Shown: in pieces, positions 1 through 50,368 of the stretch
Position numbering within the stretch: position 1 is the first letter of the stretch
How the letters are laid out: each line of letters opens with the position of its first letter
Source: Isosphaera sp.
GTDB taxonomy: Bacteria > Planctomycetota > Planctomycetia > Gemmatales > Gemmataceae
Assembly (NCBI GenBank): GCA_013822345.1
Contig: PNKH01000055.1
Location: 1 to 50,368 of the forward strand
Direction: 5' to 3'
Length of the DNA: 50,368 nt
Notes under the pieces: generated by a model
The model's database searches: none
Seen by the model: the letters and a program-made list of their open reading frames with translations, nothing else
What the model was told of the DNA's origin: nothing
Program-made: the position numbers and the translations under genes

Positions 1-360
1 CACCAGCTGGGCGAACACCCCGCCGAGGAGGTAGAAGGCCAGGAACTCCTTGCCGCCGTACCGCTCCTCCAGCCGGGTGCCGGCGAAGTACAGGATCAGC
101 ATGTTCCCGAACAGGTGCCACAGCCCGGCGTGGAGGAACAGCGGGGTGACCAGCCGCCACACCTCGCCCTCCAGGACCAGGTCGAGGCGGTAGGCGAACG
201 TCCGGACGAACGGGCTGAGGACCGGGTTGCCGGTGACGCACTGGGCGAAGAACACCACGCAGGTGATCGCGACCAGCCAGACGGTGACGCCCTGGCCGCC
301 CCACCCGTCGAAGTACCCCCGCCCGCCGTCGCGGTAGTAGTCCCGGTCTTGGTACCCCAT
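1..360 (-). CDS. Rhomboid family intramembrane serine protease (5' part, runs off window)
   Basis: The first 120 residues are visible; the 3' part lies beyond base 1. After a Tyr/Gly-rich cytosolic stretch comes a first membrane segment (VWLVAITCVVFFAQ), then a loop ending in WRLVTPLFLHAGLWHLFGNM, the usual start of the rhomboid core with its conserved His and Asn, followed by GTRLEERYGG and the start of another helix. Rhomboids cut membrane proteins within the bilayer with a Ser-His dyad; the GxSG serine and catalytic histidine would lie outside the window, so activity cannot be judged. The ATG at 360 follows no other in-frame start nearby. Family call is firm from the HLFGNM region. Confidence 0.85.
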   Translation of the reverse strand, partial: MGYQDRDYYRDGGRGYFDGWGGQGVTVWLVAITCVVFFAQCVTGNPVLSPFVRTFAYRLDLVLEGEVWRLVTPLFLHAGLWHLFGNMLILYFAGTRLEERYGGKEFLAFYLLGGVFAQLV

Positions 361-454
361 GCCCCGCCCCCGCTGGAGCCGCCGCGTCCCGTCCCTTCAG
401 CTTAGCAAACCGCGTGCGGAGTTGGAACGCGCCGCCGAGACGGGTCGTGCCTCC

Positions 455-510
455 GTTCCGCCGCTCGCGGCGTCGCGCCACCCCGGGGGCAACGCCGCGA
501 GCGGCGGAAC
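455..510. repeat. Intergenic inverted repeat, 19-bp perfect arms (family C)
   Basis: Arms 455-473 and 492-510 are exact reverse complements around an 18-base loop. The arm core, AACGCCGC(G/A)AGCGGCGG, recurs in the palindrome at 20075-20126, so the two look like members of one dispersed family. It lies between the rhomboid start and the terminator of the small membrane gene. The rest of 361-578 shows no gene. Confidence 0.8.
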
Positions 511-524
511 CGAGCCGGCAACGC

Positions 525-547
525 AAAAACCCCCGGGCGGCCGGGGG
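525..547 (-). terminator. Rho-independent terminator of the small membrane gene
   Basis: Read on the minus strand, CCCCCGG-CCGC-CCGGGGG forms a 7-bp all-GC stem with a 4-base loop and is followed directly by five T residues. It starts 31 bases after the stop codon of the 50-residue protein, the expected position for an intrinsic terminator. Confidence 0.75.
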
Positions 548-578
548 CGGTGCGGGGGCGGGACGGTCCGACCGGCTG

Positions 579-731
579 TCAGGCGGCGCGGCCGGCGGCG
601 ACCCAGAGCATGTACGCGACGCGCTGGCGGAGCTGCTCCCGCCGGCGGCGGTGCATGTACACGTCCCGCCACGTGTAGTAGAGGGCCGCGATGGCCAGGC
701 AGGCGAGGTTGCACGTGATCAACTGGAACAC
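579..731 (-). CDS. Small single-pass membrane protein, function unknown (50 aa)
   Basis: Fifty residues starting MFQLITCNLACLAIAALYY, a hydrophobic helix from about residue 2 to 20, followed by a strongly basic stretch (HRRRREQLRQR) and a second mildly hydrophobic end. The GTG at 731 is chosen because AGGGGAGG sits eight bases upstream; a longer in-frame reading to 848 has no such site and a composition unlike protein. The gene is closed by a clear terminator at 525-547, which supports it being real. Inferred topology: N-terminal anchor with basic cytosolic tail. No family recognised. Confidence 0.6.
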   Translation of the reverse strand: MFQLITCNLACLAIAALYYTWRDVYMHRRRREQLRQRVAYMLWVAAGRAA

Positions 732-1021
732 GGGTAAAGCCTCCCCTTCCGCGGTGAGCAAGTCACATCGGGCGAAGGGTTTGTGGGCGGTGGGTGCCGG
801 TCGAGTCTCCCGACGTTCGAACCCTATCTCACGCCCCCCGCGGGTCAACCCGGACGGCGTCGGAAAAGCCCGACGGTCACCCGGGGTGATGCCCGGTTTT
901 CCAACACCCGGTGCGCGCCGGGCGGCCCCCCGCCGCCCGGCGGGCGGGTGCGAACACGTTCCCGGGAAAGGGGATGAGTGCCACCGACACCGGGCGGCAG
1001 GAACGCCGGCGCCGGCCCCGA
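732..1021. other. Intergenic region with one GC-rich hairpin
   Basis: No convincing gene. A 10-bp stem (CGCCGGGCGG / CCGCCCGGCG, 916-942, 7-base loop) lies about 80 bases past the stop of the DtxR-type regulator but has no T-run, so it is at best a weak terminator. The small membrane gene's promoter should lie near 735-800 but no clear -35/-10 pair was seen. Confidence 0.4.
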
Positions 1022-1720
1022 CTAACCGGCGTTAACACCGTCCGCCCCGGCCGGCGGGGCGGCGAGTTCCCCGCGCAGCCCGGCCAGGCCGACGCTCCCG
1101 AGCCGGACGAGCCGCCCGCCGACCCGCACCTCGAACAGGTCGTCGAGTTGCTCGTAGGTGAGCACCTCGACCGTCGCCCCGGGGACGAGGCCGAGTTGGT
1201 GCCAGTGCCGGAGGCGGGCCGGGTTGTCGTCCTGGGCCTCCCGCACGGTCACCGTCTGCCCGACCCGGAACTCGTTCAGGGGGCGGAGGGTGCGGCGGCG
1301 GAGTTCGCCGGTCCGGGACGGGATCGGGTGGCCGTGCGGGTCCTCGACCGGCTCCCCGAGGTGGTCGGCGATGGCCTGCTCCAGCCGCGGCGAGATGGCG
1401 TGCTCCAGCGCCTCCGCCTCGGCGTCAACCTCGCTCCAGTCGAGCCCGAGGACGCGGGTCAGGAAGAGTTCGACCAGGCGGTGCCGGCGGATCACCCGGA
1501 GGGCCTCGGCGAGGCCGGCGGGGGTCAGTCGGGCCCCGGACTTCCGGGTGTAGGTGATCCACCCGGCCTCGGCCAGCCGCTTCAGCATGCCGGTGACCGA
1601 CGGGGCCTTGACCCCCATCGCGGCCACGATCTCGTTGGGCGGGACGACCCGGTCGCCGCCGCCGAGCCGGTGGATCGCCTTCAGGTAGTCCTGGACGGCT
1701 TGCGACGGTTGATCGACCAT
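1022..1720 (-). CDS. DtxR/MntR-family metal-dependent transcriptional regulator
   Basis: A 232-residue protein with the three-part layout of the long DtxR family: winged helix (about 1-62, AVQDYLKAIHRL then VKAPSVTGMLKRL), dimerisation and metal-binding helices (about 63-135, with RRHRLVELFL and the EALEH motif that supplies Glu, Glu and His ligands in MntR), and a C-terminal FeoA/SH3-like domain (about 150-222, VGQTVTVRE, LGLVPGATVEV). Such proteins repress manganese or iron uptake when the metal is bound. The position of MntR Glu11 appears to be Lys14, closer to the iron/manganese IdeR-SirR branch, so the metal is uncertain. It is divergent from the MFS gene, with a small inverted repeat between them. 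Confidence 0.88.
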   Translation of the reverse strand: MVDQPSQAVQDYLKAIHRLGGGDRVVPPNEIVAAMGVKAPSVTGMLKRLAEAGWITYTRKSGARLTPAGLAEALRVIRRHRLVELFLTRVLGLDWSEVDAEAEALEHAISPRLEQAIADHLGEPVEDPHGHPIPSRTGELRRRTLRPLNEFRVGQTVTVREAQDDNPARLRHWHQLGLVPGATVEVLTYEQLDDLFEVRVGGRLVRLGSVGLAGLRGELAAPPAGADGVNAG

Positions 1721-1760
1721 GCCCGTCCCCCGGTGCCCGCGGTCGGCCCCGGGGTCAGTT

Positions 1761-1787
1761 TAGCGGGCGTCGCGGCGAAACCCGCTA
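1761..1787. promoter_or_regulatory. Possible operator between the DtxR-type regulator and MFS gene
   Basis: TAGCGGG (1761-1767) and CCCGCTA (1781-1787) form a 7-bp inverted repeat with a 13-base spacer inside the 110-bp divergent gap. The position would suit autoregulation by the DtxR-type protein. The sequence does not resemble a well-known DtxR or MntR box, so the assignment rests on position and symmetry only. Confidence 0.3.
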
Positions 1788-1830
1788 CATTAGCCGTCTC
1801 CCACACCCTCTCCCCGCCCCCGCGCCGCCG

Positions 1831-3327
1831 ATGACACCGCCCGCCGCCCCGACCCGCGTCCGGTACACCGTTCTGGCGTTCCTCTGCACCCTGTCGATGA
1901 TCACCTACATCGACCGGGCGTTCTGGGGCAGCGCCCAGGAGGACATCCGCCGGGAACTCGGGCTGAAGACGGTCGCCGACCTCGCGGTCGCCCTGTGGGC
2001 GTTCCAACTCGCCTACGCCCTGTTCGAGGTCCCGACCGGGTACCTGGGGGACCGGTTCGGGCCGCGGAAGACGCTCATCCGGATCGTCCTGTGGTGGTCC
2101 ACCTTCTTCTGCCTGACCACCCTCGTCGGGTACGAGTTCGGGACGGTCGCCCTGGTCGGGACGGCCGGGCTGGCGGTCCTGGTCGTGTTCCGGTTCCTGT
2201 TCGGGGTGGGGGAGGCCGGGGCGTACCCGAACATCGCCCGGGCGCTGTACAACTGGTTCCCGATGTCGCAGCGCGGCACCGCCCAGGGGGCGGTGTGGAT
2301 GTCGGCCCGGTTCATGGGCGGGCTGACCCCGCTGATCTGGCTCTGCCTGGTCGACCCGGACCTCCTCGGGCTCCACTGGAAGACCGGGTTCTGGCTGTTC
2401 GGCGGGATCGGGCTGGTGTGGTGCCTCCTGTTCGCCCTGTACTTCCGCAACACCCCGGAGGAGCACCCGGCGGCGAACCGGGCGGAGCGCGACCTAGTGG
2501 CCGCCGGGCGGGGGGCGGAGCCGATCCACGGCGGGGTCCCGTGGGGCACCCTGGTCCGCAGCCGGAACCTGTGGATGGTGTGCGGCATGTACGTGTGCAC
2601 CAACTACGGGTGGTACTTCTTCATGTACTTCCTCCCGGACTTCCTGAAGCGGCAGTTCGGCGGCCAGGCGGTCACCCTGGGGGACCGGGCGGTGATGGCC
2701 TTGCTGGCCGGCGGGCCGCTCCTGGTCGGGGTCCTCGGGTGCATCGTCGGCGGCCGGCTGACCGACCGGTACGTCCGCCGGACCGGGGACCGGAAGTGGG
2801 GCCGCCGGCGGTACGGGATCCTCGGGTACGCCGGGGCGGCCGCGGCCTACGGGGTGGCGATCGTGGGTGCGTCGAACCAGAACATGTGGGTGTTCGCCGG
2901 CGGGGTGGCCCTGGCCGGGTTCTTCAACGACCTGATCATGGGGCCGGCCTGGGCCGTCTGCCAGGACATTGGCCGCCGGCACGCGGCCATCGTGTCCGGG
3001 TTCATGAACATGGTCGGGAACCTGGGCGGGGTGACCACGATCATCGTCACCGCGACGATCATGAACGCCCGGGTGGCCGCCAAGGAGGCCGAACTGGCCC
3101 CGCTGGTGGCGGTGGTCGGCGAGGCGGCGGCGGCCCCGCAGACCCTGGCCGCCCGGGAGGCCGGGCTGATCGAGGGGTACATCATCAACCTGTCGCTGTA
3201 CGCCGCCGCGTACGTCGTCGGGGTGTTCTTCTGGCTGATGATCGACCCGACCAAGCCGGTCGTCCCGGACGACCCGCCGGCCCCGGCGCCACCGGCGGCC
3301 GAAGCGGGCGGGGGAGAACTCGCCTGA
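1831..3327 (+). CDS. MFS transporter, ACS-type (probable hexuronate/organic anion symporter)
   Basis: A 498-residue multi-pass protein with twelve predicted membrane segments. The start TVLAFLCTLSMITYIDRAFWG and the loop GYLGDRFGPRKTLI are the anion:cation symporter (ACS) signature shared by ExuT, GudP and related sugar-acid carriers. A long middle loop (about residues 210-240) splits the two six-helix halves, and the C-terminus ends in a Pro/Ala-rich tail. It is convergent with the two pectate-lyase-type genes, with only four bases between the stop codons. Hexuronate released from pectin would fit as substrate, but this is inferred from the neighbours. No strong ribosome-binding site precedes the ATG. 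Confidence 0.85.
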   Translation: MTPPAAPTRVRYTVLAFLCTLSMITYIDRAFWGSAQEDIRRELGLKTVADLAVALWAFQLAYALFEVPTGYLGDRFGPRKTLIRIVLWWSTFFCLTTLVGYEFGTVALVGTAGLAVLVVFRFLFGVGEAGAYPNIARALYNWFPMSQRGTAQGAVWMSARFMGGLTPLIWLCLVDPDLLGLHWKTGFWLFGGIGLVWCLLFALYFRNTPEEHPAANRAERDLVAAGRGAEPIHGGVPWGTLVRSRNLWMVCGMYVCTNYGWYFFMYFLPDFLKRQFGGQAVTLGDRAVMALLAGGPLLVGVLGCIVGGRLTDRYVRRTGDRKWGRRRYGILGYAGAAAAYGVAIVGASNQNMWVFAGGVALAGFFNDLIMGPAWAVCQDIGRRHAAIVSGFMNMVGNLGGVTTIIVTATIMNARVAAKEAELAPLVAVVGEAAAAPQTLAAREAGLIEGYIINLSLYAAAYVVGVFFWLMIDPTKPVVPDDPPAPAPPAAEAGGGELA

Positions 3328-3331
3328 CCGG

Positions 3332-4945
3332 TCACCGGCCGGGCGCACGCGGGTCTCGGTTGTTGCGGAGGTCCTTCCAGTCGACCTTCGCCTTCGGGTC
3401 GAGGCCGTTGAGGTACTTCTCGACGTTCGTGTACCCGTCGCCGTTGCAGTCCTTTGCCGCGTCGGCCGAGTCGTTCGGGTCGAAGCCGTACGTCCGCTCC
3501 CAGTCGTCCGGCATCCCGTCGCGGTCGGCGTCCTTCACCGGCTCGCCCGTGTACTCCGGGTAGCCGCCGACCTGCTTCACGTCGGTGATGATCCCCTGCT
3601 TGGTGTCCGCGCCGGCGGTCCCCTTCCGGACCGCCTCGACGACGCGGCGGTCGACCGCGTCGCGCCGCGGGAGCGTCGCCCCGGCCTGGTCGAGTACCGC
3701 GGCGAACGCCTCGGCGGCGGGCTGGACCGGCACCTCGGCCGTCGGGAACGGCTTGTCCTGCCGCACCCGCGGCAGGATCACCTTCGGGTCGTCGTCCCCG
3801 TCGATCTGCACCCCGCCGGCCCAGTTGTCCTTGGTCACCGCGTCGTTCCCCTCGACCACGTTCCCGGCGACGTGCGCCTTCCCCCACTCCCGGGCGAGGG
3901 TCTTGTCCGGCCCGGGCCGCCGGCCGTCGGGCCGGAGGACGCGGTGGGCGACCGGGCCGTCCGGGGTGGCCGGGCCGGGCTTGTAGTAGTTGTTGACGAT
4001 GTTGTACCGGCTCTTCTGGTCGCCGCCGTCGACGGTGCGGTGCCGCCAGTTGTAGACGACGTTGTTGAGAAAGTTGAAGTCGCCGTCCATGCCGATGCTC
4101 GGGTTGCGGCCGGCGTTGTTCGCCCACAAGTTGTGGTGGAACGTGCTGTTGTGCCCGCCGATGGTGCTCCCGAGCGAGTGGTTGTAGGTGTCGAGGGCCT
4201 CGCTGGAGATGCACCACTGGATCGTGATGTTCACCGTCGGCAGCTTCAGCTCCGTGCCGCCGTCCTTGGGCTTATACATGTGGCGGTACATGGAGAGGTT
4301 CTCGTCGAGCCCCCAGCTCGCCGAGACGTGGTCGAGGATGACGTTGCCGACCGGGTTGCCGCCGAGGGAGTCGTCGCGGTTCGCCACGTCCGTCTCGCCG
4401 CGGCGGAACCGCAGATGTCGGATGACGACATCATGGGTATCAATACAGACGGTGGCGCCGCGGATGCAGACGCCGTCGCCGGGGGCGGTCTGGCCGGCGA
4501 CGGTGATGTACGGCGAGCGGATGCGGACGCGGTTCTTCAGCCGGATCGTGCCGGCGACGGTGAACACGACGACGCGCGGGCCGACGGCGTTGCACGCCTC
4601 GCGGAACGTGCCCGGCCCGGCGTCCTCCAGACTGGTGACCGCGTACACCTTGCCGCCGCGGCCACCGAAGCTGTACATCCCGCCGCCCCACGCCCCAGGG
4701 AACGCCGGGATCGCCGCCTGCGGCAAGTCGGTCGGCTTCGCCGCCCCGGGCAGGTACGGCTTCCCCTTCTTGGCCCACCCGGCGAGCTCCGGCTGGGCCC
4801 TCGCCCACGCCTCGTCCTCGGGCTTCTCGTACCTCGCCCGCCGCTCGTCCTCGGCGCGCTGCACCTCCGGCGGCACCTTCGGGTACTGCCCGGCCGCCAC
4901 CCCGACGAGCAGGGCGAGGCCCGACACGCATAACGGAGTTCTCAC
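3332..4945 (-). CDS. Secreted polysaccharide lyase family 1-type (pectate lyase-like) protein
   Basis: 537 residues from the GTG at 4945, chosen because it opens with a signal peptide (RTPLCVSGLALLVGVAAGQ) and follows the upstream gene's stop by 14 bases; a longer frame to 5008 would overlap that gene. The lyase domain starts near residue 81 (AFPGAWGGG, GGRGGKVYAVTSLEDAGPGTFREA), the form seen in Bacteroidetes and planctomycete PL1 proteins, and continues through parallel beta-helix rungs such as HDVVIRHLRFRRG and NNVVYNWRHRT. Two EF-hand-like DxDxDG sites (DADRDG from 472, DCNGDG from 499) end the protein and suggest calcium binding. Expected role: eliminative cleavage of polygalacturonate. 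Last gene of the operon. Confidence 0.85.
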   Translation of the reverse strand: MRTPLCVSGLALLVGVAAGQYPKVPPEVQRAEDERRARYEKPEDEAWARAQPELAGWAKKGKPYLPGAAKPTDLPQAAIPAFPGAWGGGMYSFGGRGGKVYAVTSLEDAGPGTFREACNAVGPRVVVFTVAGTIRLKNRVRIRSPYITVAGQTAPGDGVCIRGATVCIDTHDVVIRHLRFRRGETDVANRDDSLGGNPVGNVILDHVSASWGLDENLSMYRHMYKPKDGGTELKLPTVNITIQWCISSEALDTYNHSLGSTIGGHNSTFHHNLWANNAGRNPSIGMDGDFNFLNNVVYNWRHRTVDGGDQKSRYNIVNNYYKPGPATPDGPVAHRVLRPDGRRPGPDKTLAREWGKAHVAGNVVEGNDAVTKDNWAGGVQIDGDDDPKVILPRVRQDKPFPTAEVPVQPAAEAFAAVLDQAGATLPRRDAVDRRVVEAVRKGTAGADTKQGIITDVKQVGGYPEYTGEPVKDADRDGMPDDWERTYGFDPNDSADAAKDCNGDGYTNVEKYLNGLDPKAKVDWKDLRNNRDPRAPGR

Positions 4946-4959
4946 GGTGCGCCTCGCGG

Positions 4960-7668
4960 TCACGGGTTCGGCTTCTTGGGGGCGTCCTTCTTCTGTTTCG
5001 CCGCCCACTCCTCGGCCGCCTTCTTCAGGTCGTAGCCTTCGGCACTCAGGTAGTTCGTGATCCGCCCCTTCGCCTGGCGGAACTTCTCGTGCTTCTCGTC
5101 GGCGCCGCCGGCGACGAGCGCGTCCTCGCGGCCGGCGAGGAGGAGTTCGCGAATCTTGCTCTTCTGGGCGTCGGTGAGGTCGGGCAACATCTCACAGTAC
5201 ACCTTGTACGTGTTCACCCGCACCCCGTACCTCATTGCGTCCTTCACGGCGTCGCACTGCTCGGACATCAGCGCCACCGCCAGGTCCTGCGTGAACCGCT
5301 TGTGTACGACCGCGACCTCGGCCGCCGCCTTATCACGAGCCTTCGCGACGGCATCCGTATCCGCGCCGGCGGCCTTCACCGCGGCGTCGCGGTCGAAGTG
5401 GATGTCGTTGATGCCGACGTAGTGGGCCGCCACGGCCCGGACCGCGGCCGCCTTCTTCGCCTCGTCCGCGACGCTCGCAGAGGCCACCGCCGCGGCCGCC
5501 CGCTTGTCGATCGTCTCCCGGTACTTCGGGTCGGCCGACGGTCGCGGCGGGTTCGCGAGCACGTTCAGGTAGTGCTCCAGGTTCGTGTACCCGTCGGGGC
5601 GGTAGGCCGCGCCGTCGGCGGGGTTCTTCGGGTCGAGGCCGGCGGCCGTCTCCCAGGCGTCGGGGATGCCGTCGCGGTCGGCGTCCGGCGGGGCGTCGCC
5701 GGACTTGTATTCCGGCAGCCCGCCGGCGTCCTTCGGCGTGTCGATGATGCCGGGCAGCTTGCCGCGGCTGCCGGTGAAGGTGTGCGTCCGCTTCCGCACG
5801 TCGGCGATCACCCGGCGGTCAACCGCGTCCTGCTTCGGCCTGGTCGCCCCGACGTCCGCCAGCACGCTGTCGAACGCCTCCTTCGCCGTGTGCGTGGCGA
5901 CGAACGGCTCGAACAGCGGCTTCTCCTGCCGCACCTTCGCCAGCCCGTCGGCCGGGCCGACGTACGCCTTCCAGTTGTCGGCGTCGAACTCCGGCTTGCC
6001 GTCGATGACGTTACCGGTCATGTGCGCCCGCATCCCGCGGTCCGGGTCGCCGGGGTCGGGCTTCAGCAGCGTGAACACCGTGGTCGCCGGGCCGGGGAGG
6101 TAGAAGTTGTTGACGAAGTTCAGCTCCCGGACCCCGCCGTCGGTGGTCCGGTCGCGCCAGTTGTAGACGACGTTGTTGCGGAGGTCGAGCCGGCCGGCGA
6201 GCCGCTGCCCGGTGCGGTCGAGGCCGCCGGCCAGGCTCCAGTTCCGGCCGGTGCAGTGGGCGAGCAGGTTGTGGTGGAAGCTGCCGACGCCGCCGGAGAT
6301 GCTGGCGGCGAACGAGTGCCCCTTGCCGGGCTGGTACTTCTTGTGGTTCGCGACGTTGAGCGCCTCGGCGATGAGGCACCGCTGCACGGTGATGTTCTTC
6401 GCCTCGCGCGAGCTGAACCCCTCGTCGATGCTCCAGCTGATCGAGCAGTGGTCGAAGACGCAGTGGTCGGACCCGCGCGCCCCGCACCCGTCCTGCGTCT
6501 CGCCGGACTCGTCGCCGACGCGGATGCGGACGTGGCGGATCACCACGTCGTGCGTGTCGGAGCAGCCGAAGGTGTAGTTCGTGACGCAGACGCCGTCGCC
6601 GGGGGCGGTCTGCCCGGCGACCGTCAGGTACGGATTCCGCACGACCAGCTTCGACTTCAGCGGGATCACCCCGCCGACGCGGAACACGGCCGTCCGCGGG
6701 CCGCTCGCCTCGACCGCCGCGCGGAGCGACCCCGGCCCGGCGTCGTTCAGGTTCGTCACCTCGTACACCGCGCCGCCGCGACCGCCGATCGCGAACCGGC
6801 CGTACCCCTCCGCCTCCGGGAACGCCAGGTGCCGGACGCGGAACCGCCACACCTCGCCGGACACCACGCGGTCGCCGTGCACGGTGTCGACGCGCCAGAA
6901 GTACGACTGCCGGTGGTTCAGCTTCAGGGCGGCGGTCGGGAACGTCGCGCCCTTCGTCTCGCCGCGCAACTCCAGCGCGTTCGGGTCGGTGCCGAGGTGG
7001 ACGCGGTGGGTAGTCGCCCCCGGCGCGGCCCGCCACGCCAGCACCGGGTCGGTGGGGGCGTGCTCGTCGGCGTCGGCCGGCTCCGGCTTCGCCGCCCGCC
7101 TGGCCGGGTCGGAGCGGTCGATCTCGAACCCGTTCAGGACCACGCCGCCGGCCCCCTCGCCGGTGAAGGTGACGACCACGTCCTTGCCGGCGACGGCGTC
7201 GAACTCGACGTAGGCGGACGCGGCGTCGGCGTCGTGCGCGACCCGGTGGGACGGCGTGACGACCGCCTTCGCCCCGCCGGCGGTCACCGTGACGCGGCCC
7301 GGCTTCCCGTCGGCGAGGGCGTTGTGCCAGGTGCCGAGCGAGTGCTTCCCGGGGGCGAGGCCGGAGAGCGTCAGTTGCAGTTCGCCGGCGACCACCCCGT
7401 CCGACGCCATCCGGGCTGGGTGGTCGAACCCCGGCTTCCACCACGCGGTGCCGAGCTTCGCCCCCTTCCCGGCGCGGAGTGTCACCGTGATGTCGCCGAA
7501 CTTCGCGGTGGCCGATTCCGCCTCCGGCACCCGCCAGTGATCCCACCCCGGCGCGAGCACGTCGGCCCGGCCGTTGTCCTGGTTCAGGTCGACGCGCGGC
7601 CCGGCCGCCGCGGCGTGAGGGAGCAGGATCAGGGCGGCGACGGTGAGGGTGGTGCGCATAGGGTTCAC
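4960..7668 (-). CDS. Multidomain polysaccharide lyase 1-type protein with C-terminal DUF3826
   Basis: 902 residues. Order: signal peptide (1-23), beta-sandwich region (about 25-185, ending VVLNGFEIDRSD, like galactose-binding folds), fibronectin-type region (about 195-280, QSYFWRVDTVHGDRVVSGEVW), PL1-type beta-helix domain (from 281, GGRGGAVYEVTNLNDAGPGS), a DADRDG calcium-like site, and a C-terminal all-helical block (715-902) whose YVGINDIHFDRD, KDAMRYGVRVNTYKVY, GREDALVAGGADEKHEKF and GRITNYLSAEGYD runs match my memory of DUF3826. DUF3826 is usually separate and linked to pectin loci; its role is unknown. The GTG at 7668 overlaps the upstream stop as GTGA; an ATG at 7659 is an equal alternative. 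Confidence 0.82.
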   Translation of the reverse strand: MNPMRTTLTVAALILLPHAAAAGPRVDLNQDNGRADVLAPGWDHWRVPEAESATAKFGDITVTLRAGKGAKLGTAWWKPGFDHPARMASDGVVAGELQLTLSGLAPGKHSLGTWHNALADGKPGRVTVTAGGAKAVVTPSHRVAHDADAASAYVEFDAVAGKDVVVTFTGEGAGGVVLNGFEIDRSDPARRAAKPEPADADEHAPTDPVLAWRAAPGATTHRVHLGTDPNALELRGETKGATFPTAALKLNHRQSYFWRVDTVHGDRVVSGEVWRFRVRHLAFPEAEGYGRFAIGGRGGAVYEVTNLNDAGPGSLRAAVEASGPRTAVFRVGGVIPLKSKLVVRNPYLTVAGQTAPGDGVCVTNYTFGCSDTHDVVIRHVRIRVGDESGETQDGCGARGSDHCVFDHCSISWSIDEGFSSREAKNITVQRCLIAEALNVANHKKYQPGKGHSFAASISGGVGSFHHNLLAHCTGRNWSLAGGLDRTGQRLAGRLDLRNNVVYNWRDRTTDGGVRELNFVNNFYLPGPATTVFTLLKPDPGDPDRGMRAHMTGNVIDGKPEFDADNWKAYVGPADGLAKVRQEKPLFEPFVATHTAKEAFDSVLADVGATRPKQDAVDRRVIADVRKRTHTFTGSRGKLPGIIDTPKDAGGLPEYKSGDAPPDADRDGIPDAWETAAGLDPKNPADGAAYRPDGYTNLEHYLNVLANPPRPSADPKYRETIDKRAAAAVASASVADEAKKAAAVRAVAAHYVGINDIHFDRDAAVKAAGADTDAVAKARDKAAAEVAVVHKRFTQDLAVALMSEQCDAVKDAMRYGVRVNTYKVYCEMLPDLTDAQKSKIRELLLAGREDALVAGGADEKHEKFRQAKGRITNYLSAEGYDLKKAAEEWAAKQKKDAPKKPNP

Positions 7669-9245
7669 TTCTTGGGGGCCTCGGCCCGGAGCCGGATCGC
7701 CATGTAGGGGTTGCCCGGCAGCGGGATCGTCGCCGGCGGGTCGGCGACCAGCCGGTAGCCGCCCTTCTGCTTCAGCGTGAACGACCCGGGCACCGGCTTC
7801 ACCGTCATGTTCCAGGTGTCCAGCACCTCGGCCTTCAGTGTCAGCGGCTTGTCACTCTTTCCCGGCAGGTCGACCGCCCATTCGGTCGGCTTGTCCTTCC
7901 CGAGGTACACCAGGTAGAACTCGCCGCGCTTCCCGGCGGTCCGCTCGTCCTGCCACTTGTCGATCGGCTCCAGCCCGTCCGCCGGGCCGGCCTCCAGCAC
8001 CTTCCGCAGGAACGCCAGCCGGTCCGGGCTCTTGCCGCGCAGCACCCCGCCCCGCGACCACCACACCAGGTCGTCCTTGTGCTTGTAGGTCTCGCCGTGG
8101 CCGACGTAGGTGCCGGCGATCGCCCCCTGCCAGAACCGGTGCACCATCTCCTCCGCCGACAGGTTCCCCCACCGCTGCTCGAAGTCGCCCTCGTACTTCA
8201 CCTCGTCGAAGACGATGGGCTTGCGGTACACGTCCCGGTACAGCACCGCCCGGCCGAAGTCGGCGACGGCCGACCCGTTCTGGACGCTGGCGTGCGTCAG
8301 CCGCGGGTCGGTCTGGTTGTACAGCCGGGTGCCGTTGTGGATGGAGAGCAGGTGCTTGTGCGGGTCGGCCTCGTGGACGATCTTCAGGAACCGCCCCCAG
8401 TCGGCGTCCGTCTTCTCCATGAAGTCGAACTCGTTCGCCAGCGACCACCACACGTTCCGGTACGCCGCCAGGCGGGCGACCACGTACCGCAGGTACCGGT
8501 CGTCGGCCGCGGGCGGCATCCGGTCGAACCCCCAGTGGCCGTCGTCGTAGGGGTGGAAGAGGATCACGTCGGCCTCGATCCCGAGGTCGCGGAGCTGCCC
8601 GACTCGCTTTTCCAGGTGGCGGAAGAAGTCGGGGTTGAAGCGCTCGAGGTCCCACTTGTTCGGCGGGGTGCCGGCGAACGGGTAGCGCGGCGGTTCGGTC
8701 CGGTTGAACGCGTACCACTTCGGGAAGACGCACATCCGCAGCTTGTTGAACGGCGCCGCCTTCAGGGTGGCGAGCGTCTGCTCCTCGAGCGCGTCACCCT
8801 GGTGCGTCCAGGCGTAGCACGTCGTGCCGACGGAGACGTGCGGGGTGCCGTCGGCGTAGGCGAAGTGGTAGGTGTTCCGCACCCGCACCGGCCCGCGGTT
8901 GCCCGGCCCCGGCTTCCCGACCGTGAACGTGCCGCTCTTGCCGTTCAGCTCGGCCCGGTTGCTCGCCGTCGTGTACGCCCACTCGCCCTGCGCCTCCGGC
9001 ATGAACCGGACGCGGTAGGTCCCGTCGCCGTCGTAGAAGCCGGCGGCGCGGACCTGTGTCTTGCCCTGCGTGAAGGTCGCGGACAGTTCCACGTCGACGA
9101 ACGGGTTGCCGTCCGCCGGCCCCTTCAGGGTGACCTCGAAGATGCCCCACTGCTCGACCTCCGCGGCCTGCAAGCGGCCAGACAAGAATGTCTGGCCCAC
9201 CAGCAGTGACAGAACGGCGGTGAGGAGGCGGCGGACGGTGTGCAT
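7665..9245 (-). CDS. Secreted DUF5060/DUF4038 glycoside hydrolase (GH140-like) with C-terminal DUF5605-like domain
   Basis: 526 residues. After the signal peptide comes an Ig-like DUF5060 domain (about 29-110, VEQWGIFEVTLKGP, GFYDGDGTYRVRF), then a TIM barrel of the DUF4038 type (about 120-430, VSVGTTCYAWTHQGD, ILFHPYDDGHWGFDRM). Likely catalytic acids are E272 in WWSLANEFDF and E348 in IVFDEVKYEGD, the usual clan-A strand ends. The C-terminus (about 440-526) resembles the DUF5605 beta domain. GH140 members cut apiose from rhamnogalacturonan II; this is a broad family, so substrate is open. The signal peptide contains VGQTFLS, encoded by a copy of a dispersed palindrome. Three bases separate it from the GH127-type gene. 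Confidence 0.82.
   Translation of the reverse strand: MHTVRRLLTAVLSLLVGQTFLSGRLQAAEVEQWGIFEVTLKGPADGNPFVDVELSATFTQGKTQVRAAGFYDGDGTYRVRFMPEAQGEWAYTTASNRAELNGKSGTFTVGKPGPGNRGPVRVRNTYHFAYADGTPHVSVGTTCYAWTHQGDALEEQTLATLKAAPFNKLRMCVFPKWYAFNRTEPPRYPFAGTPPNKWDLERFNPDFFRHLEKRVGQLRDLGIEADVILFHPYDDGHWGFDRMPPAADDRYLRYVVARLAAYRNVWWSLANEFDFMEKTDADWGRFLKIVHEADPHKHLLSIHNGTRLYNQTDPRLTHASVQNGSAVADFGRAVLYRDVYRKPIVFDEVKYEGDFEQRWGNLSAEEMVHRFWQGAIAGTYVGHGETYKHKDDLVWWSRGGVLRGKSPDRLAFLRKVLEAGPADGLEPIDKWQDERTAGKRGEFYLVYLGKDKPTEWAVDLPGKSDKPLTLKAEVLDTWNMTVKPVPGSFTLKQKGGYRLVADPPATIPLPGNPYMAIRLRAEAPKK
9176..9201. repeat. Copy of dispersed palindrome (family D) inside a signal-peptide coding region
   Basis: GACAAGAATGTCTG flanked by GGCCA and GCCCACC forms a small palindrome (arms GGCCAGAC / GTCTGGCC). 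The same GACAAGAATGTCTGnCCCACC run is one arm of the intergenic inverted repeat at 26090-26140. Here it encodes residues 16-22 (VGQTFLS) of the glycoside hydrolase leader. Confidence 0.65.
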
Positions 9246-9248
9246 CGG

Positions 9249-11228
9249 TCAGCGCCCCAGGGGCATCCAGACGGTCATCTCGGACCGGCCGCGGTTCGCC
9301 CAGGCGTAGTGCGGGACCAGTCGGACGTCGACCGGCTTCGCGGCGGCCGGCTTGAACTCGCGGTACAGCTCGTCGCCCCACGGCCGGTCGCCGACGAGTT
9401 CCGCCTTCGCCTCCAGCACCGTCACGCCGCCGAGCAGCTTCGGGTCGTGCCGCGGGGTGAACCCCACCTCGCGCGGCAGCGCCACGTCCTGCACGCGGGC
9501 GCCCTTCGGCAGGTCGGTGGATTCGAGGCAGTAGACGAGCGGCCCGCGCACCACGGCGACCTGGTTGCGGGCCTCTTCGACCAGCGGGTGGGCCTGCACC
9601 AGCCGCGGCCGCAGCGGCAGTGACAGCGCGACGACATCGCCGGCCTTCCATTCGCGCCGCACCTCGGCGTACGTCCCGGACTTCGCGTCCGCCGGCTTGC
9701 CGTTCACGGCGAGCGTCGCCCCGTCGGCCCACCCGGGGACGCGCAGGAACAGCGACCACTCGCCGGCCGGCGCCGACTCGACCGTCAGCTTCACCCGGCC
9801 GTCCCACGGGTAATCCGTCTCTTGCTTCAGCTTCACACGGCGGCCGTCGGGGAGCGTCGTGTCGAGCGTGTTGCCGCCGTACAGGTGGACCCACACCCCG
9901 CGGTCCGACCGGCCGTAGGCGGATGCGTTCACCTGCGCCACGACGCGGGCCACGTTCGGCGGGCAGCAGTAGCAGCTGATCCACTCCTCGCGGTCTCGGG
10001 ACCAGCGGAGCGCGGCCGGCATCGTGTCGAGTTGCCGCAGCGTGTTCGTGTAGAAGAACCGCTTGCCGTCGAGGCTCACCCCGGCGAGCAGGGCGTTGAG
10101 GAGCGTCGTCTCCAGCACGTCGGCGTACTTCGCCTCGCCGGTGACCCGCAGCATCCGCTCGTTCCACAGGGCGTTGCCGATCGCGGCGCACGTCTCGTTG
10201 TGGGCGGTGCTGTGCGGCAGTTGGTAGTCGCGGCCGTAGGCCTGGTGGACGCGCGAGATCTGCTTCTGGTCCTTCGACCCGTCCGGCGACGCCCCGTCGT
10301 ACAGCGCCCCGCACGCCCCGGTCAGGTACATCTTCCGCGTCACCACGCTCGCCCAGATCGGCTTCAGCGGGGCCAGCAGCGTCTCGTCGCCGGTCTCGGC
10401 GTACACGTCGGCGGCGCCGGCGTACAGGTAGTTCGCCCGCACGGCGTGGCCGACCGCCTCGGTCTGCCTGCGGAACGGGACGCGGTCCTGGTTGTCGTCC
10501 GTCCCGCCGGCCGTCGCCTGGTCGCGGAGGTCGATGAACTTCGCCGCGAGCCGGAGGTACTTCTTGTCGCCGGTCGCCCGGTACAGGTCCACCGCCCCCA
10601 TGTAGTGCGACGGGCAGACGGCGTTGCGGGCCAGCTCCGGCGTCGGGTTCTCGAACGCCGCGGCCAGGAAGTCGGCGGCCTTCACCGCCACCGCCAGCAG
10701 CGTCTTCTTCCCGGTCGCCCGGTGGTGGACCGCGGCCGCGGTGAACAGGTGGCCGAAGTTGTACATCTCGAAGTTCAGCCGGTCCGCGAACGGCTTCTCG
10801 GCCGCTCCGTTGCGGTTGGCGATCTGCACCGGCGTGTGCAGGTAGCCGTCGGCGCGCTGGGCCTTCGCGATGATCGCGATGGCGGCGTCCATCCGCTTGT
10901 CGAGGGCGGGGTCCGGGGCGACGGCGTGGACCCCGGCGACCGCCTCCAGCCACTTGTAGTAGTCGCCGTCGTTCCACGGCGGGCCGCGGTGGCGGCCGGC
11001 CTCCAGCCCGGCCGCGACGCGGAAGTTGTGCAGGAACTGGCTGCGGGCCGTCCCCTCCATGAGGTCCCCCATGAAGGGGATGGTGGCGGACCGGCACGTC
11101 TCAAACCGTTCGGCCCAGAACCCCGCGGTCCACCGGCAGTCGGCCGGGCCGACCGGGCCGACTTTGGCGTGCGGCGGCGGGCCCGCGGCCGGGGCGGCGG
11201 CACACGCCACGAGCAGGACGGCGGTCAT
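9249..11228 (-). CDS. GH127-type (DUF1680) beta-L-arabinofuranosidase-like protein
   Basis: 659 residues from the ATG at 11228, which overlaps the upstream lipoprotein stop as ATGA; a longer frame exists only by reading through two other genes. A short signal peptide is followed by an (alpha/alpha)6 barrel and C-terminal beta-sandwiches. The hallmark zinc-thiolate centre is present: E344 and C346 in HNETC, C420 and C421 in SCYCCPPN, matching Glu338, Cys340, Cys417 (nucleophile) and Cys418 of HypBA1. At the position of HypBA1 acid/base Glu322 I align Q328 (VHQAYG). Expected reaction: release of L-arabinofuranose from arabinan or other pectic side chains, which suits the lyases downstream. Confidence 0.87.
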   Translation of the reverse strand: MTAVLLVACAAAPAAGPPPHAKVGPVGPADCRWTAGFWAERFETCRSATIPFMGDLMEGTARSQFLHNFRVAAGLEAGRHRGPPWNDGDYYKWLEAVAGVHAVAPDPALDKRMDAAIAIIAKAQRADGYLHTPVQIANRNGAAEKPFADRLNFEMYNFGHLFTAAAVHHRATGKKTLLAVAVKAADFLAAAFENPTPELARNAVCPSHYMGAVDLYRATGDKKYLRLAAKFIDLRDQATAGGTDDNQDRVPFRRQTEAVGHAVRANYLYAGAADVYAETGDETLLAPLKPIWASVVTRKMYLTGACGALYDGASPDGSKDQKQISRVHQAYGRDYQLPHSTAHNETCAAIGNALWNERMLRVTGEAKYADVLETTLLNALLAGVSLDGKRFFYTNTLRQLDTMPAALRWSRDREEWISCYCCPPNVARVVAQVNASAYGRSDRGVWVHLYGGNTLDTTLPDGRRVKLKQETDYPWDGRVKLTVESAPAGEWSLFLRVPGWADGATLAVNGKPADAKSGTYAEVRREWKAGDVVALSLPLRPRLVQAHPLVEEARNQVAVVRGPLVYCLESTDLPKGARVQDVALPREVGFTPRHDPKLLGGVTVLEAKAELVGDRPWGDELYREFKPAAAKPVDVRLVPHYAWANRGRSEMTVWMPLGR

Positions 11229-11662
11229 TTCGGCTTCGCCCCCGGCTTCGGCCTGGTGACGGTGATGTTCAGCTCGTTCCGGGCGTCCTTCACCTCGAAC
11301 TCGATCCCCGAGCTGTCGTATCGGGTGAACTTCCCGTCCACGGCGGACACCATCCCCTGGGCCAGCTCGGCGTTGGACAGCGTCCGGGGGACGACGATCA
11401 CCTTGTACTTGCCCGGTTTGGCCCCGTCCCCGGCCCGCTCGGTGCCCCACTCGAACCTGCCGTCCGGGCCGACGTTCCCGCGGGCCATCACCGGGTCCGG
11501 GCCGTCCCGGCACTCGCCGACCACGCTCCCCTCCGGGAGCGGGCTGCCGTCGTCGTACGTCACCCGGCCGGTCACCGGGTAGCGGCCGGACCCGCACCCC
11601 GCCGCCCCGGCCAGGGCGGCGAGGGTCAGGAGGGCCGCGGTCCGCCTCGCCCGTCGGGTCAT
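11225..11662 (-). CDS. Small lipoprotein, paralogue of its upstream neighbour
   Basis: 145 residues with a basic N-terminus, a hydrophobic helix and Cys near residue 23 (LAGAAGCGSG), which looks like a lipobox. The mature part is one beta-rich domain: YPVTGRVTYDDGSPLPEG, then GPDGRFEWGT and GKYKVIVVPR, the pattern of transthyretin-like or carboxypeptidase-regulatory domains. About two thirds of positions match the next gene (11687-12229), so the pair arose by tandem duplication. Such lipoproteins commonly follow DUF1559 genes in planctomycetes; the function is unknown. The ATG at 11662 is preceded by GAGGG, and the stop overlaps the GH127 start. Confidence 0.72.
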   Translation of the reverse strand: MTRRARRTAALLTLAALAGAAGCGSGRYPVTGRVTYDDGSPLPEGSVVGECRDGPDPVMARGNVGPDGRFEWGTERAGDGAKPGKYKVIVVPRTLSNAELAQGMVSAVDGKFTRYDSSGIEFEVKDARNELNITVTRPKPGAKPK

Positions 11663-11686
11663 CGCGTCGCCCTCGCTGTGGGTGGG

Positions 11687-12229
11687 TTACTTCGGGGGGT
11701 CCGGCTTCGGCTTCGGCGGCGGGGCCACCTCGGGCTTCGCCTTCGGGTCCGGGTCCTTCTTGTCGTCGGGGTCCTTCTTGTCGTCGGGGCCCGGGTCCGG
11801 CTTCGGGGCCGGCCGGGCGACCGTGATCTTCAACTCGTTCCTCCCGCCGGTCACCTCGAACTCGATCCCGGACGTCTCCGGGCGGGTGAACTTCTCGTCC
11901 ACCGCCGGCGCCTTCCCCTGGTCCAGCTCGGCGTTGGACAGGGCCCGGGGGACGACGATCACCCGGTACTTCCCGGCCCGGGCGCCGTCCCCGGCCTTGG
12001 CCGTCCCCCAGGCGAAGGTGCCGTCCGGCCCGACCGCCCCCCGGGCCATCACCTTCGTCCCGTCGATCGTCGTCTCGCCCACCACGGTCCCCTCGGTCAG
12101 GGGGCTGCCGTCCTCGTACGCCACCCGGCCGGCGACCGGGTACTGGGCCGGCCCGCACCCGGCGGCCAGGGCCGCCAGGGCCAGGGCCGGGGCGAGCCGG
12201 CGGGTCACACGCCTCGTCGCGGTCGTCAC
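11687..12229 (-). CDS. Small lipoprotein with repetitive Asp/Lys/Pro tail
   Basis: 180 residues from the GTG at 12229, preceded by GGAGG at eight bases. The lipobox-like LAAGC is at about residues 26-30. The core domain (YPVAGRVAYEDGSPLTEG, MARGAVGPDGTFAWGT, GKYRVIVVPR, ISFEV-like end GIEFEVTGGRNELKI) aligns along its length with the downstream lipoprotein. It differs by about 40 extra C-terminal residues made of DDKKDP and KPDP units with no fold expected. A charged tail of this sort could contact cell wall, polymer or another protein. It is 37 bases from the DUF1559 gene upstream, and the two are probably co-translated parts of one unit. Confidence 0.72.
   Translation of the reverse strand: MTTATRRVTRRLAPALALAALAAGCGPAQYPVAGRVAYEDGSPLTEGTVVGETTIDGTKVMARGAVGPDGTFAWGTAKAGDGARAGKYRVIVVPRALSNAELDQGKAPAVDEKFTRPETSGIEFEVTGGRNELKITVARPAPKPDPGPDDKKDPDDKKDPDPKAKPEVAPPPKPKPDPPK
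11751..11786. repeat. Two 18-bp tandem repeats in the lipoprotein tail
   Basis: GGGTCCTTCTTGTCGTCG occurs twice head to tail (11751-11768 and 11769-11786). On the coding strand it gives the repeated DDKKDP unit. This is in-frame length variation of the kind made by replication slippage. Confidence 0.8.
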
Positions 12230-12266
12230 GGTACCGCCCTCCGGGGAAAGGTTGGGGTGTCGGGGG

Positions 12267-13178
12267 TCAGTCGAGGCTCGGGACCACCAGGCCGTCGTCG
12301 CGGTTGGCGAGCAGGGCCAGGGTGCTGCCCGGGACCGAGGTCCGGAGCCCGCGGACGCTCCCGTCCCCGAACACGAACTGGACCACCCCGGTGTGCCAGC
12401 TGCCGAACTGGGTGAGCGGGGTGTCGGTGTTGGTCAGGGCCAGCTCCCGGCCCGGCCCGGCCGCCCGGACGTACGTCATGGTCTCGCTCCCGCTGAAGAT
12501 CATCCCGTCCTGGGCGTAGTGGTTCAGGCTGTTCAGCTGGATGTGCTTCTCCCCGACCAGGATGGTGTTCGTCGTCCCGTCCTTGATGTCCTTGATCTGG
12601 ACCGACACCCGGGTGTGGTTCGAGTTGACCAGCTGGAACACCCCGTTCGTCCCGGCCCCCGTGACGGCGGTGGTTTCCCCGGCGCAGGCGGCGTAGTCGG
12701 ACGGGGTGCCGGTCACGCCGGCCGTGTTCGGGTCGGTGATCGGGCTGAGCGCCGTCCCCCCGCCGCGCCGGCTCGGGCAGCTGTACACCTTCACCTGCGC
12801 CCCCCGGGCGGTCACGACCTGCGGGTCGGTCGAGGTGTGGTTGTTCACCCCGTCCGTCTGGTTCACCCCGGCGATCGGCTCCTTGTAGATGTTGAACACG
12901 TTCTCCTGCTCCAGGTTCGGCAGGATGAGCAGCGCCCAGGTGTGGCGGTTCTGCCCGCCGCCGGACCGGGCGTACGGGAACTTGCCGTAGGTGTCGTGGT
13001 ACTGCTGCAGGGCGATCCCGATCTGCTTCAGGTTGTTCTGGCAGCTCGACCGGGCGGCGCTCTCCCGCACCTTCTGGACCGCCGGGAGGAGCAGCCCGAC
13101 GAGGACCGCGATGATGGCGATGACGACCAGCAGCTCGATCAGCGTGAACGCCGACCGGCGGGACGGGAGGCGGGTCAT
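12267..13178 (-). CDS. DUF1559 prepilin-type (PulG-like) secreted protein
   Basis: 303 residues. The N-terminus [17 protein letters not shown] is a type IV prepilin / type II pseudopilin leader, with cleavage expected before Phe; the residue before the cut is Ala rather than the usual Gly. The hydrophobic helix runs into [28 protein letters not shown], the DUF1559 signature, and the C-terminus has [13 protein letters not shown], the family's conserved end. DUF1559 proteins are strongly expanded in planctomycetes and are thought to form surface fibres or pseudopili; a precise role is not known. Here it lies between a beta-helix polysaccharide protein (42 bases upstream) and two lipoproteins, so a role in holding or moving pectin-active proteins is a reasonable guess. 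Confidence 0.9.
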
Positions 13179-13220
13179 GTGTGAGACTCCGACGGGGAGG
13201 AGGAACGGTCACACGGGTGG

Positions 13221-16184
13221 TCACTTCGGCTCGCGGCGGACCCACAGCACCGCCGGCCCGGCCCCGGCCGGCCGGACGGTCGCCGCCGCGCCGCCCGGCG
13301 GCGGGTCCGTCAGCGGGGCGAGCGCCCCGGTCTTCGGGTCGACCCACGCGGCGGCGAACGGCCCCCGCGCCGCGGCCAGGTCGAGCCGGACCGGGCCGCC
13401 GGCCGAGTACACGAGATACCGCTCGCCCGGCTCGGCCAAGGCGTACTGGCCCTTCGCGAACAGCTTCGACTCGAACGGCTTGAGCCCGGCGGCCAGGAGG
13501 TCCGGGGCGGTCGTCTTCGGCAGGTCCGGGAGCGACGCGCCGGCGGCCAGCGCCGCCCAGCCGTGCCCGCCGTCGTGGGACACGGTCACCGCCTTGCCCG
13601 GGAACTTCGACCGGTACTCCCGGACGGCCCGGGCGACCGACTCGGCCGACCGCGCCTTGTCCCCGGCCCACTCCCGCAGCTGCTGCCGCGGGGCCAGGTC
13701 CTCGCCGCCTGTCGGGTCGTACACCCCGCCGCGCGCCGTGTACCACCAGTACTTCAGGTCGATCACCGACACCAGGGCCGAGCGGAGGGGGTCGGCCAGG
13801 ATCGCGTCCTGCACGTCCTTGGTGCAGCTCAGCCCGACCAGCACCGTCTTCCCCGACTCCTTCTGCCACTCGGCGACCGTGTCGAGCCAGAACTCGACGA
13901 AGTGCCGCGGGCCGGTGAACTCCTCCCCGGTCTGGAAGACCACGTTCGGGCACCCGCCGAGCACGTCCAGGCAGTGGCGGATGTACCGCCGGTGGAGGTC
14001 GCGGCGGACCGGGTGGGTCACGTCGTAGAACGCCGCCGCCATGAACACCCGCTTCCCGCCGGCGTACTCCGGCGGCTCCGGGAACCCGGTCTCCTGGAGG
14101 CAGTTCGCCGGCCGCCACGGGAAGTCCGCCCAGTGCGCCCCGGCCTCCAGCACGTTGTGCTGGAAGTACATCTGCTGGACGAGAACCAGGCCCTTCCGCC
14201 CGCAGTGGTCGGCGAACTCCTTGAGCCGGGCGAAGTACCACGGGTTGAACCGGGTCAGGTCGTACCTGCTCAACCCGTCCCACGCCCGGCCCTTCCCCGA
14301 CCGCGCCCACGGCAGCTCGTAGAACGGCGCCCACACCCCGCCGTCGATCCGGCGAATCATCTGGTGGTCGTCGCGGCGGCGGTCGTACCACAGCCCCCAA
14401 TGGTGGTCGAGGGCCGCGACCCCGTCCGCCCGCATCTGGTCGGTCAGCTCGTCGAGGTCGTCGGTGAACCCCGGCCCGACCCGGCCCGGGACGAACCGCG
14501 TCACCCCGATGCCGCGCTCGGTCGCCCGGCTCGGGAGCGTGTGCCCCTGCCACCAGGCGGTGCCGACGCGGTCGCCGGCGACCAACTTGCCGTCGACCGT
14601 CAGCCGGCCGTCGGTCAGCGCGAGCGGCTTCGCCGCGGGCGGCGCCGGGGCCGGCGCCGGGTTGCCGATTCGCTTCGCGTCGCCCGGGTCGGTGGTGACC
14701 GGCCCGGCCTTCAGGACCGCCGCGGCCTTCGCCCCGAGGCGGTCGGCCAGCTGCGCCTCGTACAGGCTGTCCGGCTTCACGAACTCGTTGAACTGCCGCC
14801 AGTGCCCGTCGCCGACGAGCTGGCCCCAGACCCCGACCGCCCAGTTCTGCGCCGTCGGCGGCGTCCGGCAGGTGACGACCGGGGCGGAGCACTGCCACAG
14901 GACCGAGTTCGCCGCCGCCCACCCGACGCCGTGGTCGTCCGTCTCGCGGTTGGTCAGCGCAAGCCCGCCGCCGTCGACGTGGACGTTGTCGTACAGCACG
15001 CCGGACGCCCAGCTCCCGACCGGCCCGCTGAACCCGTGGGCGTCGGTCGCCTTGCACCGGACGAAGGCGGTCGGCCCGGGGGCGAGGTGCCCGACCGCGA
15101 AGTCGTGCCGGCCGCCGGTCGCCGTGCAACGGAGGAACAGCGTCTGCCCGCCGGCGGTGAGGAACGTGTGCCGCCGCTGCCCGCCGACCTCGGACACCGG
15201 GTCGGCCGAGTCGCAGTCCTCGACGGTGACCCGCCGGGCCGTCTCCCACACCGCCACCGCCGACCCCGCCAGGTGTCGGAACGACACCCGCCGGACCCAC
15301 ACGTCTTCGGCGTTCTCGACCGTCACCCCGGTCCAGGCGTGGTCCTCGTCGTGCGGGTTCTTCGGGTCGAACGCCGACTCCAGCCGGAGGTTCTCGACCC
15401 CGACGTTCCGCACCCGCCCCGGCCACGCGTACCGCCGCACCGTGGCCGTGCCGTGCGCCGCGTCGAGGGCGGTGGTGAGCGGGGCGTCGAGCGTGACCCG
15501 GTCGCCGTCGACCTTGGTGACCACCCGGTCCCAGCGGATGTCCAGCGTGCCCGGCTTCCAGTCGAGGTACGACCCCTTGTCCCGCGACGGGAACCGGTCC
15601 ATCCCGATGGCGGCGATCCACTTCTCCGTCGACGGGTGCTCGACCACGACCGCGTCGCCGGCCTTCAGCCCGTCGGCCGACCCGAGGCGGAGCGTGTCAA
15701 CGCCGACCGGAACGTAGGCGTCGGCGACCGGCCGCGGCTTCTCCTCGGTGCGGTCGGCCCGGCCGCGGACCCGGACCACCGCCCGCCGGTCGGTGCCGGT
15801 CGCGACGAGGACGGTCTCCTTCCCCTGCCCGCGGAGCACAACGCCGCTGGTTCCGATGCGGAGGTGCCCGGCGACCTCGTGCCGGCCGGTAAGGAGCAGG
15901 ACCGCCCCGCGGAACCCGTCCGCGCCCGGGGCCAAACCCGCGACGTGGTCGATCGCGGCCTGGATGCGCGGCCCGGCGTCGCCCTTCCCCGGCGCGACGA
16001 CGGCGCGGACCGGCACGTCCGGGATCGCCGCCCCGCCGCCGTACCCGGCGTGGGAGAAGTCCGGGACGCGGTTCCCGCGGGCGTCGGCGGGGTACGCCAG
16101 CCGCCCGTCCGGCCCCGGGTGGACGTACCGCCGCTCGGGGTCGGCCCCCGCGACGGCCACCAGGATCAGGGCGACACTCCGCAT
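13221..16184 (-). CDS. Secreted beta-helix protein fused to a glycoside hydrolase-like domain (DUF6298-like)
   Basis: 987 residues, first gene of the operon. A short signal peptide leads into YVHPGPDGRLAYPADARGNR, then a right-handed beta-helix (about 45-480) with rungs such as VWVRRVSFRHL and TVEDCDSADPVSEVGGQRRH. A Pro/Ala linker (PAPAPAPPAAKP) leads to a second half that looks like a TIM barrel: DHHWGLWYDRRRDDHQ, LVLVQQMYFQHNVLEAG, and NVVFQTGEEFTGPRHF with a probable catalytic Glu. I associate this half with DUF6298 but am not certain. The N-terminal half is paralogous to the protein at 35751-38189, which lacks the barrel. Expected role: action on a pectic or other uronate polymer. Confidence 0.75.
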   Translation of the reverse strand: MRSVALILVAVAGADPERRYVHPGPDGRLAYPADARGNRVPDFSHAGYGGGAAIPDVPVRAVVAPGKGDAGPRIQAAIDHVAGLAPGADGFRGAVLLLTGRHEVAGHLRIGTSGVVLRGQGKETVLVATGTDRRAVVRVRGRADRTEEKPRPVADAYVPVGVDTLRLGSADGLKAGDAVVVEHPSTEKWIAAIGMDRFPSRDKGSYLDWKPGTLDIRWDRVVTKVDGDRVTLDAPLTTALDAAHGTATVRRYAWPGRVRNVGVENLRLESAFDPKNPHDEDHAWTGVTVENAEDVWVRRVSFRHLAGSAVAVWETARRVTVEDCDSADPVSEVGGQRRHTFLTAGGQTLFLRCTATGGRHDFAVGHLAPGPTAFVRCKATDAHGFSGPVGSWASGVLYDNVHVDGGGLALTNRETDDHGVGWAAANSVLWQCSAPVVTCRTPPTAQNWAVGVWGQLVGDGHWRQFNEFVKPDSLYEAQLADRLGAKAAAVLKAGPVTTDPGDAKRIGNPAPAPAPPAAKPLALTDGRLTVDGKLVAGDRVGTAWWQGHTLPSRATERGIGVTRFVPGRVGPGFTDDLDELTDQMRADGVAALDHHWGLWYDRRRDDHQMIRRIDGGVWAPFYELPWARSGKGRAWDGLSRYDLTRFNPWYFARLKEFADHCGRKGLVLVQQMYFQHNVLEAGAHWADFPWRPANCLQETGFPEPPEYAGGKRVFMAAAFYDVTHPVRRDLHRRYIRHCLDVLGGCPNVVFQTGEEFTGPRHFVEFWLDTVAEWQKESGKTVLVGLSCTKDVQDAILADPLRSALVSVIDLKYWWYTARGGVYDPTGGEDLAPRQQLREWAGDKARSAESVARAVREYRSKFPGKAVTVSHDGGHGWAALAAGASLPDLPKTTAPDLLAAGLKPFESKLFAKGQYALAEPGERYLVYSAGGPVRLDLAAARGPFAAAWVDPKTGALAPLTDPPPGGAAATVRPAGAGPAVLWVRREPK

Positions 16185-16210
16185 CGGGCCAACTCCCGGC
16201 CGAACTCCTC

Positions 16211-16239
16211 TTGAGATCCTACTGAGATCTCAGTAGGAT
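16211..16239 (+). promoter_or_regulatory. Promoter for the GntR regulator, overlapping the palindromic operator
   Basis: TTGAGA (16211-16216) and TAGGAT (16234-16239) are separated by 17 bases, a good sigma-70 pair. The spacer and -10 box lie in a 24-bp perfect palindrome (16216-16239) centred on GAGATCTC. The regulator's ATG is at 16300, giving a leader of about 54 bases. Confidence 0.7.
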
Positions 16240-16243
16240 TCAA
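16216..16243 (-). promoter_or_regulatory. Promoter for the nine-gene pectin operon, overlapping the same palindrome
   Basis: On the minus strand TTGAAT (16243-16238) and TAGGAT (16221-16216) are separated by 16 bases. This pair mirrors the plus-strand promoter across the palindrome centre, so a dimer bound there would cover both. The operon's first ATG is at 16184, a leader of about 25 bases. Beyond the 24 perfect bases the symmetry continues for six more pairs with a single-base bulge. Confidence 0.7.
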
Positions 16244-16299
16244 GAAGACTTTCGACCCGATTCCACGTTTCTCATCGGTCCCCCATTCCGGAGCCGTCG

Positions 16300-16980
16300 A
16301 TGGCCGCCCGTCCGCCCGCCCGGTCCGAAGCGAGCGCCCCGGCCCGCGGGCTGCTCAAGGACCAGGCCTACGACCGGATCAAGCAGCGGCTCCTCAGCGA
16401 CGAGTACCCGCCGGGGACGTTCCTGTCCGAGCGGCAGCTGGCCGAGGGGCTCGGGATGAGCAAGACGCCGGTGAAGGCGGCCCTGGAGCGGCTGGAGGCG
16501 GAGGGGTTCATCGCCGTCTCGCCGCAGCAGGGGATCGTGGTCCGCGAGCTGTCCGTCCGGGAGATCGCCGACCAGTACGAGATCCGGGCCGCCCTGGAGT
16601 CGTACGCCCTGCGGACGCTCGCCGGCACCCTGACCGCCGACCAGGTGGCCCGGGTGCGCGAGAACCTCGCCGCCCAGGCCCGGCTCCGGGGGACCGGGGA
16701 CGTGGCCGCCGGGGTCGAGCTGGACGCCGCCTTCCACACCCAGTTCGTCGAGTTCCTCGGCAACCGCGAGATCTCCCGGGCGCTCGGCCGGCTGCGGGAG
16801 AAGATGCGGCAGGTGGTCACCCGGGTGTTTCGGCTGTCCCCGGCCCGGATCGACACCAGCCACGACGAGCACGTGGCGATCGCGGACGCGGTGATCGGCG
16901 GGGACGGCCCGCGGGCCGCGGACCTGGTCGTCCGGCACCTGGAGCTGGGGAAGCAGTTGATCCTGTCGCCGCGCGGCTGA
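16300..16980 (+). CDS. GntR-family (FadR/FCD) transcriptional regulator
   Basis: 226 residues. Residues 20-85 form the GntR winged helix (AYDRIKQRLLSDEYPPGTFL, RQLAEGLGMSKTPVKAALERL), and 90-220 form an all-helical FCD effector domain with the expected metal ligands D142, H146, H191 and H213 (DAAFHTQFVE, SHDEHVAI, VVRHLEL). FCD regulators of this type (ExuR, UxuR, GntR) sense sugar acids. Its position, divergent from the pectin operon with a shared palindromic promoter, points to control of that operon and of itself, with a uronate or its breakdown product as likely inducer. The ATG at 16300 is the first in frame. Confidence 0.9.
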   Translation: MAARPPARSEASAPARGLLKDQAYDRIKQRLLSDEYPPGTFLSERQLAEGLGMSKTPVKAALERLEAEGFIAVSPQQGIVVRELSVREIADQYEIRAALESYALRTLAGTLTADQVARVRENLAAQARLRGTGDVAAGVELDAAFHTQFVEFLGNREISRALGRLREKMRQVVTRVFRLSPARIDTSHDEHVAIADAVIGGDGPRAADLVVRHLELGKQLILSPRG

Positions 16981-16989
16981 CCCGCGGCC

Positions 16990-17080
16990 GGGCCGTGTCC
17001 CGGCGTGGGAGGGCGAGGCTCCCGCCGAGCCGGAGCTGGGCTCGGCGGGAGCCTCGCCCTCCCACGCCGGGGCACGGCCC
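16990..17080. repeat. Long intergenic inverted repeat (family A), 41-base arms
   Basis: Arms 16990-17030 and 17040-17080 match at 40 of 41 positions around a 9-base loop. The core GGGAGGGCGAGGCTCCCGCC is shared with copies at 18373, 23057 and 50283, while the outer part (GGGCCGTG...) is specific to this site. It fills the gap between two convergent genes, so it may act as a two-way terminator, though no T-run follows. Confidence 0.85.
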
Positions 17081-17089
17081 GCGGCCGTG

Positions 17090-18349
17090 CTACTTCTTCG
17101 CGCGGACGCGCTCCAGGACCAGGCCCCACTCGCGCGGGCCGAGCGGCGCCCGGCCGCCGCGGTACTCGGCGGAGACGAGCCGGACCAGGGCGTCGAAGGC
17201 GTCCGGGGTGCCGGTGTCCCGGAGGAACCCCGGGTCGTCCGCGAACGCCCGCTCGACCAGCACCAGCGCCTCGACCGCCTTGTCCTTGGTGGTCGCCCCC
17301 TTCGCGGTGATCTCCGGGCTGCGGGCCTTCAGCCCGAGCCCGAGGGCGGCGACCACCGCGGCCCGGTCCGGGTCGTCCTTCGGCAGCACCGCCGCCACCC
17401 GCGCCAGCGCCCGGAGCATGATGTAGTGGTACGCCGGCCGGGCGTTGTGGCCGTCCGCCCACCGCCCGGCGTGCTGCCCGTCCGGGAGCTGCCCGGGGAT
17501 CACGCCGACCAGCACCTTCTCCTTCGCCGCCGCCCGGTACTTCTCCTCCCCGGTCGCCTCGAACGCGGCCGCCAGGAGGTGCGCGCTGAAGCTGTTGTAG
17601 TTCCAGTTCGTGACCAGCGGGCGGCCGGCGGCCCAGTCCGCGGCCCGCACGGCCGCGGCGAGGTGCTTCTTGTCCTTGGTGACCGCGTACAGCTCGAACA
17701 GGGCCGTCCCGCACTCGCCGTTGTCGAACTGCAGCCCGCCGTCCCCGGTGTCGTCGACCGCCCACCCGTTCCGCACCACCCGGTCGAGCCGGCCGTCCTT
17801 CTCGGCCTGCTTCAGGTAGCGCTCCGCGGCGACGCACGGGGCGGCGGTGCTGACCCCCCGCGCGGCCGGGAACGGGAACCCGCCGGTCCCGGCCCGGTCC
17901 TGGGCCCAGAGCAGGAACTCGGCCGCCGCACCGGCCTGGGCGAGCGCCTTGTCGGCCCCGTCGAGCTTCGCGCGGGCGGCGGCCGCCGCGCCGGCGACGA
18001 CCGCGGCCGGCTCCCGGAGGGCGTGGCCGAGCTTCGTCGGGTCGAGGTCGGTCTTCCACCACCGGACTCGCTCGACGTACGGCACGACCGGGGCGAACGC
18101 CTCCCGCGCCTCGTCGGGGGTGAGCGGCTTGGCGCCGGCCGGGACCGGGGTGTGCTTGTCCGGCACCTCCGGGACCCCGGCCCGGTCTCCGAGGAGCTTC
18201 CGCCCGGCCGCGGCCGCCTCGCGGACGGCCTTCGCGTCCCGCTTCTCCAGCGCCCGGGCGAGGCTCTGCCGGACCGCATCCGGGGTGTCTTGGGCCGGCG
18301 CCCCGGACGGGCCGGCGGCGAGCGCGAGGGTGGCGACCAGGTACTTCAC
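17090..18349 (-). CDS. Secreted protein of unknown function, probable alpha/alpha-toroid fold
   Basis: 419 residues from the GTG at 18349, chosen because GGAGG lies five bases upstream and a signal peptide follows (KYLVATLALAAGPSGAPAQ). The mature protein is Ala-rich and helical, with repeated helix pairs such as GTALFELYAVTKDKKHLAAAVRAADWAAG and HLLAAAFEATGEEKYRAAA, the look of (alpha/alpha) barrels found in lyases and glycosidases. AEFLLWAQDRAGTGGFPF resembles a segment of PL10-type pectate lyases, but the catalytic residues could not be placed, so no enzyme is claimed. It is convergent with the GntR gene and lies beside the pectin locus. Confidence 0.65.
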   Translation of the reverse strand: MKYLVATLALAAGPSGAPAQDTPDAVRQSLARALEKRDAKAVREAAAAGRKLLGDRAGVPEVPDKHTPVPAGAKPLTPDEAREAFAPVVPYVERVRWWKTDLDPTKLGHALREPAAVVAGAAAAARAKLDGADKALAQAGAAAEFLLWAQDRAGTGGFPFPAARGVSTAAPCVAAERYLKQAEKDGRLDRVVRNGWAVDDTGDGGLQFDNGECGTALFELYAVTKDKKHLAAAVRAADWAAGRPLVTNWNYNSFSAHLLAAAFEATGEEKYRAAAKEKVLVGVIPGQLPDGQHAGRWADGHNARPAYHYIMLRALARVAAVLPKDDPDRAAVVAALGLGLKARSPEITAKGATTKDKAVEALVLVERAFADDPGFLRDTGTPDAFDALVRLVSAEYRGGRAPLGPREWGLVLERVRAKK

Positions 18350-18372
18350 CGGGGCCTCCGGTTCGGGGTGCT

Positions 18373-18442
18373 CGGTGTGGGAGGGCGAGGCTCCCGCCGA
18401 GCCTTCGCTCCGGCTCGGCGGGAGCCTCGCCCTCCCACACCG
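18373..18442. repeat. Intergenic inverted repeat (family A), 31-bp perfect arms
   Basis: Arms 18373-18403 and 18412-18442 are exact reverse complements with an 8-base loop. The core is shared with the other family A copies; the outer CGGTGT / ACACCG is local. It lies just upstream of the start of the 17090-18349 gene, so here it cannot be that gene's terminator. Confidence 0.85.
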
Positions 18443-18485
18443 GGACGAGACCGTGAAGCCCAGTGTATCGACCGCGGTGTCGGGT

Positions 18486-18544
18486 TTGTGGCACAGGTCT
18501 CCCGACCTGTGAAGGCAACACAGGTCGGGAGACCTGTGCCACAA
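18486..18544. repeat. Intergenic inverted repeat (family B), 26-bp perfect arms
   Basis: Arms 18486-18511 and 18519-18544 are exact reverse complements around a 7-base loop. Each arm is itself near-palindromic (CACAGGTCTCCCGACCTGTG), so the element could also form two small hairpins. It shares the 284-bp divergent gap with the preceding family A copy. Confidence 0.85.
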
Positions 18545-18633
18545 GACCGTAACCTCCACCACCCGCGGGTCCGTAGCATGTCCTCCGCCGCGGCGCGCCG
18601 CACCGGCGCGGCCCGGCGCCGCGGGAACGCACC

Positions 18634-20064
18634 ATGCCCGGGAACACCGTCCGCCGCTCCGCCTGCCTGGCCCTCGCGGTCTTCTGCGCACCAACGGCGG
18701 CCGCCGAGCCGCGCAAGCCGAACCTCGTCGTGATCCTGGCCGACGACCTCGGGTACGGCGACCTCGGCAGCTTCGGGCAGAAGACGGTCCCGACCCCGCG
18801 GCTCGACCGGATGGCCGCCGACGGGATGCGGCTGACGCAGTTCTACGCCGGCGGGGCGACCGGTGCCCCGTCCCGGTGCGTCCTGCTCACCGGCCGGCAC
18901 GGCGGCCGGGCCGCCGTCCGCGGCGACTCGGCCGACCCGGTCTCGATCCCGGCGGACCAGCCGACGGTGGCGTCGGTGCTGAAGAAGGCGGGGTACGCGA
19001 CCGCCTGCGTCGGCCGGTGGGGCGTCGGCACCCCGGCCCGGCTGACCGACCCGAACGACCTCGGGTTCGACCACTTCTTCGGGTGCGTCAACACCTGGCA
19101 CGCCCGCAACCCGTACCCCGAGTTCCTCGTCCGCGACGGCAAGCCGGTCCCGCTGAAGAACGAGGCCGCCGCCGAGTGGAAGAAGTGGCAGGACCCGAAG
19201 TTGTTGGACGGCGGCAAAGGGGTGGCGACGAAGGAGGTGGAGTACGCCCCGAAGTTGCTCGTCGACGACGCCCTCGGGTTCATCCGCGACCACCGGGACA
19301 AGCCGTTCTTCCTGCTGCTGTCGCTGACCACGCCGCGGGCCCACCTCGAAGCCGGCGACAAGGGGATGCGCGCCCCGGACCTGGGCGAGTTCGCGGGGAA
19401 GGACTGGCCGGCGGCCGAGAAGGCGTTCGCCGCGCTGGTCCGGGACCTCGACCGCGACGCCGGCCGGGTGCTCGACCTGCTCGCCGAGCTGAAACTCGAC
19501 CGCGACACGCTGGTGCTGTTCGCCTCCGACAACGGCCCGCACGGCGGCGGCGGGCACCGGGCCGACTTCTTCGCGTCGGCCGGCCGGCTCCGCGGCGGCA
19601 AGGGGACGGTGAACGAGGGCGGGATCCGCGTCCCGGCGGTGGCGTGGTGGCCGGGGACGGTGCCGGCCGGCGCCCGGAACGACCTGCAGTGGTATCTCGG
19701 CGACCTGGCGGCGACCGCGGCGGAGCTGGCCGGAGTCGCGGCCCCGCCGGGGCTGGACAGCGACAGCCTCGTCCCGGCCCTGAAGGGCGGCGAGGAGAAG
19801 GACCAGTGGAGGCGGAAGAGCCCGCTGTACTGGGAGACCTACGAGGGGCCGACGGCCCAGGCGGTGCGGTTCGGGAAGTGGAAGGCGATCCGGTCGCCGA
19901 TGCTCACCGGCGAGGTGGAGCTTTACGACATGTCGAACGACACCGGGGAGAAGAGCGACTACTCGAAGCGCCGCCCGGACCTGACCCGGCACGCGAAGAA
20001 CCTGCTCGACAAGCACCACCAGCCCGACCCGCGGTGGAAGGTGCCGCCCGCGCCGGAGAAGTGA
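18634..20064 (+). CDS. Sulfatase-fold protein with lost catalytic residues (probable pseudoenzyme)
   Basis: 476 residues with signal peptide and an intact S1 sulfatase fold: PNLVVILADDLGYGDLGSFG (D37, D38), TPRLDRMAADG, SDNGPH (D299, N300) and GGIRVPAVAWWPG. The active site is degraded. The formylglycine motif reads T-G-A-P-S-R (residues 76-81), with Gly77 where Cys or Ser must be. The usual GKWHLG reads GRWGVG (R128 for Lys, G130 for His), and the usual T-x-P-H reads TTPRAH (R235 for His). Four catalytic positions are therefore changed while the frame stays open and the metal Asp residues remain. Expected: no sulfate ester hydrolysis; possibly a binding or regulatory role. Confidence 0.85.
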   Translation: MPGNTVRRSACLALAVFCAPTAAAEPRKPNLVVILADDLGYGDLGSFGQKTVPTPRLDRMAADGMRLTQFYAGGATGAPSRCVLLTGRHGGRAAVRGDSADPVSIPADQPTVASVLKKAGYATACVGRWGVGTPARLTDPNDLGFDHFFGCVNTWHARNPYPEFLVRDGKPVPLKNEAAAEWKKWQDPKLLDGGKGVATKEVEYAPKLLVDDALGFIRDHRDKPFFLLLSLTTPRAHLEAGDKGMRAPDLGEFAGKDWPAAEKAFAALVRDLDRDAGRVLDLLAELKLDRDTLVLFASDNGPHGGGGHRADFFASAGRLRGGKGTVNEGGIRVPAVAWWPGTVPAGARNDLQWYLGDLAATAAELAGVAAPPGLDSDSLVPALKGGEEKDQWRRKSPLYWETYEGPTAQAVRFGKWKAIRSPMLTGEVELYDMSNDTGEKSDYSKRRPDLTRHAKNLLDKHHQPDPRWKVPPAPEK

Positions 20065-20074
20065 CCGCGCGGCG

Positions 20075-20126
20075 CCGCCGCTTGCGGCGTTGCGGGCGGT
20101 GCCGCCCGCAACGCCGCAAGCGGCGG
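20075..20126. repeat. Intergenic palindrome (family C), 25-bp perfect arms
   Basis: Arms 20075-20099 and 20102-20126 are exact reverse complements with a 2-base centre. The core CAACGCCGCAAGCGGCGG matches the element at 455-510. It lies between two convergent genes, 10 bases past the stop at 20064. Confidence 0.85.
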
Positions 20127-20174
20127 ACGACACACCGCCCCCGAAACCGCTCGGACCGGCCGACCGCCCCCGCG

Positions 20175-21590
20175 TCACGGGACGGAGTACGCGTCGGTGT
20201 ACGCCCGGTCCGGCGGCGGCAGCCGCGGCCCCTTCCGGTCCGGCAGCGGCTTCCCGGTCTCCCGGTCGAACCCGTCCGGCGTCCGCTCCTTCGGCACCCG
20301 GTCGTCCGTCTCCTTCGCCCACCCGGCGAGCGCCGCCCGCAGCCGCCCCAACTCGGCCGCGTGCCGCGGGTCGGCGGACACGTCGGCCAGCTCGTGCGGG
20401 TCCGCGTCCACGTCGTACAGCTCTTCCCTCGCCAGCGGCTTCGCGAAGCACGCCCGCAGCGGCGGGGTCAGCTTGTCCGCGTCCCGCAGCCGCACCAACT
20501 CGGCGAACGACGGGCTGCGGACGGCGTCGGCCGGCGGGGTGTTCGGCAGGTCCCGGTAGTCGTTCCGGACCAGCTTGAACCGCTCCGACCGGACCGCCCG
20601 GATCCGCGCCTCGTAGTCGTGCCAGTTCCGCTCCGCAAACACGAACTCGCGCACCGCCTTGGTCGGGTCGGCCAGCAGCGGGGCGAAGTCCTTGCCGACG
20701 AACGTCGGCCCCGGCTTCAGCCCGGCCAGCCCGAGCACCGTCGGGGCCAGGTCGACCGAGCTGACCAGCCGGCCGCACACCCCGCCCGCCTTCACCTTCG
20801 CCGGCCACCGGACCACGAACGGGGTCCGCACCCCGCTGTCGTACACCGTCGTCTTGCACCGCGGGAACGGCCGGCCGTTGTCGCTCAGGAACACCACCAC
20901 GGTGTCGTCCGCCACCTTCTGCCGGTCAAGCTCGTCGAGCACCTCGCCGAGGTGGGCGTCGAGCCGGGCGATCTCGTCGTAGTACGCGGCGAGGTCGGCC
21001 CGGACCGCCGGGGGGTCCGGCAGGTACGGCGGGACGACCGCGTCGGCCGGGGCGTGCGGCTTCGCCACCGCCCCCGGCTCGTACGGCCGGTGCGGGTCGG
21101 TCGCGGCCAGCCAGACGAAGAACGGCTTGTCCTTCGGCCGGCCGCGGAGGAGCGGCACCCACCCCTCGTTCCCGCCCTTCCCGCCGCCCTCCTCGACGAC
21201 GTCGAACTGCTTCTTCGCCGCCGCCCCGAGGTGCCACTTCCCGGCGGCGGCGGTCCAGTAGCCGGCCTTGCGGAGCGGGGTGCTCACCATCACCTGGTCG
21301 GCCGGGAGCGGCCAGTGGAGCTGCTCCGCCCCGGTCTGGTGCGGGTACCGGCCGGTCAAGATGCTGGCCCGGCTCGGGCTGCACGAACTGCACGTCAGGA
21401 ACGCCCGGTCGAACCGCACCCCGTCCCGGGCCAGCCGGTCCAGGTTCGGGGTGCGGACCTTCGGGTGGCCGTACGCCCCGCAGTCCTCGGCCGCCATGTC
21501 GTCGGCGATGACCACGACCACGTTCGGCGGGGCGGCGGCCGCCGGGGCGGCGAGGGCCAGGGCGAGGGCGGCGGGCAGCGCGCGGGTCAT
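20175..21590 (-). CDS. Secreted sulfatase (heparan N-sulfatase/SGSH-like subgroup)
   Basis: 471 residues with signal peptide. The formylglycine motif is complete (SSCSPSRASILTG, C70), as are the metal-binding DD (30-31), GKWHLG (K118, H120), DPHRPY and SDNG. The sequence around IADDMAAEDCGAYGHP and GVRFDRAFLTCSSCSPSR resembles N-sulfoglucosamine sulfohydrolase-type enzymes, so glucosamine N- or O-sulfate is a possible target. It is the last of five minus-strand sulfatase genes, 7 bases after the previous stop. It needs formylglycine formation by an enzyme not found in the window. Confidence 0.88.
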   Translation of the reverse strand: MTRALPAALALALAAPAAAAPPNVVVVIADDMAAEDCGAYGHPKVRTPNLDRLARDGVRFDRAFLTCSSCSPSRASILTGRYPHQTGAEQLHWPLPADQVMVSTPLRKAGYWTAAAGKWHLGAAAKKQFDVVEEGGGKGGNEGWVPLLRGRPKDKPFFVWLAATDPHRPYEPGAVAKPHAPADAVVPPYLPDPPAVRADLAAYYDEIARLDAHLGEVLDELDRQKVADDTVVVFLSDNGRPFPRCKTTVYDSGVRTPFVVRWPAKVKAGGVCGRLVSSVDLAPTVLGLAGLKPGPTFVGKDFAPLLADPTKAVREFVFAERNWHDYEARIRAVRSERFKLVRNDYRDLPNTPPADAVRSPSFAELVRLRDADKLTPPLRACFAKPLAREELYDVDADPHELADVSADPRHAAELGRLRAALAGWAKETDDRVPKERTPDGFDRETGKPLPDRKGPRLPPPDRAYTDAYSVP

Positions 21591-21597
21591 CGGGGCG

Positions 21598-23010
21598 TCA
21601 CTCCTTCTTGGGCGCGGGGGCCTTCGGCCACGGGTAGGCGTCGGACCCGGCGTCCGGGTCGGACGGCCCCTTCGGCAGGGTCGCCTGCCAGGCGAGCGCC
21701 TGCTTCGCCAGCTTCTCCACCACCTCCGGGTGGCGGTCGGCGACGTTCCGCAGCTCCCCGGAGTCGGCCGGGATGTCGTACAACTCGACCCGGCTCCGGT
21801 CCGGGTTCAGCAGGAGCTTCCACTTCCCGTCCCGGACCGACACCGTCGGGCTGACGTTCGAGACGTGCCCCATGATCCGGAACCGCCACTCCCAGAACAG
21901 CGGCTTCGTCCGCGGCCCCGGCTTCCCGGCCAGCACCGCCGACCGGTCCTCGCCGTCGGGGGTGTACCCGGCCGGGAGGTCGACCCCGGCGAGCTTGCAC
22001 ACCGACGGGAGGAAGTCGGCCCCGCTCACGACCGACCCGTCGTCCACCCGCCCGGCCGGGGTCCCCTTCGGCCAGCGGACGAGGAACGGCACCCGGACGC
22101 CGCCCTCGTACAGGCTCCGCTTCCGGCCGCGGAACGGGCCGGGGCTGCCGACCCCGCTGTGCCCGGCGTTCTTGATGAAGATCTCCTCCGGCCCGTTGTC
22201 CGAGGAGAACACCACCAGGGTGTTGTCCGCCACCCCGAGGTCGTCGAGCGCCTTCATCAGCCGGCCGACCTGGGTGTCGAGGTCGGTGACCGAGGCGTAG
22301 AAGACCGGGCGGGCGCCGGCGTGCGGGAAGTCCTTCCCGCCGGGGGCGAACTGGTCGTACTGTTTCAGCTGCTCCGGGGTCGGGTTCAGGGTGGCGTGCG
22401 GGACGAGCATCCAGAGCTGGAGGTAGAACGGCTTCCCCTTGTTCGCCTCGACGAACTTGATCCCCTCGTCGACGAACAGGGTGCTCGACTTCGCCCGGAA
22501 GTACGGGTCGTCGTCCGGGCTCTCCCTCCAGGTGGCGTCGGCGGCGTTGACGCTCTTGACCAGGTCGAACCCGTACTCGCGCGGGTGCGGGGCGTCTTTC
22601 CCGCTGCCGAGGTGCCACTTCCCGACGTGGGCGGTGGCGTACCCGGCGGACTTCAACAGCCGCGGCAGGGTGACGGCATTCGGGTCGAGCCAGTCGGGCA
22701 TCGCCCGGGCCTTGTTCTGGTCCGGGGTGGCGAGGTGGCCGTGGAGGGCGTGCCGGCCGGGGAACTGGCCGGTCAGGAACCCGCACCGGCTCGGGGAGCA
22801 GACCGACCCGGTGACGTAGAAGTGGGTGAACAGCGTGCCCTGCCCGGCGAGCCGGTCCAGGTTCGGGGTCTTGACGAACTTGTTCCCGTAGCACCCGAGG
22901 TCGCCCCACCCGAGGTCGTCGGCCAGGATGAACACGACGTTCGGCTTGTCGGCGGCCGCCGCCGGGGCGGCCAGGGCGAGGGCCGCGAGGGCGGGGAGGA
23001 GTCGGGGCAC
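21598..23010 (-). CDS. Secreted arylsulfatase A-type sulfatase
   Basis: 470 residues from the GTG at 23010. A GTG three codons upstream (23019) is in frame, but the GAGG site overlaps it and is correctly spaced for the second. The signal peptide is [19 protein letters not shown]. Motifs are complete: ILADDLGWGDLGCYG, VCSPSRCGFLTG (C71), VGKWHLG (K131, H133), and SSDNGPEEIFIKNAGHSG. The C-terminus carries the usual DGKWKLLLNPDRSRVELYDIPAD sandwich and ends in a charged Lys/Glu tail. Close in pattern to ARSA/GALNS-like enzymes, with substrate unknown. Followed by another sulfatase after 7 bases and separated from the previous one by a long palindrome. Confidence 0.88.
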   Translation of the reverse strand: MPRLLPALAALALAAPAAAADKPNVVFILADDLGWGDLGCYGNKFVKTPNLDRLAGQGTLFTHFYVTGSVCSPSRCGFLTGQFPGRHALHGHLATPDQNKARAMPDWLDPNAVTLPRLLKSAGYATAHVGKWHLGSGKDAPHPREYGFDLVKSVNAADATWRESPDDDPYFRAKSSTLFVDEGIKFVEANKGKPFYLQLWMLVPHATLNPTPEQLKQYDQFAPGGKDFPHAGARPVFYASVTDLDTQVGRLMKALDDLGVADNTLVVFSSDNGPEEIFIKNAGHSGVGSPGPFRGRKRSLYEGGVRVPFLVRWPKGTPAGRVDDGSVVSGADFLPSVCKLAGVDLPAGYTPDGEDRSAVLAGKPGPRTKPLFWEWRFRIMGHVSNVSPTVSVRDGKWKLLLNPDRSRVELYDIPADSGELRNVADRHPEVVEKLAKQALAWQATLPKGPSDPDAGSDAYPWPKAPAPKKE

Positions 23011-23035
23011 GGGGATCACCTCGGGGTGCGGGACC

Positions 23036-23056
23036 GGGCCGCCACGGAGGGCAGCC
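23036..23056. repeat. Half copy of palindrome family E
   Basis: GGGCCGCCACGGAGGGCAGCC differs at one base from the outer part of the left arm of the 34090-34153 palindrome. Here only one arm is present, directly abutting the family A element. Confidence 0.55.
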
Positions 23057-23164
23057 GTTCCGAACGGGGTGGGGAGGGCGAGGCTCCCGCCGAGCCGGAG
23101 GTCGGCCCCCCGAAGAAGGCGGGCGGCTCGGCGGGAGCCTCGCCCTCCCCACCCCGTTCGGAAC
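23057..23164. repeat. Long intergenic inverted repeat (family A), 40-bp perfect arms
   Basis: Arms 23057-23096 and 23125-23164 are exact reverse complements; the loop is 28 bases. The core GGGAGGGCGAGGCTCCCGCC is shared with three other copies, but the outer GTTCCGAACGGGGTG occurs in mirrored form only here. It lies between two co-directional sulfatase genes and could stop or attenuate transcription inside the cluster. Confidence 0.88.
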
Positions 23165-23166
23165 CG

Positions 23167-24594
23167 TCACTTCGGGCCGAACTGCTTGCGGTACAGCTCG
23201 TGGAACGTGATCTCCTTCTTCTCGCCCGCGGCCGCCTCGTTCACCAGGTACGGCGGGAGCGCCGCCCACCACGCGTCGTACTCCGCGGCCAGCTGCTTCA
23301 CCACGTCCGGGTGCTTGTCGATCACGTCCGCCTTCTCGCCCGGGTCCGCGGTCACGTCGAACAACTGCCACGGCTTCCCGGCCTTGCCGTCGGCGACGAG
23401 GTGCCAGCGGGTCGTGCGGACGCTGCACTTGTCGAACTTGTGGTCGTCCGGCTTCGCCCCCTTCGGCCACCGGCCGACGTGGGTGAACAGGGTGCGGTCG
23501 TCCCACGCCGCCTTCGGGTCGCGCAGGAGCGGCACCAGGCTGCGGCCCTCCACCTGCTTCTTCGCGTCGTCACTCAGCCTCGCCCCGGCGAGCTCGGCGA
23601 GCGTCGGGAAGAAGTCGACGTGGGCGGCGAGCCGGCCGCAGTCGGCCGGGGCGAGGGTGCCGGGCCACCGCCACAGGGACGACGCCCGGGTGCCGCCGAG
23701 CCACGGGGTCCCCTTCTGCCCGCGCATCCCGGCGTTGTAGACCTGGACCCCGGCCGTCCCTCCGTTGTCGTTCATGAACACCACGAGCGTGTCCTTCTCC
23801 AGCCCCCACTCCTTGAGCTTGTCGAGCAGCCGGCCGACGTTGTCGTCGATGTTGGCGACCATGCCGAAGAACTTCGCCGCGTTCGGCTGCTTCACCTTGT
23901 CCTTGTACCGGGCCTCGTCCTCCGGGCGGACGTCGAGCGGGGCGTGCGGGGCGTTCGTCGCGATGTGGCAGTAGAACGGCTGCTTCCCCTTCACGCCCTC
24001 GATCCACCTCGTCGCCTGGGCGAAGAACACGTCGGTGCAGTACCCCTTGGTCTTCTCGAACTTCCCGTTGTGGAGGATGGTCGGGTCGAAGTAGGAGTTG
24101 CCGGGGGCGTCGCCGCCGCTGCCGCCGGGGTACGCCTGGCCGATCCCGCCGCACCCGTGGATGAACGTCTCGTCGAACCCGCGGCGGCTCGGCCACCGGT
24201 CCGGCTCGTCCCCGAGGTGCCACTTGCCGAAGATCCCGGTCGTGTACCCGGCCGACTTCAGCACCTCGGCCAGCGTCGTCGCCTTCGGGGTGAGCCGCTC
24301 GCGCTCGAGGATGGTGTGGGTCACCCCGTTCTTGAACTCGTGCCGGCCGGTCATCAGGGCGGACCGGGTCGGGGAGCAGGTCGGGCTGACGTGGAAGTCG
24401 GTGAACCGGACGCCCTCGGCGTGCAGCCGGTCGAGGTTCGGGGTCTTCAGCACCGGGTTGCCGTGGGCCGACAGGTCGCCGTACCCCTGGTCGTCGGTCA
24501 GGATGAAGACGACGTTCGGCTTCTTCCCGGCCGGCGGGTCGGCGGCCGCGGCGGCAGGCAGGGCGAGGGCGGCCAGGGCGGCGAGGCGGGTCAC
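23167..24594 (-). CDS. Secreted arylsulfatase (CSPTR type)
   Basis: 475 residues from the GTG at 24594, which has GGAGGAAA eight bases upstream. Signal peptide about 1-18. Motifs: ILTDDQGYGDLSAHG, PTCSPTRSALMTG (C73, Thr in place of Ser, a common functional form), FGKWHLGDEPD (K124, H126), ATNAPHAPLDV, FMNDNGGT. The long PSRRGFDETFIHGCGGIGQAYPG region and C-terminal KKEITFHELYRKQFG are typical of planctomycete and Bacteroidetes arylsulfatases. It is part of the five-gene minus-strand series, 28 bases after the preceding stop. No substrate can be read from sequence. Confidence 0.88.
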   Translation of the reverse strand: MTRLAALAALALPAAAAADPPAGKKPNVVFILTDDQGYGDLSAHGNPVLKTPNLDRLHAEGVRFTDFHVSPTCSPTRSALMTGRHEFKNGVTHTILERERLTPKATTLAEVLKSAGYTTGIFGKWHLGDEPDRWPSRRGFDETFIHGCGGIGQAYPGGSGGDAPGNSYFDPTILHNGKFEKTKGYCTDVFFAQATRWIEGVKGKQPFYCHIATNAPHAPLDVRPEDEARYKDKVKQPNAAKFFGMVANIDDNVGRLLDKLKEWGLEKDTLVVFMNDNGGTAGVQVYNAGMRGQKGTPWLGGTRASSLWRWPGTLAPADCGRLAAHVDFFPTLAELAGARLSDDAKKQVEGRSLVPLLRDPKAAWDDRTLFTHVGRWPKGAKPDDHKFDKCSVRTTRWHLVADGKAGKPWQLFDVTADPGEKADVIDKHPDVVKQLAAEYDAWWAALPPYLVNEAAAGEKKEITFHELYRKQFGPK

Positions 24595-24622
24595 GGGGCT
24601 TTCCTCCGGGACGGGGTCGGGG

Positions 24623-26065
24623 TCACTTCGGAACGGCGGCCTTCCACCCGGCCTTCAACTGCTTCGCCAGCTGCTCGACCGTCGCCTTGTGCTCCGGCCG
24701 GGCGGCCAGGTTGTCGTTCTCCCCGGGGTCGGTCGTGTGGTCGTACAGCTCGTACGCGGCCGGCGCCTTGTCGCCGGCCTGCCACTCGACCAGCCGGTAC
24801 CGGTCGGTCCGGATCGCCCGACCCATCCCCGCCCCCTCGCCCGGGATGTTCTTCGGCCAGACGCTGAACGCGGCCGACTTCCACGCTCTCTTCGGGTCGT
24901 CGAGGAGCGGGACGAAGCTCGTCCCTTCCGCCCCCGGGGCGGCCGGCAGCCGGCAGGCGTCGGCGAGCGACGGGAAGATGTCGACGAACTCGACCAGGGC
25001 GCCCGACTTCTGCCCGGCGGCCTTCCGCCCGGGGACGCTGACGATCAGCGGGGCGCGGGTGGCGTCCTCCCAGGCGGTGTGCTTGGCCCACGTCCCGTGC
25101 TCCCCGAGCTGCCACCCGTGGTCGCCCCACAGCACCACCACCGTGTTGTCCCGCAGCTTCAGCTCGTCGAGGGCGGCGAGCAGCTTGCCGACCTGGGCGT
25201 CCATGTAGCTGACGCAGGCGTAGTACCCGTGCTTCAACTTCCGCTGCTCGTCGTCGGGGATCGGCCCGGTCTTCGGCATCCCCTTGTACCCGCGCAATTC
25301 GCCGGCGTTGTTACTGGCGTACGCCGGCGCCCCCTTCGGCGGCTGCTGGTTCGGGGCGAGGGCGATCTTGCTCGGGTCGTACAGGTCCCAGTACTTCTTC
25401 GGGGCGACGAACGGGAGGTGCGGCTTCAGGAACCCGACGGCCAGGAAGAACGGCTTGTCCTTCACCTGGCGGAGCGTCTTGACCGCCTCGGCCGCGATCC
25501 GCCCGTCCGCCTCGGCCTCGTCCGCCACGTCCGGGGCGGCGTACGGCGGGCGGTCCGAGTTGTCGACCTTCTTCGGCTGCGGCGGTGGGGCGGCCGGGTC
25601 CTTCTTCGCCTCCTTCCGGGCGCCGCCGGCCCCGAACGACGGGGCGGACCACGACCGCTCGTCGTCGTCCCGGTTCCCGTGGCCGACGTGGAAAATCTTG
25701 CCGAAGCTCTGGGTGAAGTACCCGTTCGCCTTGAAGTGCTGCGGGATCGTCACCGCGTCAGGCACCTTGTCCCGGAAGTGGGTCGGCAGGTCGAGGACGC
25801 CGCTGTTCTCCGGCCGGCGGCCGGTCAGGACGGCGGCCCGGGACGGGTTGCACACCGCCTGTGCGCAGTACGCCCGGTTGAACACCACCCCGCGGGCGGC
25901 CAGGGCGTCGATGTTCGGGGACTTCACCCCGGCGACGCCGTAGCACCCGAGTTCCGGGCGGAGGTCGTCGACGGCGATGAACAGGACGTTCATCCGCGGC
26001 GGGTCGGCGGCCGCAACCGGGGCGGCACCGAGCGCGGCGAGGGCGCAGGCGAGGAGCGGTCGCAT
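24623..26065 (-). CDS. Secreted sulfatase, iduronate-2-sulfatase-like
   Basis: 480 residues with signal peptide. The form MNVLFIAVDDLRPELGCYG, AVCNPSRAAVLTGRRP (C72), and FGKIFHVGHGNRDDDERSWS, with GKIFH in place of GKWHL, is the mark of iduronate-2-sulfatase relatives (S1_7-like). GWQLGEHGTWAKHTAWEDATR, with its metal and substrate residues, is also intact. A Lys/Pro/Ala-rich insert (about 150-175) is probably disordered. GGAGG is spaced seven bases before the ATG. Expected: removal of sulfate from 2-O-sulfated uronic acid or related sugars. It follows a family D palindrome that separates it from the first gene of the series. Confidence 0.9.
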   Translation of the reverse strand: MRPLLACALAALGAAPVAAADPPRMNVLFIAVDDLRPELGCYGVAGVKSPNIDALAARGVVFNRAYCAQAVCNPSRAAVLTGRRPENSGVLDLPTHFRDKVPDAVTIPQHFKANGYFTQSFGKIFHVGHGNRDDDERSWSAPSFGAGGARKEAKKDPAAPPPQPKKVDNSDRPPYAAPDVADEAEADGRIAAEAVKTLRQVKDKPFFLAVGFLKPHLPFVAPKKYWDLYDPSKIALAPNQQPPKGAPAYASNNAGELRGYKGMPKTGPIPDDEQRKLKHGYYACVSYMDAQVGKLLAALDELKLRDNTVVVLWGDHGWQLGEHGTWAKHTAWEDATRAPLIVSVPGRKAAGQKSGALVEFVDIFPSLADACRLPAAPGAEGTSFVPLLDDPKRAWKSAAFSVWPKNIPGEGAGMGRAIRTDRYRLVEWQAGDKAPAAYELYDHTTDPGENDNLAARPEHKATVEQLAKQLKAGWKAAVPK

Positions 26066-26089
26066 TGGGGTACCTCCAACTGTCTCATG

Positions 26090-26140
26090 GGTGGGGCAGG
26101 CATTCCTGCCTGCCGGGCAGACAAGAATGTCTGCCCCACC
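26090..26140. repeat. Intergenic inverted repeat (family D), 25-base arms
   Basis: Arms 26090-26114 and 26116-26140 pair at 22 of 25 positions with a single central base. The right arm carries GACAAGAATGTCTGCCCCACC, almost the same as the copy inside the coding sequence at 9176-9201. Confidence 0.75.
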
Positions 26141-26150
26141 GCCCCCGGGG

Positions 26151-27536
26151 TCACTTCTTGTTCGGCGTCGGCATCTTCGCCCCGACGGCGGTCCGCCACG
26201 CGGCCAGCTTGCCGTGCAGCTCCTTCGCCTTCTCCGGGTTCGCCGCGGCCAGGTCCTTCGCCTCGCCGATGTCGTCCTTCAGGTTGTACAGCTCGCGCCG
26301 GCCGTCCTCGAAGAACTCGATCAGCTTCCAGTCGCCGTCCCGGACCGACCCGGCCGGGGTCGTCCGCCACTGCCCCTTCCCCTGGCCCAGGTAGCCGGGG
26401 AAGTGCCAGTACAGCGGCCCGCGGTCGCGCGGCTTGCCGAGCAGCGTCGGCAGGTAGCTGACCCCGTCGAGCGGGCCGTCCGGGGCCTTCGCCCCGGACA
26501 CCTCCAGCAGCGTCGGGTACAGGTCGACGCTGTTGATCGGCTCCCCGGTCGTCGCCCCGGCCGCGACCTTCCCGGGCCACCGGAACAGGTACGCGACCCG
26601 CACCCCGCCCTCGTACAGCGACCCCTTCCCGGCCCGCAGCGGGGCGTTGTCGGTGATCCCGCCCTTGCCCCCCGGCTTGTTCCCGTCGAACCGGTCCCCG
26701 CCGACCCCGCCGTTGTCCGCAGTGAACACCACCAGCGTGTTCTCGCTCAGCTTCAGGTCGTCGAGCGCCTTGAGCACCCGGCCGACGCTCTCGTCCACGC
26801 TCGCGATCATCGCCGCGTACACCGGGTCCCTGTGCCCGCCGACCCCGGGCTTGTCCTTGAACTTCGCGATCAGCTCGGGCTTCGCCTCGTGCGGGCTGTG
26901 GACCCCGAAGTGGTGCAGGCAGAGGAGGAACGGCCTGTCCTTGTGCCGGCCGATGAAGTCGACCGCCTTGTCGGTCAGGAAGTCGGCCAGGTACGTCCCC
27001 TTCGGGTACGCCGTCTTCGGGTTGGTGGCGAAGTCGAAGTGCTTGCCCATCGACACCACGCTCTCGTCGAACCCCTGGGCGAGCGGGTGGTGCTCCGGGT
27101 CCTCCCCCAGGTGCCACTTCCCGAAGTGGGCGGTCGCGTACCCGGCCTTCTTCAACGACTCGGCGACGGTCACCACCTTCGGGTCGAGCTTGGTGACGTT
27201 GTCCACCGGCCGCAGCGGGCGGCTCGACCAGTCGAACCGGTCGATCCCGCCGACGGTGTAGACCCCGGTCCGCGGGCCGTACCGGCCGGACATCAGGGCG
27301 GCCCGGGTCGGCTGGCAGTTCGGGCCGCAGGTGTACCCGCTGGTGAACCGCATCCCCTGGGCGGCCAGCCGGTCGATGTTCGGCGTCTCGTAGAACTTCG
27401 ACCCCTGGCACCCGAGGTCGGTCCACCCGAGGTCGTCGGCCAGGATGAACACGACGTTCGGCGCGGCGGCACCGAGCCGCGGGGCGGAGCCAAGCGCGAC
27501 CACGGCCACCAGGCCGGCGAGACGGAGCTGCGACAT
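26151..27536 (-). CDS. Secreted arylsulfatase (CQPTR type), first gene of minus-strand series
   Basis: 461 residues with signal peptide about 1-24. Motifs: ILADDLGWTDLGCQGSKFYETPN, CGPNCQPTRAALMSG (C74), FGKWHLGEDPEHHP, HHFGVHSPHEAKPE and TADNGGVGGDR. The SKFYETPNIDRLAAQGMRFTSGYTCGPNCQPTR pattern is common in planctomycete sulfatases of the S1_16-like group. A sigma-70-type promoter (TTGGTT-17-TATGTT) lies 38 bases upstream of the ATG, so this gene probably starts the unit that continues with the sulfatases at 24623, 23167, 21598 and 20175. Confidence 0.9.
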   Translation of the reverse strand: MSQLRLAGLVAVVALGSAPRLGAAAPNVVFILADDLGWTDLGCQGSKFYETPNIDRLAAQGMRFTSGYTCGPNCQPTRAALMSGRYGPRTGVYTVGGIDRFDWSSRPLRPVDNVTKLDPKVVTVAESLKKAGYATAHFGKWHLGEDPEHHPLAQGFDESVVSMGKHFDFATNPKTAYPKGTYLADFLTDKAVDFIGRHKDRPFLLCLHHFGVHSPHEAKPELIAKFKDKPGVGGHRDPVYAAMIASVDESVGRVLKALDDLKLSENTLVVFTADNGGVGGDRFDGNKPGGKGGITDNAPLRAGKGSLYEGGVRVAYLFRWPGKVAAGATTGEPINSVDLYPTLLEVSGAKAPDGPLDGVSYLPTLLGKPRDRGPLYWHFPGYLGQGKGQWRTTPAGSVRDGDWKLIEFFEDGRRELYNLKDDIGEAKDLAAANPEKAKELHGKLAAWRTAVGAKMPTPNKK

Positions 27537-27574
27537 GGGCCCCTCGGGAGCGGCGGCGACGGGCGGCGGTGGAG

Positions 27575-27603
27575 AACATACCCCGCCGCGGCCGCGGAAC
27601 CAA
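27575..27603 (-). promoter_or_regulatory. Promoter for the minus-strand sulfatase series
   Basis: On the minus strand TTGGTT (27603-27598) and TATGTT (27580-27575) are 17 bases apart, giving a predicted leader of about 32 bases before the ATG at 27536. It lies in the divergent gap with the plus-strand sulfatase operon. Confidence 0.55.
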
Positions 27604-27704
27604 ACCGACTTCCCGAATTAACCCCCCGCCCCGGCCGGCGGACCGGCGACACCGCGCCGGCCGGGCGGGGTTCATGACAGAGGGCCTCGCCGCGGGCCCG
27701 GGCG

Positions 27705-27710
27705 TAGAAT
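27705..27710 (+). promoter_or_regulatory. Likely -10 box of the plus-strand sulfatase/phosphatase operon
   Basis: TAGAAT lies 28 bases before the chosen GTG start. It overlaps the upstream in-frame ATG at 27709, which argues against using that ATG. No clear -35 box at the right distance was found. Confidence 0.4.
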
Positions 27711-27738
27711 GCCGGCCCCGTCGCCGCGAGGAACCCCC

Positions 27739-29202
27739 GTGCTCCGCCTCCTCCTCCCCCTCCTGGCCGCCGGCCTCGCCGCCCCGGCGGCCGCCGCGGC
27801 CGACCGGCCGAACGTCGTCTGGATCGTCGTCGACGACATGTCCGCGAACTTCGGGTGCTACGGCGAGAAGCTGGTCCGCACCCCGCACGTCGACAAGCTC
27901 GCGGCCGACGGGACCCGGTTCGCCAAGGCGTTCGTCACCGCCCCGGTCTGCTCTCCGTGCCGGTCCGCCCTGATCACCGGCTGCTACCAGACCACCATCG
28001 GGGCCCACCACCACCGGAGCGGCCGCGGCGAGCTGAAGATCAAGCTCCCCGGCGAGGTCGTCCCGGTTCCGGTACTGTTCAAGAAGGCCGGGTACTTCAC
28101 CTGCATCGGCGGGTTCGGGGCGACCGGCGACCGCCTCGGCAAGACCGATTACAACTTCGAGTGGGACCGGGCCATGTACGACGGGAACGACTGGGCCGGG
28201 CGCAAGCCGGGCCAGCCGTTCTTCATGCAGGTGCAGCTGCACGGCGGGAAGTACCGCGGGCAGGGGCCGAGCAAGGCCTGGCAGGCCCGCGTCCTGAAGG
28301 AACTCGGGTCGAACACGAAGCCGGAGGACGCGACGCTCCCGCCGTACTACCCGCGCGACCCGGTCCTCCTCCAGGACTGGGCCGACTACCTCGACTGCTG
28401 CCGGTACACCGACAAGGAGGTCGGCGACGTGGTCGCCCGGCTGGAGAAGGAGAAGCTCCTCGACAGCACCGTGATCTTCTTCATGACCGACCACGGGATC
28501 AGCCACGCCCGCGGGAAGCAGTTCCTGTACGACGAGGGGACGCACGTCCCGCTCGTGGTCCGCGGGCCGGGCGTTGGCAGGGGCGTCGTCCGGGACGACC
28601 TGGTCGAGCACATCGACCTCGCCGCCACCTCGCTCGCGCTGGCCGGGGTCGAGGTCCCGAAGTGGGTGCAGGGCCGGGACGTACTGGCCAAGGACTACCA
28701 GAAGCGCGACGCGGTGTTCGCCGCCCGGGACCGGTGCGACGAGACGGTGGACCACCTCCGCAGCGTCCGCACGGCGGAGTTCAAGTACGTCCGCAACTAC
28801 CTGCCGGACCGGCCGCACCTCCAGCCGAACCGGTACAAGGACTCGAAGGCGATCGTCCAGAAGCTCCGGGAGCTGCACGCCGGGAAGAAGCTCGACGGGT
28901 TGCAGGAGCGGCTGCTGTTCGCCCCGAAGCGGCCGGCCGAGGAGCTGTACGACCTGGCCGCCGACCCGCACGAGGTGACCAACCTCGCCGCCGACCCGAA
29001 GCACAGGGCGACGCTGGAGGCGATGCGGAAGCGGCTCGCGGAGTGGGAGGAGCGGACCGGGGACAAGGGCCGCGAGCCGGAGCCGGCGGCGATGTACGAC
29101 TCGGACATGAGGGAGTACCTCGCCGGCGGGGGGAAGAAGGACCTGGACGAGCTGCGGCGGAACATCGAGCTGAACCGGCAGTGGGCGAAGGAGGGGAAGT
29201 GA
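27739..29202 (+). CDS. Secreted sulfatase with divergent active-site motifs (CSPCR, GKTDYNF)
   Basis: 487 residues from the GTG at 27739; GAGGAA is spaced five bases upstream and the signal peptide ([19 protein letters not shown]) starts at once. An ATG at 27709 adds ten residues but overlaps the -10 box. C71 is in [14 protein letters not shown], so formylglycine is possible, but Cys replaces Ser at the fourth motif position. There is no GKWHLG; the equivalent region reads [11 protein letters not shown], which I recall as normal for a subgroup of planctomycete sulfatases, its Lys perhaps serving instead. [23 protein letters not shown] supplies the second metal site. It starts a plus-strand unit with a PhoD-like gene two bases later. 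Confidence 0.83.
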
Positions 29203-29204
29203 CC

Positions 29205-31154
29205 ATGGATCCCGCACCCGACGGGGGCGCGGCCCCGACCCGCCGCGAGTTCGGCCGGCAGGTCGCCGGGGCCGTCGCCGCCGCCGCGGCCTCCCCGGAC
29301 CCCGCCGCCCCCGCCGCGGACGACCCGCCGTTCGGAAAGGAGTTCCCGAACCTCGACTCGCTGGCCACCGGGGAGTGGTGGACCAAGGCGCCGAAGAAGG
29401 CCGCGAACGCCCCGCCGCCGATGGACGTGCCGCGGGACCAGGTGGTCGCGTTCGCCCTGTACACGGTCGACCGCGGGGTGCTGAAGCTCACCGCCCAGCT
29501 CTACCCGCTGAGGCCCGGCGAGGACCGCGAGGCCCGGCTGGAGTTCCGGCGCGGCGGGAAGTGGGTCGAGGCGCTGAAGGCGCCGGTGCAGTACCCCGGG
29601 TGGAGCGCCCACTTCCGCGTCGAGAAGTGGGACGCGAGGGAGACCGTACCGTACCGGGTGCGGCACGGCGAGAAGGCCGCGTTCGAGGGCTCGGTCCGCC
29701 GCGACCCGGCCGACAAGGACGTGGTCGTCGTCGCGAGCATGTCGTGCAACTCGAGCCGCACCACCGGCGGCCGGCCGGAGATCGTCAAGAACCTCCTCGC
29801 CCAAGACCCGGACCTGCTGTTCTTCGCCGGCGACCAGACGTACCGGCACACCGAGCACACCGCCGGGTGGATCGAGTTCGGCCTCCAGTTCCGGGACGTG
29901 ATCCGCGACCGCCCGACGGTCACCATCCCCGACGACCACGACGTCGGGCACGGGAACCTGTGGGGCGAGAGCGGCCGGCGGTGCCTCCGGCCGGACGGGG
30001 CCGACGGCGGGTACTTCTACCCGGCCGGCTACGTGAACCTGGTGCAGCGGCAGCAGACGTGGCACCTGCCCGACCCGCCCGACCCGAAGCCGGTGGAACA
30101 GGGCATCACCGTCTACTTCACCCGCCTGCGGGTCGGCGGGGTCGACTTCGCCGTCCTGGAGGACCGGAAGTTCAAGTCCGGGCCGGACGGCAAGATCCCG
30201 AAGATGGGGCCGCGGCCGGACCACATCAACGACCCGAAGTACGACCCGCGGACGGTCGACGTGAAGGGCCTCGAACTGCTCGGCGACCGCCAGCACCGGT
30301 TCCTGGAGGAGTGGTCGGCCGACTGGTCCGGGGCGGCGATGAAGGCGGTGCTGTCGCAGACGGCGTTCTGCGGGGCGGTCCACATCCACGGGAAGCCGGA
30401 CAACCGGCTGCTCGCCGACCTCGACTGCAACGGCTGGCCGCAGGCCGGGCGGCTCCGCGCCCTGGAGCTGATCCGCCGGGTGCGGGCCGTCCACCTGTGC
30501 GGGGACCAGCACCTGGCGGTGGTCGTGAAGCACGGCCTGCGGGAGCACGGGGACGGCCCGTACGCGTTCACCAGCCCGGCCCTGGTGAACACCATCTACG
30601 GCCGGTGGTGGCACCCGGCGGACGGGAAGCCCGGCCCGAACCCGGTCCCCGGCAGCCCGCTCCCGTGGACCGGCGACTTCGCCGACGGGCTGGGGAACAA
30701 GATCCGGGTGCTGGCCTACGCGAACCCGGCCGACGTCAACGACGAGAAGAAGCGGGCCGACGGGTACGGGCTGGTCCGGTTCGACAAGAAGGCCCGCCGG
30801 GTGACGTTCGAGTGCTGGCCCCGGTTCTCCGACCCCGCGAAGGGGGACGGGGGGCAGTTCCCCGGCTGGCCGGTCGCCGTGGCCGCCGACGACAACGACG
30901 GCCGGAAGCCGGTCGCCTGGCTCCCGGAGCTGGTCGTGACCGGGGCCGACCACCCGGTGGTGCAGGTGACCGACGAGGCGAGCGGCGAGGTCCTGTACTG
31001 CGCCCGCGCCCCCGGGGCCCGCTACCAGCCGGCCGTGTTCGCCCCCGGGAAGTACACGGTGCGGGTCGGCCGCGACCGCCCGGACGGGCGGACCCTGACC
31101 GGGTTGGAGGCGGGGCCGAGGGCCGACGTCGGGACCCGCGAGATCAAACTCTGA
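29205..31154 (+). CDS. PhoD-like metallophosphatase/phosphodiesterase with Tat-type leader
   Basis: 649 residues from the ATG two bases after the upstream stop. The N-terminus has a twin-arginine motif (TRREFGRQVAGAVAAAAA, R13-R14), so export is probably Tat-dependent. After a beta-rich domain (about 60-170) come metallophosphatase motifs: SMSCNSSR, FFAGDQTYRH, IPDDHDVGHGNLWGE and HLCGDQHLAVV, as in the PhoD branch of calcineurin-like enzymes. The C-terminal region (KYTVRVGRDRPDGRTLTG) is another beta domain. PhoD enzymes hydrolyse phosphate mono- or diesters; its placement among sulfatases suggests a shared anionic substrate or loose specificity. It is followed by a sulfatase after 14 bases. 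Confidence 0.85.
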   Translation: MDPAPDGGAAPTRREFGRQVAGAVAAAAASPDPAAPAADDPPFGKEFPNLDSLATGEWWTKAPKKAANAPPPMDVPRDQVVAFALYTVDRGVLKLTAQLYPLRPGEDREARLEFRRGGKWVEALKAPVQYPGWSAHFRVEKWDARETVPYRVRHGEKAAFEGSVRRDPADKDVVVVASMSCNSSRTTGGRPEIVKNLLAQDPDLLFFAGDQTYRHTEHTAGWIEFGLQFRDVIRDRPTVTIPDDHDVGHGNLWGESGRRCLRPDGADGGYFYPAGYVNLVQRQQTWHLPDPPDPKPVEQGITVYFTRLRVGGVDFAVLEDRKFKSGPDGKIPKMGPRPDHINDPKYDPRTVDVKGLELLGDRQHRFLEEWSADWSGAAMKAVLSQTAFCGAVHIHGKPDNRLLADLDCNGWPQAGRLRALELIRRVRAVHLCGDQHLAVVVKHGLREHGDGPYAFTSPALVNTIYGRWWHPADGKPGPNPVPGSPLPWTGDFADGLGNKIRVLAYANPADVNDEKKRADGYGLVRFDKKARRVTFECWPRFSDPAKGDGGQFPGWPVAVAADDNDGRKPVAWLPELVVTGADHPVVQVTDEASGEVLYCARAPGARYQPAVFAPGKYTVRVGRDRPDGRTLTGLEAGPRADVGTREIKL

Positions 31155-31168
31155 CACGGGGGCACCGC

Positions 31169-32488
31169 ATGAAACCTCTCCTCACCACCCTCGCGTGCGG
31201 CCTGGTCGTGTTCGGCGGGGTCGCCGGCGCGGCGGACCCGAAGCCGAACATCGTCCTCATCATGGCGGACGACTTCGGCTACGAGTGCGTCTCCGCCAAC
31301 GGCGGGGAGTCGTACAAGACCCCGAACCTGGACAAGCTGGCGGCCACCGGGACCCGGTTCGAGCACTGCCACGTCCAGCCGCTCTGCACCCCGACCCGGG
31401 TGCAGCTCATGACCGGCAAGTACAACGTCCGCAACTACGTCAACTTCGGCACCCTGCCGCGGTCGGAGGTCACCTTCGCCCACCTCCTCGGGAAGGCCGG
31501 GTACGCCACCGCCGTGTGCGGCAAGTGGCAACTCGGGCGGGAGGTCGACTCGCCGAAGCACTTCGGGTTCGGCGAGTCGTACCTGTGGCAGCACACCCGC
31601 CGCCCGCCGCGGTACGCCAACCCCGGGCTGGAGCACGACGGCAAGGAGCTCGACTTCACCAACGGGGAGTACGGCCCGAAGCTGCTCAACGACTTCGCCC
31701 TCGACTTCGTCGGCCGGAACAAGGACAAGCCGTTCTTCCTGTACTACCCGCTGACCCTGACGCACGGCCCGTTCCAGCCGACCCCCGACAGCCCGGCCTG
31801 GGACCCGAAGGCGAAGGGCGAGGCGGTCAACAACGACCCGAAGCACTTCGCCGACATGGTCGCGTACATGGACAAGATGGTCGGGCGGCTCGTCGCCCGG
31901 CTCGACGAGCTGAAGGTCCGGGACAACACCCTGATCCTGTTCGTCGGCGACAACGGCACCGGCCGCGGGATCACGAGCAAGTTGAAGGGCGAGGCGTACC
32001 CCGGCGGGAAGGGGTCGACGACCGCCCGCGGGACGCACGTCCCGCTGATCGCCAACTGGCCGGCCCGGGCGAAGCAGCCGGGGGTCTGCCGCGACCTGGT
32101 GAGCAGCGTCGACTTCCTCACCACCCTGTGCGAGGCGGCCGGCGTCCCGGCCCCGGCCGGGACCGACGGCCGCAGCTTCCTGCCGCAGGTGTGCGGGGAG
32201 AAGGGCACGCCGCGGGAGTTCTTGTACTGCTGGTACTCGCCCCGGCAGGGGGCCGACCTGACGGTCCGCGAGTACGCCGCCGACCACGGCCACAAGCTGT
32301 ACCGGACCGGCGAGTTCTACGACCTGGCCGCCGACCCGTTCGAGGCCCGCCCGCTCAAGGCCGCCGACCAGAAGGGCCCGGCCGCGGACGCGGCGGCGAA
32401 GCTCCAGAAGGTGCTGGACGGGTTCAAGGACGCCCGCCCGGCCGCGCTGGATAAAGTCCCGCCGAAGAAGAAGGACAAGAAGGACTGA
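31169..32488 (+). CDS. Secreted sulfatase with KWQLG variant
   Basis: 439 residues with signal peptide about 1-21; GGGGG precedes the ATG. Motifs: LIMADDFGYECVSANGGESYKTPN, PLCTPTRVQLMTGKYN (C73), CGKWQLGREVDSPKHFGF (K119, with Q121 where His is usual), LTHGPFQPTP and VGDNGTGRGI. The NYVNFGTL and FGESYLWQHTRRPPRYANPG segments are typical of a planctomycete subgroup in which KWQLG is the rule, so the Gln is probably functional, not decay. The end is a Lys-rich tail (KKKDKKD). Third gene of the plus-strand unit; a large inverted repeat separates it from the next sulfatase. Confidence 0.87.
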   Translation: MKPLLTTLACGLVVFGGVAGAADPKPNIVLIMADDFGYECVSANGGESYKTPNLDKLAATGTRFEHCHVQPLCTPTRVQLMTGKYNVRNYVNFGTLPRSEVTFAHLLGKAGYATAVCGKWQLGREVDSPKHFGFGESYLWQHTRRPPRYANPGLEHDGKELDFTNGEYGPKLLNDFALDFVGRNKDKPFFLYYPLTLTHGPFQPTPDSPAWDPKAKGEAVNNDPKHFADMVAYMDKMVGRLVARLDELKVRDNTLILFVGDNGTGRGITSKLKGEAYPGGKGSTTARGTHVPLIANWPARAKQPGVCRDLVSSVDFLTTLCEAAGVPAPAGTDGRSFLPQVCGEKGTPREFLYCWYSPRQGADLTVREYAADHGHKLYRTGEFYDLAADPFEARPLKAADQKGPAADAAAKLQKVLDGFKDARPAALDKVPPKKKDKKD

Positions 32489-32491
32489 CAC

Positions 32492-32598
32492 CCTGGACCG
32501 CGGCCGTCCCGGCCGCTGGTATCCGGCTCGGGACGCTGCGGGAGAACTCCGAAGCCTCCCGAAATGGGTACCGGCGGCCGGGACGGCCGCGGTCCAGG
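32492..32598. repeat. Intergenic inverted repeat (family G), 30-base arms, with a third partial arm
   Basis: Arms 32492-32521 and 32569-32598 pair at 29 of 30 positions around a 47-base loop. A further imperfect hairpin of related composition (GAGCGGCC...GGCCGCGCTC) follows at 32604-32628. It fills the 162-bp gap between two co-directional sulfatase genes. Confidence 0.82.
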
Positions 32599-32650
32599 AG
32601 GAAGAGCGGCCGGGAAGGCCGCGCTCCAGGAACACCCACGAGCCACCCCC

Positions 32651-34075
32651 ATGCTGCCGCTCGCCGTCCTGCTCGCCGCCCCGGCCGCCGCGCCCGCCGC
32701 GGACGCGCCGAAGCCGAACTTCGTCGTCATCAACGTCGACGACCTGGGGTACGCGGACATCGGCCCGTTCGGGTCGAAGATCAACCGCACCCCGAACCTG
32801 GACGCGATGGCCAAGGAGGGGCGGAAGCTCACCTGCTTCTACGCCGCCCCGGTCTGCTCCCCGTCGCGCGCCGCCCTGATGACCGGGTGCTACCCGAAGC
32901 GGGTCCTCCCGATCGGCGGGGTGCTGTTCCCCGGCAACGCCGAGGGGCTCCACCCGGACGAGGTGACCGTCGCCGAGGTGCTCAAGGGGCAGGGGTACGC
33001 CACGGCCGTCGTCGGCAAGTGGCACCTCGGCGACCAGCCGGAGTTCCTGCCGAACCGGCAGGGGTTCGACCTCCACTTCGGGCTCCCGTACTCGAACGAC
33101 ATGGGCCCGGCCGCCGACGGGGTGAAGAGCGACCTCGGCAAGCCGCTGCCGAAGGACAAGGGCGGCCAGCCGCCGCTCCCGCTGCTCCGCAACGGGACCG
33201 TGGTCAAGCGCGTCCTGCCGGACGACCAGCAGTCGCTGGTCGAGATCTACACCGCCGAGGCGGAGGAGTTCGTCGCAGCGAACAAGGCGAAGCCGTTCTT
33301 CCTGTACCTGCCGCACAACGCCGTCCACTTCCCGCTCTACCCCGGGAAGAAGTGGGCCGGGAAGTCGCCGCACGGGCTGTTCTCGGACTGGGTCGAGGAG
33401 GTCGACTGGTCCGTCGGCCGGGTGCTCGACGCGGTCCGGAAGCACGGCCTCGCCGACCGGACGCTGGTCATCTTCACCAGCGACAACGGCGGGACGCCGC
33501 GGAGCGTGAACGCCCCGTTGCGCGGGAACAAGGCGAGCACGTTCGAGGGCGGGATGCGGGTGCCGACCATCGCCTGGTGGCCCGGCAAGGTCCCGGCCGG
33601 GACCGAGACGGACGCGGTCCTCGGGATGTTCGACATCCTGCCGACGCTCGCCGCGCTGGCCGGCGCCAAGCCGCCGGACCGGAAGCTCGACGGCGTCGAC
33701 ATCTGGCCGCACCTGTCGGGGGCGAAGGACGCGCGGCCGGCGCACGAGATGTTCCTGTACTACCGCGGGCTGCGGCTGGAGGGCGTCCGGCACGGGGACT
33801 GGAAGCTCCACTTCCCGGCCGCGGGGAAGAAGGACGCGAACGACCCGCCGGCCCGGCTGTACGACCTCAGGGCCGATGTCGGGGAAGCGAAGGACGTGGC
33901 CGCCGAGCACCCGGAGGTGGTGAAGCAGCTGGAGGGGCTGGCGGCGGCGACGAAGGACGACCTCGGCCGCGACGGCGTCGGGCCGGGCTGCCGCGCCCTC
34001 GGGCGGGTGAAGGACGCCCGCCCGCTGATCGACGCCGACGGCAAGATCCGGCCGGGGTTCGAGCCGAAGAAGTGA
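32651..34075 (+). CDS. Secreted arylsulfatase A-type sulfatase
   Basis: 474 residues from the ATG at 32651, which opens directly on a signal peptide (LPLAVLLAAPAAAPAA); a longer frame to 32564 would be read from the inverted repeat and is rejected. Motifs are complete: INVDDLGYADIGPFGSKINRTPN, PVCSPSRAALMTGCYPKR (C69), VGKWHLGDQPEFLPNRQGFD, LPHNAVHFPLYP and TSDNGGTPRSVNAPLRG. The PKRVLPIGGVLFPG and FDLHFGLPYSNDMGP segments are classic for ARSA-like bacterial enzymes. Last gene of the plus-strand unit, ending before a strong palindrome that may terminate it. Confidence 0.9.
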   Translation: MLPLAVLLAAPAAAPAADAPKPNFVVINVDDLGYADIGPFGSKINRTPNLDAMAKEGRKLTCFYAAPVCSPSRAALMTGCYPKRVLPIGGVLFPGNAEGLHPDEVTVAEVLKGQGYATAVVGKWHLGDQPEFLPNRQGFDLHFGLPYSNDMGPAADGVKSDLGKPLPKDKGGQPPLPLLRNGTVVKRVLPDDQQSLVEIYTAEAEEFVAANKAKPFFLYLPHNAVHFPLYPGKKWAGKSPHGLFSDWVEEVDWSVGRVLDAVRKHGLADRTLVIFTSDNGGTPRSVNAPLRGNKASTFEGGMRVPTIAWWPGKVPAGTETDAVLGMFDILPTLAALAGAKPPDRKLDGVDIWPHLSGAKDARPAHEMFLYYRGLRLEGVRHGDWKLHFPAAGKKDANDPPARLYDLRADVGEAKDVAAEHPEVVKQLEGLAAATKDDLGRDGVGPGCRALGRVKDARPLIDADGKIRPGFEPKK

Positions 34076-34089
34076 CGGCCGGCGGGCGC

Positions 34090-34153
34090 GGGCCGCCACG
34101 GAGGGCGGCCCCTACCTGACGGGGACGGTAGGGGCCGCCCTCCGTGGCGGCCC
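34090..34153. repeat. Intergenic palindrome (family E), 27-bp perfect arms
   Basis: Arms 34090-34116 and 34127-34153 are exact reverse complements with a 10-base loop. It sits between two convergent genes and could terminate both, though without a T-run. A near-identical half copy lies at 23036-23056. Confidence 0.88.
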
Positions 34154-34159
34154 ACCGTC

Positions 34160-34573
34160 CTACCTCGACTCGGTCGGGAAGGTGAGGTCGTTCGGCCCGG
34201 CGGCGGTCACCTCGACGGTCAGCTTGCACTCGGTGTTGAACCGCGCCGGGAGGACGTTCACCCGCCGTCCGGCCCCGGCCGGAAGGGGGTCGCCGGCGTC
34301 GTCCTCCTTCGGCCCCGGCCGCTTCGGCGGCGGGAGGGTCTTGAACCCGAAGATCGACACCCGGTACGTCCCCGGGGGGAGTTCGCCCTCGAACCGCCCG
34401 TCCCAGACCGGGAACACGGCCGGCGGCCCGCCGTCCGGCGGGAACAGCATCAGCTCCCCGTCCGGCATCGGGGCTTCGTCCAGGGTGACGGTCCCGCGGA
34501 CCGGGACCGGGGTCGGGGCCGGGGTGCCGCACCCGGCGAACAGCCCGGCGGACACCAGGAGGGCGGCGCGCAT
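34160..34573 (-). CDS. Small lipoprotein following a DUF1559 gene
   Basis: 137 residues; MRAALLVSAGLFAGCG gives a lipobox-like Cys15. The mature part is one beta domain (VPVRGTVTLDEAPMPDGELMLFPPDG, then GELPPGTYRVSIFGFKT), the transthyretin-like pattern also seen in the two lipoproteins at 11225-12229 although overall similarity is low. It starts 14 bases after the DUF1559 stop and must share its transcript. Lipoproteins of this sort regularly pair with DUF1559 genes in planctomycetes; their role is not known. Confidence 0.72.
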   Translation of the reverse strand: MRAALLVSAGLFAGCGTPAPTPVPVRGTVTLDEAPMPDGELMLFPPDGGPPAVFPVWDGRFEGELPPGTYRVSIFGFKTLPPPKRPGPKEDDAGDPLPAGAGRRVNVLPARFNTECKLTVEVTAAGPNDLTFPTESR

Positions 34574-34587
34574 CGTGTCCCCCGGGG

Positions 34588-35655
34588 TCAAAAATCCAGG
34601 GGGACGACTTGCCCGTCGTCCCGGACGGCCAGCCGGCCGAGGGCGGCGGGGGCGGTGGCGTCCGGGAGGAACCGGACCGCCCCGTCCCCGAACAGGGCGT
34701 TCACCCCGCCGGGGTGCAGCGAGGTGAGCGGGTAGTTGTTCCCGTGGTTCGCGCACACCCCGACCGTCCCGCAGTTCCCGACGCCGTTCGACCCGGCCGG
34801 CCACCCGGTCTTGCGGTTGACCGCGTACCGCAGGGAGATCAGGTTGTGGTGCCGGTTGTCCGTCCCGACCTGGAAGTTCGGCGGCGGGTTGAACGCGATC
34901 GCCCCGATGTACATCCCGGCACGGCCGGACGACCACACCCGCCGCTGCCCGTCGGCCGTGGTCAGCTGGTCGGCGCTCTCGGCGACCAGCATCGTGTTGC
35001 TCGCCCCGTCCTTGATGTCCGGGATCTTCACCCGGGAGTGCGGGAACAGCACCCCGCCGGACACCGACTTCCCGCCGGCGCAGTTGGTGAACTGGCAGCT
35101 CTCCGACGGGTGCCCGGTGTTCTGCCGGGCGGCCTCGGCCGGGAGCAGGTCGTCGGTCGCCCCGGCGATCCCGGCGTAGGTCGGGATCAGCCGGTTGATC
35201 GGGGCCGCCCCGGCGACCTCCTCGTTCGCGGTGGTGAACAGCGGGAGGGTGGTGGACGGGCACCGGTAGATCGGGACCACCACGTTGTCCTTGACCGGCA
35301 GGTTGGCCAGGTTCCCGTACCCGGAGTTTCCCGGGAACACGAGCTTGGAGAACACGTTGTCGAACTCGGCGTACGGCAGGGCGTACACCAGGAACGAGCT
35401 GCCCCGCCCGCCCCCGGTGGTCGGGCCGTTCCCGAACGGCGGCTGGTCCTTCGCCCCCCCGGGCGGGAACCGGCCGATCGTGTCGTGGTGGTTGTGCAGG
35501 GCGATCCCGATCTGCTTCAGGTTGTTCAGGCACTTCGTCCGGGCGGCCGCCTCCCGGACCTTCTGGACGGCCGGGAGGAGGAGCCCGACCAGGACGGCGA
35601 TGATGGCGACGACGACCAGCAACTCGATCAGCGTGAACCCGCGACGACGGGCCAT
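34588..35655 (-). CDS. DUF1559 prepilin-type (PulG-like) secreted protein
   Basis: 355 residues. The leader [17 protein letters not shown] has the standard Gly before the cleavage site. It is followed by [28 protein letters not shown], the DUF1559 signature, and ends with SLHPGGVNALFGDGAVRFL, the conserved H-x-G-x-FGDG end of the family. Several Cys residues in the middle (CQFTNC, NCGTVGVC) may form disulfides. The gene has its own sigma-70 promoter (35702-35730) and GGAGG before the ATG, though it follows the beta-helix gene by only 95 bases. With the neighbours it repeats the gene order found at 11225-16184. Confidence 0.92.
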   Translation of the reverse strand: MARRRGFTLIELLVVVAIIAVLVGLLLPAVQKVREAAARTKCLNNLKQIGIALHNHHDTIGRFPPGGAKDQPPFGNGPTTGGGRGSSFLVYALPYAEFDNVFSKLVFPGNSGYGNLANLPVKDNVVVPIYRCPSTTLPLFTTANEEVAGAAPINRLIPTYAGIAGATDDLLPAEAARQNTGHPSESCQFTNCAGGKSVSGGVLFPHSRVKIPDIKDGASNTMLVAESADQLTTADGQRRVWSSGRAGMYIGAIAFNPPPNFQVGTDNRHHNLISLRYAVNRKTGWPAGSNGVGNCGTVGVCANHGNNYPLTSLHPGGVNALFGDGAVRFLPDATAPAALGRLAVRDDGQVVPLDF

Positions 35656-35701
35656 GACAGACCTCCGGGAGGGGAGAGGTCGGGACGGATGACCACGCGC
35701 G

Positions 35702-35730
35702 AGTGTAAAGTTGCCCCGGCGGCACGTCAA
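35702..35730 (-). promoter_or_regulatory. Sigma-70-type promoter for the DUF1559-lipoprotein pair
   Basis: On the minus strand TTGACG (35730-35725) and TACACT (35707-35702) are 17 bases apart, the best housekeeping-type promoter in the window. Transcription would start about 40 bases before the ATG at 35655. Confidence 0.7.
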
Positions 35731-35750
35731 GCCGCCGGGGCGGACCGCGA

Positions 35751-38189
35751 TCACGGGGCGCGGGTGAGGAGGATGTCGTCGACCAGCGCGGTCGAGTCCC
35801 CGCCGGCCGTGCCGTCCAGCACCAGGGTGTACGTCCCGGCGGTGGCGACGGTGAAGGTGGCGGAGAACGAGTCGTAGCTCGTCCCGGCCGGGGTGAACGT
35901 GCGGGTGGTGCCGGCGAGCCGGGCGCGGACGGTCTGCGGCCCGCCCGGCTGGAAGTTCCCCCGCTGGGCCGCCCGGAACGTCAGCGTGTACGTCCCCGGC
36001 GCCAGGCTCACCGCCTGGCCGACCGACCCCCGGTCCTGCAGGAACGCCACCTGGTCCCCCTGCGGGGCGTTCGGGTTGCCGCCGGTGAACCCGCTCCCGT
36101 TGGTCGTCACGCCGGAGCTGGGGGAGAAGGTCCACCCGGCCGCGGCCGGGCTGTACTGGAACGCCCCGGCGGCCAGGTTCGGGGACTCGAACCCGGCGTT
36201 CGCCAGCGGCACCGCGGCCGACGGGACGACCCGCAGGTTGAGGATCGCCCAGTCGACCGCCGTGTCGTCCGAGATCATCAGGTTCAGCCGCCCGTCGGCG
36301 AGCAGGGCGAGTTGGCTCCCCAGGTCGAGCACCCGGCCGGTGGTCGCCCCGGTCGCCAGCGGGAGGAGCCCGAGCGACGACAGGGAGAACGAGTTGCCCA
36401 GGCTGTCGATCCGGATCGTGTCGGTGTCGGTCCGGCTCCCGGTCGCCCGGAGGCCGAGGCTCAGCGTCGCCCCGACCACCTGCTCGCCCGGCGCGAGCGA
36501 GAACTCGAAGGTGAACGGGACGGCCGTCTTGTTGGTCCCGACGTCGAACCCGACCAGCGCCCGGGTGGTCGCCGCGTCCACCGCCGCGCGCCACGCCGGG
36601 TCGACGTACACGTCGTCGGCAGTCCCGTCCCGGAAGAACGTGTCGAAGTCCCCGAGGACGTACTCCCGGTACTCCACCCCGGGCACCGTCAGCCGGTCGG
36701 AGAGCTGGGCCTCGTACAGGCTGCGGAGGTCGACCCGGGTGCCGTGCGACTCGACCACCCCCGGCTGCGGGGTGGGGCCGACGAACATCGTCCCGGTGCG
36801 GATCGGGCCGGTCGACCCGATCAGCCAGTTCTGGGCGGTCGGCGGGTTCTGGACGACGTACCCGCCGGTCGCGTTCGAGTTCCAGACCACCATGTTCGCC
36901 CCGGCCCACCCGTGCCCGGTGCCGGAGTTCCCGCGGTTCTGGACGTTGATCCCGTTCCCCCGGACGTCCACGTTGTCGAACAGCCCGCCGGTGATCCACC
37001 GCTGGTGCGGGCCGGTGTCGGACAGGGCGTTGTCCGCCCGGCAGTCGAGGAACACGTTCGGCCCCGGGACGGTGGCCCCGTTCATCACGAAGTCGTGCCG
37101 GCCGCCCCGCGCGTAGCAATCCCGTACCAGGTTCAGCTGCCCGTCGACGGAGAACGAGTACCGCCGGCCCCCGGTCACCTGCGAGACCGGGTCGAGGCAC
37201 TGGGAGTCCTCGACGGTGATGTGCTTCGCGTTGCTGTTGATCTGCACCGCGGCGTAGGCGAAGTGCTGGCCGGTCACCCGCCGGGCCCACCCGTTCTCGA
37301 CCGCCGAGAACTGGACGAACCGCCAGGAGTGGGCCTCGTCCGTCGGGCCGGCGAAGTCCGACACCCCGCGGATGTTCTCCACCCCGACGTTCCGGATGCG
37401 GCCGGCCCAGGTGTACTTCGTGACGGTGCCGCCGCCGTACCGCTGCTCCAGCGAGTTGGTGAGCGGGGCGTCGACGGAGACCCGGTCGCCCTCGATCCGG
37501 GTGATGACGCGGTCGAACCGGATGTCCTTCGACCCCGGCTGCCACGGCATCGCCAGCTGGTCCATGTTGATGTCACGGATCCACTCGGCGGTGCTCGGCC
37601 GGCGGACGATCACCCGGTCCCCGACCTGCAGCCCGGCGGGGCTCGCGACCCGGAAGCTGATCGCCCCGACCGGGACCACCTTGTCGACGATGCTGATGCT
37701 CGGGCCGGTGAGGGCCGCCGACCCGGTGCCGGAGACCTGCACCAGGGTCCGCTGGCTGGTGCCGGTGGCGCGGAGGACGGTGCCGGTGGTCCCGTCCCCG
37801 GCCCCGCGGAGCACCACCCCGCTGGCCCGGATCTGGACCGACCCGTTGATCTGGTACTCGCCGGCGGTCAGGAGGACCGCCCCGCGGAACCCGTCTGCCC
37901 CGACCGGCATGGCCGACACCGCGTCGATGGCGGCCTGGATGCGGGCCCCGTCGTCGCCGGCCCCGGGGTTGACCGTGGCCCGGACCGCGACCGTCGGGAT
38001 CGCGACCGTCCCGCCCTTGTACCCGACGGCCGAGAAGTCCGGGATGCGGTCCCCCTGGGCGTCCGGGGTGTAGAGGAGCTGGCCGCTCGGGCCGGGGTAC
38101 ACGAGGGTGCTGTGGGCCGGCATGCAGCGGTCGTCGAGCCGCTCCAGGCGGGGGCGGGCGGAACGCGGCGTTCGGGAGGGGGTGGGCAC
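35751..38189 (-). CDS. Secreted right-handed beta-helix protein with planctomycete leader and C-terminal carbohydrate-binding-like domain
   Basis: 812 residues from the GTG at 38189, preceded by GGAG at six bases. The N-terminus carries RPRLERLDDRCMP, the short planctomycete extracellular motif (LExLEDR type) found in secreted giant proteins. The beta-helix (about 40-520) is paralogous to the N-terminal half of the 13221-16184 protein: LVYPGPSGQLLYTPDAQGDR, IQAAIDAVSAMPVGADGFRG and CLDPVSQVTGGRRY all have counterparts. It then has a DNRLRE-like beta domain (about 540-650) and a galactose-binding-like C-terminal domain (NAGFESPNLAAGAF, AAGWTFSPSSG, VDDILLTRAP), instead of the glycosidase-like domain of its paralogue. 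Likely binds or cleaves a polysaccharide; no catalytic residues identified. Confidence 0.8.
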   Translation of the reverse strand: MPTPSRTPRSARPRLERLDDRCMPAHSTLVYPGPSGQLLYTPDAQGDRIPDFSAVGYKGGTVAIPTVAVRATVNPGAGDDGARIQAAIDAVSAMPVGADGFRGAVLLTAGEYQINGSVQIRASGVVLRGAGDGTTGTVLRATGTSQRTLVQVSGTGSAALTGPSISIVDKVVPVGAISFRVASPAGLQVGDRVIVRRPSTAEWIRDINMDQLAMPWQPGSKDIRFDRVITRIEGDRVSVDAPLTNSLEQRYGGGTVTKYTWAGRIRNVGVENIRGVSDFAGPTDEAHSWRFVQFSAVENGWARRVTGQHFAYAAVQINSNAKHITVEDSQCLDPVSQVTGGRRYSFSVDGQLNLVRDCYARGGRHDFVMNGATVPGPNVFLDCRADNALSDTGPHQRWITGGLFDNVDVRGNGINVQNRGNSGTGHGWAGANMVVWNSNATGGYVVQNPPTAQNWLIGSTGPIRTGTMFVGPTPQPGVVESHGTRVDLRSLYEAQLSDRLTVPGVEYREYVLGDFDTFFRDGTADDVYVDPAWRAAVDAATTRALVGFDVGTNKTAVPFTFEFSLAPGEQVVGATLSLGLRATGSRTDTDTIRIDSLGNSFSLSSLGLLPLATGATTGRVLDLGSQLALLADGRLNLMISDDTAVDWAILNLRVVPSAAVPLANAGFESPNLAAGAFQYSPAAAGWTFSPSSGVTTNGSGFTGGNPNAPQGDQVAFLQDRGSVGQAVSLAPGTYTLTFRAAQRGNFQPGGPQTVRARLAGTTRTFTPAGTSYDSFSATFTVATAGTYTLVLDGTAGGDSTALVDDILLTRAP

Positions 38190-38490
38190 GGGACGCTCCG
38201 GGGGGTGCGAGTGCAGACCCGCACAGGGTACCGCGCCGGGTCGCCCCCGCCAGTCGGTCACCGGCGGTCACGGGCCGCCGGCCGGCGGGGTCTCGACCCC
38301 GCCGGCCGGGCCGTCCCGCGCGAGGGCGCACGCCCCGACGGACACGTCGGGCGCGCGGCGCGGGTTGCGAGTCACCAGTAGTAGGCCGGCCGGGGGCGAA
38401 ACCTTAACCCGGGACGCACGTATTTCTCCCCGCGGTCGAGTCGTCGCGGGGCCGGGCCGGAGGGTGGTGGGGGCGATGCGGGCGTGGGGG
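38190..38490. other. Intergenic region with a hairpin and a weak promoter candidate
   Basis: No gene is seen in these 301 bases. CCGGCCGGCGGGGT (38278-38291) pairs perfectly with 38296-38309 across four bases to form a strong hairpin without a T-run. Further upstream, TTAAGG and TACTAC (38383-38378) on the minus strand are 18 bases apart and could be the promoter of the beta-helix gene, which would give a long leader containing the hairpin. Confidence 0.45.
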
Positions 38491-39816
38491 TCAGTCCTTG
38501 GCCAGGGCGTCGTCGTTCCGGGTGGCGAGGTCGGCGAGCCGCTTCTTCAGGTCCGCGACCCGGTCCGGGTGCCTGGCCGCGAGGTCGGTCTTCTCGCCCG
38601 GGTCGGCCGCCAGGTCGTACAGCTCCGGGTCCCCGGCCTTCGGCAGGATCAGCTTCCAGTCCCCGACCCGCACCGCCTGCGCCCTCCGCCCGGTGCCGAG
38701 CCAGTAGAACGCGCGCGGCGCCGCCTTACCGGTCCCGCTCACCACCGGCCAGACGTCCGCCCCGTCCCACTTCGGGTCCTTCGCCGGCGTGTACCCGGCC
38801 AGCCCGCACAGGGTCGGGACCCAGTCCGCGACGTGGACCGGGGCGTCGAGAACGCCGGGCTTCAGCCGGCCCGGCCAGGACGCGACCGCCGGGGTGCGGA
38901 TCGCCCCCTCGTACAGCTCCGTCTTGAACCCGCGGAGCGGGGCGTTGCTCCCGCCGACCTTCTCCGCCGGGTACTTCCCGGGGTACAGCGGGTCGTCGTT
39001 CCGGGTCAGCCGGTGCGCCCCGTTGTCGGACAGGAACAGAACCAGGGTGTCGTCCCGGAGCTTCGCCTTGTCGAGGGCGGCGAGGATCTGCCCGACCCCG
39101 TCGTCGAGGTGGGACAGGTCCGCCGCGCGGAGCCGCTCGCCCGGGTCGGAGAGGTGCGGGTTGGCGTCGAGCCACTTCTTCGGCTCGTCGATCGGGATGT
39201 GCGCCGCGGTGTACGGGACGTACAGCAGGAACGGCTTGTCGCGCTTGCCGCCGAGGAACCGGACGGCGTCGGCGGTGACCAGGTCGGTGACGTGGCCGTC
39301 CTCGGCGAGCGGCTTCCCGTCCCGGTGCCAGGTGTCGGTGAACGGCCCGGTCTTGTACTTGTGGTCGTACGGCCCGCACCCGCCGGCCAGGAGCCCGTAG
39401 GAGTGGTCGAACCCGAACTTCTGCGGCCCCCACTCCGGCTTCGACCCGAGGTGCCACTTCCCGCACAGGGCGGTGTCGTACCCGGCGGCCTTGAGGGCCG
39501 ACGCCAGGGTCAGGGTGTCGAACGGGAGGACGCGGGTGTTCGTCGCGCCCACGCACCCGAACCGGCTCGGATACCGGCCGGTGAGGAGGGCCGCCCGGGT
39601 CGGACTGCACATCGGGTAGACGTAGTGGGCGGTGAGCCGCACCCCGCCGGCGGCCAGCCGGTCCAGGTGCGGGGTCTTCGCGGCCCCGCCCTGGAACCCG
39701 ACATCCCCGTACCCGACATCGTCGGCCAGGATGACGACCACGTTCGGCTTCCGGCCGTCGGCCCCACAGAGCGCGACCGCGGCCGCCGCCAGCCCGACCC
39801 GCATCGCCCGACTCAT
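38491..39816 (-). CDS. Secreted arylsulfatase (CSPTR, ARSB-like)
   Basis: 441 residues; GGAGG is six bases before the ATG. Signal peptide about 1-19. Motifs: ILADDVGYGDVGFQGGAAKTPHLD, PMCSPTRAALLTGRYPSRFG (C70), CGKWHLGSKPEWGPQKFGFDHSYG, TAAHIPIDEP and LSDNGAHRLTRNDDPLYPG. The Y-P-M-C-S-P-T-R and QKFGFDHSYGLLAGG segments place it with arylsulfatase B-type enzymes. It stands alone, divergent from the sigma factor at 39900 with an 83-bp gap; whether that sigma factor controls it cannot be read from the sequence. Confidence 0.9.
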   Translation of the reverse strand: MSRAMRVGLAAAAVALCGADGRKPNVVVILADDVGYGDVGFQGGAAKTPHLDRLAAGGVRLTAHYVYPMCSPTRAALLTGRYPSRFGCVGATNTRVLPFDTLTLASALKAAGYDTALCGKWHLGSKPEWGPQKFGFDHSYGLLAGGCGPYDHKYKTGPFTDTWHRDGKPLAEDGHVTDLVTADAVRFLGGKRDKPFLLYVPYTAAHIPIDEPKKWLDANPHLSDPGERLRAADLSHLDDGVGQILAALDKAKLRDDTLVLFLSDNGAHRLTRNDDPLYPGKYPAEKVGGSNAPLRGFKTELYEGAIRTPAVASWPGRLKPGVLDAPVHVADWVPTLCGLAGYTPAKDPKWDGADVWPVVSGTGKAAPRAFYWLGTGRRAQAVRVGDWKLILPKAGDPELYDLAADPGEKTDLAARHPDRVADLKKRLADLATRNDDALAKD

Positions 39817-39899
39817 GGCAAGCCTCCCGGTCCGTCGCCCGGCGGGAAAAGAGGGTGCCGGGCCGCCCCCCGGCAGGCACTCTATTGACGGAGGGCGAG

Positions 39900-41276
39900 A
39901 TGAGGGACCCCGTCGCGATCGGCCGCCGGCTCGGGCACCTGCTGGCCCGCGGCCTGACCGACGCCGACCTGCTCGGGCGGTTCACCGCCGACCGGGACGA
40001 GGCGGCGTTCGCCGAGCTGGTCCGCCGGCACGGCCCGGCCGTGCTCGCCGCCTGCCGGCGGGCGTCGGCCGACCGGCAGGACGCGGAGGACGTGTTCCAG
40101 GCGACGTTCCTGGTGCTGGCCCGGAAGGCGGCGGCGGTGCGGCGCGGGGCGGCGGTCGGCGGGTGGCTGTTCGCCGTCGCCGGCCGGCTCGCCGCCCGGG
40201 TCCGGGCCGACCGGCGGAGGCGGCGGGCCGACCCACTCGACCGGGCCGCCGACCTGCCGGCCCCGGCCCCCGCCGGCGACCCGGAGCTGCGCCGGGTGGT
40301 CGACGACGAGCTGGCCCGGCTCCCGGCCCGGTACCGGGCGGCGCTGGTGCTGTGCTACCTGTCCGGCCGGACCCGGGAGGAGGCGGCCGCCGACCTCGGG
40401 TGCTCGCCCGGGTCGGTGAAGAAGCGGCTGGAGCGCGGTCGCGAACTGCTCCGCGGCCGCCTGGCCCGCCGCGGGGTGACGGCCCCGGGGGTGGCGGTCG
40501 TGCTCGGGGTGTGCGGGGACGAGGTGAGGGCGGCCGTCCCGGCGGGCCTGGCGGAAGGCACGGCCCGGGCGGCGGCCACATACGCCCACGGGGTCGGGGC
40601 CGGCGGGGTGGTCCCGGCCGGCGTCCTGTCGATCGCCAACGGAGGACTGAACGCGATGTTCCTGGTCAAGTGCAAGGCGTGGGCCGGCGGGCTGGTGCTC
40701 GCGGCCGGGCTGGCCGCCGGCGGGTCGGCGGCGTGGCCGACCGCGACCGCCCAGGCCCCGGCCGCACAAGACGGAGGCACCCGCCCGGCCGCCGGCCAGG
40801 CGGCAGACCCGGCGAGGCCCGCGCCCGCGGCCGATGTCGCGGCCCTCCGGGCCCGACTCGCGAAGCTTCGGGACATCGAGGCGGCTTCGCGTGCCGAGGG
40901 GCTCGACACCGGGTCGGTCCGGAAGGCGATCCAGGACGCCGAGGCGGCGCTGCGGGCGGCGGAGGCGGTGAAGCCGGCCCCGGCGGCCGACGACGCGACC
41001 ACCGCCGTACTCCGGAAGCTCCTGACCCACCCGGACGCGGAGGTCCGGAAGCTCGCGGCCCAGTTGCTCGAGCGGCTGCCGCAGGGGGCCGGGCGCCCGC
41101 GCGCCGCCGACCCGTTCGCCGCCGACCCGGCCGGCGCGAACGCCGCGAGATTCGCGGCGGACCTCGCCGAGCGCGAACGGCGGGTCACGGCCCAGGTCAC
41201 GGCCCAGATCGCCGAACTGCAACGGGCGATCGAGGAGTTGAAGAAGCAACTCGCCGACCTCGGTCCGAAGCGGTGA
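39900..41276 (+). CDS. ECF sigma factor with fused transmembrane segment and coiled-coil tail
   Basis: 458 residues from the ATG at 39900, chosen because GGAGG lies seven bases upstream. Residues 20-105 are sigma region 2 (DEAAFAELVRRHGPAV, QDAEDVFQATFLVLARKA) and 128-190 are region 4 (LPARYRAALVLCYLSGRTREEAA, SVKKRLERGRELLRGRL). A linker then leads to one membrane helix (about 258-279, AWAGGLVLAAGLAAGG) and a 180-residue tail rich in Ala/Pro, ending in heptads (RRVTAQVTAQIAELQRAIEELKKQLADL). This single-chain sigma factor with a membrane anchor is common in planctomycetes; the tail may sense an outside signal in place of a separate anti-sigma factor. Convergent with the sulfatase at 41291. 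Confidence 0.85.
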   Translation: MRDPVAIGRRLGHLLARGLTDADLLGRFTADRDEAAFAELVRRHGPAVLAACRRASADRQDAEDVFQATFLVLARKAAAVRRGAAVGGWLFAVAGRLAARVRADRRRRRADPLDRAADLPAPAPAGDPELRRVVDDELARLPARYRAALVLCYLSGRTREEAAADLGCSPGSVKKRLERGRELLRGRLARRGVTAPGVAVVLGVCGDEVRAAVPAGLAEGTARAAATYAHGVGAGGVVPAGVLSIANGGLNAMFLVKCKAWAGGLVLAAGLAAGGSAAWPTATAQAPAAQDGGTRPAAGQAADPARPAPAADVAALRARLAKLRDIEAASRAEGLDTGSVRKAIQDAEAALRAAEAVKPAPAADDATTAVLRKLLTHPDAEVRKLAAQLLERLPQGAGRPRAADPFAADPAGANAARFAADLAERERRVTAQVTAQIAELQRAIEELKKQLADLGPKR

Positions 41277-41290
41277 CCGCCGGCGGGCCG

Positions 41291-42823
41291 TCACCGGCCG
41301 GGGAGCATCCCGGCCGGGGCGGCAGTCCGCTTGAGTTCGGCGGCCAGCGCCGCCCGCAGGTCGGCGAGCTTCGCCGCGTGCTTCGGCTCCGCGGCCAGGT
41401 TCTTCAGCTCGTCCGGGTCGGACCCGAGGTCGTACAGCTCGTCCGCCACCCCGGGGCGGAGGTACCGGACGTACTTCCACCCGCCCTGAACCACCGCCGT
41501 GTACCACGGCACCCGCTGGTACGTCGCCCCCTTCGGGTCGTCCTTCAGCACCTTGGCCACGTCGTCCCCGTAGTCGTGCCCGGTGTGCTCGTACAGGCAC
41601 GGGTGCGGCCACGCCGCGGCCGGGTCCTTCAGCAGCGGGGCCAGGTCGCGGCCGTGCAGGGCGAACGGCCCGGCCGGCGGCTTCACCCCGGCCAGCGCGA
41701 AGAACGTGGCGACGAGGTCCGGGGCGGTCGCCGCCTGCGGGCAGACCTTCCCGGCGGCGACGGTGCCGGGCATCGAGACGATCAGCGGGGACTTGTAGTT
41801 GGCGTCGTACGGGGCGATCTTCATCCGCATCCCGTGCTCGCCCATCGCGAACCCCTGGTCCGCGGTGTAGACCACCAGGGTGTTCTCCAACTGCCCCGTC
41901 TCCTTCAGTGCCTTCAGCAACTCGCCGACGCCCTCGTCCACCGCCGGGACGCACTCGTTCACCTGCCGGACCCAGTCGGCGAAGACGGTCCCCTTCCCAC
42001 CCGCCTCGTCCCCGACCTTCTCGCCGCTCTTCCCGGCCCGCACCACCCCGTCCTTGTCCTTCCGCCACGCCGACGTGTCGTTCCAGTACTCGGGCCGTCC
42101 CGGCCACGGGCCGAGGAGGTCGGCCGGCTCCGGCACCTTCGCGTCCTTGTACAGCCCCTTGTGCCGCGCCGCCGGCTTCGACGGCCCGTGCACGCTCCCG
42201 TAACAGAGCCACAGGAACCACGGCTTGTCCTTGTCCCGGTTCGCCCCCTTGACGTAGTCGACCGCCCACTTCGTGTAGTTGTCCGCCGGGTAACCCTCGA
42301 CCGTCTTCTCCTCGCCATTGACGGCGAGGACCTGCTTCTCGTAGTACGCCCCGGCGTTGTCCGGGTGCTTCGGCCGGTTCCACACGACCTGGTAGTCCCA
42401 GTCCCGGCCCCACCCGGCGTCGGTCCCGGTGTGCCACTTGCCGATCTGGGCGGTGTGGTATCCGCTCGCCCGGAACGTGGCCGGCCAGAACGGGCACTGC
42501 TTCGGGTCGTAGGCGCTGCCGGGGTACTTCCCCTCCATCCGCATCGACTGGATGCCGTGCGGCTGCCGGCCGGTGAGGATGGAGGCACGGGACGGCATGC
42601 ACCACCCGCCGAGGTACGCCCCGCGGAACCGCACCCCGGACGCCGCCAGGGCGTCGAGGTGCGGGGTCTTCACCCACGGCCACGCCTCCGGGTAGCACCC
42701 GACCGTCTTGGTCGACTGGTCGTCGGCGTAGACGAGGAGGATGTTCGGCCGCTTCGGCGGGTCGGCGGCCGTGGCCGGGGCGGTGACGGCGAGGAGCAAC
42801 GGGAGAGCGAGGAGCGCGCGCAT
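41291..42823 (-). CDS. Secreted sulfatase (CMPSR, KWHTG type)
   Basis: 510 residues with signal peptide about 1-20. Motifs: LLVYADDQSTKTVGCYPEAWPWVKTPHLD, GGWCMPSRASILTG (C75), IGKWHTGTDAGWGRDWDY, YGSVHGPSKPAARH and TADQGFAMGEHGMRMKIAPYDANYK. The DQ-S-T-K-T-V and W-x-M/V-P-S-R style with EHG resembles choline-sulfatase/IDS-like sub-branches (S1_11/S1_20 style), with substrate unknown. It is the last gene of the sigma/FecR-WD40 unit, separated from the previous sulfatase by a perfect 30-bp-arm palindrome. An overlapping long frame to 45766 is a shadow. Confidence 0.87.
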   Translation of the reverse strand: MRALLALPLLLAVTAPATAADPPKRPNILLVYADDQSTKTVGCYPEAWPWVKTPHLDALAASGVRFRGAYLGGWCMPSRASILTGRQPHGIQSMRMEGKYPGSAYDPKQCPFWPATFRASGYHTAQIGKWHTGTDAGWGRDWDYQVVWNRPKHPDNAGAYYEKQVLAVNGEEKTVEGYPADNYTKWAVDYVKGANRDKDKPWFLWLCYGSVHGPSKPAARHKGLYKDAKVPEPADLLGPWPGRPEYWNDTSAWRKDKDGVVRAGKSGEKVGDEAGGKGTVFADWVRQVNECVPAVDEGVGELLKALKETGQLENTLVVYTADQGFAMGEHGMRMKIAPYDANYKSPLIVSMPGTVAAGKVCPQAATAPDLVATFFALAGVKPPAGPFALHGRDLAPLLKDPAAAWPHPCLYEHTGHDYGDDVAKVLKDDPKGATYQRVPWYTAVVQGGWKYVRYLRPGVADELYDLGSDPDELKNLAAEPKHAAKLADLRAALAAELKRTAAPAGMLPGR

Positions 42824-42860
42824 GGGACGGCCCGCGGGTGAGGTGTGCTGTCTGTGTAGT

Positions 42861-42928
42861 GCCGGCGAGCCGCGACCGCCAGGGAGCGGCCGACCCCAGC
42901 CGCTCCCTGGCGGTCGCGGCTCGCCGGC
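42861..42928. repeat. Intergenic palindrome (family F), 30-bp perfect arms
   Basis: Arms 42861-42890 and 42899-42928 are exact reverse complements with an 8-base loop. It lies between two co-directional sulfatase genes of one probable operon, so it may lower expression of the distal gene. Confidence 0.88.
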
Positions 42929-42939
42929 GGCGGGCGGGG

Positions 42940-44235
42940 TCACTTCTTCGGCGGGTAGTCCTTCCCGTCGAAGCTCGCCCGGACGCCGCGCCGCCACTCG
43001 TCCAGGGCCTTCCGCATCGCCTCCACCTTCTCCGGCATCTTCCCCGCCAGATCGGTCTTGTGCCCCGGGTCGGCGTGGACATCGTACAGCTTCGCCAGCC
43101 CGGAGGTCGGCTCGACGATCAGCTTCAGGCTCCCGTCGATCCAGACCCCCTGCACGTCCTTCACGAAGTCGGCCGCGTCGAACCCGCCCTTCCCGTTCCA
43201 GAGCATGAACCCGAGCGGCTTGCCCCGCTCCTTCATCCCCTGGCCGCGGACCAGCGGCGTCAGGTCGACGCCGTCCAGCGGGCGGGCGTCCGGGTACTTC
43301 ACCCCGGCCGCGGCCAGGGTGGTCGGGAGGATGTCGACGTGGGCGCACGGCAGGTCGGTGGCGAACGGCTTCGTCACCACCGCCGGCCACTCCAGGAGCC
43401 CCTGGGTGCGGCACCCGATCGTCATCTTCCCCTTCCCGCTCGGGTCCTGCGACTCGGGGGTGATGCCGCCGTTGTCGCTGGTGAACCAGACGAGGGTGTT
43501 GTCGGCGATCCCGAGCTTCCGCAGCTCGGCCCGCAGGTTGCCGACCGCCGCGTCCACCCCGGACACCTCGCCCCAGTAGTTCTGCTTCCCCTCCGGCAGG
43601 TCCTTGTACAGGGCCTTGAACTCGTCGGCGGCCCGGTGCGGACTGTGCGGGGAGCCGAAGCAGACGTAGGCGAAGAACGGGGCCGGCTCCTTCGCCCGCT
43701 CCCGCACCCAGTCGAGGGCCAGGCCCATGCACGCGACCGACGTGTCCCCCTTCAGCTCGACGGCCGCCTTCTCGTCGTTCTTCTGGAGCTTCGCCCCCAG
43801 GTCGTAGTAGTTGATCGCCCACGTCGCCTGGTCGAACCCGACCTTGTGCGGGGCGGTCGCCTGGCCCCCCAGGTGCCACTTGCCGAAGTGGGCCGTCGCG
43901 TACCCGGCGTCCTTGAGGAGCCGGGCCAGGGTGACCTCCTGCGGCCGCATCGCCCCGAGGTGGTGCAGCCCGGTCCGGCACGGGTTCCGCCCGCACATGA
44001 TGGCGAACCGGCCCGGCGAGCACATCTGCTGGCCGGGGTAGAAGTAGTCGAACCGCAGCCCCTTCGCGGCCATGTCGTCGAGGTGCGGGGTCTTCACCAC
44101 GGTGTTCCCGTGGTACCCGGTGTCCCGCCAGCCCATGTCGTCGGCGAGGACGATGACGACGTTCGGCCGCTTGTCGGCGGCCGCCGCCGGGGCCGCGAGG
44201 GCGAGGGCGGCGAGGATCGGCGCGAGGGGTCGCAT
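42940..44235 (-). CDS. Secreted sulfatase with CSPGR motif
   Basis: 431 residues with signal peptide about 1-20. Motifs: VLADDMGWRDTGYHGNTVVKTPHLDDM, QMCSPGRFAIMCGRNPCRTG (C72; Gly in place of Ser, and CGR in place of TGR), FGKWHLGGQATAPHKVGFDQATW, FGSPHSPHRAADEFK and TSDNGGITPESQDP. C72 and all other catalytic residues are present, so activity is expected if the maturation enzyme accepts CSPGR. Two Cys (C81, C86) replace the usual residues just after the motif. It follows the FecR-WD40 gene by 24 bases and probably shares its promoter. Confidence 0.87.
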   Translation of the reverse strand: MRPLAPILAALALAAPAAAADKRPNVVIVLADDMGWRDTGYHGNTVVKTPHLDDMAAKGLRFDYFYPGQQMCSPGRFAIMCGRNPCRTGLHHLGAMRPQEVTLARLLKDAGYATAHFGKWHLGGQATAPHKVGFDQATWAINYYDLGAKLQKNDEKAAVELKGDTSVACMGLALDWVRERAKEPAPFFAYVCFGSPHSPHRAADEFKALYKDLPEGKQNYWGEVSGVDAAVGNLRAELRKLGIADNTLVWFTSDNGGITPESQDPSGKGKMTIGCRTQGLLEWPAVVTKPFATDLPCAHVDILPTTLAAAGVKYPDARPLDGVDLTPLVRGQGMKERGKPLGFMLWNGKGGFDAADFVKDVQGVWIDGSLKLIVEPTSGLAKLYDVHADPGHKTDLAGKMPEKVEAMRKALDEWRRGVRASFDGKDYPPKK

Positions 44236-44259
44236 GGTCCGGCTCCGGGTCGGGAAAGG

Positions 44260-45987
44260 TCAGTCGGCGCACGGCGGCAGGTCCCACAGGGTGACCGGGC
44301 CGCGGTTGGTGACGGCGGCCAGGGTGCGGCCGTCCGGGGCGAACGCCAGACCGGCGACCGGGCCGCGGCCGCCCTCCAGTACGCCGGCGTCGCCGCCCGT
44401 CACCACGTCCCACAGCCGGACCCGGCCGTCGGCCAGCCCGGCGGCCAGCCGCCGCCCGTCCGGGGCGAACTCTAGCGCCCGGACCGGACGGGCCCACCCG
44501 TCGGCGGCCCCGCGGCCGGCCACCCACCGGCCGGCGTCCACCTCCCAGACGTGGACCGCCCCGTGGTCCGTCCCCCCGGCCAGGTGCCGGCCGTCCGGGC
44601 TGAACGCGAGCTCCCGCAGCGGCCGGTCCGGCACCGGGATGGTAGTGACGACCCGGCCGGCGTCCACGTCCCACACCGTGAGCGTGTGCCCGGGCCGCTT
44701 GCTCGCCCCGTCCGTGCCCCACGCCACCCGCCGGCCGTCCGCCGACACCGCCAGGCACCGCGGCGGCACCGGGGAGGCGACCGCCGGCAGCTCGCGGCCG
44801 GCCGGCAGCTCCCACACCCGCACCTTGTCGCCCGGCCCGGCCGCCGGCCGGCCGAACGCCGCCCGGGTGCCGTCGGCCGACAGCGCCCACAGCCCCGACC
44901 CCGGCCCGCCGACATCGAACCCGCCGCGCTCCGCCCCGGTCCGCGGGTCGAACACCCGCACCCGGCCGAGCTTCGCCGCCACCAGGTACGTCCCGGCGTC
45001 GGCCGACAGGGCGAACCCCGGGGTCCCTTCGCCGAGCGCGAGCCTGGTCGGCTCGACCCGGCCGCTCGCCACGTCGATCCGCACCCACCCGGCCCCCTTC
45101 ACCGGGCGGGCGACCAGGGTCTTGCCGTCGGGTGTGAAGGCGACCCCGGCGTGGGCCGCGACCTTGAACACCGCCCGCGGGGTCGCCAGGACCGGAGCCG
45201 CCCGTAGCTCCATCACCTCGGCCGCCGAGACCACCGCGGACGACCCGGCGGTCACCTCCAGCACCTGCCCGTCCGACGCCCGGGTCAGCCGGACCGACCC
45301 GGACTCGGCCTCCACCTCGGTCACGTCCGGGGCGGCCGACAGGAGGAACCGGGCGTCCCGCAAGGAGACTTCCGCCTGCGGCGTCTGCACCAGCACCCCG
45401 GCCGCCCCGGCCACCCCGCGCAAGAGCCCGGCCGACAGGATCAGCCGCGACCCGTCGGCGACGCGCAGCCGGGCGTCGGCCCCCAACTCCAGCCTCGACC
45501 CGCCGCCGAGGTCGAGGACCGCGAACCCGTCCGCCCCGTCCGTCCGGACCGTCTGGCCGGGGAACACGGGCGTCCCCTCGCCGGCTTCCGCCGGCTCCCG
45601 CCCGGCCGCCGCGACCTCCGCCCGCCCGCCGACCTCGACCACCCGGGCGAACGGCTCCGGGGCGCGAGGCGGCTGCCCCCCCGGCCCGCCGCCCGGCCGG
45701 GTCGCGACCCACGCCGCGACGGCCACCGCCGCGGCCAGGCCGGCGAGCGCCGCGGCCGGCCGCCACCGCCGCGCCCGGGCCGGGGCGGCCGGTTCCGACA
45801 CCGCGGTGTCACTGGCGAGCGCCCAGTGCAGGCTGCCGTGCAGGGCGGTCAGTTCGAGGTATCGCCGGCGGCACGCCGGGTCGGTGCGGACGCGCCGCTC
45901 CAGGTCCGCGAACTCCTCCGGGGTGAGGTCCCCGTCGCAGTACCCGGAGACGAGCCGGTCGAACTCCCGCGCCTCCCCCGCCGTCAT
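44260..45987 (-). CDS. FecR-domain membrane protein with WD40 repeats (putative anti-sigma/sensor)
   Basis: 575 residues. An N-terminal cytosolic segment (1-55, FDRLVSGYCDGDLTPEEFADLERRV) resembles the sigma-binding part of planctomycete FecR proteins. One membrane helix (about 77-96) leads to a FecR domain (about 112-270, PVFPGQTVRTDGADGFAVLDL, ARFLLSAAPDVTEVEAESGSVRL) and then a WD40 propeller (about 285-575) with repeated HLAGGTDHGAVHVWEVD and RLAAGLADGRVRLWDVV units. Usual partners of FecR here are TonB receptors or LamG domains; the propeller is a different outside part. Its ATGA overlap with the sigma gene shows translational coupling. Likely role: hold the sigma factor and release it on an outside signal. 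Confidence 0.83.
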   Translation of the reverse strand: MTAGEAREFDRLVSGYCDGDLTPEEFADLERRVRTDPACRRRYLELTALHGSLHWALASDTAVSEPAAPARARRWRPAAALAGLAAAVAVAAWVATRPGGGPGGQPPRAPEPFARVVEVGGRAEVAAAGREPAEAGEGTPVFPGQTVRTDGADGFAVLDLGGGSRLELGADARLRVADGSRLILSAGLLRGVAGAAGVLVQTPQAEVSLRDARFLLSAAPDVTEVEAESGSVRLTRASDGQVLEVTAGSSAVVSAAEVMELRAAPVLATPRAVFKVAAHAGVAFTPDGKTLVARPVKGAGWVRIDVASGRVEPTRLALGEGTPGFALSADAGTYLVAAKLGRVRVFDPRTGAERGGFDVGGPGSGLWALSADGTRAAFGRPAAGPGDKVRVWELPAGRELPAVASPVPPRCLAVSADGRRVAWGTDGASKRPGHTLTVWDVDAGRVVTTIPVPDRPLRELAFSPDGRHLAGGTDHGAVHVWEVDAGRWVAGRGAADGWARPVRALEFAPDGRRLAAGLADGRVRLWDVVTGGDAGVLEGGRGPVAGLAFAPDGRTLAAVTNRGPVTLWDLPPCAD

Positions 45988-46514
45988 CGCAGCCCCTCCG
46001 CCGCCAGGGCCCCGCGGACGCACTCCAGGAGCGCCCCCCGGACCCGGGCCAGCGCCCGGTACACCGCCTTCTCCGACCGCCGGAAGAACCGCGCCAGGTC
46101 CCGCACCTCGACCCCGCCCAGATACCGCTTCGTCACCAGGTCGCGGTCGTCGGCCGGGAGCTTGTCGAGGCACTCCCGCAGCGCGACCCGCCGGGCCGAC
46201 TCGGCGTCCGCGACCGGTGCGGCCTCCGCCGCCAGCACCGCCAGTGTGTCCTCGCCGAACCGGAGCCGGTCGCGCACCTTCGTCTTCCGGTACCGCAGCA
46301 CCTCGAAGTACGCCACCTTGTACGCCCACGCGGTCAGGTTCGTCCCGGGGGTGAACTCGGCGTACTTCTCCCACAGCACCCGGTTCACGTCCTGGAGCAC
46401 ATCGTCGGCGTCGGCCGTCCGCCCGAGCAACTGGGTGACGTACACGAACAGCTGCCGCTGGATGGCGGTCAGGTGCTGGCCGAACCGGGCCACCTCCCGG
46501 GCGTCCGCGTCCAT
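45984..46514 (-). CDS. ECF sigma factor (Rhodopirellula/Verrucomicrobium type)
   Basis: 176 residues with region 2 (about 12-80, QRQLFVYVTQLLGRTADADDVLQDVNRVLWEKYAEF) and region 4 (about 115-165, DRDLVTKRYLGGVEVRDLARFFRRSEKAVYRALARVRGAL). The Q-R-Q-L-F-x-Y-V and DVLQDxNxVLW patterns are those of the sigma subfamily that is expanded in planctomycetes and verrucomicrobia and normally paired with FecR proteins. It overlaps the FecR-WD40 gene by four bases and heads a unit with two sulfatases. An ECF-like promoter lies upstream (46557-46583), suggesting autoregulation. AGGGAACGGG precedes the ATG. Confidence 0.9.
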   Translation of the reverse strand: MDADAREVARFGQHLTAIQRQLFVYVTQLLGRTADADDVLQDVNRVLWEKYAEFTPGTNLTAWAYKVAYFEVLRYRKTKVRDRLRFGEDTLAVLAAEAAPVADAESARRVALRECLDKLPADDRDLVTKRYLGGVEVRDLARFFRRSEKAVYRALARVRGALLECVRGALAAEGLR

Positions 46515-46556
46515 TCCCGTTCCCTACGTCTGCCCACCCGTCCCGCGGGATACCAG

Positions 46557-46583
46557 TACACAGCCGAACCGCCGCCCGATTCC
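46557..46583 (-). promoter_or_regulatory. ECF-type promoter for the sigma-FecR/WD40-sulfatase operon
   Basis: On the minus strand GGAAT (46583-46579) and TGTGTA (46562-46557) are 16 bases apart, the spacing and -35 style of ECF promoters (GGAAC-N16/17-CGTC). The predicted leader is about 36 bases. The -35 box is one half of the palindrome TTCCCGGGAA (46580-46589). Confidence 0.6.
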
Positions 46584-46585
46584 CG

Positions 46586-46612
46586 GGAAAACCGCCGGCC
46601 CCGGGCTGTCTA
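46586..46612 (+). promoter_or_regulatory. ECF-type promoter for the DUF1592-DUF1552 operon
   Basis: GGAAA (46586-46590) and TGTCTA (46607-46612) are 16 bases apart. The -35 box is the other half of the palindrome used by the minus-strand promoter, and both -10 boxes share TGT-x-TA, so one sigma factor could read both. Confidence 0.6.
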
Positions 46613-46650
46613 CCTTCCGGCGGCGTGCGCGAACAATGAGGGACGGAACG

Positions 46651-48798
46651 ATGACGGTACGCGCGCGGCGGTTCCCGGGGCTGGCGGCCGGCGTGGTCGG
46701 GATCGCCACCCTGCTGGCCGCGTCCGCCGCCGACCCGCCGGCCGAGAAGAAGGCCGCCCCCGACACCGCCGGGTTCCGCGACGCCGCCGCCCCGTTCCTG
46801 AAGCAGCACTGCGTCTCGTGCCACGGGGCCGAGAAGCCGAAGGGCGGGCTGTCGCTCGCCGCCCTCGACCCGGACCTGGTCAACGGCAAGGACGTGGAGG
46901 CGTGGAAGGCGGTGTTCGAGCGGGTCACCCTCGGGGAGATGCCGCCCGACTCCGAGCCGCGGCCGGACGCGAAGGCGACCGCCAGGGTCCTCACCTGGGT
47001 GCGGGCCGAGCTGGAGAAGGCCGGCGAGAAGCCGGCCGACGCCGAGCGGAAGCTGCAACTCCCCGGCCACGGCAACCGGGTCGACCACGACGCCCTGTTC
47101 GACGGCACGGTCACCGCCCCGTCCGCGTCGCCGCCGCGCGTCTGGCGGATGAGCACCCACGCCTACGCCAGCTTCGTCCCGCGGGTCAGCGGGCTCGGCG
47201 GGAAGGGGAAGGTCGTCATCCCCCAGCCGTTCTCGACCTCCTCCGCCGACGGGTTCAAGGACTTCGCCGCCCTGTTCGCGGTCGACGAGCCGACCGTCGG
47301 CCAGCTGATGCGGAACGCCCGCCGGATCGTCGAGGCCCAGACCGCCGCCAAGGGCGGGAAGTCGGTCAAGGAGTTCGCCGCCCTGCTCGCCGGCACCGGC
47401 CCGCCGGCCGACGCCGACGTCGCCGCCGCGGTCCGCAAGCAATTCCACCTCGTGCTGCTCCGCGAGCCGACCGCCGACGAGCTGGCGCGGTTCGCCGGCC
47501 TGGTGAAGAAGAACGTCGCCGACGCCGGGCGGGAGATCGGGGTGAAGACCGCCCTCGCCGCGGTGCTGCTGCTGCCCGAGGCGCTGTACAAGGTGGAACT
47601 CGGGGCCGGCAAGCCGGACGCCCACGGGCGGGTCATGCTCGCGCCCCGGGAACTGGCCTACGCCCTCGCCTTCGCCCTGTCCGACGACCCGCCGGACGCC
47701 GCCCTCCTGAAGGCCGCCGACGGCGGGAAGCTGGCCACCGCCGCCGACGCCCGCCGCGAACTCGGGCGCCTCCTCGCCGGCAACCCGGCGAACCTGCCGC
47801 GGGTGATGCGGTTCTTCGAGGAGTACTTCGAGTTCCCGAACGCCGAGGAGGTGTTCAAGGACGTGCAGGTGGAGCGCGGCAACCAGTGGAAGCCGGAGGT
47901 GCTGGTGTCCGACACCCGCCACCTGATCCGGTACGTCGTCGGCAAGGACAAGGACGTGTTCCGCGAGCTGCTGACCACGAACAAGTCGTTCGTCGCCTAC
48001 AAGACCGGGCCGGACGGCAAGCCGGTCGCCCCGGTCCCGCCGAAGAACTCCAAGAAGGCCGACCTCGGCATCGACCCGGTCGGGGTGTACGGGTTGCCGA
48101 AGGACTGGCCGTGGACGCCGGACCAGCCGGTCGAGCTGCCGGGCGACCGGGCCGGGATCCTCACCCAGCCGAGCTGGCTGGCCGCCTACGCCGCGAACAA
48201 CGAGACGCAGCCGATCCAGCGCGGCAAGTGGGTCCGCGAGCGGCTCCTCGGCGGGGTCGTCCCGGACCTGCCGATCGGGGTCGACGCGAAGCTCCCGGAC
48301 GCGCCGGAGAAGACGGTGCGGGAGCGGCTCGCGGCCGTCACCCACGAGACCTACTGCTGGCAGTGCCACCGGAAGATGAACGACCTCGGCCTGCCGTTCG
48401 AGCAGTTCGACTACCTCGGCCGCAGCCGCACCGCCGAACCGGTCGCCGACCTCGCCGCCCCGAAGGTGCCGCCGAAGAAGGGCCAGGCGACGGTCACCCC
48501 GCTGAAGGACGTGCCGCTCGACCGGACCGGGAGGATCGCGTTCTCCGGCGTACCCGGCCTCGACGGGCCGGTCCCGACCGCGGTCGAGATGGTCAAGAAG
48601 ATCGCCGCCACCGACCGCGCCCGGCAGGTGTTCGTCCGCCACGCCTTCAGGTTCTGGATGGGCCGGAACGAGACGCTCGCCGACGCCCCGACGCTGCTCG
48701 CCGCCGACAAGGCGTACGTGGAGAGCGGCGGCAGCCTGCGGGCGCTGCTCACCAGCCTGCTGACGTCCGACGCCTTCCTGTACCGCTGGGCGAAGTAG
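46651..48798 (+). CDS. Secreted DUF1592/DUF1588/DUF1585-family protein with two CxxCH haem motifs
   Basis: 715 residues from the ATG at 46651 (GAGGGA seven bases upstream); an ATG at 46636 is possible. After the signal peptide comes a planctomycete cytochrome-like start (DAAAPFLKQHCVSCHGAEKPKGG, C54-C57-H58). Next are DUF1592 (middle: REPTADELARFAGLVKK, PEALYKVELG, RELAYALAFALSDDPPD), DUF1588 (GILTQPSWLAAYAANNETQPIQRGKWVRERLLGG) with a second motif YCWQCHRKM (C569-C572-H573), and DUF1585 at the end (TDRARQVFVRHAFRFWMGRNET). These proteins are common in planctomycetes and nearly always precede a DUF1552 gene. Covalent haem and electron transfer are inferred from the motifs; the actual function is not known. 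Confidence 0.9.
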   Translation: MTVRARRFPGLAAGVVGIATLLAASAADPPAEKKAAPDTAGFRDAAAPFLKQHCVSCHGAEKPKGGLSLAALDPDLVNGKDVEAWKAVFERVTLGEMPPDSEPRPDAKATARVLTWVRAELEKAGEKPADAERKLQLPGHGNRVDHDALFDGTVTAPSASPPRVWRMSTHAYASFVPRVSGLGGKGKVVIPQPFSTSSADGFKDFAALFAVDEPTVGQLMRNARRIVEAQTAAKGGKSVKEFAALLAGTGPPADADVAAAVRKQFHLVLLREPTADELARFAGLVKKNVADAGREIGVKTALAAVLLLPEALYKVELGAGKPDAHGRVMLAPRELAYALAFALSDDPPDAALLKAADGGKLATAADARRELGRLLAGNPANLPRVMRFFEEYFEFPNAEEVFKDVQVERGNQWKPEVLVSDTRHLIRYVVGKDKDVFRELLTTNKSFVAYKTGPDGKPVAPVPPKNSKKADLGIDPVGVYGLPKDWPWTPDQPVELPGDRAGILTQPSWLAAYAANNETQPIQRGKWVRERLLGGVVPDLPIGVDAKLPDAPEKTVRERLAAVTHETYCWQCHRKMNDLGLPFEQFDYLGRSRTAEPVADLAAPKVPPKKGQATVTPLKDVPLDRTGRIAFSGVPGLDGPVPTAVEMVKKIAATDRARQVFVRHAFRFWMGRNETLADAPTLLAADKAYVESGGSLRALLTSLLTSDAFLYRWAK

Positions 48799-48849
48799 GG
48801 CACGCGCCGCGCGCCTCTTCACCCCCACGGCGCGCGGCGTGTGCCCTAC
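48795..48849. repeat. Inverted repeat (family H), 21-base arms, overlapping the stop codon
   Basis: Arms 48795-48815 and 48829-48849 pair at 20 of 21 positions with a 13-base loop. The left arm begins inside the last codons of the DUF1592-family gene and includes its TAG stop. It separates that gene from DUF1552 and may set their expression ratio. Confidence 0.8.
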
Positions 48850-48884
48850 AAGACCCTACCGCCTTCCCGCCACCGGAGCTTCCG

Positions 48885-50255
48885 ATGTCCGACCGCCGCG
48901 ACTTCCTGAAGGGCACGACGCTCGGGGCCGGCGCCCTAGTGCTGGCCCCGCTCGTCCAGCAGGTTCAGGCCCAGGCCGCCGGCGCCGCCGCCCGGCCGAA
49001 GCGGTTCCTGTTCGTGGTCGAGGGGAACGGGCTGCCGCCGCACCAGGTCCAGCCGGTCGGCCTGACCCGGGCGAAGGAGGGCGACCGGGCGAAGCTGGTC
49101 GAGAAGCCGCTGGCCGACCACGCCTTGCCGGCCGCACTGGAGCCGCTGGCCGGGTGGAAGGACAAGGTGACGGTGGTGCAGGGGCTGAGCGGGCGCGTGG
49201 CCGGCGGCGGGCACTCGAACGACTTCGGGGCGCTCGGCTGCTACGCCGCGAAGGGCGGGGTCGGGAACAGCGGCGCCCCGCAGGCGGAGACGGTCGACGG
49301 GGCGCTGGCGCGGAAGCTGGGCGGGGTGTTCCCGCACGTCGGGCTGGGGATGAGCGGGCGGGCCGAGGACACCATCATCTACAACATCTCGGCGAGCGGC
49401 CGGAACGCCCCGCTGCCGACCCAGTGCCGCCCCGACCTCGCCTTCGGGCAGTTGTTCGGGAGCGTCGCCGGCGGGGCCGCCCGGCAGGAGTTCGTCGCCG
49501 AGGGGAACCTCCTCGACTTCCTGAAGGACGACATCCGGAAGCTGGAGGCGCGGGTCGGCGGGGCCGAGCGGGAGAAGTTGCAGCAGCACCTGGCCGCGTA
49601 CGAGGCGATGCACGCCCGGCAGGGGCGGATCGCGGCGGCCGAGGAGACGCTCCGCAAGGAGGCCCCGAAGGTCACCAACAAGTTCGCCAGCGAGGTCGAG
49701 ACGGAGCGCCTCGACGCCCAGTTCGAGCTGGCCGGGGCGGCCCTGGTCGGCGGGCTGACGAACGTCGTCACGATCTCCAGCGGGGCCGGGAACCCGTACT
49801 TCGGGGTGAAGTTCACCGGGCTGGGCATCGGCATCGGCAAGCACGGGATCGGCCACGGCGGGAGCTACAACGGGGTGACCGCCGACCAGATGTCGACCAA
49901 GATCCGGCGGTTCCACTTCGACCTGATCGCCCGGACGATGAAGAAGCTGGAGGCGGTCAAGGAGGGCGACGGGACGATGCTCGACAACACCCTGGTGGTG
50001 TACCTGTCGGACGCCGCCGAGGGCCACCACAGCCGGTGCTGGGAGTGGCCGATGGTGCTGGTCGGGAACCTCGGCGGGGCGCTGAAGGCCGGGCGGTACG
50101 TCGAGTACCCGTATTACGCGAAGAAGGGGCACAAGACGATCGGCAACCTGTACGCCACGCTGCTGCACGCGGCCGGCGAGAAGCGCGACTTCTTCGGGGT
50201 GAAGGACCCGAACCTGCCGGACCTCGACGGCCCGCTGCCAGAGCTGTTGTCCTGA
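48885..50255 (+). CDS. DUF1552 family protein with Tat leader
   Basis: 456 residues; GGAG precedes the ATG. The start SDRRDFLKGTTLGAGALVL is a twin-arginine signal (R4-R5), so the protein is folded and perhaps cofactor-loaded before export. The body matches DUF1552: RFLFVVEGNGLPPHQVQP, GLSGRVAGGGHSNDFGALGCY, YLSDAAEGHHSRCWEWPMVLVGNLGG and KGHKTIGNLYATLLHAAG, the last two recalling the alkaline-phosphatase-like fold of the related DUF1501 proteins. It follows the DUF1592-type gene by 86 bases and is almost certainly its partner. The function of the pair is unknown. Confidence 0.92.
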   Translation: MSDRRDFLKGTTLGAGALVLAPLVQQVQAQAAGAAARPKRFLFVVEGNGLPPHQVQPVGLTRAKEGDRAKLVEKPLADHALPAALEPLAGWKDKVTVVQGLSGRVAGGGHSNDFGALGCYAAKGGVGNSGAPQAETVDGALARKLGGVFPHVGLGMSGRAEDTIIYNISASGRNAPLPTQCRPDLAFGQLFGSVAGGAARQEFVAEGNLLDFLKDDIRKLEARVGGAEREKLQQHLAAYEAMHARQGRIAAAEETLRKEAPKVTNKFASEVETERLDAQFELAGAALVGGLTNVVTISSGAGNPYFGVKFTGLGIGIGKHGIGHGGSYNGVTADQMSTKIRRFHFDLIARTMKKLEAVKEGDGTMLDNTLVVYLSDAAEGHHSRCWEWPMVLVGNLGGALKAGRYVEYPYYAKKGHKTIGNLYATLLHAAGEKRDFFGVKDPNLPDLDGPLPELLS

Positions 50256-50282
50256 CCGGCTGCTCGGTTGAAATCCTGGGGG

Positions 50283-50368
50283 AAGGGCGGTGGGCCGGGA
50301 GGGCGAGGCTCCCGCCGAGCCGGAGCTCCGGCTCGGCGGGAGCCTCGCCCTCCCGGCCCACCGCCCTT
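50283..50368. repeat. Perfect 86-bp palindrome (family A) at the window edge
   Basis: Bases 50283-50325 are the exact reverse complement of 50326-50368, with no loop. The core GGGAGGGCGAGGCTCCCGCC is shared with three other copies; the outer AAGGGCGGTGGGCC is local. It begins 27 bases after the DUF1552 stop, and symmetry may continue beyond the window. Confidence 0.9.

Follow-up and report, generated by a model that had tools for sequence, protein, structure and literature searches.

A palindrome between a gntR gene and a pectin-type gene cluster is predicted to carry one operator within two overlapping divergent promoters

Genes and features of the locus

The window, by which we mean the whole stretch of DNA analyzed here, is a complete contig of 50,368 bases. 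It encodes an FCD-type GntR regulator and, diverging from it, eight minus-strand genes that run from 16184 down to 3332, with neighboring genes separated by at most 42 bp and overlapping by up to 49 bp. A palindrome is located between gntR and the first of these genes, which encodes a DUF6298 protein (Table 1). The initial annotation had counted nine genes in this cluster; we count eight, which we infer to form an operon. The GC content is 73% in the whole window, as against 56.5% in the intergenic region and 43.5% around the palindrome.

Table 1. Coordinates of the predicted regulatory elements and genes, with the basis for each assignment
Feature	Positions	Strand	Basis
24-bp perfect palindrome ATCCTACTGAGATCTCAGTAGGAT (contains the operator core and both mirrored -10 hexamers)	16216..16239		
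Operator core ACTGAGATCTCAGT, where a GntR dimer is predicted to bind	16221..16234		Comparative
-35 TTGAGA, predicted gntR promoter	16211..16216	+	Identical in 5 of 5 aligned syntenic genomes
-10 TAGGAT, predicted gntR promoter	16234..16239	+	Predicted start ~16246
-35 TTGAAT, predicted cluster promoter	16238..16243	-	TTGNAT in 5 of 5 aligned syntenic genomes
-10 TAGGAT, predicted cluster promoter	16216..16221	-	Predicted start ~16209
gntR, FCD-type GntR regulator, 226 aa	16300..16980	+	Pfam GntR 6.8e-18, FCD 1.1e-25
DUF6298 protein, first cluster gene, 987 aa	13221..16184	-	Pfam 2.4e-176
DUF1559 protein, pilin-type N-terminus	12267..13178	-	
Small lipoprotein-like gene, GTG start, similar by eye to the next gene	11687..12229	-	Translation
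Small lipoprotein-like gene, 145 aa	11225..11662	-	CarboxypepD_reg E 0.09, below cut-off
GH127, aceric acid hydrolase-like, 659 aa	9249..11228	-	Pfam 1e-113
Apiosidase-like protein with DUF5060 and DUF5605	7665..9245	-	Apiosidase Pfam 64.7 bits, cut-off 26.5
Pectate-lyase-like domain and DUF3826	4960..7668	-	PelZ match below cut-off
Pectate-lyase-like protein	3332..5008	-	NCBIfam PelZ 8.9e-43, 146.7 bits, cut-off 840; PDB 9buj 1.7e-37

The regulator combines an N-terminal winged HTH domain (PF00392, 64.5 bits against a cut-off of 27) with a C-terminal FCD domain (PF07729, 90.9 bits against 24.3), and both scores place it in the family. Residues D142, H146, H191, and H213, which we take to be the FCD metal ligands (one Asp and three His), are invariant in all 39 aligned GntR relatives, and such putative metal residues would fit an acidic ligand. 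At the subfamily level, 18 NCBIfam models matched the protein and none reached its cut-off, the best being phnR_burk at 112 of 271 bits. The protein is not a UxuR/ExuR equivalog, given scores of 23.6 of 396 bits for the ExuR model and 21.5 of 442 for the Uxu regulator model.

The enzymes encoded by the cluster point to pectin as the substrate, perhaps its RG-II part, to which we take aceric acid hydrolase and apiosidase-type enzymes accompanied by pectate lyases to be tied. The GH127 protein scored 936.5 bits against the NCBIfam AcerHdlse model, slightly short of the cut-off of 950; the longer ORF looks non-coding over its first 310 codons, and we therefore placed the start at an internal ATG. 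Both PelZ-like proteins fall far under the PelZ cut-off of 840, and searches returned no Pfam match for the one encoded at 3332..5008, no NCBIfam match for the apiosidase-like protein, and no Pfam match for the lipoprotein-like gene at 11687..12229. The other lipoprotein-like gene has a similar ORF of 145 aa at the equivalent place in a related genome (G001). Next after the cluster comes a convergent MFS gene (1831-3327), whose product is closest to a D-galactonate transporter model, at 186 of 395 bits and hence below its cut-off.

Eight sulfatase-family genes adjoin the pectin cluster (18634-34075), which suggests a sulfated polysaccharide as an adjacent substrate. The window also contains four copies of a GC-rich inverted repeat with arm GAGGGCGAGGCTCCCGCCGAGC (17009-17061, 18381-18434, 23074-23147, and 50299-50352). 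Allowing up to two mismatches, the arm occurs genome-wide 141 times in forward and 139 times in reverse orientation, compared with 0 in the control, and among the matches listed the arms often face each other about 10 bp apart; this is a REP- or MITE-like family. An 86-bp perfect palindrome made of this repeat (50283-50368) marks the exact end of the contig, where it may have caused the assembly to break or fold back.

A palindrome with mirrored promoter hexamers

The initial annotation had described a perfect 24-bp palindrome extended by six more pairs with one bulge, and the sequence bears this out: TCTTGA at 16209-16214 pairs with TCAAGA at 16240-16245, the bulge being G16215. The two opposed hexamer pairs that it had read on nearly the same bases are likewise present, TTGAGA-17-TAGGAT facing gntR on the plus strand (16211-16239) and TTGAAT-16-TAGGAT facing the cluster on the minus strand (16216-16243), with spacers of 17 and 16 bp, respectively. 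The corresponding predicted starts, 16246 on the plus strand and 16209 on the minus strand, lie about 37 bp apart.

Length by itself is weak evidence for such a palindrome and suggestive at most, because among 200 dinucleotide-shuffled versions of the window, 6 also contained a perfect palindrome of at least 24 bp, and we therefore dropped it as proof. We judge the palindrome to be real because it is conserved across related loci and syntenic genomes, as described below. A promoter scan of positions 15900-16500, whose scoring assumes a sigma-70-like preference in this phylum, reported the plus-strand promoter alone, with a score of 9 out of 12 (mean of 0.0 in 50 shuffles). The cluster-facing promoter scored a modest 8 out of 12, under the scan threshold of 9. 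Following the initial proposal to search the genome for the palindrome, we found a single copy at up to three mismatches.

The operator core follows the regulator across genomes

A scan of genome contigs for GntR relatives yielded 63 loci, of which 44 (L067-L110) were examined for the core, with L111-L129 outside this set. Eleven loci labeled as other phyla were left out (L094, L098-L101, L104, and L106-L110), while L084 (Actinobacteria) and L077/L105 (Opitutaceae) were retained despite their labels, giving 33 loci. At 29 of these 33, found by the protein scan alone, the core ACTGAGATCTCAGT was present with at least 11 of 14 positions matching within 350 bp upstream of gntR. With the window, L043, and L057 included, the last of which had been found by the motif itself, the count is 32 of 36. 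The core was absent (fewer than 11 matching positions) at L084, L088, L093, and L096, which begins near a contig end, and by the same measure it was found at none of the 11 left-out loci.

We also searched 387 genomes of the class for the exact 14-mer, which recovered 20 sites in 18 genomes, whereas the reversed-sequence controls recovered 0. Nineteen of the sites lie within 2 kb of the gene for this GntR, and at 17 of the 18 that we took as loci this gene falls inside the 1.5-kb flank; the remaining two are a copy in G277 (contig C50), which also sits beside the regulator gene, and a second copy in G144. The sole exact 14-mer away from a regulator, in G064, lies inside an ORF at a locus without one. 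Most genomes with an exact 14-mer were already known from earlier scans; among the four new loci, the regulator is present at three (G200, G144, and G277:C5) and absent from the fourth (G064).

Within the genus, relatives of GntR also carry the element upstream. The flanked motif was detected in 5 of 19 genus genomes, exactly the five with the regulator; because the pattern was derived from those five, what carries information is that the other 14 lack it and that no extra copies occur. A looser class-wide pattern matched 16 of 397 genomes, with the gene for this GntR beside the match in 11. The matches in G204, G276, G338, G345, and G149 had irregular centers and no adjoining gene for this GntR, and we treated them as chance. 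In the window's own genome, TACTGNNATNNCAGTA was found at 10 places with up to two mismatches, compared with 22 in the reversed control, counted per strand. Because the control gives more, we regard the nine further places as chance, dropped them as regulon sites, and take GntR to act as a local regulator, as judged from these searches.

These comparisons indicate that the inner 14 bp are very probably the operator of the regulator. The initial annotation had assigned the palindrome as a whole to the regulator; we narrow this to the core as the operator proper, with the outer bases predicted to form the two -10 hexamers.

Several relatives show additional copies or variants of the element. In G144 (L148), the exact operator occurs twice, at positions 3418 and 5094 (1.7 kb apart), with one copy before gntR and the other before a sulfatase-like gene adjoining it, an arrangement that would represent a small local regulon rather than a shared promoter. 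L057 carries a second operator-like copy, CCGCTGAGGTCTCAGTGG, upstream of gntR, and the genome of L091 has a perfect 14-mer beyond the 3' end of gntR (L138 1501), its own gntR operator being imperfect. In G001 (L004 = L068), a tandem repeat of the element's right half (AATCCCAGTAAGGTTCAAG) directly follows the operator and is possibly a second half-site or promoter. In other phyla, relatives show less exact versions at greater distances, namely ACTTAGATCTAAGT in L098 and ACTGAGATGCCAGT in L094. In the Firmicutes relatives (L098 4420 and L100 5238-5262), ACTTAGATCTAAGT and overlapping look-alikes are situated 2.7-3.6 kb upstream of gntR, which hints that an operator of this kind may predate the phylum.

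Syntenic genomes and natural dissections of the element

The DUF6298 gene is divergent from gntR in the window's genome, G001, G015, G249, and G200. Aligning these five revealed a single clear conserved intergenic island, extending from TTGAGA to CAAG. Full 24-bp symmetry was observed in two of them, the window and G249. In G001, G015, and G200, the two -10 hexamers are unlike each other yet both -10-like (TAAGAT and TAGAAT in G001, for example), which argues that they would be maintained as parts of promoters and not as arms of the operator. The away-facing score was just 7 in G249, G015, and G200. G200 was found solely via the 14-mer; the gntR/DUF6298/DUF1559/GH127 set recurs there, and its element reads TTGAGA-17-TAGAAT toward gntR and TTGCAT-16-TAGTAT away from it.

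Two further genomes differ on the side away from gntR. A pectate-lyase-like gene takes the place of DUF6298 as the divergent gene in G003, and the element is retained. In G016, a DDE transposase gene is found on that side and no divergent gene was called; the core and the gntR-facing TAAGAT are kept, and the away-facing -10 reads TGGGGT.

Promoter scores and the presence of a divergent gene

With the core held fixed, the highest-scoring -35/-10 pair was taken for each direction at 32 loci (the four of the 36 that lack the core were left out). Shuffling the flanks produced scores of at least 8 in 2.4% and of at least 9 in 0.4% of cases; the window scores 9 toward gntR and 8 away from it. An away-facing score of at least 8 out of 12, a cut-off picked after the scores were seen, was reached at 9 of the 17 loci with a divergent gene and at 0 of the 15 without (Fisher p=0.001). 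The away-facing means were 7.76 and 6.0, respectively (Mann-Whitney p=0.0017), and these p-values overstate independence because the loci share ancestry. Counting the window's clade as a single locus gave 7 of 12 versus 0 of 14 (Mann-Whitney p=0.012). Toward gntR, the means were alike (8.29 with and 8.33 without a divergent gene).

The grouping of loci involved several decisions. L078 was moved to the divergent-gene group after it stood out with a score of 10 (the earlier grouping gave a Mann-Whitney p of 0.009); its divergent ORF encodes a 2-hydroxyacid dehydrogenase according to Pfam, and the longest form of this ORF extends past the operator. L071 was counted as divergent based on a 536-aa ORF with a sub-threshold Pfam match. 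For L075, L079, L081, L082, and L095, "no divergent gene" means that there is no long divergent ORF nearby, and L043, also in this group, has a 181-aa ORF 355 bp off, with a DDE transposase gene beyond it.

At 8 of the 17 divergent-gene loci, the score away from gntR was under 8, and some divergent genes must use another promoter, because four loci (L072, L083, L091, and L092) reach just 5-6. Three later loci, L148 without a divergent gene and L149 and L150 with one (an ECF sigma factor gene in L149), all scored 7 and so gave no discrimination; with these added, 9 of 19 versus 0 of 16 loci score at least 8.

Across these comparisons, the 14-mer is tied to the regulator, the promoter hexamers are conserved, and a good second promoter tends to accompany a divergent gene; the flanking bases behave as promoter hexamers. 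The initial reading of the palindrome is upheld by comparison in that it contains a predicted GntR operator and that neither promoter looks spurious, with the firmer case being the one that faces gntR.

Discussion

We think it likely, on the strength of sequence comparison, that the palindrome carries an FCD GntR operator within the spacer of two fully overlapping, sigma-70-like divergent promoters, where a dimer would block both and a ligand would release it. Without ligand, one GntR dimer on 16221-16234 would span the spacer together with the innermost base of either -10 hexamer. The bound dimer would block RNA polymerase in both directions, repressing gntR and the eight-gene pectin cluster together, as autorepression and cluster repression at once. 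The ligand is probably an acidic sugar released from pectin; bound at the FCD metal site, it would free the dimer, and both promoters would open. Binding, repression rather than activation, the ligand, the transcript starts, and the extent of the operon are the predicted elements of this model.

Because one operator is common to both promoters, we would expect them to rise and fall together, with no toggling. The geometry should exclude two polymerases on both promoters at once, from which the initial annotation had derived a switch. Published work in E. coli limits polymerase competition of this type to strong promoters, the basal activity of the five bidirectional promoters tested having been too low for it, and a switch of this kind would thus likely matter solely where the derepressed promoters are strong.

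Three other explanations of the element were weighed against this model. According to one, the promoter toward gntR is the sole genuine one; the hexamers facing away would simply follow from the symmetry of the operator, and transcription of the cluster would start elsewhere or be close to absent. Symmetry does yield a -10-like hexamer for free, the away-facing promoter of the window lies under the scan threshold, and nearly half of the divergent-gene loci (8 of 17) score below 8 in this direction, as do the three later loci, at 7 with or without a divergent gene. Yet the away-facing -35 lies outside the core and still reads TTGNAT in all five syntenic genomes, no locus among the 15 without a divergent gene reaches 8, and the away-facing -10 hexamers remain TA-like where the palindrome is broken; we consider this explanation unlikely.

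That GntR instead acts as an activator at this site, or represses itself and activates the cluster, seems very improbable to us, since the operator fills the -35/-10 spacers, which are of near-optimal length (17 and 16 bp), and a bound protein should block the polymerase there. We know of no FCD protein that kinks the spacer as MerR proteins do. A precedent for activation nevertheless comes from some one-site divergent arrangements, such as that of SoxR, which works in this manner at PsoxS/soxR (PMC12825309). The palindrome could also function as an RNA hairpin in a 5' leader and not as a protein site: the strand folds to a hairpin of -33 kcal/mol (z -3.0), equaled in 2 of 200 shuffles. Any perfect palindrome would fold so, however, and given the predicted starts the hairpin would lie outside the transcripts. 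Its center is not self-complementary in G001 and G015, the core tracks the gene of a DNA-binding protein, and neither an Rfam match reaching its gathering score anywhere in the window nor a terminator-like site within 15900-16500 was found, all of which leaves very little room for an RNA function.

Returning to the shared operator between two promoters, its palindromic form suggests an evolutionary corollary, which we advance tentatively and hold to be rather doubtful: an operator placed in a spacer might be a ready-made half of a second promoter, with the mirrored promoter repeatedly gained and lost in this regulator family while the 14-bp core stays fixed. To bring a new divergent gene under the same repressor, changes in about ten flanking bases would be enough, because the operator already contributes the first base of the opposite -10 and the bulk of the spacer. 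Once the divergent gene is lost, the flanking hexamer bases would decay.

In tetR/tetA of Tn10, divergent promoters overlap and have a regulator site in common. The present locus resembles that system and the Pr/Pc promoters of pLS20, with the regulator and its targets divergent, the promoters overlapping, and the regulator site on them. The B. subtilis plasmid pLS20 uses two operators and DNA looping; here we predict a single 14-bp operator in both spacers, and no second operator was seen in the window. The regulator family also differs from those of both systems. Two opposed promoters sharing bases under one predicted operator are what sequence and conservation indicate here, and the arrangement of overlapping divergent promoters under one regulator is already known.

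Among FCD GntR regulators, UxuR, ExuR, and NanR, which control the use of sugar acids, share with our protein the wHTH and FCD domains, a gene beside the predicted operator, and the four putative ligand residues. It differs from them in that no NCBIfam model reaches its cut-off, and its operator differs from those known for them. The locus also recalls the bidirectional promoters of Warman and colleagues in its symmetric promoter DNA and two overlapping, opposed polymerase positions. The starts of those promoters flank a shared -10 or fall inside it and are mostly 18, but also 10 or 23, bp apart (PMC12825309). Here the -10 hexamers are separate, and because the predicted starts lie about 37 bp apart, we do not assign the locus to the shared -10 class.

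Within the open-licence literature, the operator sequence and its tie to GntR look new to print. Searching there for the string CTGAGATCTCAG returned matches only under unrelated titles (pyrogen detection; OPA1 Alu insertion), and no paper was found there on GntR regulons in planctomycetes or on promoters and transcription start sites in Gemmata.

The analysis provides a precise candidate operator, ACTGAGATCTCAGT, for an uncharacterized clade of FCD GntR regulators found mostly in Planctomycetota. The loci constitute a natural series for how a one-way promoter turns two-way. Through predicted shared control, DUF6298, DUF3826, and the small lipoproteins would be linked to the use of pectin.
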